DNA of 64,000 nt from Sarcomyxa edulis (taxonomy: Eukaryota; Basidiomycota; Agaricomycetes; Agaricales; Mycenaceae), in the NCBI GenBank assembly GCA_009761415.1, contig QUOL01000007.1, positions 1,240,001-1,304,000 of the forward strand, read 5' to 3'. Numbering within the stretch: the stretch's first letter is position 1; each line of letters opens with the position of its first letter. Made by a program: the position numbers and the translations under genes. Shown here in pieces: positions 1 to 64,000 of the stretch. The notes under the pieces are model-generated. The model made no database searches and was not told where the DNA came from. It saw nothing but the letters and a program-made list of their open reading frames with translations.

Positions 1-3000
1 TAATTTCAGCTTGAGATCAAGGAAATGAAATGGTGATCACCGTTCATAACAGTATCCTTCAAGGAAGCATCTATCGTATTCAGATGCGCCAGATGAGATA
101 GTTTTCCGATGCTGAGCATAAGCTGGCATCACAGTTTCAGCAAACAAACATATTTTGACGCGGTTCGAAGTGGACTCACATGTCTTGTCTCCAAATTCGT
201 TGCGTTTTTGGCTTCGTAGAGGAGAGCAGCAGCAGTAGACCCATACCTCTCCTTACCAAGATCATGGACCCACGAGATAGCAGGATTGGGAAATTCTGAA
301 AAGTATCGATCCATATACCCACTGTAGAAGTCTTCCTGTGCGAACATCACTCGGATCTCTCCTGTAAAATATGTTTAACATTTTGTCAGATAGAGAAGAT
401 AGAGCGAATCAAAGTACCCACCATGTTGGATATACCACCGGAACAGTTCTTGAGTAAACGCATCTTTAAACTTCTCGATATAGTGTTGTATTCTGTCATA
501 ATTTGGATTATCTTCGGGAGGGTATATGATTCCTCTATGACATAATGCAGCTAAAGTGCTGTAGTCTTGATAGCTCTCCGCAATCGAAAACGCTTGTTCA
601 GCGAATCCATTGAGGCCTGTGTATAGCGTACGGGTCAACGCCCATCCCATGTCGAGTAGACCAACATCATACAGAACACTCACGAAGCGTTTCCAAGACT
701 TCTGGTCGAAGAGAATCAAATCGAGTATTCAACTCATCCCTATCCTTCTCTCCACCAGTCTCACTACAAAATAGAATAGCTCATCAGAATCCATCCACCA
801 CGCCAATACGTGATATCAACCCACCTTCTCAAATAATCCAACCGTTCCGCGATACAAGCAAACAAAAGTTTCGCCAAGTCCGGCAACTGCGTATTCGGAT
901 CCTTGTTCCTTTCAGACGCTGGAGAAGTCACCGCTGAAGTGGTCGCGTCAAAGAGAGTGAGTATGACGTCGATGCTTGTGGGTGAACTCGTCCATGGTTT
1001 GATCATAGGGAATTCGAGGCCGTATAGACGAGCGTTGTATTCTCGATGTTCGTATCCTGATCTGAGCACCGTCTGGGATGCCACAGATTGAGTATCAGCT
1101 GCGCGGACATAAATTTGATTCGTCGTGGCTTAGGACGTACCAGAGCAATATCATTCGCCTGCGCCAATACAGGCAATTCCCTCCCTCTCGTGGAGAGTTC
1201 CGACACTTTGCGCAAGAGTTTCCCAATGTCAGCTACACGAAGGCGGAAAAAGGCTCGTATCACATCCTCATGGTCAGCATCACCGACATCATGCATAAAC
1301 GCTTCGATACAATCGATGAGAACACTTTGTGTTGGACCTGTACTACAGACGCAATCAAATTCAACGCAAGGCCAAAGTACGACGAAGGAGGAAAATGACG
1401 CACGCGAGCAACTCGTTGTGATGTATCCATAACTGATAACAAGCATACAGTTTTTCGGCATCCGTCGCCAAACGTTGTCGGCTCACTTGTGGCATCTACG
1501 GATCTCGTCAGACGATATCCACATAATGCCGCTGCACAGGCAGACACAAAACGAAACGAAACGAAACGAACCTTCAAAAGAACGGCATTATCATTTATAA
1601 AGCCAACGAGCCAGTTAAGTCTTTCGATCCGACTCAGCAATTGTGCAGTGAGGTCGTGATGATGATGTACGACTTCAGGATCTGGATTTGGACATCTGTA
1701 ATCAGCATGGGATAGATAGTAATGACTCCTTGGTATGGCGAACCTGATTCTAGGACAGCCCGACTTAGTTGCTCGGCGCCTTTGGTCAAGCTGATCATAT
1801 CCACATCGGGTGGGAAGGTGAAAGATAGAGGGTTCTGCAGAGATGGAGTATGAGATCGAATATCGCTTCTAGCATTAGAAAAGTCTCATACCTCGGGAGA
1901 TAGATACAAGATAGCTTGAGTCATAATCGACTTCAAAAGACCTGCCTTCCCCGTCCTGAGAACCAGTCGATCAACATACATCCTCAATAAAACACCCCAA
2001 AAAATCAAAGACGTACTCTGAATCAAAAGTAGCCACATTATCCATATCGAGGGTCACTTTCATCATCGTCGTAGCCGTCAAGACCAATATGGTACTATCC
2101 GAATCAACATTCCCAACACCGAATGTCCGATCTGTGGTTGTTTTGAGCGTTATGCGATCTTCATATTGAGAATCTAGGATGCACAGACAAAGGGAAGGAA
2201 ACAATGACAATGAGTATTGTTGGTGGAACCAATTGAATTGTGGGGATGGACGGACCTCGAGCACATAATGCGATTGCGTCTCCGAATTGGACACTCACCA
2301 ATGCACCGTCGAGGATTAATTGAATACGAGGGTGCATCGGAGCGCCAGAGTTGGCGTTCTGAGACCACGCAGTCAGATATAACGTTCAAAAGGGGAAGTG
2401 GGAAGTGGGAGGGGGACTTACAACCTGATACGGGACACCGCGAACGTTCTGGACTTGGAAACCTTCACTAGTCTGGGACATCCTGACAATTGCATAGATT
2501 CGTGTGATCGGGTTCATATCCATCGTGATGTCTTCAGTGGCATCTTCCACCCCTGCATATGAAACAAGGATAATCAAGTTCCCCTTACTGAAATGAAAAG
2601 GATGTCAGCTACAAGAAAGAGGGCCACCCCAAGAGACGTGCCTATCGAGGGTCAAATCGACCAATTCCAAATCCATCATCGCATCATCCAGAGGGACGTT
2701 TCTAAACACTTCTCGGACTTTATTCCTGATGATGTCTACAACGTCTTCATCTGATAAGATCTCTTCCCACCCTTCCGACTTCATATCCCATCTTTGCACG
2801 CGTGTGTCTACAAGAGCGCATACTTCCCGTCCGCCTGTTGGTAGATTTTGGCCGAGGGCGATGGCATTGATGTTACCAGGTTCAGTGGAGATGAGAGGGG
2901 TCGTAGAGCTCGGACCACCAGAGAAGAGGGAGGGGATGAACCGGGAAAATGTCAAGGAAGATGGGGTCGGACGTGCGAAGGGGTGGGCGGTGAGATGACT

Positions 3001-3897
3001 TTTTCCACCTGCGGACGTCAGCGTGAAACGGAATAGTCGGCCAAAGGTCGTCGATGCTACATAGGTTTGGGGCTGTAAAAAATCATAAGCGATTGTGTAT
3101 CCGAGGACAAAAGGATAACTTTACATCTGATCTGGTGAGATTTGTGAAGGTCTCACGAGGTGCGAGAGCAAGAGAGGTCGTCGTATAGTGGTCACCACCA
3201 GCTAGACCTATACCGATGCTGTCCCAGAATCTGATGTTTCCCGAGGCTGAGAGGAGAATGAGGCCTGGCTCGCGTGAGGTGCCGTAAGGTACAAGCCCGT
3301 GCAGCGGAGGTGCTGATCCCAAGACGTTCGTGTCCTCAGGACAGGAGAATATGTAACAGGTCGGAGTCCCTTTCAAGGCCTGCGAAAAATGCAGAGGTCA
3401 GGAATCCGCAAGAGGCCAGACGCATTTGCGACGCACCTGAGCATGTTGCCAAACGAAACATGTCTCCACTGAAGCAACAAGCGCGAAGCCAGTCAAGGTG
3501 TCTATATCACCGGAGTATGCGTCCCCAATGAAATCTGCATTCCTTCCATGTTTAGTAGACCGATCAACGCGATTAATGCAGAGGGCTTACCTGCGTTCTT
3601 GAGAACCTGTTTGACTTCCACTGGTAGATGCGCGTAGAAAGAGACAGAAAGTTCCTTTGACTTTGCAAAGAGTATCTCTGGAGACGTTCTCTGGATGTCT
3701 GGGTCCTCGACTTGGTCAACGTCCATACCCGATGCATGGGAGACCTGTCTTTCTAGACCACGGACTGGAGTGGCGAAACGAGATGATGGTCTGCTGCCAC
3801 CCACCACGATACGTCGTTTAGGAGGAGGAGGAGTGCTTTCATGTTGTCTCGGACGTGTTGAGCGACGAGGAGCAGGCGATGGAGAGAATGTTGCCAT
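1..3897 (-). CDS. NUP133: Nucleoporin Nup133 (3' end of gene outside window)
   Basis: This is a subunit of the Y-shaped (Nup107-160/Nup84) scaffold of the nuclear pore. The gene is read leftwards from the ATG at 3897 in many short exons. The N-terminus is a low-complexity Pro/Arg/Ser tail, followed by the start of the beta-propeller (SVSFYAHLPVEVKQVL near residue 80, matching the 'LPVKVMEAL' region of animal Nup133). Blade-like segments follow (LILLSASGNIRFWDS at about 3240). The alpha-helical C-terminal half is recognisable at 719-375 (AFSIAESYQDYSTLAALC, then LFRWYIQHG). At 300-180 the motif ISWVHDL...NLETRHV matches the Nup133 'LSWLHEI...NMETRYF' segment. The reading frame closes outside the window, so the extreme C-terminus is missing here. 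It is divergent from the 4083 gene across 185 bp. Identification is firm; exon boundaries are approximate. Confidence 0.88.
1548..1571. repeat. Short (ACGAA)n pentanucleotide run in NUP133
   Basis: About four tandem copies of ACGAA lie in a stretch of the NUP133 gene that shows no convincing coding frame on the minus strand, probably an intron. It is a candidate length-variable site with no other signal. Confidence 0.5.
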
Positions 3898-4082
3898 CGA
3901 ACTCGAGACTCAGGGAGTTGGGACTTGTACGCGGTTGAAATAGAAACTTTGGATTTGAGACAAGCCGGCCACAATTTGGCAGCACCGTGTGAAACAAATT
4001 ACCCGTGACCTCAAATTGCAGCTCACGTCCACTCTATCTCTCTCTCTCGCTCTGGCACTCGACGTTGCAACTGGCACCCAAA

Positions 4083-4541
4083 ATGACATCTGCAGTAACG
4101 ACGTTCAATGATTTGAAGCGCACTCCTATGGCACCTTCAGGCCTCGTTCCAAACACATGGATATTCACCATCCGACATGTCCCACTCAATCCTCCAGGCG
4201 ATCTCATCATGATCGTCAATCCAGCTGCCCGGTTCATCCACTGCGAGGGTCCAGTACAACTTGCCTCACTCTCACCAAAAGAAAAAGCCACCATCATCAC
4301 CCCACTCCTCTTAAAAGCTTTCAACAACGGACTCGGTGTAGAGGATGGTCCTAGATTGGCGCCTTGGAAGTGGTCCTCCAACGATTCGGATGTCGCGAGG
4401 GAGGTGGGATTGGCTTTGAAAGAACTAGGAGTTAAAGAGGAGCTATGCGTGGTCTCGTCCGCGACAGAGAAGGACAGAAAAGTTGCAGACGAAGTATGGC
4501 AGGATCTCTTCCAAACTCTTACCAGTTCAATGGGTGCTTAG
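4083..4541 (+). CDS. Fungal hypothetical protein, 152 aa
   Basis: A single uninterrupted exon. I chose the ATG at 4083 (context CAAAATG) rather than the in-frame ATG at 4005, because the intervening segment is a CT-rich leader typical of fungal 5' UTRs. The protein is soluble, with no signal peptide or membrane segment. It has a beta-rich N-terminal half (WIFTIRHVPLNPPGD, DLIMIVNPAARFIHCEG) and a helical C-terminal half (REVGLALKELGVKEEL, ADEVWQDLFQTL). I do not recognise the family. The position between two housekeeping genes and the clean open frame argue that it is real. It is divergently transcribed from NUP133 and convergent with histone H2B, whose stop lies 330 bp away. Confidence 0.7.
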   Translation: MTSAVTTFNDLKRTPMAPSGLVPNTWIFTIRHVPLNPPGDLIMIVNPAARFIHCEGPVQLASLSPKEKATIITPLLLKAFNNGLGVEDGPRLAPWKWSSNDSDVAREVGLALKELGVKEELCVVSSATEKDRKVADEVWQDLFQTLTSSMGA

Positions 4542-4871
4542 ACTCAGTGGGCGGAACAAATGCGATTACGATAACAGGACCCTCTTCGAGTATATCCGCT
4601 GTTGACCGAACCTCACGACGAAGAGAGTATCATCACTACTCAGTCCTCATCGACGGACTAAAATCAAAGGCGAAGGTTGGGCGAAGGCAAAAAAAGGAGG
4701 CTAAGACCAAACATGATGCATGATCCGTGACCTTGAATCCCGAATTCGAGGAGTCTCGCGTTTCTTAAGAACATGATAGATGTCGTGGGTGATGTGATAA
4801 ATAGAGAGAGTAGTAAGACGTGGATACAATAATACACGATGCAAAAAAAGAGAAGATAAAAAGTACACAAT

Positions 4872-5535
4872 CTATTTGGCTCCCGCAGACGAGAACTTCG
4901 TAACGGATTTCGTACCCTCCGAGATGGCATGCTTCGCAAGCTCTCCAGGTAGGATCAAGCGTACAGATGTCTGGATTTCGCGGGAGGAGATGGTGGATTT
5001 CTTCGAGTAGGCAGCGAGCTCTGTTGAAAAAAAAAGTCAGTTGCAATATCGCGCACGTTCCTCAATCATCAACGTACTCGATGCTTCCGATGCGATTCTC
5101 TGTAAAGTTATCTCAGTATACAGAGCACGACATCAACAACACGAAGGGGTACGAACCTCGAAGATATCATTGACGAAGGAGTTGAGGATAGCCATTGCTT
5201 TGTTGGAGATACCAGTATCAGGGTGGACCTGCTTGAGGACTACATGGGCGTTAGAAAACCCGTAGACGTGGCATACAACGCGCAAACATACCTTTGTAGA
5301 TATACGAAGAGTAAGTCTCCTTGCGAGTCTTTCTTCTCTTCTTCTTCTCTCCATCAGCTGGTGCCGCTGCCTTTGATGTCTTCTTGGCGGCTTTGGCGCC
5401 TTCCGTCTTTGCTGGGGCTTTGGACGCGGTGGAAGCAGGGGCTTTGCCAGCAGTGGAAGCGGGCTGCGAATGGATGGTAGTTAGCCCCTAAGATAATACG
5501 TAGATGGATAGATAAGAGCGCACTTTGGGGGCCAT
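4872..5535 (-). CDS. HTB1: Histone H2B
   Basis: Core histone that pairs with H2A in the nucleosome. Five exons can be placed exactly: 5535-5524, 5463-5292, 5239-5157, 5099-5078 and 5020-4872, giving 145 residues. All junctions are GT-AG and stay in phase. The N-terminal tail is Lys/Ala/Pro rich. The histone fold starts at [20 protein letters not shown] and continues through [20 protein letters not shown]. The C-terminal helix contains [17 protein letters not shown] followed by the end ...KFSSAGAK. The lysine near the C-terminus (EGTKSVTKF) is the site ubiquitinated by Rad6/Bre1 in other fungi. Four introns are usual for basidiomycete histone genes and unlike metazoan ones. No H2A gene is adjacent. 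Confidence 0.95.
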
Positions 5536-5946
5536 TTGAGATGTAGAGAGATTTGGCTAAAATCAACGATGAATGAGTTCAGTATGGGTTGCGTTGGCTG
5601 ATCAGTGTAGATTGGCGTACAAGTAACGGATATTTGAGAGGCTGAGAGGGAGCGATGGTGGATGTTGGAAGTAAGAAGGTCGTAAGTATTTCGGGAAGGT
5701 CGAGCTGAGCTTTATATTGGCGGACTTCGAAAATGCGTTCCCACGTTGACTAAACAATCGTGCATCACCGTGACAAAGATGTGACAGTCGCGATCGATGA
5801 TGCACGTGATGTGTCTCCGCGTTCAGGTCAATTCAAAGTTCGAGTTTGAGGAAGTGATAGAATAACAATATTTACAGCAAATGATATTCTATGAAGATAA
5901 CACAAAGTAGATACATACTGTCCGATGAAAACTATGATAATGATGC
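5536..5946. other. Intergenic region upstream of H2B
   Basis: This 411-bp stretch separates the H2B start from the sphingoid kinase stop. Both genes point the same way, so it holds the H2B promoter and the kinase 3' UTR. I see no open frame that looks coding and no divergent H2A, which often shares this position in fungi. Confidence 0.5.
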
Positions 5947-7951
5947 TTATGAAAGTGTCTCTTCCTGCTCTTTGTTGGCAGGGATACTGAAAGGAGCAGC
6001 ATAATACCCATGAGGACTCAACAACGTAGCGAGTCCTTTGTGCACTTCGACCTGGTATGCTGCAAAGGGGAATAATTCACCATCCACTGATAGCGACCCT
6101 TTGCTCGAAAGGGGTTCCACCCGATATGCGTAGGCTTTGACGTAGCAGACCTGTGGTAATTAGATACGATCAGAGATATGCCACCACTACAAAGAGATAC
6201 CGCTACTCACCCTACGATCCCAGTACGTATCACCTTTCGACGCACCTATTAGGTTCTTCAGTATATCACCTCTCGTAGACTGTCATCCCTGATAATCAAC
6301 GTCTTTTCCAGTGAACGAGGGCATGAACCAATGTAAACTGACCACTACTTGTGCCATAACATCAATCAAACCATCATCTGGCAAGGAAACAGGGAACGCC
6401 ATAAAGTCCCTGGATGCTCCTGTACATCAAGTCTTATTCCAAATATACTTTTAGAGATTATGCACGCACCGTCCGACATACGGACCTTTCCCCGCATACA
6501 CGTAAAGCAGAGGTTCTTCGATGGTGACCCATCCTTCTTCATCTTCCGAGTGATTCTTCAGAGGTGGAAGTGAGCTGTCTGAGCTCTCTGTGGGTATAGA
6601 AGGGGTTGATGGAGTGCCGATCAGATCATCGCGCTGTCTCGCTTCGAGGGTCTTCGCCATCTTGAGCTTGTCGCTTTCCGCAAGCTTATAAGAAAGCTTC
6701 ACGGGACATGGTTTATGGGTGATAACTAGATCATAAGTCAGGGAAGCTCATCGCGAGATTGGAGGAAGGGAGGACCCATACTTCCGCGGAGTAGGCCGTA
6801 CATAAACCGAGTATCTCCCATCCAACGAAGATGTTCTGTCCCGATATCCAAGTCGGCCATTAGCCCTAAAGCTTGGGACATGAACGATATGGTCCGTTTC
6901 CCATTCTGGACGACGGAGAACACGTCGACTTTCATCGGCCGGCCTATAACACGATATGAGTCCAATATATCGGCATGCCCAGGCAAACATACCTTTGATC
7001 ACATTCAAAGCAGCCACAGTAACATCAAATCCATCCTGATTATCTTTATATGACGGTTCGATCAATTCCGCTCAACTCCATCACGCACCTGGATTCCAAG
7101 TAAATTCAACGACAAGCCATTCCCTGATCCAGTGGGTATAGGAGCGATGGGTATATTGAAGGCCTTCATGGGATATTGGTGGTGGGCGAATCCATTCATC
7201 ACTTCGTGAATAAGACCGTCACCGGAAACAGTGAGTATAGCATCGTAATCCAAGGAGAGGTCCTTTGCAATTTCATACGCGTGTCCAGAGTGTGTCGTGT
7301 CTGTTCAGTAGATCAGCAAACAAGGGGGATGCGGTAATGGCGAGGCTTATTCACATTCGACATCCAGGAAACACCCCGCAGCATAGAGTATCGGGGCGAC
7401 GGTCTTTGGAAATATCGTAGGAGCTTTACGCTAATGAATGGGACGGGTTTAGCATTGAGTCCACATAATTACAGGATGAAAGACAAACGAACGATTCCTC
7501 CGTGAGGGTTCACGAGTACCTTCAAGCGTCTGCATCGCTTGATGCCAACACCTGTGGGTCAAGCAAAAGTCAGTGACTGGTCGCGAATGAAACGAATCCA
7601 ACGGTACCCTCGTATGCTGCATGCATCAACGACTCGGCCCATTCAGCTACTCCGAGAGTCTCTGCGTCCTTGACCTCCCCCTCGATAGTGACAAGCGAAA
7701 AGGGCTCCTTCTGTCGCTTTCTATCCAGGTAAGAGACACTCAAGCTGTGTGTTCTTTGACCAGATTTAGCTGCTATGACCTGTCGTAGAACCACTTCATG
7801 GTTCCGCTCTGGGTATGCGAGTCAGATATGTTCAGCTGAGATGGTTGTTTGGTTTACCTGGAGACTTGACGAAGAGAACAGAGTCGTTGAACGCAAGAGT
7901 CACTAGTTTACCCGAAGGTACGACTTGGACAGTGAGTTCGACTGGGGCCAT
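5947..7951 (-). CDS. Sphingoid long-chain base kinase (diacylglycerol-kinase catalytic fold)
   Basis: Predicted to phosphorylate sphingosine/phytosphingosine to the 1-phosphate, the role of yeast Lcb4/Lcb5. The protein starts at MAPVELTVQVVPSG (7951). The kinase core begins with LKVLVNPHGG (about 7530), the NPxGG nucleotide-binding motif of the family. The signature SGDGLIHEVMNG follows at about 7215, and PTGSGNGLS at about 7125; these are the phosphate-binding and catalytic blocks. A middle segment (GDTRFMYGLLRG, read around 6800) matches the C2/C3 conserved regions. The C-terminal beta domain ends with LSVDGELFPFAAYQVEVHKG, typical of sphingosine kinases. At least seven introns of 50-70 nt are present. 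The gene is divergent from the methyltransferase at 8301 across about 350 bp, which may be a shared promoter. Confidence 0.88.
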
Positions 7952-8300
7952 AGACCGTCGACGTCGAGCTCCACTCAATGCCTGATACGAGACTGGTCCA
8001 ACTGTTGCAAATTAGGGGGGCTTGGTCGACAAATCGCCCTTACCTAGACTTCCCCGGAGCTTCCTCATGGCGCCGCGCAGTTCACGTCCTGGCTCTTCTC
8101 CCAACGTTTCCTCATATTCTCCTTCAAGACCTTCACATGCCTCTCAGCGACAATAATAACCTGGATGTCGCTCAGATGACACCTTGAACACACGCCATTT
8201 TTATCGATCAGAAGATATCGACTGATATCAAATGCACTGACTCGAATTGTCCCTAATCTTCAATCTTCCTTTCCTACCTTCCACTCTTACATTCAGAGCT

Positions 8301-9340
8301 ATGTCTGTCGTCCACGATGCAGCCAAGATAGGATTCGGGACTGGAACGAACGAGCTATACGACCAGTACGTTCCAGATCGGTTTTCGTGGAGATATCTTT
8401 GAACGTGCGTCCAGGGCACGTCCTTCATACAAGCCGTTTGTACTTTCCCATATCCGCAACGCGGTAAAGTCGACTGAGCCACTCAACATTGTCGAGTACG
8501 TCGCATACAGCATCTCGAAGTGCGATCCCTGCTAACTTGTTCGAACAGATTAGGAGCTGGGACGGGTATCTTTACCCGCGCTCTCCTCGCCGATTCAGAA
8601 TGGGCATCATCTGTAAAGGAACTCAAGGCAATTGAACCGAGCGAAGGCATGCGCGAGGTCTTTACGAAGACAGTCACCGATGAACGTGCCAGCGCAAATG
8701 AGGGTACATTCGCTGCGACCGGCGTCGCGAGTGGTTGGGCAGATATCATTATCATTGCTCAGGTGCGTACAACCTCATAGTTAACTCACGTCTTGACTCA
8801 GCTCGAAACCCTCACATAGGCATTCCACTGGTGTCACCCTGATTATGACTCTGCGATCGTCGAATTTGCTCGAGTCCTCAAACCAGACGGCGTAGTTGCC
8901 TTCGTCTGGAATCTCGAGGACAGGTATGTCCGATCTCTCAAAGTCCGAAAGATGAAAGTCTCATCCATCTTATTCTCAGAGAGGGTGCTCGATGGGTAGC
9001 CCAGCTGCGTGAACGCTATGAGAAATACGAACATGGCTCCCCTCAATTCCGACTTGGACTCTGGCGCGAAGCATTCAACACCTCGTCTTACAAGAAGCTC
9101 TTCCAACCTCAAGAGGAGAAGGAGTGGGCATACCCCAATATCGGTACCCTAGACATCGTCGTCGACAGGGCCTGCACCAAAAGCTATGTCGCTGTGCTAC
9201 CCCAAGATGAAAAGGATTCAGTTAGAGCGGATGTCAAAGCCATTGTCGAGAAGGGTGACGATAAAGTCTGGATCGACGAGAGTAAAGGTATCTTCGAGTA
9301 TCCCTACAAGACTTTGGTTGTCATATCCAAGAGACAGTAG
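8301..9340 (+). CDS. Class I SAM-dependent methyltransferase
   Basis: A Methyltransf_11-like enzyme of the yeast Crg1/Tmt1 type. The first exon (MSVVHDAAKIGFGTG) splices at YDQ|ARPSYKP to give the 'Y..ARPsYP' motif that precedes the Rossmann core in this group. Motif I is VELGAGTGIFTR (after the intron ending near 8549). Motif II/III includes IEPSEGM and WADIIIIAQAFHWC, and motif IV is VLKPDGVVAFVWNLEDR. The C-terminal region (SYKKLFQPQEE to YKTLVVISKRQ) is typical in length. The substrate cannot be told from sequence; relatives methylate small acids or lipids. At least four introns. It is the last clearly conserved gene before the accessory island. Confidence 0.85.
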
Positions 9341-9646
9341 GGGCTTGACTCCCCTCTCTCTGGACAAGTGTTATAAGATTAGTTATGTAGAGATGTAGGA
9401 ATGTGAATGAATGCCTGGACACTTTAGAGTCCAGGTTCTAACGCACCCACCCATGTCTTCTAAAAAAGGAAATCTTTTTTTTTCCCGCGTCCCACGTGAT
9501 TCCATTTGACGCTTTCGTGTACGTTTCTATCCGAGTACCTTGGTTTTCCGTGCATGCCTATATATTGCGGTACTATCTCTCATGTATATAGTCTCTGCCA
9601 TTGTGTTCCTTTTAAATCTGTTCCATTTGCTCCATAATGCGACCTG
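9341..9646. other. Intergenic; left edge of the accessory island
   Basis: Contains A/T runs near 9470 and no convincing open frame. The first island gene (minus strand) may extend its last exon down to about 9647. Confidence 0.4.
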
Positions 9647-9730
9647 TTATACGTTTACTCTCACGTAGGGGCCTATTCCACCCAGCGGTTCTGGAATACC
9701 CGACATTTCAGTGCTCAGTATATGACGACT

Positions 9731-10612
9731 TTAGATATTTAACTGACCGGAATACAATTCATTCGATATGTTAAATGAAACTATCCAGCATAATTCGTCC
9801 CCTGTCCGTCTGAGCGTAGTTGTCTCATCGGTAGATATTTCCTCGTCTTGTAGTGGTTCGTATCCGCTGTCGTGTCGGACGATTGGCCAGATATGTGAAT
9901 TGCCGTTCGTCACGAAAGCGCCTTGCGAACTCTTTATGAACTTTTTCAGAACAAACGTCGTATGTGGAAATAGAGATATTGCTCTTTCCGCCGTGAATAT
10001 GTTCATGACGCTAGCTATCTCGGTGTTAGTGTGTATGATATCCTAATAGCATGAGGACGTACTTGTAGCGCACGTTAACAGAAAATCTAACGGATCTCCT
10101 TGAACGACGTGGACCGTGATTGTTAAATCGGGCTGTGTTGGCTTGTCGAAGAGGAAGGTGCGGACACGGAACGAAATTGCGGGTCTGAATGTTGATATAA
10201 ACATGGCGTTTCGTGGATACCTGTACATCTCTGGTCCGAGGAACTCTATTAGCTGTCCGAATCTGCCTCTCTCTATACAGATATCCATATTCTCGGTAAA
10301 CCGGGGCGTTCTGCAAAAGTACTGCAATACTAGTGGACCACAGATAATCGCTTCGGTTTGTTTCATCATGGTCAGGAAGCCGTCTACGTCATTGTACCAC
10401 CGAGAAATGATGGCTCGCGGGTCCCAGCGGAAAGCGACGTACTCTCGAATTAGACTCCAGACCGCGAAACTCGTCGACGATATTCGATATATTAAAGCGG
10501 AGGGCCAGGTATCGAAGAATTTGTGAACTAACAGCGACCCTCCTCTTATCAGAGTTGTTTCTAGTGGCGAAGGGGGAGTCGCGTCGATGCAACGTGAAAG
10601 AGTGGAGAACAT
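9731..10612 (-). CDS. F-box/nucleotidyltransferase-fold family protein, copy 1
   Basis: First of six paralogues in the island. Two exons join cleanly (10612-10063, 10014-9731; 48-nt intron). The N-terminal helical segment (TTLIRGGSLLVHKFFDTW) is F-box-like. The next block, IICGPLVLQYFCR...ENMDICI, sits where the functional relative at 31948 has a nucleotidyltransferase motif (GS...SDLDI). Here the Ser is Pro and the first Asp is Asn, so catalysis is unlikely. Further blocks shared by all copies are HVVQGDPLDFLL and ERAISLFPHTTFVLKK. The stop at 9731 may be read past: a donor at the last codons could splice to an exon ending near 9647, as in copies 2 and 6. It is divergently arranged with the SKP1-like gene. 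Confidence 0.7.
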
Positions 10613-10860
10613 CGCTAATGCCGATCTGTACGGTTTCTCAGGTGTGTATAGCCTTCGAGCGTCAAGATTTAAGGCTAATGAACTCGAGGGTGGGCGCTTG
10701 ATTAGAGCCGACGGAAACGGGAAATCGTCGGGTTTGGAAACTGGACGTAACTCGAGGATCCCATGGATTTTTGTTCAATGCTAGAAATGATCGATGCGAT
10801 CACACGTTCACAAAACCGGACGACGTCGACTGAAAACATAAAAACGTCTAGACGGGCGTC

Positions 10861-10867
10861 TATAAAA
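10861..10867 (+). promoter_or_regulatory. TATA box of the SKP1-like gene
   Basis: TATAAAA lies 49 bp upstream of the chosen SKP1-like ATG at 10910. It sits in the 297-bp region shared with the divergent F-box/NTase copy 1 (start 10612). Confidence 0.5.
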
Positions 10868-10909
10868 GGGTCGTTGGATGCATTGTACACCGGCGTGCCA
10901 TTGCTTGCG

Positions 10910-11684
10910 ATGTCCGTTCCATCTAGTCCAACGGTCGAGCTCATAACTTCCGACAACGTCAAATTCGAAGTCGAGGTCGAAGTCGTTAGTCGTAGTGTGC
11001 TCATACGAGGGATGATTAATGGTGACTCGTCCTTCTGTCTAAGCCACCAAATTGATTAACAGCCTTTTCTGCAGATACTGTCTCTCCTAAGGGGCCCATC
11101 CACCTCACTAACGTCTCTTCTGGTGTTTTAAAGAAGGTTGTACTGGCATTCTATCGGAACATGTCACGTCGTGCTCATCTCAGATATTTGGATCAGGTCA
11201 TAGAGTTTTGTACGCATCATCGTGGAGAGCCCTATCTCGACGATGGCTATTCTGAGATCCCTCTTCATTCCATCGAGTTGGGTGAATGGGACGCCCTATT
11301 CATATCGGTGGGACAGGAGATGCTCTTCGACATTATTCTTGCCGCGCATTACCTAGATATCAGGTCGCTTTTGTGAGTTTATATTCTATTGGATAGTGTA
11401 GCACCTAACTGGTCCAAACATCACAGGAACGTAGGTTCTAAACGTGTCGCGAATATGGTCAAGGGCAAGACGGTCGAAGAAATCCGTGCTATTTTCGGCA
11501 TTGTGAATGATTTTTCACCGCAAGAAGAGGTGCGAAATGTATCTCGGAACTTCCTGTCGTTCCCTACTCACTGGCTGTCGAACTCGTAGGCAGATCTCAG
11601 GAAAGAAAACGTATGTTCCTTCCATTCTGAATTCTCTATGACTCGCGCTGATCCTGTGCGTAGGAATGGGCGGAGGATAGATGA
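10910..11684 (+). pseudogene. SKP1: SKP1-like gene with one-base frameshift
   Basis: Skp1 links F-box proteins to cullin in SCF ubiquitin ligases. All five expected exons are visible. Exon 1 encodes the BTB/POZ-like start (VELITSDNVKFEVEVEV, SVLIRGMIN). Exon 2 gives DTVSPKGPIP and then TNVSSGVLKKV. Exon 3 holds VIEFCTHHRGEP and FDIILAAHYLDIRSLL. Exons 4 and 5 hold the F-box-binding helices ([36 protein letters not shown]). Between PIP and TNVSS, at about 11100-11105, the C-rich stretch carries one extra base, so the two halves are in different frames. No alternative donor/acceptor pair I tried restores phase without deleting conserved residues. All other junctions are canonical. Either a young pseudogene, a sequencing error, or an unusual splice. 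Confidence 0.62.
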
Positions 11685-11999
11685 TATGCATGTTATTTAC
11701 TGCGGTGACCGTCTACGTTGGGCGTCGTTCGGACGGTGTCTCGTCGTTTGCCTTATACGATGTCTACGTACTCTTCTGCAATAAACTTACGCTGGCGTTT
11801 GTATTTCTGATGGTCTCGAGTGTTCAAACCGGGTTTTCTTAACACGAAGCACTGGTTCAAAATCATAACCTAGCGGACAAGCAAGTATAATACCATGTAT
11901 AGAAAAGAGTGATTGTATATATGTCAGATATAGGAAAAAAAACCGGACAAAAGAGTGTGGGGTACACCTAATGTGACCGATGGAAATGTTGCGATCGTT
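11685..11999. other. Intergenic, convergent gene ends
   Basis: The 3' regions of the SKP1-like gene (plus) and F-box/NTase copy 2 (minus) meet here. No coding frame, repeat or RNA gene is seen. Confidence 0.4.
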
Positions 12000-12968
12000 T
12001 TACTGTGTTTGTCGGGAGAACTCTAGCACAGGTCCCTGCGTTTCGGTGGGTTCTTGATTCCCTGTCAATACGGGTCCATTGGTGAAGGAACAGGACGTAC
12101 CGGTATGTATATTCGGTATTGTGTCTTTCGTAACAACCCAGCACAGACTATCTCCCCCTTGCCTCACACCGGAGAACTCCCTTCCTAGAATATCCTTCTT
12201 CCGCATGACGTCGAGGCCGTCGAAATTCTGTAGTATGGGTAAGATGCGCACATCGCCAGCTGACACGGATTGGTGGTGGCGGCTACGAATGTATTTTTTG
12301 AGGATAAAAGTTGATTTAGGAAAGAATGATATTGCTCTTCTCGACGTGATTACGTTGAGGGCGTTGGCTGACGGGTCGGTCAGACTGACATCGTTCCAAA
12401 TGAATGGATACATACATGTACCGTAGCTTGCCAGAAACAATAGTGGATCTCCGCATACGACGTGGAGTGCTATCCTTCGCGGTCGCCTGGATGGTTTGTG
12501 CAATAAAAGTGTTCGTACTTGATATTCTCCAGGAGGGGGAAAGGACGTGTCGAATATGAAAGTTGGTGGGTATCGAAACGCTTCTGAAGATAGGTACAAG
12601 GCTAGTTGACGAAATCCATTGGTATTTGTGCATATATCCATTGTCTTTGTGCGATGTGGAGATCTGTCGAAGAATTGGAAGACCAACGGTCCACACATGA
12701 TTGCGCTGGTTTCGTCTAGGACGGTGAGAAATTCTTCGGGATCTCCGAACCATTTTCCGATCATTGAGCGTATGTTCCATGTAGACATTGTGTATTCCTT
12801 TGTGATATTCCATGTAGAAAAGCTTGCGAGTGAAAAAATAAAGATGGTTGGAGCGGACCATGACGCAAAAAATTGACGTAGTAAACGGGAACCGCCGCGT
12901 ATGAGTACCGTCTCAACAAGAGACGCACTATGGAGATCGATATGGCGAACAGGTGGAACAGGATCCAT
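12000..12968 (-). CDS. F-box/nucleotidyltransferase-fold family protein, copy 2
   Basis: An open frame of 322 residues, the longest uninterrupted member of the family. N-terminal block VETVLIRGGSRLLRQFFASW, then IMCGPLVFQFFDR...KTMDICT at the nucleotidyltransferase position (Ser to Pro, first Asp to Thr, second Asp kept). The block LHVVCGDPLLFLA follows, then RRAISFFPKSTFILKK and a C-terminal WVV segment. The family intron after the CGDP block is absent or read through here. Near the end a 39-nt in-frame GT-AG stretch before GNQEPTE may be an intron, because the segment after it (GPVLEFSRQTQ) aligns with the spliced C-terminus of copy 6. Predicted soluble; function unknown. A degenerate-enzyme adaptor role is inference. 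Confidence 0.75.
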   Translation of the reverse strand: MDPVPPVRHIDLHSASLVETVLIRGGSRLLRQFFASWSAPTIFIFSLASFSTWNITKEYTMSTWNIRSMIGKWFGDPEEFLTVLDETSAIMCGPLVFQFFDRSPHRTKTMDICTNTNGFRQLALYLSSEAFRYPPTFIFDTSFPPPGEYQVRTLLLHKPSRRPRRIALHVVCGDPLLFLASYGTCMYPFIWNDVSLTDPSANALNVITSRRAISFFPKSTFILKKYIRSRHHQSVSAGDVRILPILQNFDGLDVMRKKDILGREFSGVRQGGDSLCWVVTKDTIPNIHTGTSCSFTNGPVLTGNQEPTETQGPVLEFSRQTQ

Positions 12969-13644
12969 GTCGAGTGATACGATCGATATCGACGGATCCG
13001 TGTTGAGGCCGATACGATCTATATCGACGGGTGCGAGGGCGAGGGCGAGGGCGAGGGCGACCCAAGACCGACCACAGACAAAGAATGAGATAGCGTCTAA
13101 GTACTGGTAGGGCAGATCGCCGGATAATTTACCGTCGCAGGTGTCACGCAGTCACTGGTATGGCCACTCGACTATGGTTCTTTCACGTGTGGACGCGCTA
13201 CTACGTTCTATTTTTAGCCTTAATACGGATTGAGGTTATATGTGAAAAAATTTACCGCAACGTGCAGATGTGAGGTATTCATGGTATAGTTTGTATCGGA
13301 ATTTCAAGTGTGATCGTGCACGGGGATAATGCGGGCTCACGGGGCGTAGTAGGGAACGACATATCGTAGATGGTGTATGTGTGAGGCTGAGGGTGGCACG
13401 AGACACATAGAGACCGGCAGAGTGATGGAAGAGGAAATAATAATATGACAAGATGTGGGTGGTAGGGGCGATACACGGGGTGACTTTTAATAGCGGGCGA
13501 TGCTGTGACGCGCCCTAGGAGTCTCGGACTGAGACCCGAATTCCGCCCTATGGTTTGCTCGGCCGTACTTTGTCACATTAGACCGCGGTCTTGCAAGTTA
13601 CATATTCCGTCGTTCGAGCCTCCACTTTTTTTTTTGTCTTTAGC
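12969..13644. other. Intergenic region with GAGGGC minisatellite
   Basis: Carries a short GAGGGC repeat (13035-13060) and a small inverted repeat (GTCTC/GAGAC) near 13530. No convincing gene on either strand. Confidence 0.4.
13035..13060. repeat. (GAGGGC)n hexanucleotide repeat
   Basis: Four perfect copies plus a partial, 66 bp upstream of the start of F-box/NTase copy 2. It could be length-variable between strains and lies where the promoter should be. Confidence 0.75.
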
Positions 13645-15657
13645 ATGTTCGCCGAGCATCCTCCTAGGTTCAAGGTAAAGGATATTGTGGTCCTGCTCCT
13701 GTTTGTAAATCGTCCTGATTCCAGTCCAAGATCGGTGATTATGTGTGGAGACAAGAAGGATTGTCTCATACGTGGCACTGGGCAAAGGTCAATGCTATTC
13801 ACCAAGAGGAATACATGGTAAGTTTGCTATATTAGCTTGCTATTCTACGCCTGACCGGCAAAATCCAAAAACAGTCTATCATATCATGGGCATATACTGT
13901 TTGCGCCCTCTCGGGTTTCTCGATCTACTGTCTGGAATCAGAGCTTCGTGACCGGGGATATTTCCTATCTCAGATTTCCAAAAAGAAATGCAAGGTCTGG
14001 GCGGAATAAAATAGCAGTAGTATGTTTCTAAGTTGAGCTTCTCTATATGAGCAGAACAAGCAACACTATATGTAATTGTGTGTAGTAGGGATGAGACGAA
14101 TACAGAATCCTATGTATACAAGTTTGTCGGCGATTGTTACTATTTGGATTACTAGGGGACGGCCTTGTACGTCTGAAACCAAACAAAGTTGTCTTCCGTG
14201 TCTAGTCCCAATTCTATTCTAAACTCTTTAATCGTGTCGCGCATCAATATGTCAGAATCTGGGTGGTCTCTTATACTGGACATTTACATACTTAGAGGTA
14301 CAGGCTTTGGTTTTTGCTGCACGATTCTGACGATCAAATAAACAGGATATGCTCTTGCATATTGTACTCCTCATATGCCGCTGGGAATCATTTTGTCGAA
14401 CCATGTTCTTCAATCAACAGGCTTACGGTGTAGCTCTTTCGATCTTATGAAACGGATTCTCGATATTGAGTATGCTGTAGGAACATCAAATTGTACGTCT
14501 CGCTTCACATTTTTTTTGGTCTAGTTCTAACTTGAGTGGTCTGGTCGCATAGTGGATATATTACTCTTTCATGCAGTTCGGTCGCCATTGATCTATAACG
14601 TAACTTTGCTCCACAAATGGACTCAAATTGATGATCCCGTCAAAGCTGTTGACCTGGGATATGGTGTTGGTCCAAATCTATTCTTATACACCCCCAGTGT
14701 GTTACGAATCAAAAGGGAGGTCCGAGTCAAATCGACGGAAGATGCACATAGATTCTCATACGTGCGTACAATTCTGTATCTGTTTCTAGCTGCTTCTGAC
14801 CGTTTTGCATACATAATATTAGATGTACGATATGAAGTATGTACATATAGATCCTCAGGAGTTGTGTCCTCCGCAGTACGTCGATTTCTTCTGTACTCAG
14901 TTGTGAGATGAAATCACATTATATATGTCAGCTTTGAGTTACCCATAACATGGATATACGGTAAACCGATAACAGTCAACCTTCGCGCCTATAATCACAC
15001 TACCAATACTCTGCTGTGCAATGAAGTTATAACACTTTCACATAGAAATATTCCACATCAAAATACACCCTCACATCAGTCCGTATTACGAACGGTTCCT
15101 GTTTCACCAATGTTTTGGCCTGTGTTATGTTCCTATGCAGGTATCTTGTCTGATTTTGTTCGATATGAGCCTCTATTCTGATTGATTACCTGCTACATTC
15201 AGATCTGTCGTGCCTTCATATTGAAGAGGACATTGCAATCTGTGTCGATGGTACGAGTGTCGGAATGACTATTGTTTCGTCAAATATCTACACTTTTGAA
15301 TGGTGTACTCCATCGCCATTCAGTCGCGGTCTTACGCCACAGGCAAATAGTCGATCTATGTGTTCATTTGATGGTGTACTGGTACGTCTCTTCACTCTCA
15401 TGGGCTTCGGCCAAGTTGAACTTATTTTGTGAGTTTGCTTAAAACAGTTGGAGGCTTTTGTCCGAGATGCATCCCAGTTTAGGTTGAGTAGTCATGGGAA
15501 GCCTACACTGTTCCGCACAAATGTATTGGCACAAACATTTTGCAAACGCGCCGGTGGATCAGTTCACTCGGGTTGGGATTCACAGGCATCTTTCGTTACT
15601 GTAGAGAAAGCGAGGTCGTCTTGGGCATACGAAAGACGTTCGGGTGTACAAATTTGA
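13645..15657 (+). CDS. Unrecognised multi-exon gene (partly delineated, may be two genes)
   Basis: A chain of exon-like open segments on the plus strand. Exon 1 (13645-13817, MFAEHPPRFKVKDIVVLLL) splices in phase to 13875 (LSYHGHILFAPSRVSR). Later segments lie at about 14344 (YALAYCTPHMPLGIILSNHV), 14551 (DILLFHAVRSPLIYNVTLLH), 14932 (FELPITWIYGKPITVNL), 15205 (DLSCLHIEEDIAICVDGTSV) and 15448-15657 (LEAFVRDASQFRLSSHG, stop). Most have GT and AG neighbours. I recognise no domain. The stretch 13980-14340 does not connect clearly, so the first two exons may belong to a separate gene. Confidence reflects coding character, not the model. Confidence 0.35.
14152..14283 (-). CDS. Small minus-strand open frame, possible terminal exon
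   Basis: A 43-residue frame, MSSIRDHPDSDILMRDTIKE... to ...NFVWFQTYKAVP, with strongly protein-like composition (amphipathic helix then aromatic segment). It lies opposite the unclear gap of the plus-strand gene. It may be the last exon of a decayed minus-strand gene; no upstream exon was found. Confidence 0.25.
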   Translation of the reverse strand: MSSIRDHPDSDILMRDTIKEFRIELGLDTEDNFVWFQTYKAVP

Positions 15658-15980
15658 TTAGTTCCTCCCTTGATTGTCTAGAAATATAAATACCAACAGA
15701 TCATCCCAAGTCGTTGCGAGTTACTTAGGTCTTTCACAGGGCGTTCTTGAAAGATCTTACGTGACTGTACACTTTGGTAACCCCAAGCGGGCTGCATTTT
15801 TGTTAATCAAATCTTATGACTGAAACATTTTTTAATTTACATTTCTCTATGGTGCTACGTGCAATTCTGTGTTTCTGCTTCTAGGAATAAATTGTGGTCA
15901 CTTATTGTTGACCGTTGGGTGTATATACAATCGGTGAAATCTATCGCCTATGGACAGATCGTTTATCTGTAGGATAAGGA

Positions 15981-16887
15981 TCAAATCGGGATTTTGATAG
16001 TGTAGACAGTCTTTGTTGCCAAAATTCCGAGGCTGAATGAAAATGTTGTAGATTTAGTGCTAATACGCTGCAATATATAGCTTGCTACGCACCGTGTGTT
16101 GGCCTGTTGTAATGTTGTGACGTCCAGTTTGGGAATGAAGCATGATGAGCTTTGAGCGTCTTTTCTTTGGACTGTATAGGCATGGCAGGAGCAGATATAC
16201 TGGGATTGGAAATGCTGACAATTCCTGGTAACGACAGGGTTTACATGGAGTGGCACTGCAGGATGAACATGTGACGTACTGGAATATGCAGACTGCTCTG
16301 CCTCTAGTCTTGCCTGTTTTTCCTTCGCTAATTCAGCGGTCAACCTGGCGATCATCTTATCGGATGCATCTAACTGATATACAGCTATCAGGTATATGGT
16401 CAGTTATGATAATAGTATAGATATATATAAGTTGCTTACCTTCCACCATAATCTTAGTCCTGCTTTTGTCCCACTGCCGAACGCCAGGTGTGCTGTGATG
16501 ACGAGCGTGATGCGCCTTCAATCGCAGCTTGAGTCCTTTTGCTGCGACTGCTTGTGCTTCCCGCTCACCCGTTTTGCGTCTTGCCTCCTTGGGGTCTTTC
16601 AAGGGTTTGGGTTGGGACGCAGTATTGAGGGTCAAGGGGAAGTGTTCGCAGTCGGAACTGGAGGACGGAGGAGTGACAGTGTCGAGTGATTGGGGTGAGG
16701 GTTTTGGAGTGGAGTCAGACGTTGATGGAGTCGATATATCAGGTAAGAAGGTCGAATGGGAGATTGGAGAACCAGTATTGGTCGGAGTATCCGGATACTG
16801 GATGTATGGGAAATGTAGGAAAACAGGATTGGGTACACGTCGCGTTGAACTAGACGTGTTGGATGGATGTAAGGTGTCTTCGGACAT
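15981..16887 (-). CDS. Unrecognised basic/coiled-coil protein
   Basis: Start chosen at the internal ATG 16887 (MSEDTLHPSN), since the upstream part of the open frame looks non-coding. Exon 1 (16887-16440) encodes a Ser/Pro/Thr-rich N-terminus and then a basic helix (DPKEARRKTGEREAQAVAAK, KLRLKAHHARHH). A 55-nt intron (16439-16385) leads in phase to DASDKMIARLTAELAKEKQA, a likely coiled coil. Basic region plus coiled coil is reminiscent of a DNA-binding dimer, but the leucine heptad is not convincing, so I do not call it bZIP. The C-terminus beyond QQANTR may lie in a further exon. Confidence 0.45.
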
Positions 16888-17450
16888 CTTTGCTAGACTG
16901 GTAACGGCAAGGATATAGAATTCAGAGAAACTAGAAAAGCTGTGGACAAGCAGCGGTGCGGCGATAGACTGAGAAATGTCTTGCATTAGAGTACATCTTA
17001 TGGCTCTTTCTTCCTGATCGTTTAGCTGTAATTTGTCTGATGGGCCCAGCTCCCTTCTGTGGTCGAACCACACCACCATGCATCCCTACCATATCAAATA
17101 CTCTGCATGCGCTACCGGAATCTGCTGATAGGGACCTGAATGACCCATTTCATATCTACCACCTCTGACGGCAATACTGGCATTTTAATCTGCTGAATCC
17201 TGTCGTTTCACAGTAAGTTAACGACTGTGTGGTTCTGCATTCTAAGCAGAGGTCTAAACAATATGTGTATAATTATATGGTTATGGCTTCGCAAAATGAC
17301 CAGGAGGGGATTTGTATCTGTGTGTACCTAGAGTGGAATGGAATCCAGGTGTAGGCTGGTTCTATATCTCAGGCCCATGCATCTTACGGTCATGTGAAAC
17401 TGTTGTATTGTGTAAATAAGCACGACCTGGACCAATCGGCGGTAAGCATA

Positions 17451-17874
17451 TTAGATTACTATCATATTGGTCACATACCCAAGGCCGTCCTGTAAAGACT
17501 CCGGAGGCAACAACTCTTTTTGATAAGCTGACCCTTCTGTGTCTGGATTGAGATTGCCATGTACTTTGTCATATGGTAAGTAAGCTATAAACGGTGTACA
17601 CCAATTCGACGTTGATAGAGAGATGTATGCAAATACCAAGTTGGAGATGTACACCGTTGATCGGTTGTTGGGAATGGCACTGATGCGGTTCCTGGACGGT
17701 TGGACGGTACCCAGGCTCGGACTCAGATGCGCGCAAATCTCTTTTCCATGGGCTATCGAAGCTCGGTTCCCACTTGTCGGGCCGTGTTAGATGTCCGCAT
17801 GTTTTATCATCCGCCTTTATTTTTTGGAATTCAAACAAATCAGGCTGAAGTCTCTGTGTGGATAAGAGTGGCAT
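17451..17874 (-). CDS. Small hypothetical protein, 117 aa
   Basis: Two exons (17874-17655 and 17584-17451) join in phase across a 70-nt GT-AG intron. The protein starts MPLLSTQRLQPDLFEFQ and ends GLGYVTNMIVI. It is hydrophilic, rich in Pro, Glu and Asp, with no membrane segment. No family recognised. The neat splice and the protein-like sequence on both sides of the intron are the only support. Plus-strand frames in the same region (17700-18104) look like shadows. Confidence 0.4.
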
Positions 17875-18164
17875 GTGGAATATCCATCCCGATAAAATTC
17901 ACACGCGGACTTTGGATGATTTGTTCGTATTCTCGTTATATCTGGCGGTGGTCGACCATGCACTTTTTCCCATTGTGTTCTGGATCCCATCCACGTTGGA
18001 CAGTGGAGCTTCCGTCGCGAGTTTGTTGGAACGTGGTATATAGAAGTTACGTGTTTGTGCGGATGCCCATACGGAGATTGAAGGAACTTAATAAATCAAG
18101 TTGACTTGCAAGGAAGGTTTTGCTTCATCGAATCAGACTTCTCCTCATTGTCGTTGGTCTGAAA

Positions 18165-18528
18165 ATGTCTCGTGTATGGTTGAACGCAAGTATACGCTCA
18201 TAGCTGATCTGGATCCCTCGTTATAACTGATATTTGTTTGTGCAGTTGGGCAGTGTTGTGATGTATTGGAGCGCCGTCGGCGGAGTTCGGAACGGTCGCG
18301 TCAAGGAGATCGCTGTCCATTCGGATGTACGATCACCTTGTCTCTTTGAAATAAATTTCGATCGGCGCTTACGCACTTGCTAGGGCACCACCGTGCTAAC
18401 TATTGAGGATACTAGTTCTGGGCGACAATTGACAACCTTGTGAGTACCATTTTGTGTATGCTACACTTGCTAAGTTGTTTCGTCTACCTTTCAGAGCATC
18501 AGCCGTTATCCTCGTGCGAGACGAGTGA
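18165..18528 (+). CDS. Small Tudor-like (Hva1-type) protein, 59 aa
   Basis: Too short for an ordinary ORF scan. Four exons fit exactly: 18165-18173, 18246-18326, 18384-18439 and 18495-18528, all GT-AG and in phase. The product reads MSRLGSVVMYWSAVGGVRNG, then VKEIAVHSDGTTVLTIED, then TSSGRQLTTLASAVILVRDE. The pattern (a W near the start, G-x-V-x-E turn, a 'TIED-S-GR' strand, closing hydrophobic strand) resembles the small hypervirulence-associated TUDOR domain common in fungi. Only one barrel is encoded. Assignment is by motif shape from memory; function unknown. Confidence 0.5.
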
Positions 18529-18827
18529 GCGTGCGACTCACCGAAAGCGGATAGTCTAGATGTTGGTGTAAGGGACGGCGAATATGTTGGGAGATCTTCG
18601 CATCAGATTTGCAAAGTCAGAACTCGAAGAACGGGTGTTAACGTTGTACTACGATACAAGTACGATGGCTTCTTAAAATTTTGTTGAAGGTACTAGCGAA
18701 ACTAGTCGTCTTTCCTAGGTCTCCCTTGTGCTAACAGAAAGGTGCGGACAACTTTGACAAGATATAAGTATTTGCAGTCTGACATATTGTATCTGTTGAA
18801 GCCCGACTGAGCCCGTCGACGGTAATA

Positions 18828-20726
18828 TTGAATCTATCCGCCTGTCGCACGGTCGAAATGATGAACATCCCATTTCTCAGAGGAAACCGTTCCTCTCTTC
18901 GACACACAGTCTCTACTGGACTATCCTCGATTTACCGTCGTATTTCTCGTACCGTTGTCCCGCATACGCGCTCCTGTATTCCAGATGAGACGAACCTTGA
19001 GGCGCTGTTATATTGTGGTTTGGGTGGCACCGGGTCTGTGTGGCTACTTCTTCGCATGCCCCAGATGTCAACCGGTGAGCTTGTTCGTATCCGAGATGGG
19101 ATGGAGATAGTGTTATTCAATTGCGGAGAAGAAATCGGTTGTCGAGTATTGGGAAGGTACAGGCTGGAGCGGTATTGGGTGGTATACGCCATCGAACCCA
19201 AGGGTTCAAACTTCGCAGGCTGCGTCTTCCTCGCTGTACCCTACAAATGGGCTCGTGTCGGAATATTATCTACGATTCGAGGACGACTCCTACCTTTCTC
19301 TATCCGATATACTCTCCCAACTCTTGACGTTGCGAATGCCAGGAGTTCGGTACCAGTGTATTTGCAGGAGAATACAAGCGTCACGATTACATATTCTATC
19401 AACCTTTTTTATGACCTTGGGGATTAGGAAAATTGGTGCGGATTTTATATACACTCATCTATTGGCCTTCGAATGATTGTATTGTTTCTAATTTACTGTT
19501 CACCAGTATAGCGCGGACGTAGGCATTACGCGGATCTCTTCGTTCGTCTTACTGGGAGGTTGCGTGTGTATATGATGTATACTCCAGGGAATACATACTG
19601 ATTTCAGTCCGGAGGAGAGATCGGATGATGCATACTATCGGCTTGCTCTCGGCGATTCTTGATCGTTACTTCCATGATTCCTGATTGACTGTGTTTGGAA
19701 CAGATGCTTTACCCAAATACCGCATCGTATCGAGCCATTGCGTTCCCGTATCATGTTGCACGCAACAATGACTCGCACTGGATTTTATTTGTTCCAAGAG
19801 GCCGAAACATTATTATTGTGCGGTATGGCAACTGAGGCGTTACGGATTTATTGCTCATCGATCAGCCAAATCATCGAGAACGAACCGCTTACAGAGCTTC
19901 TGCCGGAAGTCCCATTTGTGGAGTGCCCCCGGGAGACGCTGATCTGCGTTTGGATCAATTTCAATAGCGTTTTCCGTGAGGCGCAAATATCCTCTACGCC
20001 AGGTTAGTCTTTCTGAACGTGTATCGAACTATACTGATTGGTTGCGGCTTGAAGAAACAACACAGGAAGCCATCGATCTACTGAACATGTTTAAGCCGAC
20101 TTCGAAGAAGACTCATCCTCGCTTCCGTACGCACGATGAGATTCGGCTTCTCAAGGCAATGCAGATATCTACGGGACTTACTTTGGGTCTAATGGCATGG
20201 GATAGAGGCGATCGTGCGACTGCAGGGAAACGATACTCCGAGTCTATTCGTATTGGATCGTTCTTTTCACCCGATTCTGTTTTAGAGGCGACACCCTTTA
20301 GTCATTGGGTGCGTACAGAACTCGATAGTCTGAACAACAATCTGGAAACATTACTTCGGATCGATTCTGATATCCACCGTTCTCGTATGGGCGTATCTGT
20401 TGAACGGAGGGACATGATAAACGCTAGGAATACCAGAATCGAAGGTAGTGGGCAGGTGTTGCGAAGCGAAGAACTTACTGTGGCCTCGGACGCTTGTACG
20501 AGATGCAAAAAGAGAAAGGTGAGGTTACAGCGATGCGCCGGTTGCGGAATGGCACGTTGTGAGTACGTTCGCGACTTTGCTCTGTCCAATTGCTGAAACC
20601 CCTCCTTTAGACTGCGATTCTAATTGTCAGAAGGAGGATTGGATGTGAGCAACCCAGAACATAGCACTAGCGATGCGGATGCTTATATACTTTATCAGGT
20701 CTCACCGAATGGCGTGTATAAGTTGA
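18828..20726 (+). CDS. MYND zinc-finger protein with TPR-like region
   Basis: A multi-exon gene of a class abundant in basidiomycetes. Exon 1 (18828-19178) splices over a 40-nt intron to 19219. A helical region follows (PEERSDDAYYRLALGDS, then FYLFQEAETLLLCGMATEAL, then GLMAWDRGDRATAGKRYSES), consistent with tetratricopeptide-type repeats. The C-terminal MYND finger is split over three exons. The first part is CTRCKKRKVRLQRCAGCGMA followed by RC. An intron precedes YCDSNCQKEDW, and a final 55-nt intron (20645-20699) leads to the last exon supplying MSHRMACIS and the stop at 20726. That last exon provides the His and Cys that complete the zinc site. MYND domains mediate protein-protein contacts; the partner is unknown. 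Confidence 0.68.
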
Positions 20727-21018
20727 AAAGATAGGCGCATCATGGCTACCGGGAATTTTGGCGTGTCTCAAGGTCAATTATGCGTGAGCGAGGTTGGGAG
20801 TTCCCGTTTCATTCATTGTATGCAGACAATTTGGCGACTAGAAATTGTATCTATCGATACTACACGTGAACGTTTAGGGTCTTCGAGATAGTATCTGGTC
20901 GAGCTGAGTGTTGCGTTGATGGCTCAGTGGATAAGTCATAACGGTAGCGCTCACAGCAATGCCTCTTGCAATGGGTAAAGGGCCGCACGTGGGCCATCAT
21001 CGTACAGTCGGTCTTGAG
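20727..21018. other. Intergenic, convergent ends of MYND gene and RNR small subunit
   Basis: No coding frame. A tRNA-like A-box string near 20920 was examined and not accepted. Confidence 0.4.
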
Positions 21019-22353
21019 CTACCCAATAGTCCGAACCTTCCTATCTAACACGTTTGGGTTTCCCCCCTTCAGATCAGATGAACTCGTTTTTGTGAACGGT
21101 AACTATAAACAGGTCGAAGCATAGAATGATCAGACAATTGTTCTACATACCGGATTCTCCGAATAGAATATTATTGGATATCCCAACATTCCCAACAGAT
21201 GGTCTGCGACAAATTCGACGTGTTGTCCTATGGTACTGGCATTTATACTTTTTAACGAGGTCGGCATTACATCTGTTGTATGGAAGATCATAAGCCAATA
21301 TTCTTCATATGAATAACGGGGTACTCACATTCTATGAACAATGTTTCAATCTGAACGGCTTCCCTGACCATTTGGCAAACGATGTCAGATGGAGGCTGCT
21401 GCCTGATGTATCCGATAAGCGTGCATGTAAAGCGTGCGTAGAAGCGCTCGTCCGTCGATATTAATTTGTTCGATTGGCATAGACCAGGCATGAGCCCTCT
21501 ACTCTTGAACCAGGATATTAACGCGAACGATGACGAAAAGAATAGTCCTTTGACTACTGCAAAGGCGGCGAGACGTGTAGCGAATATGTTCTGTCGGTCG
21601 TTGGTCCACTTCGTGAGCCACTCGGTTTTGACTTTGATGAACGGGGTTATGGACACGGCACTGAATAAGTTTTCTTGGTCTGCAATATCTTGTACGAAGG
21701 ACGATAGCAGAAGAGCGTAAGTCTCGGCGTGTATGTTTTCCCTGTGTTTCGAGAGCCCTATGTAAGCGTCCGTACAGCGACTGGGTAAGAATTTACATCA
21801 TGGTTTGAACCCCGTAAAAGCAGCGAGCTTCCGGAATTTGTATGTCAGACGATAGTCGTTGGACCAATTTGTCGTTGACGACACCGTTCGACGTTGCAAA
21901 GAATACTAGGATTCGTTGGATGAGACCTCTCTCGCTGTCGTCAAGTGTACGATGCCATTCGTGGATATCTCGCGACATGTCGATTTCCTCTGCTGTCCAT
22001 AATGAAGCCTCTGCTTGTTTATATAATTCCCATAGCTAACAGAGATGTGAGCTCCCGAAAGTCCTCTAGTCGGATCGGTACTCACCTCGTGATATTGTAT
22101 AGGAAACAACGCGAAGCGGGATATACAGGTTTCCAACGACGATTCTAAAATCCGATAAGTTTGCTCCGTGTTCTCCTCGAAATCTTCATTGACTATGATG
22201 TCCGATCTTCGAGGTGATCCCGTTCAGGTCAGTCTCCATTTCGATTTCGAGAGATGAAAACAACGAAAGTTATTACCTGGGACTTCTGTCCATTATTTCC
22301 ACGTCGCCCGTACTGCGTAGTTCTGCCGCCTTGCATTCAATTCGTACATCCAT
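21019..22353 (-). CDS. RNR2: Ribonucleotide reductase small-subunit (R2) homologue with defective metal site
   Basis: R2 subunits house the diiron-tyrosyl radical that drives dNTP synthesis. Six exons join in phase: 22353-22277, 22206-22086, 22035-21797, 21741-21329, 21272-21151 and 21102-21019 (351 residues). Conserved blocks include ISRFALFPIQYHELWELYKQ, AEASLWTAEEIDMSRD, QIPEARCFYGVQTMMENIH, FKSRGLMPGL and HVEFVADHLLGMLGYP. The radical Tyr (ENIHAETY) and the Glu and His of that motif are kept. Three of six ligands are changed: ATSNGVVN (canonical SDG, Asp to Asn), VVKGLFFS (canonical VEGIFFSG, Glu to Lys) and DERFYARF (canonical DEGLHCDF, His to Tyr). The C-terminal tail that docks on R1 is missing. 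This resembles yeast Rnr4, a ligand-poor partner of Rnr2. Introns are intact with no stops, so it may be a functional non-catalytic subunit rather than a pseudogene. Confidence 0.85.
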
Positions 22354-22423
22354 CAGTTTAAGTGCTGCAAAGGTGTTTGATTATGCTATCCTAATAAGCT
22401 CAGACAATGCGGCCCGTCTACGA

Positions 22424-23080
22424 TTAGTGTACGTTCGGGAAAGTCAGGTTGACTAACCTACTAAGTATAAGTCGGGCTTTGCTCTTAAGGTCTAGAAGCG
22501 AGTGAACCGGACACGAAAGACTCCTTTTATACTCACTTAGTATTTGACTGCGTTTCGGACGCGATGTGTCTGCGTCGAGCCGGAAGGGAACGATTTCCGA
22601 TAGTCGTTCAATGCGCGTCTGATCATGTGTGATTGGGACCCATATCTTGCTTGTGGCTCTGAAATGAACAAAGATTGTCGGCGGGAATGTTCGAGTAAAG
22701 ACGTTCGATCTCTGTGCAGGGTTTCTCGTCCACAAACTGAACAGTTTTGGACAAATCGTCGAATCTCAAATTATACACGTGATTTTATTGTCTGTATTTA
22801 AAGTCCGGATGCTCCAGCCTGATTCTCGTTATCCAGTTCGGTCTCTCAAAGTCATGAGCGAGTGGTGTAAGTCTATACATACGAATATTTCACGGTGCCA
22901 CACTGGACTTACTATGTCGGAACAACAGCCCAATGTGGGCATACCTCCAACACGGTACTGTCTAGTACGAGTCCAGCGCCTTTGACCAGATTGTCTGGAG
23001 GAGGTGCTTTAATCTTGTATCCTTCGATAGTAGGACATTTCAAATGGTTGATTTTGTTTGTCTACAGCTCTAGAATGTGA
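22424..23080 (-). CDS. Unrecognised gene, incompletely delineated
   Basis: Exon-like minus-strand segments: 23040-22940 (LKCPTIEGYKIKAPPPDNL, then VKGAGLVLDSTVLE) and 22690-22530 (PPTIFVHFRATSKIWVPITH, then RLSEIVPFRLDADTSRPKRS). The last splices over about 45 nt to a final exon ending at 22424 (LNLKSKARLILSRLVNLTF). The middle (22740-22930) does not splice cleanly in any frame I tried, so this may be decayed. The ILLE-V-W-V-P alternation is vaguely similar to the 30252-31607 gene, not enough to assign. It ends 70 bp upstream of the RNR small-subunit start. Confidence 0.33.
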
Positions 23081-23210
23081 TATGTTCGTCGGTACTGAGG
23101 ATTCCGATATTCTTTCGAAAGGTGTGACTTACCGTCCTATTCGATTTGATCGTTATACTGACAGTATTTGTCTTTGTTCCTCTCCGCTTGTTGACTGATT
23201 TTGGGCTCCA

Positions 23211-26200
23211 GTGTTCATGTTTACTAGGCTGACCGCTGGACCCGATGGCAAGCAAAGTAGAATGGCGATGACGATTCCTGTCCATCGTCTAAACAGTAAT
23301 TACGACTACCTGTCCTGCTATCGTGACTCGAATCCCACGGATGTGCTCGGGGACGAGCGAAATCTCGTCTTGACTGTGTTTCCTTCTGAACTTGTGAAAT
23401 GTTTTCGGTTCATTCAACTGCGCGAGCTTAAAAGGATATGTCTGTTCCATGGAATCAGTACAGGAAAGACAGTTAGATTGGAAGACATACGCACTTCGAT
23501 ATTGATGCATGAATGTGTGTCGTCTTGTTCGGGGGTTACCTATTCGTTTCAAGAACGTCCGAGGGCGAGAACAAACATTGAGTGGAGGTTTATAAGCGGG
23601 GTAGTGGATCCGTCTTCGAGGAGGAGACAGGAAAGGTCGCAAGCTGCCAAGACTGCTGTTCCCGACGTTGACGCCGACCTTGGTGACGAATCTGATACTG
23701 AAAATGATGAAACTTATGACCCTCTCGCCATCGCGTCCGAGGACCTCCGATATTCCATCATTGACGAGTGGCAGACGTCGATGTCATCTTCGTCGATGCG
23801 TCGCAGAGGTTGTGCTGTCTGTGCACGGCTGACTCCCGAGTCTGCAATGGAAAGGTTGAACGCCTCTTCAGTGCCCCTAGAGTTGCTGAGGAATACCGAA
23901 CTTCCGGGACATCTTCTCCCAACCGAGTATGACATTTCGGCATATGATATGGCGATCCTGCACCCTCCTGGGTTGTCGAAAAAGAAGAGTAAAGGCTCTC
24001 TTACGGTGTGTCACGAATGCGCTCATAGCCTACGCAGGCACGTGTTGCCTAAGTTCGCTCTCGCAAATTGGTTGTATTATGGACATTCGGTTCTTCCTGC
24101 GAAAGTGAAGGCCGCCTTCGACGATGTGTCTCCCTTTGACTTGATGTTGGTAGCTCGAGCAAGAGCGAGCAACATATGCTTCCGATTCGGCTCGTATTTT
24201 GGAATCGAAGATGATTCTGAAGGAGAAACAGCTCATGCGGCGTCAAGGGCGAGGAAGGGTGTCAGAGGAAATGTGATGGTCACCCCTTTGGATGCTGCTA
24301 GATTGAGCACGGTTCTGCCTCCGGATCTGGATAGCATTGCGGATACTGTGTGTGCCGTCTTCGTCGGCAAAACTATGCCTTCTCGAGCGTCGATCGCAAA
24401 GTTGGGTCCTGTACTTGTCAGGAAGAGTAGAGTGAAAGTCATGATTGAGTTCCTGTTGCAAGAGAATCCTCATTATCGGATTGTAGACGGATTCCGGGGG
24501 TTTAGCGCTGAAAATTTGAACCGTTTATTCGGAAGGAACAGTGACGATGACGAGGGTGTCCCAACTTCTATGGAAGTTTGTCACTTGCCGCTCAACGACG
24601 CCGTGGAAAGTGCTACGTCTGATCACACACTCCGGAATGAATACGATGCCGGAACGGGTGGTATCCTTATGGAGAATGTGGGTTTTACTATGGGTGACGA
24701 CACGCCGCAGGGATATAGGGAGATGAAGATGAAAGCTTTAGGGCACTGCTTGAGTGGTGGGTTATTTGTATCGTCCCGTCGTGGGACTCAACTCGTACCA
24801 GATTTTGACAACCCATATCTGCTGTCCTGGCTGTTCCCTCACCTAGATCCTTGGGGTATCGGAGGGTTCCATCACCCGAAGCGGCGTGTTCCTATTTCCA
24901 TGGACGAACAGTTGATGCACTTGCTTCAGCTTGAGGGAGGGCGCTTCGAGAGGGATCCTGAATTCGCGTTCGTGTATCATAACATTAGACAAAAGAAACT
25001 GGTCTCTCAGAATGTTCGGTTCAGAGTTCCTCAAAATCGATACAGTCAAATCATCAAAGACTTACTGGATGTGGACGTGGACAGACTTTTCTTGCTACAG
25101 AATATGTTCAAGAAGAATCCAGCGTATCGGCCAGTAGACGAGAAGGACAATTCACTGGTTAGGCTTTTAGCGCACGTCAATATGGTCGGAAGCAACATTC
25201 CAGGTAGCGCTGCTTACAAGGTATCCTTGCGAAACGAGATCAGGGCTGTCATCAATTACAGGGGTACCCCGACACTTTTCGTTACTCTCAATCCTTCTGA
25301 CGTTGACCATCCGCTGGTGCGATTGAATGCCGGTCATGATATCGATCTCGATGACATCGCCCGAGGAGAAGATCTCGACAAGTGGAGTAGAATGCTTCTT
25401 GCAGCAAAAAATCCATGCGCGTGCGCGTTGTTTTTTGATAGCATTATTTCCAGTTTTGTTTCGGTCGTCTTACGGGCTGGGAGCAAACGTGGAGGTCTTT
25501 TTGGTATGTGCTCGACGTACTACGGGACTGTCGAGGCAAATGGTAGAGGGACTTTACACTGCCATATGCTTATATGGCTGCGAGGACATCCTTCTCCCCA
25601 GGTCCTCAGAGACCGTATGAACGAATCTTCGGAATACAAGGAAAGGACGTTCAAATGGTTGGAATCGGTTATCAAGTGCGAACTTCTTGGTACAGAGCAG
25701 GCCGTGATAGAGAGATCGGGGCCTCTTCCTCGACCTAAGAGGAGTTTGGAGACCGGAGACCCCCATCCAGGCACAATTCCTGCGCCTCTGGTCAAGGACA
25801 TGGTTTCTAAACGTCAGTTCGATATAGATTTCGAACAGTTCGTAAATTCCCTTGTGAAGGAGTACAACTGGCACGTCCATACGTCGTCCTGTTGGAAGCA
25901 CCTGAGTCGACAACAAAAACGCGATGACCACAACTGCCGGATGGGTATCGACGGTCATACGTTGTCTGCTACTGTTTTAGATCCCGATACCTTTTCGGTC
26001 CTTTTGAAGAGACTTCATCCGCGAATTGCGGCGTACAATGACGTCGTAATCTTCCTGGTTAAATGCAACATGGATATCAAATTTATTGGTTCAGGGGAAG
26101 CGGCTAAGGCTTACCTCTACTATATCACGGACTACATCACAAAGCCTTCCTTACCCGTCCACGTGGGATTGGCTGCATTGTCATACGCTGTGAAGAAGAC

Positions 26201-29051
26201 CAATTCAAAATTCCCCCGTCCCGGAGGAGATGAGGACTGTTTGCCTGAAGGGTACCGCAAGAGCACCATGATTATTACTGTCAACAGCATGATGGGACAT
26301 CAAGAGATGTCTCACCAACAGGTCATGAGCTATCTAGTTGGGGGTGGAGACCATTACACGCCAGACATATTCCAGACATTGCATTGGGGCGCGTTCAAAG
26401 CATTGGCGAAGCAGTATGACGATACGTCATCGCTCGATGGGAACGGGAACGTCGAAGTGCCATCTGTAGTTTTATCTCTCGGAAGACGGTCCATTACTGC
26501 ATCGAATCAGGTCCTCGATTATATGTTTAGAGGGAGAGAGATTCCTTTTGACGGCATGTGTCTATATGAGTTTGTTGAAAGAGTAATAAAGGTTTCTCTC
26601 CCAGAGTCGTCCAGAGAACTTATCCGCGCTGGCTATAGAGATTCACTTGGTAGAATTTCGGGCGCGTTTTCTGGTCCAGATCATCCTCAATACGACAGCC
26701 ATGTCCTCCGTTTGCGTACCCGGTTCAGTATACCCGTCATCCTAGGTGATAAGATATCTCGAGCCACTGGTGGAATCGATGAATTAGAGTTATGGTCGCG
26801 AGACATTATGACACTGTTTATTCCGTGGAGAAGCATAAGCGGACTGAAACGAGAATATCACGACTGGACCCTTGCTTACGCTGGACGAAATGAAGAGATC
26901 AAACCGAAATATAAACGCATCATCCGGAATCTAAACGTGTTGTTGGAATGTAGAGATGCGCGCGGAGACCTTGCCAGAAAATGGAATGACGAACGAAGAA
27001 AAGACAATAGGAGGTTCGATGTGGACGACGCTATAGAGTCTATGCTCGGATTGGAAGACGACGCGCGAGTTAATGTTTTTGACGCATTCGGAGAAAATGA
27101 GCAGGGATCAGTAGAGCGCCGCGTCGATGAGACTATATCCGCCGAGCTCGGGACTAGAAACAATATAATGCTCGATTATTGTCTCCGCTTGAACGACGTG
27201 TCTTCCTCCTCGCCACCCTTAGTGCGTCTGGGTGAAGTGTCGATGGTATTGGGGCAAGACGAAGAATATATAGCTGGTCAGTCGTCCGTCATGCTAGCTA
27301 TAAAACGCAAGCGTCGTCCTGAACATAATACGGACTCTTCGTTCGAACCTGCCCATCGAAGACCTCGGATAGCAGACAGTGAGGCTCGGGTCTATGTCGG
27401 CTCGGTAGACGCAAGTCAATACCACCCAGGATCAGGAATCGGGGGCGATGCTTTTGACGCACGTCGTACCAATCCGGACTGGAATATCGTTAACGAGGTC
27501 ATTGAAGAGATGAACATGAGTGCGAACTTTGAACAGCGTAGAGCCTTGACGATAATGGCTAAGACTATAATAGAGGGGGGACCCCAATTGCTGATGTATG
27601 TGGCGGGAGTAGGCGGAACCGGAAAGTCGCATCTGATTAAGGCTCTGGTGAAGCTGTTTCAAAAACTGAACCGCAGGGAAGAACTGCTTCTCGGAGCACC
27701 TACTGGAATTGCTGCTGTCCTCATAGGCGGTTATACTCTGCACGCTCTCAGCATGACAAACCCTCATAGAAAATCGAAGGAGATACAAGAGTTGATCTCT
27801 CTATGGAGAGGTGTTCGGTTCCTTATCGTGGACGAGATATCCATGGTGGGGTCGTTGTTCTTGAGCCAGTTCTCTTCTCGTCTGAAACAAGCTATGTCCG
27901 ACGACGCTGCTGCGTCTGGTCGACCATTCGGGGGGGTAAATGTGATTTTCATGGGGGATTTCGGACAGCTGAAGCCCCCTAGACAGCATTCGTTGTTCGC
28001 TTATCAACTTGTCGATAACCCTTCGTTTGAGGAGAGTAAGGATGATAAGGGAATCAGCGCTATGAATGGTGCCTTCCTGTGGAGACAGGTTAACGTGGTT
28101 GTGAAACTGACAAAGAATCATCGTCACCATGAAGATCCTGACTATTCGAACCTCTTAGATCGTATCAGGATGGGTATTTCGCGTCCTAATTCTTCTGTGT
28201 TTCTTAACTCCGCGTTCACTGATGATCTCGAGTTCTTGAGGTCGAGGGAAATCGGGCGTATAGTCGATTCCGATCCTGACTCTTTGCTGGCGTTCCGAGA
28301 TGCTCCTGTCATTGTGGGTAGCAGAGAGATTCGCGATGCTGTTAACGCCAAATACGTGATATTCCATGCTAGACGCCTTCTGCAAGCCGTACACGTGTAT
28401 CACTCTGTGGACTCTATCAAGCGCGCAGCGGTCTCCGGTGCTCTGAGAGCTAAACTTTGGAAAAAAAGCTCACGGGAAAGCAACGACTCTCTCGGACGAC
28501 TTCCTCTATTCTCCGGGATGAAGGTTATGGTCACCGAAAACATAGCGTTTACCAAAGGGGTTGTCAACGGCGTTGAAGGCGTCGTACATGACATAAAGTA
28601 TACGGTTGATCCGGAAGGTAACAGGTTTGCGTCCGTGGTATACATCCGCCTACCGGGCGTCGATATGGGAATACCTGGACTTGAGAGCGGGCTAGTTCCT
28701 ATTTTCCCTGAAACAACTACGTTCGAGTATAAGTATCAGACCGACGAAGGAACAAAAACTCGTACCGTCACTCGTAAACAGTTACCGATTCTTCCTTCTT
28801 ACTCGTATACCGATTTCAAGAGTCAAGGACGCACTCTCGAGCGGGCCATCGTTGACTTGAATACTGCGAGAGGACAGGGTGTATATGTGATGTTGTCTAG
28901 AGTGAAGTCAGCCAAAGGATTGGCCATACTGAGATGGTTTCCTGCCACAAAAGTCTATCAACGACCATCTGAGGATGTGAGGAACGAGCTGCAGCGCGTA
29001 GACTTTCTTGATTCGGTGACAAAGGAAGCTTATGACGCCGGACATCTCTAG
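23211..29051 (+). CDS. Helitron Rep/helicase transposase (RepHel)
   Basis: One uninterrupted frame of 1946 residues. Domains in order: an N-terminal basic/acidic region; a Cys-containing block (RGCAVCARL near 205, CHECAHSL near 270, LPKFALANWLYYG) as in the DUF6570 segment of fungal Helitrons; then the HUH endonuclease. Rep motif 1 is LFVTLNPSDVDHPL (about residue 690), the HUH motif is GTLHCHMLIWL (about 783), and the two-tyrosine motif is YLYYITDYITK (about 968). The SF1/Pif1 helicase follows: Walker A GVGGTGKS (about 1466), Walker B LIVDEISMVG, motif III GDFGQLKPP, motif V YTDFKSQGRTLE and motif VI YVMLSRVKSAKGL. All key catalytic residues are present, so the protein should be competent for rolling-circle transposition. 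No intron and no frameshift suggests recent activity. Confidence 0.95.
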   Translation: MFMFTRLTAGPDGKQSRMAMTIPVHRLNSNYDYLSCYRDSNPTDVLGDERNLVLTVFPSELVKCFRFIQLRELKRICLFHGISTGKTVRLEDIRTSILMHECVSSCSGVTYSFQERPRARTNIEWRFISGVVDPSSRRRQERSQAAKTAVPDVDADLGDESDTENDETYDPLAIASEDLRYSIIDEWQTSMSSSSMRRRGCAVCARLTPESAMERLNASSVPLELLRNTELPGHLLPTEYDISAYDMAILHPPGLSKKKSKGSLTVCHECAHSLRRHVLPKFALANWLYYGHSVLPAKVKAAFDDVSPFDLMLVARARASNICFRFGSYFGIEDDSEGETAHAASRARKGVRGNVMVTPLDAARLSTVLPPDLDSIADTVCAVFVGKTMPSRASIAKLGPVLVRKSRVKVMIEFLLQENPHYRIVDGFRGFSAENLNRLFGRNSDDDEGVPTSMEVCHLPLNDAVESATSDHTLRNEYDAGTGGILMENVGFTMGDDTPQGYREMKMKALGHCLSGGLFVSSRRGTQLVPDFDNPYLLSWLFPHLDPWGIGGFHHPKRRVPISMDEQLMHLLQLEGGRFERDPEFAFVYHNIRQKKLVSQNVRFRVPQNRYSQIIKDLLDVDVDRLFLLQNMFKKNPAYRPVDEKDNSLVRLLAHVNMVGSNIPGSAAYKVSLRNEIRAVINYRGTPTLFVTLNPSDVDHPLVRLNAGHDIDLDDIARGEDLDKWSRMLLAAKNPCACALFFDSIISSFVSVVLRAGSKRGGLFGMCSTYYGTVEANGRGTLHCHMLIWLRGHPSPQVLRDRMNESSEYKERTFKWLESVIKCELLGTEQAVIERSGPLPRPKRSLETGDPHPGTIPAPLVKDMVSKRQFDIDFEQFVNSLVKEYNWHVHTSSCWKHLSRQQKRDDHNCRMGIDGHTLSATVLDPDTFSVLLKRLHPRIAAYNDVVIFLVKCNMDIKFIGSGEAAKAYLYYITDYITKPSLPVHVGLAALSYAVKKTNSKFPRPGGDEDCLPEGYRKSTMIITVNSMMGHQEMSHQQVMSYLVGGGDHYTPDIFQTLHWGAFKALAKQYDDTSSLDGNGNVEVPSVVLSLGRRSITASNQVLDYMFRGREIPFDGMCLYEFVERVIKVSLPESSRELIRAGYRDSLGRISGAFSGPDHPQYDSHVLRLRTRFSIPVILGDKISRATGGIDELELWSRDIMTLFIPWRSISGLKREYHDWTLAYAGRNEEIKPKYKRIIRNLNVLLECRDARGDLARKWNDERRKDNRRFDVDDAIESMLGLEDDARVNVFDAFGENEQGSVERRVDETISAELGTRNNIMLDYCLRLNDVSSSSPPLVRLGEVSMVLGQDEEYIAGQSSVMLAIKRKRRPEHNTDSSFEPAHRRPRIADSEARVYVGSVDASQYHPGSGIGGDAFDARRTNPDWNIVNEVIEEMNMSANFEQRRALTIMAKTIIEGGPQLLMYVAGVGGTGKSHLIKALVKLFQKLNRREELLLGAPTGIAAVLIGGYTLHALSMTNPHRKSKEIQELISLWRGVRFLIVDEISMVGSLFLSQFSSRLKQAMSDDAAASGRPFGGVNVIFMGDFGQLKPPRQHSLFAYQLVDNPSFEESKDDKGISAMNGAFLWRQVNVVVKLTKNHRHHEDPDYSNLLDRIRMGISRPNSSVFLNSAFTDDLEFLRSREIGRIVDSDPDSLLAFRDAPVIVGSREIRDAVNAKYVIFHARRLLQAVHVYHSVDSIKRAAVSGALRAKLWKKSSRESNDSLGRLPLFSGMKVMVTENIAFTKGVVNGVEGVVHDIKYTVDPEGNRFASVVYIRLPGVDMGIPGLESGLVPIFPETTTFEYKYQTDEGTKTRTVTRKQLPILPSYSYTDFKSQGRTLERAIVDLNTARGQGVYVMLSRVKSAKGLAILRWFPATKVYQRPSEDVRNELQRVDFLDSVTKEAYDAGHL
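23211..29051 (+). mobile_element. Helitron (coding core; termini not located)
   Basis: The RepHel gene marks an autonomous-type Helitron. Expected ends (5' TC, 3' hairpin followed by CTRR, insertion between A and T) were searched by eye near the gene and not found with confidence, so the element may be longer than the coordinates given. Confidence 0.7.
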
Positions 29052-29181
29052 TATACGTGTCCCGACAATGTAATACGATCCAGCCCGCTTCGAGTCGCTT
29101 TTGGTATTGGTATCTTCTACCCTGAATCTTCTATAATGAAACCTTGTCATATATATGTAGAGTTAGTAAGAAGATTACTCA

Positions 29182-29872
29182 CTACCACGATACAGAACGA
29201 TAAGACGTTCGAATAGATGCTATTCTACTCTTGAGCCACCTTTCGATTATTTAGTATGCGCCGTACGATGTGTTGCGTTAGTACTTACAAGCCGATAATG
29301 ACATCTACCAAGTGTTTGTCTCCCCACTCCATTTGGATCACCCGTTTGGGATCCTTCTTGGAACACTTGAGCACTACTATGTTACCCATCCAGTGAAGGT
29401 TGTACAGCGTAGCCAAGGACCTGTTCGGGACAGATGATGTCTGATCCGCGGAGAAGAATAATACCATCTCGTTTCTCAAGGCGTAACTAGTTCTGGGGAG
29501 CCTGGTGAGGCGATGGCTCTGATAACCCAAGGGGAATAAGTCCGATATTTGAATGTCTTCTGCCCAGACGTGCGCGTCGTCCAAGTCTTGATCGATGGAA
29601 GCGACTAGGGTTCGGATGGTAGGTCCTCCTGTGGGAAAAATTGTGGTTTTGAATGTCTTGAACTTCGGTATTAGAATGTTAGTGACTCTGTACGGAAGGA
29701 TAAGATAGGACGCAAACTCCTCACTCCTGCGTTCTGGCTGGTTATTGATGAGTTTCTGGCATCTATATCGGCGTTGGTTATAGGTTTCTCGTCGATTTCT
29801 TGGCGGTTGCGCTGGAACAATGAGGCCGTCAAGTGAAACGGTCGGACATAAGTCATCTGGAATAGTTACCAT
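29182..29872 (-). CDS. 'LFPxGY' family protein, copy 1
   Basis: First of three paralogues in 29-35 kb. Two exons (29872-29289, 29239-29182) join in phase to give 213 residues. The N-terminal part is Arg/Gln-rich and variable. The conserved core has ISDLFPLGYQSHRLTRLPRT, then MVLFFSADQ...VPNRSLATLY, then WMGNIVVLKCSKKDPK and VDVIIGL. A final mini-exon begins with WL. Copies 2 and 3 have the same core order and the same phase-2 intron just before a 'W-L/I' exon, so these are descended from one spliced ancestor. I recognise no known domain; predicted soluble, beta-rich. Confidence 0.6.
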
Positions 29873-29879
29873 TGGAGGA

Positions 29880-30251
29880 CAATGTAGACTTCGAACGGAG
29901 CATCAAGTATGTCTCATCGTTTATATACAGAGGGACGGTCCCTTAGGAGACCCAATCGAACTGCGTGGTTCGTCGATGCGTCGAGTTTGTGTTCAGTTGG
30001 TAATTTTCGTCGAAGGCCGAGATTGATCGGGACCGATATTTTGTGCTATTTACCTAGACCCTCTTGCGGTCGGTTTACGGTCTGAGTATATATATAATTA
30101 TTATAACTCAGATTCTCCGGTCCGCTGGAAATTTATGAAGAACCAAATCTGTTGGTTTATTACATTCATGAAAGGCATAATCGAGTACATTTTAGTAACC
30201 TGATAGATGAGTATGGATGTTAAGGGGCTCTAGGTAGACATAAGGCCGGTT
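29880..30251. other. Intergenic between unknown genes
   Basis: AT-rich, no convincing coding frame. The short plus-strand frame 29820-30026 overlaps the neighbouring gene and looks like a shadow. Confidence 0.35.
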
Positions 30252-31607
30252 CTATTTCCCTTTGACTCTGAACATACGCTTCTTCGCTATTGGTTGACTG
30301 AGAACTGAATCATCCGCTTCGTCTAAGCTCCTCTTCTTCCCCGCGGAGGCTGATGATGACGATGCAGAGGCATTATCTGATTCATGTGTGCCGGATTCTG
30401 TGTCTGTGGGTTTCTTCGGGACAACTTCTCCGCTGGATACATTAGAGGGTTCTTCATCGATAGACGTATGCTCTGAATCAGATGCGTCATCATCTATGTC
30501 CTTATAGCGTTGAGTATATATCGTTTATATCAGGAAACGAATACTCACCGTCTGAAGGTGTGATCGCAGTCCCAAGCCTTAGAGGCGTCGCGCTAGGAGG
30601 GAACATGGACCCATCCGTCCTCGAACCGAACGCCGATGGCATGCTTCCGACACGAATCAGGTCTATTAATCGATACTCGGGACCCCAATTATCGTTGCCG
30701 ACAACGAAAGTCGCTGTAAATGAGAACCATATGATATCGCCTATGGCAAATTCGGGAGGGTCGCTGTCTTTTATGTCTATAAGTTTCCCATTCTCGTAGG
30801 CAAGAAGTCTAGGTCTGTCTGGGTTAGAAATCCACTTTGAATTGGCCGGTTCATCGAGTGCCGTCTGGATCCAAGGATGCACATCGTAAGGGACCCTGAA
30901 AGGTTGGCCCTCTCTATGATTGTAGGGCGATTTCTTCGAGAAAATGGGACTAGTCATGAAGAATCGTTCGGTATCCGAGGGTAGTTTTCCGTTCTGCCAC
31001 GACCTCCGAGGTTTGTTTCCTTTGTTGAACTCAGAGTTCTTGGATACATAGAGTTCCAGACCCTGAAGAGAGCGGACAGAAATATTCTGTCAGACAGTGA
31101 AACTCTGTAAAGGTCAAGATTCTGGATGTTTACCTGACCGAGTTTATACAGAGATTTATCGTCCGTCGTATCGAACGTATACGACAGTTCGCACCTGTAT
31201 GACGGTTGGTTCTGTCTATACGCGATGAATAAAATCACTTCCTGCGATGTGGTACAATATAATGGTAACTTACATCCTCGACTCTGTAACCCCGATTGCC
31301 CTTTCGTCCGGCGGAACGAAGTTTCCAGTCTCTAAATTCGATCCCCATCTCCAGAGGGCCGCGTGGACGAGTACTGCTGGAGTATTGGTACCCGTTTTGT
31401 TCATCTAGATGCTCGTTGTGAACGATTATCAGTGCATTGAAACGGTCCGCTTACAATCCATCTTGAGAGAACTCGTCCTGCCTTCGGTTCTATTAGGGGG
31501 GTATCGGTAGATAGTGAGTCTACTGCCCTTGTCAAGGATATGCCGTCTGGACGAAACCGCTTCTTATTCCATTTCGCCAGCGCCTCCAATATCTCGGGGT
31601 TTGACAT
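30252..31607 (-). CDS. Unknown protein with conserved 'GDIIWFSF' domain and basic C-terminus, 373 aa
   Basis: Five exons fit exactly: 31607-31455, 31404-31274, 31215-31134, 31062-30549 and 30493-30252, all GT-AG and in phase. The start is MSNPEILEALAKWNKKRFRP. The second exon gives VLVHAALWRWGSNLETGNFV. The large fourth exon contains PYDVHPWIQTALDEP, RPRLLAYENGKLIDI, and the core FAIGDIIWFSFTATFVVG...LIDLIRVG. The last exon is Ser/Glu/Asp-rich and ends with basic clusters (AGKKRSLDEAD, PIAKKRMFRVKGK) that look like a nuclear localisation signal. I believe proteins with a similar 'GD-V-W-F-F-...-IVRVG' core are frequent in Agaricomycete genomes, without known function. It shares a 340-bp divergent promoter region with the F-box/NTase copy at 31948. 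Confidence 0.62.
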
Positions 31608-31947
31608 ACCAATATAGCGATCAACTATTGAGACTTACCAGAGCGGCCTTCCAGTTCCTTTCTTATAGTGTTACTCTGTTCAGTGAGTGATCTAGTTTTC
31701 TGACCGAAACGTCGAATGCCTTGGTGGTGGTGTCTAGCAAATTTGGACGAGATGGTCTAAAATCGTTGCAGTAAAATGTCGTATAAAATCTGGACGGAAT
31801 GGTCAAATTCCGATCAACTGAGTAAGCACGACGATTTTATATCAGTGACTAGTATTTTGAGAATTACTCTCGAGCCATTTATAACGCATCTGTCAGTCTA
31901 TGTACTGCAGCGATAAGTTCCTTCGTCTGCGATTTGTCTGAAGGTCA

Positions 31948-33003
31948 ATGTCTTCTTTAATCGAGACTGTCCTAACACGTTCTCCTCCTGAATTTCTAGA
32001 AGATTTCTTTTCTCTTTGGCCTATACTCGATGTCTTCAAGATATCCCAAACTTGTTTCCGTATGCGAGCTGTTGTAGGCTCGTATAAGCGCAATATATGG
32101 GATCCAGAACTGTTTTTCTCCCGTTGGTTCGCCGACCCTCTTGCATTCCGATGCCTTCTCGGTCGCTGCGATGCGATTGTATCAGGGTCGCAAGCCTTGC
32201 AGTTCTTTGACAGAACCGAGAACATAGAGAGCGACTTGGATATCTTTATGCGTCCCGCGGGAGTCCTGGCAATGTCTGAGTGGTTGCATGGTGCCGGTTA
32301 CGGGCTTCCCATAGAGCAAGAAGAGTATCTGTTCTGGCGTCTCACTGATGCCGTTCGCGACGACTGCGAAACCCCAAGTTTCCTCCCTATGAATATGAGA
32401 GCAGTCTTCACATTTGCCCGACATGCCCTCCTTTCTGACGGAACATCATATCTCAAACGAATTCAGCTGATTGTCGTGGACATCGACCCTGTAGAGTTCA
32501 TTACTTTTGATTTCCATTCCAGTACGTTGCTCTCATTTATCTCGTGTGCAAACACTCGTCTAACAATGATTGTAGCTGCTGTAATCAACTTCATCACATA
32601 CGACAGAGCCATTTGCGTGTTCCCTCGTTCGACGATTCTGTCGAGAACTTCGTACCTCTGTAGAGAACAGTACGAAGACCCGGCTAGGGCTGCACGGTGG
32701 TTTACCAAGTACCGCAATAGAGGCTTCCGAATGGTTTCCGGGAGAAATCGAGAAGATACTTCGGACATCTGGTTTGGGCGAAGGCGGTTGAGCGATGAGC
32801 GTTCGTGGACTATCAAGTTCGACGGTAAGATATACTCATGCCTTTCCGCGTTTTCACTCGTAATTTTCGTTATCCTAGGAGTCCTTGATATTGGCGTACC
32901 TATGTATCATCCAAGGAACTTCGACTTATCATTTCGAATCGGTCTCGTATACGACCGCCTACTAAGTTACGGAGCGTCCATATCCCTGTGTTCGTCTGTC
33001 TAG
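31948..33003 (+). CDS. F-box/nucleotidyltransferase-fold family protein, copy 3 (motif intact)
   Basis: The least degenerate of the six family members. Three exons: 31948-32521, 32576-32824 and 32879-33003 (two 54-nt in-frame introns). The N-terminus is F-box-like (PPEFLEDFFSLWPILDVFKI, then TCFRMRAVV). It is followed by WDPELFFSRWFADPLAFR and a nucleotidyltransferase-type motif, IVSGSQALQFFDR...SDLDIFM. Here the G-S and D-x-D elements that bind the nucleotide and metal in that superfamily are both present. Next come IQLIVVDIDPVEFI with a possible third acidic residue, FHSTAVINFITYDRAI, and VFPRSTIL. Architecture points to an SCF substrate adaptor carrying an NTase-like fold; whether it transfers nucleotides is unknown. 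Both introns keep the frame, so the unspliced reading is also open. Confidence 0.72.
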   Translation: MSSLIETVLTRSPPEFLEDFFSLWPILDVFKISQTCFRMRAVVGSYKRNIWDPELFFSRWFADPLAFRCLLGRCDAIVSGSQALQFFDRTENIESDLDIFMRPAGVLAMSEWLHGAGYGLPIEQEEYLFWRLTDAVRDDCETPSFLPMNMRAVFTFARHALLSDGTSYLKRIQLIVVDIDPVEFITFDFHSSTLLSFISCANTRLTMIVAAVINFITYDRAICVFPRSTILSRTSYLCREQYEDPARAARWFTKYRNRGFRMVSGRNREDTSDIWFGRRRLSDERSWTIKFDGKIYSCLSAFSLVIFVILGVLDIGVPMYHPRNFDLSFRIGLVYDRLLSYGASISLCSSV

Positions 33004-33385
33004 ATGAGGACATACGCCGGCGCCGTTATGTTATATTGTCAGGTATGTTACCTACCTTTGGTTCTATTCACTATATGTCAATCATTCTTTTAGTAGTAAT
33101 TTCGCGACGTGGACACCTCAAGTATCTAGTTTGATATGTACGTCCTTGAAGTCCAATAGGCGTTGCTACGGATACTCATAGATGTCAAAACAGACTACGT
33201 CTATACAAGTCTACGACTTGAGTTTGGTGTACGCAAGGGTTCGCATATTTAAATGTATAAGTCTCAGTCGCAATGACAGGTGGTAACGAACTGAAGTTCA
33301 ACAAGGGAGTGTATTCGGTAATAATCTGGTTTGGATGAATGACGAAGTATTGAATGTGTGAGCAGTCTACGGTATACCGAATTTA
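33004..33385. other. Intergenic, convergent gene ends
   Basis: No gene-like frame seen; contains the 3' regions of F-box/NTase copy 3 and LFPxGY copy 2. Confidence 0.35.
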
Positions 33386-33886
33386 TCAGATAATCCTTTG
33401 ATGTTTGAGGAAGTCTTCGATCCACCTGTATATAATATTGTCAGCCTGCGAGTTCTTTCAATAGAGAGTGTATAATGTTAACGCTCACATTCCGATCATG
33501 ACGTTGATCATGTCGATTTCGTAGGCTAGGATGTGGCAAGCTTCCTGAGACGCGGAAGTATGGTGCTTTTCGTACTTTGCAACGACGATGTCTCCATGCC
33601 ATACTTGTCCGAATAGAGTGTGGACGGACCTGTTCAACAGGTATGAGGATTTGTTGGATATGAAGATTCGAAGATCCCGTTGAAGCGGGAACGTAGTTCC
33701 GGGTACTTGATCCAGTCTAAAGCTGTAATATCCATAGGGGAAAACGTGGTCGAGGTCGAATAGCTCTGGGTTATGAGTACTGGTCTGGATTCCGGTTTGC
33801 ATCTTGACAATGAACGGTCCTGGACTTGTCGCCGCCACCGGGAACCGTAGACATCTAACGCCGTTAGACATGTGTTGGTTCCACAT
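33386..33886 (-). CDS. 'LFPxGY' family protein, copy 2
   Basis: The reliable part is two exons, 33886-33489 and 33425-33386. The core has LDHVFPYGYYSFRLDQVPGT, then LRIFISNKSSYLLNRSVHTL, then WHGDIVVAKYEKH, and ends VMIGM. The last exon reads MWIEDFLKHQRII. ATG 33886 is used as the start, but two further in-phase exon-like segments lie upstream (about 34040-33935 and 34165-34075). They align loosely with the N-terminal part of copy 3 but lack an ATG of their own. The true 5' end is therefore uncertain; it may be a truncated copy. The downstream neighbour ends only 300 bp away on the same strand. Confidence 0.52.
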
Positions 33887-34182
33887 CTATATAATTCATT
33901 TAGGTCCTCGTTTCTTTGGAAAGTCGCATATACATACCCTATGGACTCCATCAGTAAGACGGTCGTCGGATCCAGAGAAGAAGCCGTCTATCGCGTTGAT
34001 CTGAGCGTTTGTTCTAGCGTGCTAGTTCTCATTCGTTAGAACGTCGATGTATAGTCATAGGGGCAGAATCGCTCACCGTGACGTAGGTCAACGAAGCGTT
34101 CGTAGATCCGTCTGGGGGCAGACTACATTGCACCGTTCCGACGGTCAACTGGTACCTTTTACACTTGATCTATAGCGAAGTC

Positions 34183-35159
34183 TTACAGTCTGGTGCCTCG
34201 GTGAAATTCTTCCAACCAGCTGGAATAAGATGGTGATGAAGACATATCGAGTGATGTGATATAAGGAGCCAACGCACAGTGCGGTCAGAATATGAAGACA
34301 GGACGGCTCGTAGATCTGGATCTGGACGAACCCGTCCATTTCGCCTCGACCATACTTTGCGAGGACTATGTTGCCACGCCATTCCCTTCCGAGATGCCTA
34401 GCAATGCATTTGTTAATTGTGGAAAACTCTGTCTCTGTAGAAATGAAGATCCTGAAGTCGTTGGCTAACGGAAAACCGTTTCCTGGGACGGTGCTCATGC
34501 GGAAACTGATGAATCCGTTCGGAAAGAGCCAATCGATGTTGATGTCCCCTACTTGTATCTGACTTCCGCGACTCATGTGCGTCCTGGTCTTCGTCCAGAA
34601 TAAATCAGGAGTACTCGAACCCGTTGGGTAAACCATGAATCTGTTTCCTCTTCTTGCCGGATCCTATTAAAGACGGTACGTATGTCAGTGTTTGTAAATG
34701 CATCGAACCGCGTAGTACGTTGTTACCTGATGGGATGAGGACATATACGCCTTGATGGATGCGGCAGTCAAAGGTGTCTCGAGAGTTTTGACGTCACAAT
34801 TGGCAGGACGGATCTGTTCAGTTCGTACTTGTTAATACGTCGTTCATCGACGGTAACATACCACGTACAACAACGAACTTGACTTGTTCCGAGTCCATAT
34901 TGGAACACTGGACAGTTTGAAGCGGGTTCTGAGTAAATTGTCGAAAATAGGGTTCTAGGTCGAACGGTAAAGAGCAGATTGGACCTCCTTGGCTCTGATT
35001 AAATACCAATCGCGATAGCGGCCTATACGCTTGTACTGCTGGTACCTGGTCTCGTGGAATCAGCTTCGGAATGTCAGTCTGTGATTTAGAGTTCATACTT
35101 GTCGTATCAGATACGCTTCTCGCAGATCTCATCATGAGGAGAGGCACCTTGTTGCACAT
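34183..35159 (-). CDS. 'LFPxGY' family protein, copy 3, 266 aa
   Basis: Four exons fit exactly: 35159-34869, 34813-34727, 34663-34278 and 34219-34183. The N-terminal third is hydrophilic (MCNKVPLLMMRSARSVSDTT). The conserved core is IDWLFPNGFISFRMSTVPGN, then DFRIFISTETEFSTINKCIA, then REWRGNIVLAKYGRGEMDG. The final mini-exon is LWLEEFHRGTRL, matching MWIEDFL in copy 2. This copy has the most complete gene structure and sets the model for the family. Function unknown. Confidence 0.6.
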
Positions 35160-35253
35160 GGTGTATTCGATGGCTCATGATGGTGCGTATTCAAATGTAC
35201 GAGTACATCTGATACCCTGTCTTATCTACGCCGAATATGTTCTTCAGTGAACT

Positions 35254-36513
35254 CTAGTCAATTTGATTGTCGTGGTTGATAATGGGTCTCAGACTTGAAG
35301 GCTCGGTATGTAGCCTCTCACGAACGCCCACGAGCTGCTCCTCAAAGTTGGTTAGACATATGATGTAGTTTTGATGCCCTTTCTGAATAGCTGACCTCCA
35401 TATGAACGGTTCAGCCACCCGTAAGTATGAACCGTCTCGCGGCACTTTGGTCCTCCAATCAAGAATCTCGAAGACTGGTCCGTTGGGAACCTCCTGTTTC
35501 TGCCCGTACACTGCATTAATTCCCGATCAATACTTTATGCTGAACGTCAACGTGAACATTAAAACTCTTACCTTTCCGATGTTGCTCAAAATTTATAATC
35601 CAGCATATCCCATCGCCGACGAACCTCCTGCCAGTGCTTAGAGTATGAAGTACCTCCTCTCCTCCTCGAACTCTTTTGAATCCATCTTCGCGATAATCGG
35701 CGATCCACGACCGAGATAAATCGTTAGTAATGGTGTGTCCTTGTGCTGCGATTATACTGATATTGGAGATGAATGTATGTCGAGGAAATACCGATATTGC
35801 ATGCTTTCCAGTGATCATGTTAATGATCGCGGCTTGACATACATCAAAATATGTTAGAGCGACATCAAGAAAGAACTTGAAGAAAACTCACTCGATTCCA
35901 AAGACAATACATATCTTATGGGTTCCCACTTTACCAGATGAACAGTAATAGAGACCGTATCTGTTGATCCGTTAGGAAGGGGTGCGCATCGGACAAATCG
36001 AAAGTGGCGCATGTACGGATCGGGACTCTGCGACACGATAGTGAGCTCGCTCGTGTCCCTAACCCTTCTGCTTGTCTGAAGAAGGGCAGTTACATCGAAC
36101 TGTCTGTGATCGCCCGCCTCAGGACAGAATGTATACCTTTCCCCGACTATTACCCGTCCAACCTCTCGGAGACCGTCCAACCTTACGCATACGTCCAGAT
36201 TGTCCAGAATCTTTGTGCTTCTGTCGAAATACTTGAGCACGACTGCTCCGCAGATGACCGATTTAGTGTATTCTAGTGTGACTAGAAAGCGATTGGCGTT
36301 GTTGAACCACCTGCCAAGAACCGCATTAGGGTCCCATGCGCGACTGATATAAAAGCGAACGTTATGATGGATGTTATAGTTGAGCAGATAGAGTTTGAAT
36401 AATAGTGAGGGCGGCCAGCAGTCTAGGAAGTGAATCAGCATTGCTTCTCCTCCTCTTCCTATAGCGATCTCGAGCCCGGATATACCGGCAGGCAGATGTG
36501 TAGCAGAAAGCAT
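35254..36513 (-). CDS. F-box/nucleotidyltransferase-fold family protein, copy 4
   Basis: Three exons. Exon 1 starts MLSATHLPAGISGLEIAIGR and contains RAWDPNAVLGRWFNNANRF and VICGAVVLKYFDR...DNLDVCV (Ser to Ala, first Asp to Asn). It splices after LSLES to TAIINMITGKHAISVFPRHT. A second intron leads from EQHRKG to a C-terminal exon (YGQKQEVPNGPVFEILDWRT to HDNQID, stop at 35254). That C-terminal exon is unique to this copy in the window. It has an unusually long insert between the NTase block and the HLVKWEP block. Catalytically dead by motif; function unknown. Confidence 0.65.
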
Positions 36514-36965
36514 TGCGACGTGTCAAAGATCAATCGGGAGGCCGCACATACGCTGGGACAAGATACGCCTTCCGTCCAGGGTAATATAATGTGGTAGAGG
36601 GCATTTGCTGGCAGGTGTCGCATTCTATATGTCGAAGAGGTGTGCAAATGACGGATGTGTACAATTTTCGAAGAGATGACAGGCCGGACAAGAATTGCAC
36701 GATCCAGTCGGTCTATCACGTGCGTCTTTGATTTTCGTCCAACACTTGAGGGGATCGTCGAAACGCGTTCAATTTGGACGGTTTTGTACTAAGTCAAATG
36801 CCGTTCAATCCTAGGATCCCGTCGTATTCGACAAAAATCGTTGGGTTCTTTTCAGTATAAATGCTTGCGGTGACCGACTATTCTTCACCCTACCATCCGT
36901 TCCGTCGTCTGATCGACCTCTTAATATTGTGGATCGTCTTACAATCTTAGTGTCTAATCTCCAGT
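36514..36965. other. Divergent intergenic region upstream of RNR large subunit
   Basis: Separates F-box/NTase copy 4 (minus) from the RNR large subunit (plus). Contains TATAAA at 36856. A minus-strand frame 36719-36459 overlaps the gene start and is probably a shadow. Confidence 0.4.
36856..36861 (+). promoter_or_regulatory. TATA box of the RNR large-subunit gene
   Basis: TATAAA 110 bp upstream of the ATG at 36966. No MluI-type (ACGCGT) cell-cycle element, which controls RNR genes in yeasts, was noticed between it and the ATG. Confidence 0.4.
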
Positions 36966-39900
36966 ATGCGGATTGTTAAAAGAGGTGAATCCATTGCTCC
37001 TGCTGACTTGTTTGACATCTTACGCATCATTACACAGACGGGTAAGTCGACGATCGTGTTTAATACGTCGATCTCACATCTTCCAAAGACGCAGGGAAGC
37101 GTTTCATCCCGGAAAAGTATGTGACTCTCGCTGTGTTCACGCGCAATACTACTGACTTTGGCTTCAAGTTGCTGTCTCGTATTCGACAGGTATTTTCCGA
37201 TTCTTTACTTGTCGTTTGAACAGTATAAAAAACCAGGGATGTCTGCCAGCAATGTTATGGTCTTGACCGCGTGTTTGTAGATCCAAAACGGTAAGTAATT
37301 GAGCCAAATAAGTGAAACTGTACTATCTGACGGTTTCGTAGGGTATACGACGCCGTCTTGGATTCAGTGCATAATGGTGCGCTGTCTACAAGTATCGATG
37401 TGAGCGGTCATAGCCGCGGAAGTGGAGTTATCTCGTTAACAATTACCTTAGGAAATGGCGGCAGACGCTGCTGCTCGTATGGCCACTGACCATCCGGATT
37501 ACGCTCGTCTTGGAGGACGCATAGCCTTATCACAATTATATAAGGCTACACCCCCTCGCTTCTCTCTCTATGTTAAGGAACACGCTCCTCGAGCAGGTAC
37601 GCTGTCTCGTTATTTCGGTTTCTAGTGCATTACTGATGTTACCTTTCAAGCGTACTCGGATCAGTTGTTTTCCAAGTCTTTCGTCGATGCCGTAGCGAAT
37701 AACGCGTCCAAACTGGACTCCGCCATCGTTCACGGAAGGGACTCAGATTTCAGCTAGTCAGTTCCGTTTTGTCTCGATCGTGAGATCGTCTCCATGATGA
37801 AGTTTTTATTGCAGTTTTTCTATAAAGGCTCTAGAACGCTCGTACCTCATCCGTGATGAGTCTGGAGTACTGGAGCGCCCTCAATATATGTTCATGCGTG
37901 TAGCAGTGGCTCTTCACGGTGACGATATGGAAAGGGTCATCGAGACTTACAATCTGATGTCGACACGGAGGTTCATCCACGCGTCTCCCACACTCTTCCA
38001 CGCTGGGTTGCTCGAAGGGCAACTGAGCTCATGCTACGTAATGCCACTTATGACTCGGAACATCGAGTGGATGTATAACTCCATAGCCCAATGTGCGATC
38101 ATCAGCAGCAATGCAGGTGGTGTTGGTGTAAACGTGAACGACGTTTATGCTGCTGGGTGAGCGCTATAGTCGTGACTCTTCGCTCATTCACCCAATTCTT
38201 CGTATTAGGGCTCTAAACCGTCAGGGTGGCCAATCTGGAGGGATAGTACCTGTTCTTAAGGTGTTTGACGCCTCCGTTCATTGTGTTTCCCAGAATGCCG
38301 ACAAGCGCCCAGGGGATGTGACTGTATATATCGAGCCTTGGCATTCCGATGTAATGTCGTTTCTTGACCTCAAAAAGTACCGAGGGAATGAGGAGTTGCG
38401 GGCTCGGAACTTGTTCTACGCTTTGTGGATTCCTGATCTCTTGTGGGTGTCCGTACAATCGTATGCGATGCCATGTGTATTGACTGAAAATTCTCTATAG
38501 CATGCGCCGCGTGGAAGAAGATCTCTCGTGGTCGCTGTTCTGCCCTAGCATAGCTACCCAGTTGTCTCACGTACATGGGGCCGAGTTCGACGAAATGTAC
38601 GAAAAACTCGAGGACGATGGTCTAGCCGAAAGGGTGGTATCGGCGAGATCGATATGGGACTCTATTCTCCAATTGCAACTAGAATCGGGCGGTCCGTTCA
38701 TGCTTTACAAAGATGCCATCAATGGTATTCAATTTTCCAATATTGTCCTTGTCATATAACTGAATCCTGGTCTCGCATGTGTATAGCGAAGAGTAATCAA
38801 CAGCATCTCGGAACTATAAGGTGTTCAAACCTCTGTACCGAAATCGTCCAGTATCATTCGTCGACAGAATTCGCCGTGTGCAACCTGGCTTCCGTCGCTC
38901 TCCCCAGCTTCATCGACGCCAACGGAACTTTCGACTTCTTGGAGTTGCATCGTGTGGTCAAGGTGGTCGCATTCAACTTGAATCGCGTAATTGACGTCGG
39001 ACACCTCTCTGCCTTGGAAGCTGCATCATCAAGCAAGAAACACCGTGCGATTGGTATTGGGGTCCAAGGGCTATCCGACACTTTTATCGCAATGTCGTTA
39101 CCATTCGAATCACAAGGGTCGAAGGATCTCAACATCGCAATATTCGAGACAATTTATCATGCGGCCTTAGAAAGCAGTGTGGAGTTAGCCGCGCGAGATG
39201 GTTTTCACGAGTCTTGGCCCGGGTCTCCCGCTTCTAAGGGAGTGCTTCAGTACGATATGTGGGGTGTAACGCCGAGCAAGCTGTGGGATTGGTCCGGTCT
39301 CAAGGCCAAGATTTCCCAGTATGGGCTGAGGAACTCCCTCTTGGTCGCTCCGATGCCCACGGTGGGAACCAGCCAGATACTAGGACTCAGTGAATGTTTC
39401 AATCCGAATATCAGGTATGTATGCGACATTTATTTTTTCATATCCCACTACGCTTACTATATCAAACTTGTTTAGTAACTTGTATACCAGACACGTTCGA
39501 GGTGGCGAATGCCAAGTTGCGTCGTCCATGCTCATCGCCGATCTCGCAAGACTCGGGATATGGACCGATCGAGTAAAAACGCAGCTCATTGCAGACAGAG
39601 GTATCAACAATGCATACTATGATCGAGACTTCTGCTTACCGAATACATGTTGACAGGTTCTGTCCAGGATATTCCTGAAATTCCTCAGGACATGAAGGAT
39701 GTGTACAGAACAGTTTGGGAGATCAGCCAGAAATTGATTATAGATCTCGCTGCCGATCGCGCCCCTTTTGTCTGTCAGAGCCAGAGCATGTCGCTGCATA
39801 TTTCTACTCCTACGCTAGATCAATTGGTACGTCAACAGTCTGCATCATCTTTCTCAACGTTGACGACCGTCGTCCGCTTAGACTAGCATGCATTTTTATA

Positions 39901-40085
39901 GCTGGAAGAAAGGCTTGAAGACCGGGATGTACTACCTCAGAACAAGACGCGACGCGTACCACGATCCCATCGCTGGCAGAGACTTCCCTGAAGATATGCC
40001 GTCTTCAAGTCCAGAACAAGGGCCGGATGACCACAGGAACGGTGGAGGTGATGTCTGTCTGGCGTGTGTTCAGTATGAAAGTTAG
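36966..40085 (+). CDS. RNR1: Ribonucleoside-diphosphate reductase large subunit (R1)
   Basis: R1 binds ribonucleotides and the allosteric effectors. About fifteen short exons were followed. The ATP cone is present (IVKR near the start, [14 protein letters not shown], then STSIDEMAADAA with the Asp that senses dATP), with an extra segment of about 40 residues inserted early. Catalytic residues are all kept: [19 protein letters not shown] (Asn, Cys, Glu), MYYLRTR (tandem Tyr of the radical path) and a C-terminal CLAC pair. Specificity loop 2 reads [11 protein letters not shown] against the nearly invariant VDQGGNKRPGA of other eukaryotes, so four of the first six residues differ. Loop 1 also differs. 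The frame is uninterrupted, so it looks functional. A second, canonical copy is expected elsewhere in the genome. Confidence 0.9.
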
Positions 40086-40317
40086 TAGTCAAAGCGGGGA
40101 AATTCTTTAGGTCTCTTGTTCGATCTATAGATTAGATTGTTACGGGTTATATTCATCTGAGATCAACGAACATGCTATCGACCTTCAGTAAGGTTTTGTT
40201 TTGATGTCGATCTCTGAAGCATGGATCCTCACAAATCGCCCTAGTAAAGTACGATTATGTAAATTCAAGTCTATTAATCCGCTTTCGACGTGATATATCA
40301 ATACATCAGCGACAGAG

Positions 40318-41344
40318 TCATGTCTTCTTTGAGTCTGAAAAGAGGCCCTTCCGACGGAGAGGACCCTTGATAATCACCGTCAGATAATGTAGAGGAGACG
40401 TGTAGGTGTATGTGAGCTCACTATTGATATTTGCGTTGGATGGCGATAGTGGAATTATCCAGCACATTCGATCTCCCACCCTGCGGTGGCCCCTTAATTC
40501 TTGGTATTTTGTCATATCTCCGGGAACCAGCTTGTCGTAGCCACGAGTATCTCGGATGACCACCAGAATATCTCTCGAAGACGTGGACTCGCAGGTTACT
40601 TGTGAACTGCATGCAAATTTGCACGAAATAAATGTACTGCGAGGAAAAATAGATACCGCTCTCCCGGAACGAATAAAATTCAGGCCATTTGCTATACCAT
40701 CGACGTAAATGTGCGTTAAGCATTGATATGACGAGTAGAGCACGATAAGACGTACTGGATGCACACCCGATGATGAACTTCATTGGCTCCCCTCTGACGA
40801 TATGAATCGATATAGAAAGTCCGTCTTGTTCGTATTCACGGCGGAATCGGAATGTGAATATTTTATCTGTTATGGTGGGTCGGAACGAAGAGACAATCAC
40901 TTCGGGACTTGTGCGAATATAGTGTTCCGTCTCCAATACTGAAACCAAACCGTCAAAACCTGACTTCGATGCGCAAATATCGAGGTTGAGACAAGTCCTT
41001 ATCCCTCGGTTGAAGAAATTCGCTATGACAGGCCCGCATACGAAGGATCCGGTTGAGTCCAGCGACTCCATAAGGTTTTCAACGTTGTAGGCCCATCTCG
41101 ACAACAAGGAGCGGTGATCCCATGTCGTTACCGTGTATCCTTTGATCAGGTTGGACATCAGGAAGTTGGCTCGTGAGATAAGGAAAATGAGATCAGGACT
41201 CCAATTCGCGAAGAAATTATCGACGAGGTCGTATCCTCCTTCGATTAGCACACCCTCGAGCCTTGAGGGAACGGGTACCGGAATGCCCATATTGCTCGTC
41301 GGGTGATTTACCCAACCAGTATTCACCAGCTCGATATGGTTCAA
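40318..41344 (-). CDS. F-box/nucleotidyltransferase-fold family protein, copy 5
   Basis: Two exons. Exon 1 begins MNHIELVNTGWVNHP (an alternative start MGIPVPVPSRLEG lies 54 bp in). It contains LIEGGYDLVDNFFANWSPDL, WDHRSLLSRWAYNVENL, FVCGPVIANFFNR...LNLDICA and IHIVRGEPMKFIIGCAS. The family intron follows (donor GTACGTC), then NGLNFIRSGRAVSIFPRSTF and DRMCWIIPL. The C-terminus ends PLRRKGLFSDSKKT. NTase motif degenerate (Ser to Pro, first Asp to Asn). It is divergent from the small genes at 41.6 kb. Confidence 0.66.
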
Positions 41345-41589
41345 TCTAGTTCGGGGTTTGGTCTCGAGCTGTCCTTGGATGATGGAGCTCTAGAGGTTAG
41401 ATTTTCGCTAGAATTTCGAAGTACCGACACAGTGACAGTATATCGCGTGGTCTTCTTCTCACGATCCGAGATCCGTACAATTGATCCGGATCATATCGAA
41501 GTACTACTCGTAATCTCTGAATACTGAGCGGTACAGAACCGCATACGATAGCTGCTATTCCCGTCCAGTTCGATTCGTTTTATGGAGAT

Positions 41590-41914
41590 TCAGAATTCCG
41601 AACATTGCCGGGATGTATATAATGCGTTGCGTGTATTTAGTGAGGTCTCGACGGTACGAATTAATCTACTCGTAACGACCGGTGTGGTATGCGGCGCCAC
41701 TCCATACATGAATTTCAGCAGGTGTATATGCATTGCAAATCTACATCGAATGGAGATTAGCATAGACCCGTCCCCGTAGTCCGACCCATCTGGAACTTGG
41801 ATCAATGGCGGTCGCACGCAGCTATTCTCTATCGAGAAAGCACAACATTTAGAAGGAATGCGCGGGATGTGACACGGTACTCACGTTAGAATCGATGTGC
41901 ACTTCTGTTTCCAT
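41590..41914 (-). CDS. Small hypothetical protein
   Basis: METEVHIDSN joins over a roughly 60-nt GT-AG intron to NSCVRPPLIQVPDGSDYGDG and runs open to the stop at 41590. The middle (LISIRCRFAMHIHLLKFMYG) is moderately hydrophobic. No family recognised; only splice phase and sequence character support it. Confidence 0.33.
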
Positions 41915-42044
41915 CGTGAAAGAAGCTCGCGTCGTGAATGTGCGTACTTCCTCGACTCTGTGTCTCTATATTTTCCAGAGACAGAAGTAGAGCTGCGCGC
42001 ATGCTGGCTACGACCTCTCGCTCGGATGTTGATCGATTGTAGCA

Positions 42045-42257
42045 ATGGTATGTGACATCTGTGCGATGCAAGGTACCGGTGTGGCGATTTGCGTGGCTTC
42101 CTCCGAAAAGGATCGATATCCTATTCCACCCTTCGTTGCCACGTGCAAGCCCATCTGCAACAAATGCCCAAAATTCTGCCTGTTACACTTCAGTCGACGT
42201 CTAGGGTGCGACTGTGATAAGAAGCTCACCGCGTTAGGCCATTCAAACAATTCCTGA
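42045..42257 (+). CDS. Small cysteine-rich putative zinc-binding protein, 70 aa
   Basis: A 70-residue frame with nine Cys, including CDICAMQGTGVAIC, CKPICNKCPKFCLLHFS and GCDCDKK. The regular Cys pairs and a His in the C-x2-C-x4-LHF segment suggest a small zinc-binding domain. The opposite strand is also open (42442-42008), so strand choice rests on the cysteine pattern. Family unknown. Confidence 0.35.
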   Translation: MVCDICAMQGTGVAICVASSEKDRYPIPPFVATCKPICNKCPKFCLLHFSRRLGCDCDKKLTALGHSNNS

Positions 42258-42583
42258 GCAGAAGTAGCGTGGCTGATCGACCTGACCGTACTGTTTGTAA
42301 CCACTCGAGAGATCGATCTACGCTGACTGAGTACACACTTCCTTTCTTCTCGTGAACAAGCTTCCCGGCTGTCGACGACTTCCTCGAATAATGGTAGAGA
42401 ATACTTTGTTCCGAATGTGTGTTCTGTATGATAAGGGTCCATCTAAATCCCGATAGTCCCTCAGGTGTCTGGATGTGCTATATTGTCTACCGTGCGTTTA
42501 AACTGTCCGATTTAAGTGATTGATACCTGCTATCCGTACCGAATTGCACATAACGTTGAATTGAGAATGTCCGAGAATTCCAG

Positions 42584-42673
42584 AATTCGACACTTTTCAC
42601 GAGTTCGACGATTTTCGCAAGTTCGACGATTTCCATGAATTCGACGATCTTTGTGAGTCGGACGATGTTGCAT
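42584..42673. repeat. Five imperfect 18-bp tandem repeats
   Basis: Units start at 42584, 42602, 42620, 42638 and 42656, with consensus AATTCGACGATTTTCGCA. The period is a multiple of three, so one frame reads as six-residue repeats of the type EFDDFx. No ATG precedes that frame nearby. The three middle units are most alike; the outer two are more diverged. Confidence 0.75.
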
Positions 42674-42705
42674 CGATGATCGGACCTGAATGATGATGCG
42701 GATAG

Positions 42706-43062
42706 GTGCTTCTAGAAGAGAAAGGGGGAATTTGCACCTTCTCTTGCTACACTGCTGATGGAGCAGTTACGAGCGCGTGTTCTTATCCGCTCTTTCATTT
42801 CCAACGACGCCGTGTTCGGAGTTCAATAGGGGAGGACCGCAGGTCAGATGGAATAGCATGTGAGATTCGTCGACCTTTCTCATGTGGGGGCGATAAAATG
42901 TGTCGCGAAATCGTCCACTGTGTCCGCGCGAATTATCCTAAATATTGGAGCGAAGTCCGTCTTGGAGATGTTCTGGATATGGTCCGATTAAAGTTGCGAT
43001 GGCGGCCTGGCCTAGGTTATCTAGCTTTCAAAGATATAAATTGTGGCGACTTGTTGACTTGA
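42706..43062 (+). CDS. Open frame of uncertain reality, 118 aa
   Basis: MLLEEKGGICTFSCYTADGA... to ...KDINCGDLLT, Cys- and Arg-rich. No splice partner or domain seen. The C-terminal half (VRANYPKYWSEVRLGDVLDM) is protein-like; the first half is less so. It could be an exon of the zinc-cluster gene that follows. Confidence 0.25.
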   Translation: MLLEEKGGICTFSCYTADGAVTSACSYPLFHFQRRRVRSSIGEDRRSDGIACEIRRPFSCGGDKMCREIVHCVRANYPKYWSEVRLGDVLDMVRLKLRWRPGLGYLAFKDINCGDLLT

Positions 43063-43265
43063 CGAGACGGAACGTATGGCTTGCGACTGGACGTAGTCCG
43101 AGAGGAAAACCATATAAAATCTAGAGGGACCATACAGACCTTGTGCCTCTGTCCTTTTCTTGTAAGCCGGGTGTGATAATGTCTACTGCTCGTGTGCTGT
43201 GAGTGTATCACCATGAGACTTGTCGAACCGTCTAGCCCTCTCCATCTAGATCGAGAGGATACCCG

Positions 43266-44314
43266 TTGATTCGGTCTGTAAACCCTCTCGCGGCAGGAGT
43301 AGATAGGTATGCTGACTTGCGTCGTACTCGAACCAATATGGGACCTGAGGAAAGAATAGAGGAATGTCTCACATGCAACCTAACTAGAGAGACGGTGAGT
43401 GTGCCTTCTCATCTTACATTCTGGACCACCTACTCAAGACCCCCTAACAATAGTGTGACGGAGGCAAACCGGAATGTCTGCGATGTAAGCGGTTAGGAAG
43501 AAAGGTGCGTGTCCCCCATGGGCGGTTTGGTGTATATTCATGGACCTGAATTAGTGCGGGGTGAACGGCACGACGTCTTCCCCATCGCAGAACGCGGTGT
43601 CGATCTACAATGATAATGCACTCTGCGCTCAGCCTAGCACATTGGGGTCCGGTGATAGTGCATTTCGCGGACTAGAAAGCACTGATCAGGATGGATTCGA
43701 CGATTTTCGCGCAGAGCATTCCCTCACCTTGTACGATGAATATTCCAACGGGCACACCAAACCGTCCATGTACGTGCACAAATTATGAAATGTGTCTTTC
43801 TGGTGAACATGATCAACGCCTCTAGGACTCTGGATACCCTCGAGCAAGCCGCGGGTCCCATAGAGCGTGACGCCGGTTCTGATACTATCTTGTCCGAGGC
43901 CGACCTAGCTTTTCTGGGATCCCTTTTTCGAGTGATACATGACGACGACAACAATAATACATCTCGAATTTGCAACATAACGATGTCTGAACCGGTCGAG
44001 CAGCGCTGGCCGCTTGGGCAGTACGGGCATGACGATCTTGGCGAGCAGACCGAACAGTACATGCAATTCATTGACCCCGCTAATGTCAGCAATGGAACGA
44101 TGGATTCCGGGGAAGACTTGACCTATGCAGACGATGCATTTCGTGATGTGAGTAAGAAAGGTTCGAGATAGTGACTCACTGCTGATCAGATTCCACTGAA
44201 TATCGCATACAGATGGGTTTCGATTTGCAACACTCGTTTTCATCCGACGTTATCGGATTAGAATCTTTCGTTGAACAGTCTCCTCTCGATACGCCATGGG
44301 GCAATTTGGGTTAG
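43266..44314 (+). CDS. Zn(II)2Cys6 zinc-cluster protein
   Basis: Fungal binuclear zinc clusters bind DNA, often CGG triplets. The six Cys become visible only after splicing. Exon 1 gives CLTCNLTRET, an intron follows, then CDGGKPECLRCKRLGRK, another intron, then CGVNGTT. The spacing C-x2-C-x6-C-x6-C-x2-C-x6-C is canonical. Downstream exons are acidic and Asn/Ser-rich (LTLYDEYSNGH, VIHDDDNNNTSRI, FIDPANVSNGTMDSGEDLTY), like an activation region, ending DTPWGNLG at 44314. There is no fungal_trans middle-homology domain, so it is short (about 270 residues). The start is 43266 or the internal ATG at 43338. Targets unknown; nearby island genes are candidates. Confidence 0.6.
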
Positions 44315-44664
44315 TATATACCGTAGTTTCCCGGACGCGGTGTTAGTTTCAATCAGACGCCTAGATGTGTCTCCGATGTCCCTACGCGAGTATGCGAGCA
44401 TTGTTTCCCACAGTAAGAACGTTGTGAACAGTATCCAATCGAACTCTGTCAATAGATATGCGATATGACTTGTGAGCCGATCTGCCTTACTCTCGACGAT
44501 GTATTGAAAATCGTCCTTTTAGTTTCACTGCATCGCGAGTATAGTTCTGCGAACCCAAAATACGTCCTACTAACCAGACTTTGTCCTCATCTGTGCAGCC
44601 TTATCAAGCGACGCGCACACAACCCAAATCAGCCTCTGAGTCGGTGTGTTGTTGAGTCGATACA
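44315..44664. other. Intergenic, convergent gene ends
   Basis: Only short open frames on both strands; nothing convincing. Confidence 0.35.
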
Positions 44665-45657
44665 TTAAGCTTCGGCCTGCTGGTCCTGGCTAGCTCGTAA
44701 TAAAGGCCCTTGCAGAAAGCGACGTCCTGTAGGTAAACATTACAATTATGAAGGCTTGGAGATGACAGACACGTACCGGAAGGAAGAGAAACGAGTATAG
44801 AATGCGGTAGAATCCAACAGAGCTCGTCTCCTGTCTGCCTCAACAATGTAATCTCCCTTTCGAGGCAATTTCCCTGCACAACGGCACCATATCCGAGGGA
44901 GTTCCTGACAATAGGCCATATGAGAACATCGGTTTCCGATACGTTCCCTGATCGGAAACTGTGCAATAGTTTCCGGTGAATAAAGGTAGCGCGCGGGAAC
45001 AGAGACACGGCTCTCTCGTAAGATATGATGTTCATGGCATTTGCTGAAATACAGGATTAGTTGGCCTTCCGAAAGCAAACGCGACGGACATCACTTACTC
45101 GTTGCGTATCTTATGAGAAATGCCAACGGATCTCCGTGGACTATATGTACGGCCACAGACATATCAGAGCGTGAGCTATGCCGGAACAAGAACGACCGTA
45201 CTCGTATCCCTTCGATGTGGGACGGATGAGAGAATATTGAAGTGGAATGGTCGTCTTGACGGAATATGTAGGATTCTTGTCCCAAGAATTGAACGAATTG
45301 AGAGAAAAACGGACCACTAACGCATGCGTCCAAGGTTCCCATTTGACAGGCGGCTCTTTCGAAGAAACGATACACAGATGGACCGCATATTATTGCTCGG
45401 GAATTCTTCAATAGTTTGAAAAACTCGGTCACGTCTTCGAACCATCCAGCTGTCATATCTCGTGCATTCCACCTGAACGAGACGTACTCCCTGCTCAGAT
45501 TCCACATCAAAAAATTTACTCTAGCCAGCTTAAAGATTGACACCGGAAGCCACGCATCGAAGAACGCGTTGGCGAGTGCAGCGCCTCCTTGTATCAGAGT
45601 TACTTCCAGTAAGGAAGGTGAATCCTGTTCGAAGCGTGAACGTGGATCACTAGACAT
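44665..45657 (-). CDS. F-box/nucleotidyltransferase-fold family protein, copy 6
   Basis: Start chosen at MSSDPRSRFEQDSPSLLEVT (45657) because this aligns with copies 1 and 2; the open frame extends upstream. Blocks: LIQGGAALANAFFDAW, WNARDMTAGWFEDVTEFF, IICGPSVYRFFER...GTLDACV (Ser to Pro, first Asp to Thr) and VHIVHGDPLAFLIR. After the family intron comes MNIISYERAVSLFPRATFIH, then GDELCWILP. A last GT-AG intron leads to a short final exon (RRFLQGPLLRASQDQQAEA, stop 44665), homologous to the end of copy 2. Closest to copy 1 by shared blocks. Confidence 0.66.
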
Positions 45658-45914
45658 AGGGAGTTGGGGAGAACTTATGACCACTATGCTCGCGAGTGAC
45701 TTGAAGTAGGCAAAGAATGAGACTGAATAATCAAGACGTGACAGTTGCGTGACAGTGTGGGTTCTCACAGACCATAGACAGCCCACGTGGACTATGATCA
45801 TTCCAGGCCGACGATTTCATTGGAGTCGAGCTTTACTCAAGTTCAGACGGTAGATAATATTTTGTTGCGATTTATGACATGGCAAGCACTGTACATCATA
45901 GCTATGTAATAAAT

Positions 45915-47252
45915 TCATAGGTCCTTCCTGAATTCATAGAAGTAGTCGTGTGCAACTGCGTCTCCCAACTTAATTCTTCCAAGTGGATCAAGACACAATA
46001 GACGGCGAATAAGATTACTCAAGTCGGGGTGCCTCACCACGCGCTGGAGAGAAATCAAAGTCAATCCTAGGCTTGTCCGTATACATCAAAACGCACCGAG
46101 AAGTGTGACAAACTCGCAATTCTGGCCATTGCTTCCGATATGGCGACCTCATTGTCGCTGACCCGGCGGGGCGGGAATTTAACCCGAGGAGGATTGTCTC
46201 TGTTGAACAGTCTCGCGTGTATCTTCCTGGCTTCTTGTACGATCCGGGAAGGGAATAAACCGACGACTATCTCCAGAGCCGCAACTCTCTCGGAAATGTC
46301 AAACGACGATGTCATCAATGTTCTTCCACTAGCCAACTCCGCGATGACACATCCCACAGAAAACGCGTCGACGGGAAAATCCCATTCCAGTCCTGTGAAT
46401 TCAGTCAACTAATGCATTTACATTATTGTACGCGGCCCTACCTAGGGTAACCTCTGGGGCGCGGTACCTGTTTGTACCGATGGTGTGTCGTCTACCTTTT
46501 CCGGATGACACCGCATCGTCAAAGTCGACTATCTTCACTTCGACGCTTTTCAAGATGATCTGTCGAGAACACAATGCTGCTGAGTAGAGTAGAATATAAG
46601 TGATTGCATCGACGTACCTTATCGCAGAAGACACTCCTGGAATTAACATCTCTGACGGTTATCTGATCTCCAGATACAAGGACTATGTTCTCGGGTTTGA
46701 TATCAGTATGTACAAAACCGACCCGATGCATGACTGTGAGTTGATAAACAAATTTGGAGTGACCGCCAAACTACAAGTTAAGTACTCACATGCAACACCC
46801 CTAACAATCTGCCATGCTATGGTCTTTATCTGGCGTGCTTGTAACGGAGCCAGTCCGTCGTCGTCTAGCATCGACCTCAACGATGGCCCGTAATATTCGG
46901 ATACTATACACCAGTGCCCTTCGTGTATGAACCGGTCCGTAAACACTGAGATGAGACTTGTATGCATTAGCGTCGACTCAGTTGAATGGCACGATGAATA
47001 AGCTCACTTTGCACTCGCTTCTGGCCGTGAGCTCAACTTGTGGATGGTATCCATCACACCCTGGGACGTCTGGCTAGCCCATTCGCCTCGGCGAAATACC
47101 TTCACGGCAACACTCGACTTTTTTACTTCGTCTGCCGATTCCCATACAGCGCCGGAGGTTCCTGTGCCGATGATTCGCAATAATCGGTCTCGATATGATG
47201 TTAGATTCGACAACGTTAACTTTTTCGTGAACTCACAACGTCTATTCAACAT
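45915..47252 (-). CDS. LAMMER/CLK-like protein kinase with DFD instead of DFG
   Basis: Several exons read from 47252 to the stop at 45915. Glycine loop IIGTGTSGAVWESAD, VAIK-lysine VAVKVF, then EGHWCIVSEYYGPSLRSMLD. The catalytic loop HTDIKPENI has the His-Thr-Asp form typical of LAMMER kinases. Activation segment start VKIVDFDDAVS, then GTNRYRAPEVTLG; the DFG glycine is Asp. The sub-domain after that (WDFPVDAFSVGCVIAELASG) is normal. The LAMMER signature itself is degenerate (ERVAALEIVVGLFP). C-terminal lobe ends LCLDPLGRIKLGDAVAHDYF. All metal- and ATP-contacting Lys/Asp/Asn are present, so activity is possible. Upstream in-phase exons (to 47822) might belong to it through a 55-nt intron. 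Confidence 0.72.
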
Positions 47253-47822
47253 GTCGCCGTTGTCGAACTCGCACCTTGTGCCCCGTCAGTGGTCTTGTGT
47301 GGAGCTGGAAAGTTACAAATACTAACCTATGACTGTCATCCTGTATGGGAACTCCCTCGCGAATTAGAAATTGTTCGGGATAGGCTCTGGGTCGGATTGC
47401 AGATTCTACCACTATCTTTCTGAGTCTAGGAGGATGAAGTGTATATCAGCAAAGACGGAAACCCAGATGAGTAGGAGCGAGTATATACCTTCTGAAAATG
47501 CGATTATTTGTCCTGCCGTTGTTGTCGTGTCGAGGCATCGCACTCTTGGTACACTCGCAATCGCATTGGGTGGTATGGTGTCCGTGTATTTATACGGTTT
47601 CAAGAAGAAAATGATGCAGTGTAAGGACTTGACAGGATATGCAACAAACGTATCGCGTTCAGGTGAGTCGTTCAAAAGATATAAACGTTGACTCTCGATG
47701 ATTTTTCGGAGTCCCTGGTGGAACCCCTGACGCGTGTGACCAACTCGATCAGATTGACCACATCGTCCGGTTTTTTCAACGAGTTCCTGGATCCCTGCTT
47801 CTATGTTGTCCGATAACGCCAA
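47242..47822 (-). CDS. Unknown protein just upstream of the kinase, possibly its N-terminus
   Basis: Exon 1 (from 47822, MALSDNIEAGIQELVEKTGR) has a hydrophobic middle (SLHCIIFFLKPYKY) and ends FSEG. It splices to a second exon, SAIRPRAYPEQFLIREGVPI, then RLVFVTFQLHTRPLTGHKVR, stop at 47242. The stop overlaps the kinase start (47252). Alternatively, a donor after GHK and an acceptor 55 nt further would fuse it in phase to the kinase at LTLSNLTSY. No domain recognised. Confidence 0.38.
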
Positions 47823-48115
47823 TGCGCTTCATTCGTCTTAGCCGAGGTCCATCGTTCAGTTTTCATCGTATTAACTCCTGAGTAGTCAAAAGAGTGTCGA
47901 TTGTCAGTTGAATCATCTTAGTACGTCCTGTGAGTCTTTTGTTTCAGCGTATCTACCTCACCCGTCCCATGCACAGGAGGCGACGTCAGAAGGGACGACG
48001 CGTAGCGATTAGGAAGAAAGTTTCAGAGGACTCTCAATTGACCGATGTGTAGGCTTGCCGTCGCTGAATTCTTCGTTCTCTGATCTCAAGCTATTACTGC
48101 AGATTCCTCTCCAAA

Positions 48116-49278
48116 GTGTCTTCGATTCTAGTTCTCCCAGTCGAAACTATACTGCGTATACTGGAGTACTCTGGGCCGCTTACTGTTACTACGGTTATGC
48201 GGACGAGCAAGGCTCTTCATATCATCGCCTCTCGAGCCTTATATACGACGGTCGACGTTGCCAATTTATCTGCAAGAATGTTCTTCACTACGATAGCCTC
48301 TAGAACAACACTTTCCAAGTTCTACGCTCCTTTCGTGAAACGTCTCACCTTCTCCGCTACCGAATTCTTCGACAAATTCATGACTTTCGCCATATTCTGT
48401 GAGACTCTGTTATGCCTCCAGTGTCTTCGAACACTATCTATATCGATTTTTCCTGGCGACGGAGAGTGGATGCGGATGTGCTTGAAACGGTTTGGTATAG
48501 TGAGGGAGCGTATTTCCACTTTAGCGGTGGCGCGAATAGAGGGGGAACGAAGTCTTTTCACAAGACTCACGCTTCCTATCATGCATACCCTCAAAATAGG
48601 CGGGGACCTAGCCCTCATCGACATTGTAACTCTCCGTCATCTATCCCAGCTCGACATCACTACTCCGCTTGGGTACGACGAAGTCGATAGTATGCTAACT
48701 GCTATCGCTTCGGGACCTACTAGAACCTCCTTGAAGACGTTTTCCCTCAGGCTGTTACCTAACGAGGATACCAGAACAATTCTGATGGCCATTGCGGAGA
48801 GCCTAGAAGGACTTCATACGCTATCTATCGAACAACCGTCGGTGAATGCTCTGGTATGTGAACCACTATGTCGCGTATGGCAACACCTTACAGTTGTTAT
48901 TAGGACGTATTACATAGCATTACTTCTTCGAAGACGATATTCCCTCGCCTGCGCAACTTTCTTGTTAACAGATTCGCCGTGCAAACTCCCTGCGACTTTC
49001 TCAAGACCTTGACCAGGAAGGAGTTTGATAACATCGTGATACAGGCGCTGCAAAGGGTGACGGACACTTCCTTCGCATTATCGTTCTTGTGTTTCGGAGG
49101 ATTGAGATGGTATAGATTCTATGATCATCGCCTGTGGACGTCCTCAGAGGACGAAGATTCCAAGAGATGGTGGGAAGGGGGGCTTGGACGGGTTAGAAAA
49201 ATAGAACTGCAGAGGGACATCAGGTCCATAAGATCGGGTCTCAATGGTCCACTGCCGTTGGAATGGAAGTCGATCTAG
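48116..49278 (+). CDS. F-box protein with leucine-rich C-terminal region
   Basis: Two exons (48116-48853 and 48904-49278; 50-nt intron). The first 45 residues form an F-box: ILVLPVETILRILEYSGPLT, then VMRTSKALHIIASRALYTTV. The rest shows leucine-rich, LRR-like periodicity (CLRTLSISIFPGD, LTLPIMHTLKIGGDLALIDI, LHTLSIEQPSVNAL, IFPRLRNFLV). The F-box should bind Skp1, and the C-terminal region should pick the substrate. This arrangement is typical of hundreds of Agaricomycete F-box proteins. It is the last island gene before the right core block. It is not a member of the NTase-fold family. Confidence 0.72.
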
Positions 49279-49668
49279 ACAGTTTCAATAAATAAAGCAG
49301 AAGGAAATATAACGGTGCAATCAACGGTGCAATCTCTTATAATCGTATATATACATTAGACTTTCCAAATGCGACACGTGAGATCGGAGTCAGTGTCCAG
49401 GCACGCCCGTGGGGCCATGTCTATATCATGTGAACTGTTGTATTGCTACTGTCCTAAATTGGACAGGTGTGTAGTAAGTACGATGAGGAAGGATGATGGC
49501 AAAATTGTACATGATGAGCACAAGAGAAAGAGATCCAACCGGGACGTGCTATATAAGTGCAATTACATCAATAGCAAGGTGTATGTCGTGATAACGATAC
49601 TTCGCCCACATTATGCACCGTAGATGCGAATAGTGTACCAAGATAGAGATCTAAGTGAAGAGAGCGGT
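49279..49668. other. Intergenic; right edge of the accessory island
   Basis: Contains a weak plus-strand frame (49369-49623, 84 residues, basic, several Cys) that I do not consider established. The core gene on the right ends at 49669. Confidence 0.35.
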
Positions 49669-51266
49669 TCAGTGACATTTGACATGGACAATTCGGCCCT
49701 TGTCGTCGTCGCCGTATGGGAAGGTCTTGTATTTCTTCTTCTTCTTCTCAGCATCCACGGTGTCTTCGTCTTCTTCATCTACGCCTTCTTCATCTAATCG
49801 ACGTACACTTGGACCAAGTATGAGAGATGTAAGTTTCCCTTCATAGACCTAACAACAGATGTGCACATTAGTCAGAGCAAATCAGAAACTCGAGAAATTC
49901 GGACGTACACATCCACTATCCAGCCCGTAACTCCACCGCTTGATGTCAAGACCCCTCGAGGCAGCATGGCCATATATGACCGTAGAGGGACGGCATGGAA
50001 GGCTTGGTTTCTTGCTTTTCAAAGGACTCCTGGGTAGGAGGTGCAAGCTTTCCTCGAAACCGTCGCACAGATCCATGTCTCGGTTCCATATTTGGGACCA
50101 GGGTGTGCCGTCCTTGGTTCTGGAAGCCACGAAGATAAACCAATATACGGAAATAGAGGAAACAAAATACAGACCTTATGACTTCGTTCTGACTATTGAC
50201 ACCTCGCATGTTCAAGACCACCCAGGGGTCCTTGTTTTGAGGGATGTCTGTGAGAAGAGCAGTCTCCTGAAGGCGCCGTAGTACCGGTAGGGTATCGTTG
50301 GGTTTCGATTTGTGCTTCAGTACCGAAGGCATAGGTGGTACGTGAGCGAGGGGTTGACGGGGATGTTGCGGTTTGTAACGAGGGTCGGAGGGTAGAAGAC
50401 CAGCATGAACAACGTATGTGTGTGCAGAAGGGATATGGAGAACAAGAGGAAGGGACAGAAGATACTCGTATTCCCGTGTGGACATGTCCAGTGCAAGGGT
50501 GTAGTGGTCGCCGAACAGGATCCATCCATCAGGTATTCTCTTCCACCACTTGCTCTTGTTCCTCTTCATCTCTTTTGATAGAAAGTCATCCAGCTCTGCA
50601 CCTTTGTCTTTTGCCTTGATCCATTTAGAGTGCACTCCGTCGAGCCACAATTTCCCATCCCGCCGATGATCTATCCACTCTAACCACCCTCTCCACTCGA
50701 TGACCTTTTGATCGTGATTGCCACGGACACCTGTGATGTTATTCTCGGTCATGTAGGATAAAACCGCCATGGATCCTTTGTGTGTGCCCTTCGCAATAAT
50801 GTCTCCTGCGTGCACCAGTACATCCGATGAGGGGTCGTATGATAATTTATGTAACAGAGATCTATAGATCCGACAAGGTGAGATGAAAACACTATGTTAA
50901 AGGTATATAGACTCACTCGAAAGGTCCGATACTACCATGAACATCGCCGACGATGATGACTCTTCTGTTGGAGTCGTCTGGTGAAAATTTAGGACGCGCG
51001 TTCTGTGTCAGAGAGGCTAAAGCACACCTAGGGGAAACTCTTCCGCACTAAGCGTCGTTACATGCTTGTAGAGGCTGAAATCTGGAAATCCTGTACAGCG
51101 GTCGACGTCAATGTGATTCTTTCATAAGAGATGTCAGGGGTATTTAGCACACACCATGATCGCCGAGTGAAAAGACAGATTGTCCAGCCTTTATCCCAGT
51201 GGAAAAGAAAAATAGCACGAAGATGGCTACGACCAGGTAGGAAATGACTTGCCGAGCGCTGTTCAT
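49669..51266 (-). CDS. PPN2: Ppn2-type metallophosphoesterase (vacuolar endopolyphosphatase-like)
   Basis: Start MNSARQVISYLVVAIFVLFF is a membrane anchor, as in yeast Ppn2, a zinc-dependent polyphosphatase of the vacuole. The calcineurin-like core follows: IIVGDVHGS (metal-binding Asp and His), VLVHAGDIIAKGTH, ITGVRGNHDQKVIEWRGW, GWILFGDHYTLAL and YVVHAGLLPSD. Closing motif DPWVVLNMRGV is followed by a short exon and an acidic/basic C-terminus (DAEKKKKKYKTFPYGDDDKG). One junction near 51110-51000 looks like an in-frame stop if read through, but a donor at GTAACG gives a normal 60-nt intron. Five or more introns. It is divergent from HTD2 across about 270 bp. Confidence 0.8.
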
Positions 51267-51538
51267 GACAGCGAGCGGGTGAGTTGGAAAAATGGGCTCC
51301 AAGACACGTCAAATGCGCACACACACTCGAGCAGTTTACTTCCGTCAGGGAGCCGATGAGCGGCAGTACTAGTCCTGGATGTTCCGAGGATTCGGGGTAG
51401 GATTGAGGAGATCATGATACTGCGCAGTGCAATAGTACCATGTGTGTAGCTTGGAGGTAGACCCTGGGCAGGAGGCCGAAGGGCAACAAATTAGGACAGT
51501 CCAAGGACAGTCACATCTTCACCTCAAACTCTGAGGGA

Positions 51539-52617
51539 ATGTTTTCTCCCATTCTGCAACGTCTAGGAAAACCACGATTTTATTCAGCTGTGGCATCTAG
51601 ATTCAATGCAGAAGCTCTCGATGCATGGATATTATCAGCCCAATCTAAACAACTGATCCTATCTGACTCGTTGGCACCAGGTCATGCCGCCGATCTGTAT
51701 ATCACCCTTCCCACTCGAGACGGTACGCGTAGCGCTAATGCCACTCTACCTACCAATGGTACACCCTTAGCATACGGGCACCATCTCGCGTTCTTTCACC
51801 CAAGGAACCCCGAACCTACATTGCGTTCAGATGGAACAGATGCAGATTTCTGTCCACCCGAACCATTCACGCGTCGGATGTGGGCTGGTGGAACGTTCAG
51901 TTGGGATAACAGCAATCCACTCTTGATCGGCCAGAATGCGTTCGCGCATTCCACTGTTACTTCTGTTGCGAAGAAGAGATTCGAGGGGCCGGGTAACCCG
52001 ATGGTGTTCGTGGATCAAACTATCTGGTACACGGCTGAGGGAAATTCAGTGGCATCCATCACAGAGGAGAGATCTCATGTCTATGTCGTTGCTGGGATGA
52101 ACAAGCAAGTCATCAGACCTGGTGTGTAGGGGTGTCAGAATTCCCAGAAAACGAGCTCAAATCCTCATACCATGACTATACAGTCGATGATCTACCCCCA
52201 TCACCCGATTTCTCCTTCACGTATACTCCCAGTCCGACGACCCTCTTCCGCTTCTCAGCTCTTACATTCAACGGTCATTATATTCACCTCGACAAGGAGT
52301 ACGCGCAACATGTTGAAGGATACCCCGGTCTGCATTATCCCACTGAGAATGATTCCAATTTGCTTCGCGCGGTCTGATTGTTTTTACTGACAGAGAGACT
52401 TGTTCACGGACCCTTGACGGCTTTGATGCTCCTGGAGACTGCGATCTTCCACAATCCTGGCCTGAAGCCAAGCTATTTTGAGTACCGCGCTAGAAACCCT
52501 GTGATCGTCAACCGAGTTTGCACGATCAACGGAGCCTGGGAGGGGAAGAAGCTGAAGTTGTGGTGTGTGGATGAGAACGGAACGGTAGGAATGACGGGAA
52601 CGTTGGAGGTAGCGTAA
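51539..52617 (+). CDS. HTD2: Hydroxyacyl-thioester dehydratase type 2 (mitochondrial FAS II)
   Basis: Htd2 is the 3-hydroxyacyl-ACP dehydratase of mitochondrial type II fatty-acid synthesis, needed for lipoic acid. The N-terminus (MFSPILQRLGKPRFYSAVAS) looks like a mitochondrial presequence. The middle has RRMWAGGTFSWDN and ITEERSHVYVVAG. The hot-dog/MaoC-like signature is TTLFRFSALTFNGHYIHLDK, then EGYPG|ERLVHGPLTALMLLE across an intron. The end (YRARNPVIVNRV, WCVDENGTVGMTGTLEVA) is typical. At least two introns; one near 52130 is short or uses an alternative donor. Three-exon model, about 310 residues. Confidence 0.85.
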
Positions 52618-53298
52618 ATATTTTGCTTTTGCTCACTATCAGAAGATGCACATGATATACCGTCTGGTCACGATACCTAAGTAAGTGGACCAATCGATCG
52701 TAAGTCGAAGATAAAGCAGGTCTATAGTTTTGTTCGCAGAATTATGACTGTTCGTGCAGAAGTTGTTGGCAAGTTGTTCTGGTATGTGGCGAGACACTGA
52801 ACTTGATCTGTGTATTGACGAGGCCTGGAGGCACCAGAGCGTATTTAAAACGGTTGAACATCGACGATGAAGACACCATTGTATACGGGCTGCTGAACTA
52901 TACACAAACCAAGTGGTGGCCACACGGATCTACATTGGACGTCCTTGGGACGTCCAACATCGAAGTCGTGATTTCGTCGGCGGTTGTTTGATCGACACTG
53001 TGGTGCCAAACATACTGTAGGCTGATTCGCTAATCTGAGCTTGATCTGAGCACGAAGTTCCTCGAGCTCCCCATTTATAGTCAAAGATAATTTGAAAAGA
53101 TGCTTCGAAGACGAAAATGATCTGTAAAACTCGAACGATAAGCAAAATATAGACATCGGAGCCTATGTGCAAGTACAACAGTCGACAGACATCGTAAGAT
53201 TGAAGAGCAATACAACTTGAAGATAGCATCAGAAGCCTAGCATTAACAGTATTTAGTACCTCGTTACAATACGTGGAAGAAAATGCAATTATGCTCAC
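52618..53298. other. Intergenic, convergent ends of HTD2 and PRCC gene
   Basis: AT-rich, several short frames, none protein-like enough to call. The final exon of the PRCC gene (one or a few codons) should lie here. Confidence 0.4.
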
Positions 53299-54641
53299 CG
53301 TATTTGTTTCCAGCCTCTTTCCTATTCCTCCGTCCTTCCGCAATTCTCTCCTCCAGTGCTTCGCGATTAGTATACGCCTCACTAAGAAGTGTAGAAAGTT
53401 GATGCCTCGATCTAGCCATCCCTCCTAATTTAGCGGCCTAGAGAACAATCGAACCCATTCAGCAAACCAGGACAAGAACATAGATATCGTAGCGAGACGC
53501 ACGTTTATATTCATCTTCGGCGCGACTGGTGCACCATCAGCACCCTTAGTGACAGCCTTCTTCTCTTCTCTCGATTGTATCTCAATCTTAGCCTTCTCCA
53601 TCTCTTTCATCGCATCCACCTCTTCCACAGCTGCAGTCTCCAACCCTTCGAAACCCTTGACCATACCCTTCTCGAGGGCACGGACGTGTGCATTGTAGTC
53701 TGTTTCCCACTTCTTGAGGAAATTTGCATAATAAACTTGATCGTGTTGAGCCCATGCACCGGAGGGTAGTTGGTAATAGCCTGGGTATGGGTCTGTGGGT
53801 GCCGGTTCTGGAGGTGTAAATGTGGGGACAACGGGTGCAGACGAGACGCTAAGTGAAGTTGCTGAAGATGGGGTCGAGGACTTTGGAAGGGTGGGCAATG
53901 GTGTGGATGAAGAGCCTAGACACACCTTGTCAAGACACATAAATATATACTAGAACGATGGAACGTACCTAGCGAAAAGAAATCAACCGCTGGTGCAGAT
54001 GTTACTTTCACTGATGACACTGTTCGCGCTGGAGCTTTTGGTTTCCCTTCCTCCACCGAAACATTTGACCGTCCTTTCGCTACAGATGTCGGCATGAAAG
54101 AGAATGACGTAGATGACTCTGGTGGTGCATCTACACCCTCCTCGTTGTCTGCAGCATACGAATAGGGTTCCCCAGAGTCTCCTGCATCTCCTTGATTCGA
54201 TGAAACTGGAGTTGCAGATGGTCGAGACGTATTGAATACAAGTCCCGGACCTTTACCTCCGCCTAAGACGCGTTCTGGGGCAGGAAGCGTCGGGTTTTTC
54301 TGTTTTGGTTTGGGAAGCATTGCCAGCAATGACGAAGACCCTGCACCAGACTCTAATCGAGGTTTCTTGGCCGCAGGTCGTTCACTCTCGAATTCATCGT
54401 CATCATCGTTTCGAGCTGACAGTGCAGGGAGGCCTATAGTGATCTTCTTGGGTCCTCTCTTTGATTTAGGAGGTGGAAGTGATATGGACGAAGAGGAAGC
54501 AGGAGGTGGAAGAGAGATGGAGGATTTTTTGGTGGGAGGAGGGAGTTTGGATAGTAGTGATGATTTAGGCGGTACAGAAACATTTTCTGAATCGCTGTCG
54601 TTGTCGCTGCCACTACCATAGTCTTCAATCCCAAGCATCAT
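53299..54641 (-). CDS. PRCC: PRCC-domain protein
   Basis: Relative of human PRCC, a nuclear splicing/mitotic-checkpoint-linked protein. Start MMLGIEDYGSGSDNDSDSEN is the usual acidic head. A long Pro/Ser-rich middle carries basic runs (SKRGPKKITIGLP, AAKKPRLES). Exon 2 contains PYPGYYQLPSGAWAQHD and a coiled segment. Exon 3 holds the diagnostic C-terminal helix MARSRHQLSTLLSEA, then RRNRKEAGNKYG, matching the 'KRRHQI..L...A...TRxQTQAKYG' end of the family. The last residue(s) after KYG lie in an unlocated exon beyond donor GTGAGC at 53298, so the given end is the last base I can support. Confidence 0.8.
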
Positions 54642-55019
54642 GTTGTCGGTCTCTACGTAGGAGCTTGAGGTGTTGAAGTTGGTAATTTAGCGCGTATTGA
54701 CGGTGGTAGTTTGTGATTATTATGTGCAGTCGCCAACAGCACCCAAATTTCCCCATAAGCTTCAAGTTAGAAAGAACAACCTATGCGTCGTTCATGCAAT
54801 GTGTATAATATATCCTAAGCCATTATGTATGTAAAATGCGCGGTCTATTATGAGAGAGTGAGAAGCTAGCGAGCGTGTTGTACCTAGCGCGAAATACAGC
54901 GTCCATATCTAACAAGGTCCGTTGAGTCGAGTCCAATCCCAGAAAGCGAAGAGTAAAAAGTATCCAGCGTTCATTATAATGGTTCCATGGATCCGCATGA
55001 GTGAAAATAAAAATCGTGA
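54642..55019. other. Intergenic between PRCC gene promoter and glucan synthase 3' end
   Basis: Both neighbours are on the minus strand. No coding frame seen. The plus-strand frame at 54922-55143 overlaps the glucan-synthase terminus and looks like a shadow. Confidence 0.4.
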
Positions 55020-58000
55020 TTATGGGCGCGCTGAACGAGAGGAGTCAGCGCTGTGTGTTGACAAGGAGGAGGAGTCACATACCAAGCTGCTCTTTTCGGT
55101 AGAACCAGAAGTACCCGACAACAATGATCAGCTGGCAGAATAGCGCGATCCAGAACAGAGGAAGAGCCATAGGACTCCCTAGATACAAAGTTAGTGAATG
55201 CAGGAGACTAGAAAGAAAACAGAAACCCACCCTTCAAACCATCTGAGAAGTCCCAACTAGCGGCATCTGGGAAGACACTACCTGGGCCAATTCTGTTTGG
55301 TGCAGTTGCTCGAGCAATCATGACACAGATGGAGCCAATGATTTGAGAAAAGGCCAGAGTGGCACAAACGTGAAGCCGAGATAATGTCTAGAGGTGCACA
55401 TTAGCATTTGATCATGACTGGGAGAATACACAGATCTTATTTACCTGCAAAAGGATCATGCCGAGTCCGACACCCTGTACAGCATCGAGAACACCGAGCC
55501 AGAGCCATAGACATATACTGAGGTAAGGTCCGGCACTTCCTGCCCATGGGATGTACAACGCAAGAGAAGAAGTACCCCAAAGCATCTGGTAAGTCCAAAA
55601 TCAGTATGCTGTTCGGGATATACAAGTTGAACATATATTCACCTGACACCATCGAGGAGCCCCAAGACCAACAGCGAAGACTGGTAGCAACCACGTATGC
55701 GTTTTACTGAAGTGTGTCAATACAGCGAGCATTGCAGCCCAAACACCAATGAAGAACGCAATCACGAGCAGAAGAATTTGATACTTGGGGATATCTACGC
55801 TCCATAGGAAACCCCAGTTACGTCCATAGGGCTGTAGGGGCTGTCAGCTGTGAAACGACTTCCGGATGGTGAAAGAACTTACACCACTGAGCCAGTAATC
55901 GCGCAAGATTTCTGATGCAAGGAACCAAAGCACCAATTTTCGACGGAAGAGAGTCCTCAGGAAATGTGGGACTTTCGGGGGTGTTTGCCGATAGTACTCT
56001 GCGCAGAGGATTAGCAGACATAGAGACAAGGTTTTCAGACTACTTACCAGGCAATCCGTAAAGCATGAGGTAAGCGAATAAGAAACTCGCAGCGGCCAAT
56101 GGCCAGACGATGAGGACAATCCACCAGGGTGGAATGTAATCCGATGCCTTGGTGCTCATAGCGTTACCCCAGTACCACAAAGCAGCCACCCAGATCTGTT
56201 GAGAACCTTGGACGATACAAGCCCTGAGAGTCCAGACCTCCGTTGCAGCACCCTAGATATACAATCAGCAAAGATGAAGTCGGGTGATATACAACACGTA
56301 CAGCTTCTTCTCCGAAATTGAGACCAAAGAACAGGAAAGCAGCGGCTGAAGCGACGGCATATGCCCATGTCGCAACACTGGCAAGAGCTCTATGAGCCGG
56401 ATGAAGGGCTGTCGCGACTGAAGGTAGACCAATGAGGAAGAAGGCGAGACCAAAGAAGATCCAAGGCGCTGAGAGAACGTAGACTGAAGGTCTCAATCGG
56501 AACAACGGATACCAGACTGCTGATGCCGCGAGGAAGACTGCTCCGAGCACATACAATTCGACATTGTCCTGCCAATTGCGACCCGTGAGCAGTGTAATCT
56601 GGAAACTGGTCGCACTCAACATCTAAACGGACAGATCAGCGATGTATATAGCACTAGTAGACAAGAAATAAGAACCTGTCCAAGACCGATGACAATAGTA
56701 TATAATGGCCACCCTCCGATTTCGCGAGACATTGCGATTTGCAATCTCGACATGATTACTGCTTCAGGCGGGCCAGCGTCGTGACGGAGAACGCCATCAT
56801 AATCACCAGTATTGAATTGAGGATTTGGAGCTGAAGAAGACGAAGTGATCAGATATAGACACCAGACATCATCAAGGTATCCCACTTACAATCGGGGCGG
56901 GAGTATAAAGATGGTGTTGGTGTACCCCATACCGAGTCGCGTTGAGATGATCTGACACTGGCGGCGCTGCTCAGTTTATCTTTACGGACCTTACCGAAGA
57001 AGGCTTCTTCGCTCTTGACGAGGTATTTTTCAATCGAAAGTTCGTGTTCAGAATTCTTGGCGTTAAGCCCCTGTAGCTTTTGTACGAACTCGGATGCAAC
57101 ACCACCATCTGCGTCAGTGAACTGCATGAACCATAGTGAGTCAGGCGAGGATGGAAATTAGACAAACAAACACTTACAGATGCCATGGCTTTGTTCAATG
57201 GAGAATTTGATTTTTCGTCGACGATGGAAGCAATGGATTCTACAGATGATACTCGAGAATGGGCGCCGAAAGGTCTATTGGGTGTCAAAGCACCATCTAA
57301 GAAAGGATCGGGGACGTGTTTTTGATCCCGAGCAATCGTTTTATTCGCTCTCGCAAGGAAATCACCATAGCCTTGGGGTGTCTCGGGAACAGCAGTACTG
57401 CCTCGTGAATGAGAGGAGTTCGAGAAGTAGTCGTTTTGTTCCGTGTCAGTGTCGAAGGAATTTCTCTGTCCGTCAGGTCTAGGAGTGTTCAAATAATTTT
57501 GTTCACCGGGCGTTGCTGCGTCGGGCGTCCATTGACCGGGAGTGCCAGGTGTGTTAGCTTGATAACTGTCAGCGACGCTACGACTATCCCAGTCAGGCTG
57601 CGATGGATACTCTTGGTTGACAGGGTCCCAATCATCTGTATCAGCCATGAGACCGACACCTCCGCCGTCACAGTCGGATTCACGCCATGCATTAGCACCG
57701 GCCAAGCCACGACTGGTGTTGATACTCCGTTTGTGGAAATCTTCCATCCGTTGACGCCACTCGACGACAGGGAAACGCTGTACGGCTGATCTAGCACGGA
57801 GGACAGCACGCTCTTCCTCTGTCGACTTGAGAGCCATTTTGATCGTTTTCGTCAACTGCGACAACATATGTGCTGTGGCGCTGGATTCAACAGGGTACCA
57901 CTATAAATTATGCAGTCAGCACCAGATCGATAGCTTGAGACGAACATAAGACACTGACCCATCCAGGCATCAAACCGAGACCTCCGAGACGACTTCCAAC

Positions 58001-61000
58001 ACCAAGAGCACCCTTTCTACCGAATTCGACGGCAACGAGACCGAAGGGTTCATCACGAGATGGAATCAGAGCGAAATCGGCACCACTGAAAAGGTAAGGC
58101 GGCAGAGCGGTGAACTCGGGCTTCGAATATACGCGATCAGGATACAGCTCCATAAGTCGGGCAAGCTTTTCTGCGGCGAAACGTCCATATAAATCAATGA
58201 CAGGTCCAACAGCGATGAGCTGAATAGTAGGCCGTTTTTCCAAACTGTGGGATCATCAGTCAGTATTACAGGTCACTGAAAAGAAGAGAAACAGACTCAC
58301 AGAACTGGCATAACATCTGCAATAAGATCGACACCCTTTTGCTTCGACCATCGACCAACAAACACGAATAAGTCTGAGTCGGGATCTTGTTTGATACCGG
58401 CCCATTCCTGAGCTTGACGTTTGTGTTCTGGACGAGCTGCTTCTGCCACTTCATCAATCTGAACATCCTTGGCTACGACTGCATGCTCATCGAGAGCCGC
58501 GATATCACTAGGATCCGGATTTGGCAGAGAGTCGACGTGTTTGAGAGTCCAAAGGGCAGGATAACGAGCCCAACTACGTTTACCGTACTTGTCCGACACA
58601 CCGGCGACACCGATACTCTTTTGGTGAGTACTGATGAACGAAGCGGCAGCATGCAACAAATTGAACGTGTTACCGAATTGAACGTATTTCGTGCAGTTCT
58701 CCTTGCTGATGTTGAAGGCTGAACACACTTCCTTCATCTCTTCCTTTGTACGGAGGGGCCATAGACCTTGGAACTCGGCGTTGTGAAGCGATAGACAGAC
58801 GGGTATAACTTTTGGAAGGAGATATATGGCGGCAAGGGCACCGTGGTAATCGTTAATGTGGTATATGTCGACGGTGGGGTATCTGCGAATGGTGGCGGCG
58901 ATGGCCTGATTCCAGGTAGAGTAGAAGATAGCGGAACTAAGATCGTCCATTCGAGCGGGATAAGGATCGGCTTTGGTCTGTGCACGGAAAACGGGACTGT
59001 CGAGGATTACCCAGGTAATGTTGTCGAGAACGTGAGTTTCCACCTCAATGAGATATGGCTCGCCGAAAATGATGACTTCGATGGGTTCCGCTGGGTCGCC
59101 TACTGGATATTCAACGTCCTTCACCTTGGGTACTACCCAGATGAGATCAACATCAGTCATTGCTTTTCCCATCAAACTTGACATGACACCGAGACCACCA
59201 ATCTTGACCTTGACTTTCCAATCGATAATCTCATATTCGAGCGTCGCGATAAGAACCTTGCGACGCTTCGCCTTGTCTTCGGGCCACCCGATGATCTCAG
59301 CGTTATGCTTGCCGTGATGCCCAAAGATCTTTTCAGTCATCGGTGTGTCGTCCTTCAGGTCAGAAGTAGATTTGTTGCCGAGCCCGAGGATGGGGAAGTA
59401 ATTTCTATGGCTTTTGGTCTTGACACCATATTGATTGTGCTTGATACCGTAGAACGACCACATGAAGATGACCACTGCAAGAGAGCCGGTGATCAATGGA
59501 ATAGCGAGAAGAAGCGCGTACATCGTAGCTCCGACGGATGCCTGACCACGAGGTTTGAGACTCCAGGTAAGCGTCGTATCGTTCACGAGCAGGGACCACG
59601 CAAGATGAGGTTTCGGAGGAGCTGACATGTTGAGGTAATTCGGCGCGGCAGTATTGGGAGGGAGACGATCCATGACACCATCACCATCGGTATCACCGTA
59701 GTAATAATTGTCGAATCCGAAGACGTTCAGCTGCACATAAGTCGGCCAAGTTGCCATGATCTCGAGCTCCCATAGGCCATCATCATTCTGTGTCATCTCC
59801 GAAGTGATACCCAAATCGAAACCCCACTCGTTGAACGGTCCACGAGCCAAGAATTGAGGGACTCGTCGTTTATGCCCGCTGTAATCATAATCCGCATGCA
59901 CGGTACCAGAAGACGACAGAGTCGCGTAACTCCAATCTACGTCATTCATATATGCGTTAGAAAAAAGGAATCATCAACAACAAAAAAGTAATACGAACAT
60001 TGTACCATGATATGGTGGCCATCCCACCAGTTATCATCGCTATCAAAGACATCAGAATCCATCTGTGTCGTATCCTCCCAATTTGCCCACGTCGTCCAAT
60101 TCTGTCCGAAATTAGGCGAATATCTAAACATATCGGCACCATAAGCCTTGTGTGTGAATTGGTACTGGCCATTAGAGTAAGTGAAGATGCCGGAGGGAGC
60201 GTATTCTGAGTCGGGGAAGACCATGACGTTATCAGCTTGTCCTTTCCGAAGCAAAAGATGGTCGATGGACTAAACAAAAAAAGGTCAGTTGAAATCTCCG
60301 AGAAGATAGAAGATTTGCATACTCCAGTTTTGAGCTTTCCATCAGCCGACGTAGGATTATCAATAGTGATAGTCAACACTCCATCAGCGACATTCGTCAA
60401 CGTTGCGGACCAAGACCAAGCAGAGACTGACGCTCCCGAAATGATAGCCGCATCAGGATTCGTAACGTTCGCACAAACGACATTTGAAGCAGTCACCGAA
60501 CCACTGCCCTGTCCAGAAGACGACATGTTATACGAAATAGCATTCGTGACGCTCGTACAAGACATCGCAACATTGAACTCGATGCTGATGTCAATGGAAG
60601 TGGCGTTCGCGTCGGTGTCGTTGACGAGAATGCGCGCATCGTGTCCAGGTGTGAATTTCGTGAGGGCAGGAAGTGGTGATAGCCACTGCGCTTCAGGGAC
60701 AAGCGCTTTGTATCCGAACGCTTCCAACGTAACCGAAGGCAAACAACCAGTCCATGGTGCTTTGCTATCATTGTTATAAGACGTGAGGGAGTCCGCGAGA
60801 GTGTACGTCTCGTACGGCGCCAACAGATTGCGCACGACCGTCCCAGATTCGAATGGCGAAGAAATCCACGAGTCCTGGAGACAGTTGAAAGTGTAGGTCT
60901 TGGTGGAATTCTCGTTCGTGTACAACATCCAAACTTGGTCCGAGAAGGTACCATTCACCGTCTGCACATTGGGAATGGCAGACCGAGAGACGGACCACAG

Positions 61001-63188
61001 ACCCATCTCCGTCGCTGTGTCGTTCGAACCAGATCGCTCGATGTAGTAAGTCCAATTACCACGCTGGACGAGATTGAAACCGTCCTGGAGGGCGCCGTAC
61101 TGTGTTCTCATGTAATTGAATTGAGCGAACAGGCGGCGGGAGTCCATGGTAGGGTCGAAGTGATCAAGGGAGTTCCAGTCGTCGTGACAGCCGAGGAGGG
61201 ATTTTTCGAGGGGAATGTTGTAGTACTGGTCAGAACCGAGCGTGTAGCATCCATGTCGCTGCCAGGCTTTGTTGCTTGTCATGGCTTGTCGACTGTGAAT
61301 CGCAGGGTCAGTACGTAAGTCTAGTGTGGAGACGAAGAACTCACCTGAACAGGTAATTGGAAGCAGTAGAGTCGTAGAGGTACAAATTTTGCTCCTCACC
61401 ATAGTACAGCTACATTAACATATTAGTTTTTCGATCGAACGAATGGAAAATTGGAGCATCGCGCACCAGAGGAATTCCAGGCATGACCACAGTAGTGATG
61501 AAGGTCGCCAAAGCACTCCTCTGAGTCCCGTTCATCATACTAGGCCAACGGAAAACATCGAAATTACTCGTCCCATACATATGTCTCGGATCGACAACAC
61601 CAGTCGACGGATTCAGGAAATCGTTGTTCACAAACATCTGATTCCACGCGGTGATAAAATTGGTATCAACGTCGTACGCCACCTGAAGATTACCATCCAT
61701 TCCCAGGAAACGAAGGAGTGAACGATAAATGGAGTAGTGGAAAGCAACTGCATCCAACGCGTTCAATGGCGCGGCACGAAGGAAGTATTGATCCATGTCT
61801 GCCGTAACATTGGCAGCTGCTAAGAAGCCGGCAGGGAGCTGCGTGGGAGTACGACCGCGACCGCTGATAAGATCATCATCATCATCATCAGTGATCTACA
61901 CTCCAATGATGGACGGAATGAAGATGGAAATAGAACTCACAGATACAAAGAACCAAAGGTATCACCACCAGTGACTTCACCAGTAATGAAGAAATTCTTC
62001 TTGCCCAGCTTGGTCGCGCAGGCGCGTGTACTCGAGGCCCATTCTGCTAATGCGTCGACCGTCACTTGGGTAGCCTTGTCGACACGGATAGCATCGAAAT
62101 CAAGAGCTGTTATAGCCATGCATGAAAAGACCTTGAGCTTGTCCATGACTTCGGTCTTCCATTCCCTAAGACGGTCCTGTACGGAGGCAAACTTGGCTAG
62201 TTGACGTTGCCAATCGGGATGCACACCGAAAGCTTCCATATCTCCGTATTGATCGAAATCGGACTGCAGACACCCATTAGTCTCGACGGTAACGACAGTG
62301 CCGTCATCTTGCCAGAATTTAGGCAATACACAGGAATCGTTCCGCGTGTTGATGATCTGTGGGGGGGATCCAATCGATCAAAATCCGCGCAGGTGAAAAA
62401 AGTTAAATGGGAACCTACGTCGAAATCGGCGTATTCAGTAAAGTTCCAAGGTATAAAGTCTGGTAACTTCCAAACACCGTCGTGCTCGTTCAAATCGAAC
62501 GGGGTACTGGTGTTGAGATAACTGTACGGTAAAGTAGTTGTCAGGTCGCGTTTCATGTATTGAGAGAGCGCGTACATACCCTTCGAAACCGATGAGATCA
62601 GCCATGGTACCGACGGTGAAATCGACCATGAGATACATCCCGCGGGCGTGGATGGCGTCGATGAGACTGACCCAATCGTTGATGGTTCCCCAATGAGGGT
62701 CAAGAACGGTAAAATCGAGCGGAGAATAACCTGAAAATAGTCAGAAAGACATTACCATGACAGATATGGAAGAACTGACTATCTGCTTGCCAAACCATGT
62801 TCAAAAAGGGGGTACCGGATATGAAAATAACACCAATGCCCATGCCCTGGATATAGTCCAGTCGTGCTTCCAGACCCTTCAAATCACCACCGTAACGCAG
62901 CTGAGTTTCGCGCCAATCGGACTCGAACATGGTACCAAAGTAATCGTTATTGGAGGGGTCGCCGTCTGCAAACTTGTCCATTAGAATAGTATAGGCAGGA
63001 AGGGCGCGCCAATTCTTCGGTGAAGGCGTGTACGTGGTATTGGTACGAGATGTCGTGTACTGTGTTGGATCTGTGGCATCTTTGTTGACATTGAGATTGT
63101 AATCGACTAGGTCTTCACGGTAAGGAGAAGCAGATACGAGGTTTACGAGGAGAGGAAGAGCAGAGAGGGCGGCTTTGAGAAGCCGCAT
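55020..63188 (-). CDS. AGS1: Cell-wall alpha-1,3-glucan synthase
   Basis: Integral plasma-membrane enzyme that makes wall alpha-1,3-glucan. About 2,300-2,400 residues in many exons. Signal peptide [20 protein letters not shown]. An extracellular GH13 amylase-like domain follows: [56 protein letters not shown] and [12 protein letters not shown] beta domain and a membrane segment ([20 protein letters not shown] at about 59500) lead to the cytosolic GT5 synthase domain: [44 protein letters not shown] and [16 protein letters not shown] long Ser/Asp-rich linker comes next. The C-terminal multi-pass domain ([57 protein letters not shown]) probably forms the export channel. The end is either the stop at 55020 or, if a last intron is used, near 54974. 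Confidence 0.93.
61872..61890. repeat. (ATC)n microsatellite in a glucan-synthase intron
   Basis: About six ATC triplets between the exons ending ...GSLYL and starting ...RGRTPTQLP, most likely within an intron. Potentially polymorphic. Confidence 0.6.
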
Positions 63189-64000
63189 AGCGTTGTAGTT
63201 TTGAAATCAGAATCCAGATTCCAGGATACTCGGCGGGTTTGAGAATAGTAGAATGGATATGGATTAAAAAGAAATAGAGGTACTAGACGGTCACTGGCAA
63301 AGGAGGGTTGTTGTGAAGAGAGGGATTTAAGAAGAGTGACACGGACAAGACACCACGGCTTTCAGATCCCGTTCTTGCCTCATGCTAAGCCTATTGACAC
63401 CTGTTGCACTCAGCCACACGCACAAAGGTACCCGTAGGCGAGCTACCGATTACAGATAGCCAACGGTGATACCAAGGGTGATACCAAGTGATATATCTGC
63501 TAATCTGTCTATCCAGTTGGCACCAGGCAACCGACGGCGGGCGGGGCAGGCAGAGATTCAACAGCGATTCAACAGCGATTTTACCTGATTTTACTAGTGC
63601 CACTCAAGATACACCTATGCACACCGGTGATACTAGTGCTCGCCCATAGCTATAGCACGCAAATCCTCAGACGCCGTGTGTGAATTGTGCTGTGCTTTGC
63701 AAGTTTTTTGATCTGCAAAATGAATATCGCGTACCAATTAAGGGTGGTTTACGTAATATTCTGATCGTCAACGAGCTCGTCGCGTTGTCATCGCGTTCGA
63801 CGTCGAGCTCAACAGCGAGCAACAGCGTCAAGAGCACCCTTGCACGCTGTTCGCCACGTCGTCCAGGTGTACAACGGTCCTGGCTGGCATTTCATTACAA
63901 TAACGTTCCTTCCTGCTTCCTTTTTGTCACTTCATTTCCCATCAAGCTTCAAGTTCGAATTCCTTGTTCTCATCGTCTTGTCCCGGTCTCGCAATCTTGT
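63189..64000. other. Glucan-synthase promoter region and possible 5' leader of a gene to the right
   Basis: Contains short direct repeats (ATTCAACAGCGATT-type near 63555 and CAACAGCG again near 63810) and a CT-rich stretch from about 63905 to the window end, like a fungal 5' UTR of a plus-strand gene outside the window. No coding frame accepted. Confidence 0.4.

Follow-up and report, generated by a model that had tools for sequence, protein, structure and literature searches.

The ribonucleotide reductase (RNR) small-subunit (R2) gene described here appears to be cargo of a giant Helitron2-type transposon with captured RNR genes, in which the R2 has come under relaxed constraint and the large subunit (R1) uses a foreign R2; we hold this combined reading to be probable, if only by a modest degree. 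The gene is located in a 64,000-nucleotide stretch of the Sarcomyxa edulis genome, which we refer to as the window (C38:1240001-1304000, in an assembly of 35.6 Mb and 40 contigs). A sequence-only reading of this DNA had given the coordinates of the gene correctly, yet the 40-kb element around it went unnoticed, and the R2 was taken for an independent non-catalytic R2. In that form the interpretation finds no support, since the gene is mobile-element cargo and one of five element-type R2 places in the genome; a lone host paralogue is rejected on account of the termini and the gene order that the elements share. The features of the window are listed in Table 1.

Table 1. Features of the element in the window (window positions; strand as read in the window).
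Feature	Position	Strand	Remarks
Whole element, Helitron2-type giant transposon	9412..49424	.	40,013 bp; both termini found
Left terminus, beginning TGCCT..., with a hairpin (7-bp stem)	9412..9435	+	11 exact genome copies
Gene family A copy	9734..10774	-	
Skp1 homologue	11056..11586	+	two frames, taken as two exons; Skp1_POZ E 4.5e-5, Skp1 E 7.9e-16
Gene family A copy; matches a nucleotidyltransferase fold weakly	12003..13151	-	
Conserved element ORFs, Cys-rich C-terminus	18783..20593	+	
R2 gene	21019..22353	-	six exons; D139N, E233K, H270Y, tail lost
R2 exons	22277-22353, 22086-22206, 21797-22035, 21329-21741, 21151-21272, 21019-21102	-	
Rep-helicase (DUF6570, Helitron_like_N, PIF1)	23199..29048	+	1950-aa open frame
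Gene family B copy	29288..29902	-	
Conserved element gene	30505..31634	-	
Gene family A copy; contains SDLDIF	31942..33000	+	
Gene family B, two copies	33488..34663	-	
Gene family A copy	35257..36522	-	
R1 gene (modelled core and C-terminal CLAC)	37354..40084	+	homology model
Gene family A copy	40321..41389	-	
Gene family A copy	44607..45816	-	
F-box-like ORF	48068..49009	+	E 8.9e-5, 22.6 bits vs cut-off 24.3
Right terminus	49392..49424	+	3 exact places: C8, C12, window

The spliced R2 frame runs in phase across five GT-AG introns of 48-70 nt (the last of them outside the aligned core, in the gene model) and encodes 351 aa, which match Ribonuc_red_sm of Pfam (300.6 bits, E 1.5e-89) and, as the top hit in the PDB, human p53R2 (E 8.8e-89). 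The canonical R2 ligands are D139, E170, H173, E233, E267 and H270 in mouse numbering. In a common alignment the window R2 has N, E, H, K, E and Y at these positions, so that three of the six ligands required of a catalytic class I R2 are replaced (D139N, E233K and H270Y), while E170, H173 and E267 are retained together with Tyr177 and Trp103. All six ligands and the Tyr are present in every one of the best 120 R2 homologues out of about 8000 candidates. The R1-docking tail, likewise characteristic of a catalytic class I R2, is gone: the protein ends in VRTIG*, and no [DE]F* was found in the three frames of the 600 nt 3' of the last aligned exon. The three host R2s and the two intact element R2s end in DEDF, EADF, EEDF, SEDF and EDDF, as read by inspection of the downstream frames, the last exon lying outside the gene models. 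With three ligands and the docking tail lost, the window R2 cannot, to judge by its residues, make its own cofactor, and it is expected to be unable to generate a radical alone or to transfer one. The sequence-only reading is thus borne out in its description of the gene, namely a six-exon, in-phase R2 of 351 residues with Asp-to-Asn, Glu-to-Lys and His-to-Tyr replacements, the radical Tyr and the E-x2-H motif retained, no docking tail and intact introns without stops (the frame is open and the model free of splice-site damage). The alignment with the canonical R2s of the same genome, which it had suggested, agrees with this, all three host R2s having six ligands and the window R2 lacking three.

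Both ends of the element could be located by comparison of its copies. The left-end motif of 24 nt occurs exactly 11 times in the assembly and 14 times at ≤3 mismatches, whereas the reversed control pattern does not occur at all. It contains the hairpin CCTGGAC-TCTAAAGT-GTCCAGG-CA(T), and it is at this terminal hairpin that the copies on C3 and C20, 99.8% identical across 16,499 bp, diverge. The copies on C8 and C12 are 99.7% identical inward from the right terminus and separate there. The right end carries TGCCTGGACACT, the inverted repeat of the left end, set in by 20 nt; it is 12 bp long (49392-49403, about 20 nt inside the right end). The window has the left end (9412) and the right end (49392-49424) in proper mutual orientation. 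The base 5' of the left end is A in 4/5 copies read and G at C40:1.54M, and the right-end sequence is CTAT in 3/3 copies. A search of the assembly for an empty insertion site returned only the two flanks of the element themselves. A tandem pair of left-end motifs, spaced by 24 bp, occurs at C18:312003-312050, and the second of the pair has 3 mismatches.

Some relatives of the element are 99.7-99.97% identical, and the family must therefore have moved recently. The evidence comes from the C3/C20/C8/C12 set, which consists of near-identical copies at different sites, rather than from the window copy itself. The recently moved element measures ~38.1 kb when the C3 and C12 stretches are summed. 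These results refer to one genome, in which contigs break inside the recent copies and genes were modelled by homology. The gene order of the window element is common to C40:742-771k, C20, C36 and C40:1541-1571k, and to C3 by DNA matches; in C3/C20 the segment corresponding to window 30.5-33.0 kb is locally inverted. What appear to be relics lie at C4:140441-148386 and C4:259032; they consist of a RepHel interrupted by stops, a Skp1 and a fragment of R1.

Midway along the element lies the gene for a RepHel in which a Y2 Rep (HUH and two Tyr) and a PIF1 helicase are joined in one protein. Its HUH motif reads LHCHMLIW, its Y2 motif YYITDY and its Walker A motif GVGGTGKS; HxH and YxxxY are kept in the four long copies that were aligned, and distinct copies share 61-72% identity. 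None of the 8 Pfam families matched by the 1950-aa ORF is a Helentron-type endonuclease domain. The C36 RepHel is split across two frames, and C36 has no R1 match (PF02867). A second set of RepHels, mostly about 2670-2830 aa long, is present at C38:333k, C1, C10, C13, C22, C17, C21, C11, C4:650k and C34:685k and probably represents another Helitron family.

Helitron2 elements possess asymmetric inverted repeats, and the FoHeli3-5 elements of Fusarium oxysporum, ~9-11 kb long, carry no more than a single ORF in addition to the transposase (PMC5148889). Like them, the window element starts with TGCCT and a hairpin, has none at the other end, sets its inverted repeat inward and encodes a RepHel; the orientation of the transposase is variable in FoHeli3-5 and in this element family alike (PMC5148889). 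The asymmetric terminal inverted repeat together with a hairpin at one end only is the FoHeli3-5 arrangement (PMC5148889). The repeat is 12 bp long as against 13-16 in FoHeli3-5, and the two differ further in the sequence of the other end and in the 40-kb length, the R1, the R2, the Skp1 and the gene families of the window element (PMC5148889). By termini and RepHel domains the window element fits the Helitron2 kind, at roughly four times the length of FoHeli3-5. Among basidiomycetes, the Pleurotus HELPO Helitrons resemble it in carrying one to four captured genes; they differ in their size of 6.6-13.7 kb (six table rows) and in that the captured genes are of unknown origin, and the terms 'ribonucleo', 'Skp1' and 'F-box' do not occur in the HELPO text (PMC4289320).

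Besides the RNR genes and the RepHel, the element contains six copies of gene family A and three of family B. Family A proteins have a helical N-terminal part followed by a possibly degenerate nucleotidyltransferase fold, with an SDLD motif in one copy. The predicted structure has a mean pLDDT of 53 and is usable for residues about 75-246; its best PDB matches are to polymerase lambda (E 1e-3, TM about 0.2), so that the model gives only a hint of such a fold. The other conserved ORFs have no convincing Pfam match. Thirteen Skp1 matches were found in the genome, the best of which (C38:1035k) was taken as the host gene. Eight of the 13 (window, C3, C20, C4, C6, two in C36, and C40:1.54M) lie inward of an exact left end, at a distance of 2.0-2.2 kb, and 3/11 left ends (C12, C18 and C38:1.73M) have no Skp1 so placed. 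Within the F-box-like ORF, positions 48269-48615 are 68% identical at the DNA level to a stretch of C40. The presence of Skp1 together with an F-box-like protein hints at a possible interplay with ubiquitin ligases.

A genome-wide search with PF00268 recovered eight R2 places, three of the host type and five of the element type. The host-type genes L001 and L002 (C12:934608-940459) and L003 (C4:625k) retain all ligands and share the same two core introns; L001 is 91.6% identical to the R2 of Paxillus involutus, the best of 120 sequences listed. Two of the three host R2 genes are divergent neighbours, their matched parts lying about 1.5 kb apart. The element-type places (C40:746k, C3:29k, C20:262k, C36:1106k and the window) contain further introns and represent four distinct R2s, those of C3 and C20 being near-identical. 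Two of the four are intact, the C40 and C3/C20 proteins having all six ligands, and two are ligand-poor, the C36 protein having E170K and E233T, with its tail altered to end in TDTF (TTTDTF), and the window protein the three replacements given above. For R1, the PF02867 matches comprise L014 (C4:846k), taken as the host gene and 90.0% identical to the protein of Infundibulicybe gibba and 89.7% to that of Hypsizygus marmoreus, a fragment at C4:259k, and element places at C40:763k, C3/C8/C12, C40:1565k, C6/C14/C18 and the window.

The two core introns of the host R2s recur at the same residue and in the same phase in all four distinct element R2s. Six of the seven introns of the host R1 recur exactly in the five distinct element R1s, and the seventh is shifted by 1-6 residues, once in another phase, in a region where the alignment is loose. 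Two more introns in R2 and two more in R1 are shared by the elements alone, one of the latter being slightly different in C3. Because host introns recur in them, both element subunits appear to have been captured from the nuclear genome of a fungus. In a tree with 121 other R1 sequences, those of the elements group separately as a single clade (support 1.0). In a tree of seven R2 genes the element and host groups are split at 100, and the window-C36 pairing receives 39; in a tree with 188 fungal proteins the element clade is unplaced, the midpoint root falling inside it. Element-type subunits were sought in other fungi by three protein searches, in each of which the best 120 sequences were considered as proteins without genomic context. 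Among the best 120 of about 8000 candidates, identities to the window R2 are 43-51% and to the window R1 50-57%, with none standing out.

The window R1 keeps all seven catalytic residues (C218, N427, C429, E431, C444, Y737 and Y738), as do the R1s of C40:763k and C3. On its branch codon maximum likelihood gives an omega of 0.07 and rejects omega = 1 (2dlnL 13.4). Given its complete set of catalytic residues, the window R1 probably uses an R2 from elsewhere, most likely that of the host or of another element, acting in trans. Three of the five distinct element R1s are thus complete. The other two lack the catalytic N/C/E, which is changed to D/F/A (DPFAA) in L013 (C40:1563656-1567576) and to D/W/G (DPWAG) in L016 (C6; equal scores at C14 and C18); one of the two Tyr is changed in both. 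No CxxC was found within the first 300 nt 3' of either model, a single CIGC lying farther on in another frame of L016. L013 and L016 group together at bootstrap 100; their identity of 69.4% is similar to that of the live pair L009/L010. They differ at 0.464 of third and 0.145 of second positions, and their branches have an omega of 0.20, with omega = 1 rejected (2dlnL 215.6). The catalytic triad was most simply lost before the two separated, and the catalytically dead R1 would therefore have been kept by selection since. To judge by their sequences, L013 and L016 are R1 pseudoenzymes that are carried by transposons, and they are under clear purifying selection. The nearest parallel is provided by cytomegalovirus M45/UL45, catalytically inactive R1 homologues kept by a selfish genome; the comparison concerns these dead R1s of sister elements, not the window R1, and M45/UL45 come from an animal virus (PMC3497035).

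Constraint on the window R2 appears to be weaker. Its branch has an omega of 0.34-0.42 against a background of about 0.014, values obtained with saturated dS, branch lengths near the bound and a model without variation among sites, and omega = 1 is not rejected (2dlnL 0.6 and 1.3). The branch leading to the C36 R2, with two ligands lost, has an omega of 0.08-0.11 and does reject omega = 1 (2dlnL 14.6 and 12.1). Across 188 fungal R2s, 125 sites are ≥99.5% invariant; the window R2 keeps 94 of them and the C36 R2 92, compared with 111 and 110 in the two intact element R2s (L004 and L005) and 81 in Saccharomyces Rnr4. Where L004 and L005 share a residue, the window R2 has kept it at 85/113 invariant and 11/29 variable sites (p 2.7e-4). 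In a neutral simulation the window R2 stayed free of stops in 3.7% of runs at 115 substitutions and in 0.3% at 195; in a separate simulation 0/300 runs were stop-free. The open frame and the retention of invariant sites speak against the gene having been dead for long, and the ligand-poor R2s are not simply dead. Among 11 elements with an assembled Skp1-RepHel interval, five have an R2 (C3, C20, window, C36:1.1M and C40:0.75M, the last counted by its R2-RepHel neighbourhood, its nearest Skp1 being 24 kb off) and six have none (C40:1.54M, where tblastn also found no R2, C14, C36:13k, C4:1.16M, C6:9k and C38:1.76M). C34:3.5k, whose interval runs off the contig, and the relic at C4:140-148k were excluded from this count. 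Relaxed constraint on the window R2 is our cautious reading of these data; it is weakened by the open frame, by the invariant sites kept and by the rejection of omega = 1 for the C36 R2.

The history that we favour would be as follows. An ancestor of the element would have captured both subunits of a class I RNR from a fungal nuclear genome, and the ancestral R1/R2 pair, probably catalytic, may have provided dNTPs for replication of a long element where host RNR is low. Large DNA viruses supply dNTPs through an RNR of their own and offer an analogy. In the window lineage the R2 would then have lost three of its six ligands and the docking tail, while the R1, still complete, would pair in trans with an R2 encoded by the host or by another element. 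The window R2, its constraint relaxed, may be heading towards the R2-less state of the sister elements.

The strongest competitor to this history is a selected, metal-free beta-prime subunit resembling Rnr4, which would dimerise with a catalytic R2 supplied by the host or by another element and help the cofactor of that partner to form, the tail of the partner docking on R1. Judged from sequence, such a role is possible, with the balance of probability against it. Rnr4 itself cannot hold a diiron centre, yet the activation of Rnr2 requires it, and the dN/dS values tabulated for the two are 0.497 and 0.119 (PMC2704937). An omega near 0.4 therefore cannot separate decay from an Rnr4-like role, and the window value of 0.34-0.42 is indeed close to that of Rnr4 (PMC2704937). 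The open frame and introns, as well as the 94 invariant sites kept against 81 in Rnr4, are also consistent with a partner. E170K and E233T have arisen independently in the C36 R2, whose branch rejects omega = 1, and the window R2, the C36 R2 and Rnr4 have each gained a Lys or Arg in the metal site; an E-to-K change is, however, a single transition, and its recurrence is weak evidence. Against a partner speak the failure of the window branch to reject omega = 1 and the lack of an R2 in 6/11 elements.

The resemblance to Rnr4, which the sequence-only reading had put forward, is loose. Both proteins are ligand-poor R2 folds by sequence, with three ligands replaced, H270Y in common and Tyr177 kept. 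The remaining replacements differ, however, since Rnr4 (1jk0_B) has H173Y, E267R and H270Y and keeps the acidic tail INFDDDF, so that only one of three is shared and the tail is lost in the window R2 alone; the latter is moreover encoded on a mobile element, unlike Rnr4. The accompanying idea that ligand-poor partners are a yeast speciality does not hold, as Apicomplexa possess an R2_e2 clade and an R1/PfR2/PfR4 complex (PMC3824934). R2_e2/PfR4 is, like the window R2, a second R2, and is thought to complement the canonical one; it differs in forming a separate clade and in retaining the C-terminal motif (PMC3824934).

It is improbable that the window R2 is a plain recent pseudogene, functionless within a dead copy. 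Its long branch (0.61 vs 0.16 + 0.15 for the intact element R2s) and the loss of ligands and tail would fit such a state, as would the fact that the Helitron_like_N matches of the genome include no other copy nearly identical to the window RepHel, but the R2 and R1 models and the 1950-codon RepHel frame are free of stops, frameshifts and splice-site damage. An endogenous large DNA virus in place of a transposon is very improbable. Large DNA viruses commonly carry RNR genes and gene families, but the introns shared with host genes, the Helitron RepHel and the termini all speak for a transposon; no capsid or packaging Pfam match was obtained among the ORFs scanned (20 and some others, part of all), and the end motif has exact matches in 0 viral contigs. 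A viral origin is accordingly unlikely on the introns and the Pfam matches. Least credible of all, and already contradicted by the sharing of both element ends, is an ordinary host gene duplication adjoining an unrelated Helitron: the R2 does start about 0.85 kb from the RepHel frame, but R2, RepHel and other genes form the same neighbourhood in C40, C20 and C36, with the R1 in C40 and C3.

A broader proposition, which we regard as tentative and rather doubtful, is that in this giant Helitron2 lineage the RNR genes and Skp1/F-box genes serve as a fitness kit, and that the lineage has repeatedly made selected non-catalytic RNR subunits, with the window and C36 R2s as metal-free partners and the R1s of C40:1565k and C6/C14/C18 as pseudoenzymes. 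If true, a transposon would encode, in the window R2, an Rnr4-like subunit of independent evolutionary origin. Gene capture by Helitrons is already known, but in the open-licence literature searched we came across neither an RNR gene on a Helitron nor a Helitron2-type element of 40 kb whose conserved cargo of several genes comprises both RNR subunits. If the favoured reading is right, rolling-circle transposons of eukaryotes are able to carry a nucleotide supply of their own, as large DNA viruses do. With R2 intact, ligand-poor or absent and R1 live or dead, this genome provides a natural series in which the evolution of RNR subunits into pseudoenzymes can be followed; the window R2 by itself is of less interest than the element and the dead R1s. 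Outside the element, the window contains a calcineurin-like phosphoesterase ORF (49949-50896, minus strand) and an ORF with a starch-synthase domain (58300-59970, minus strand), both recognised by Pfam.
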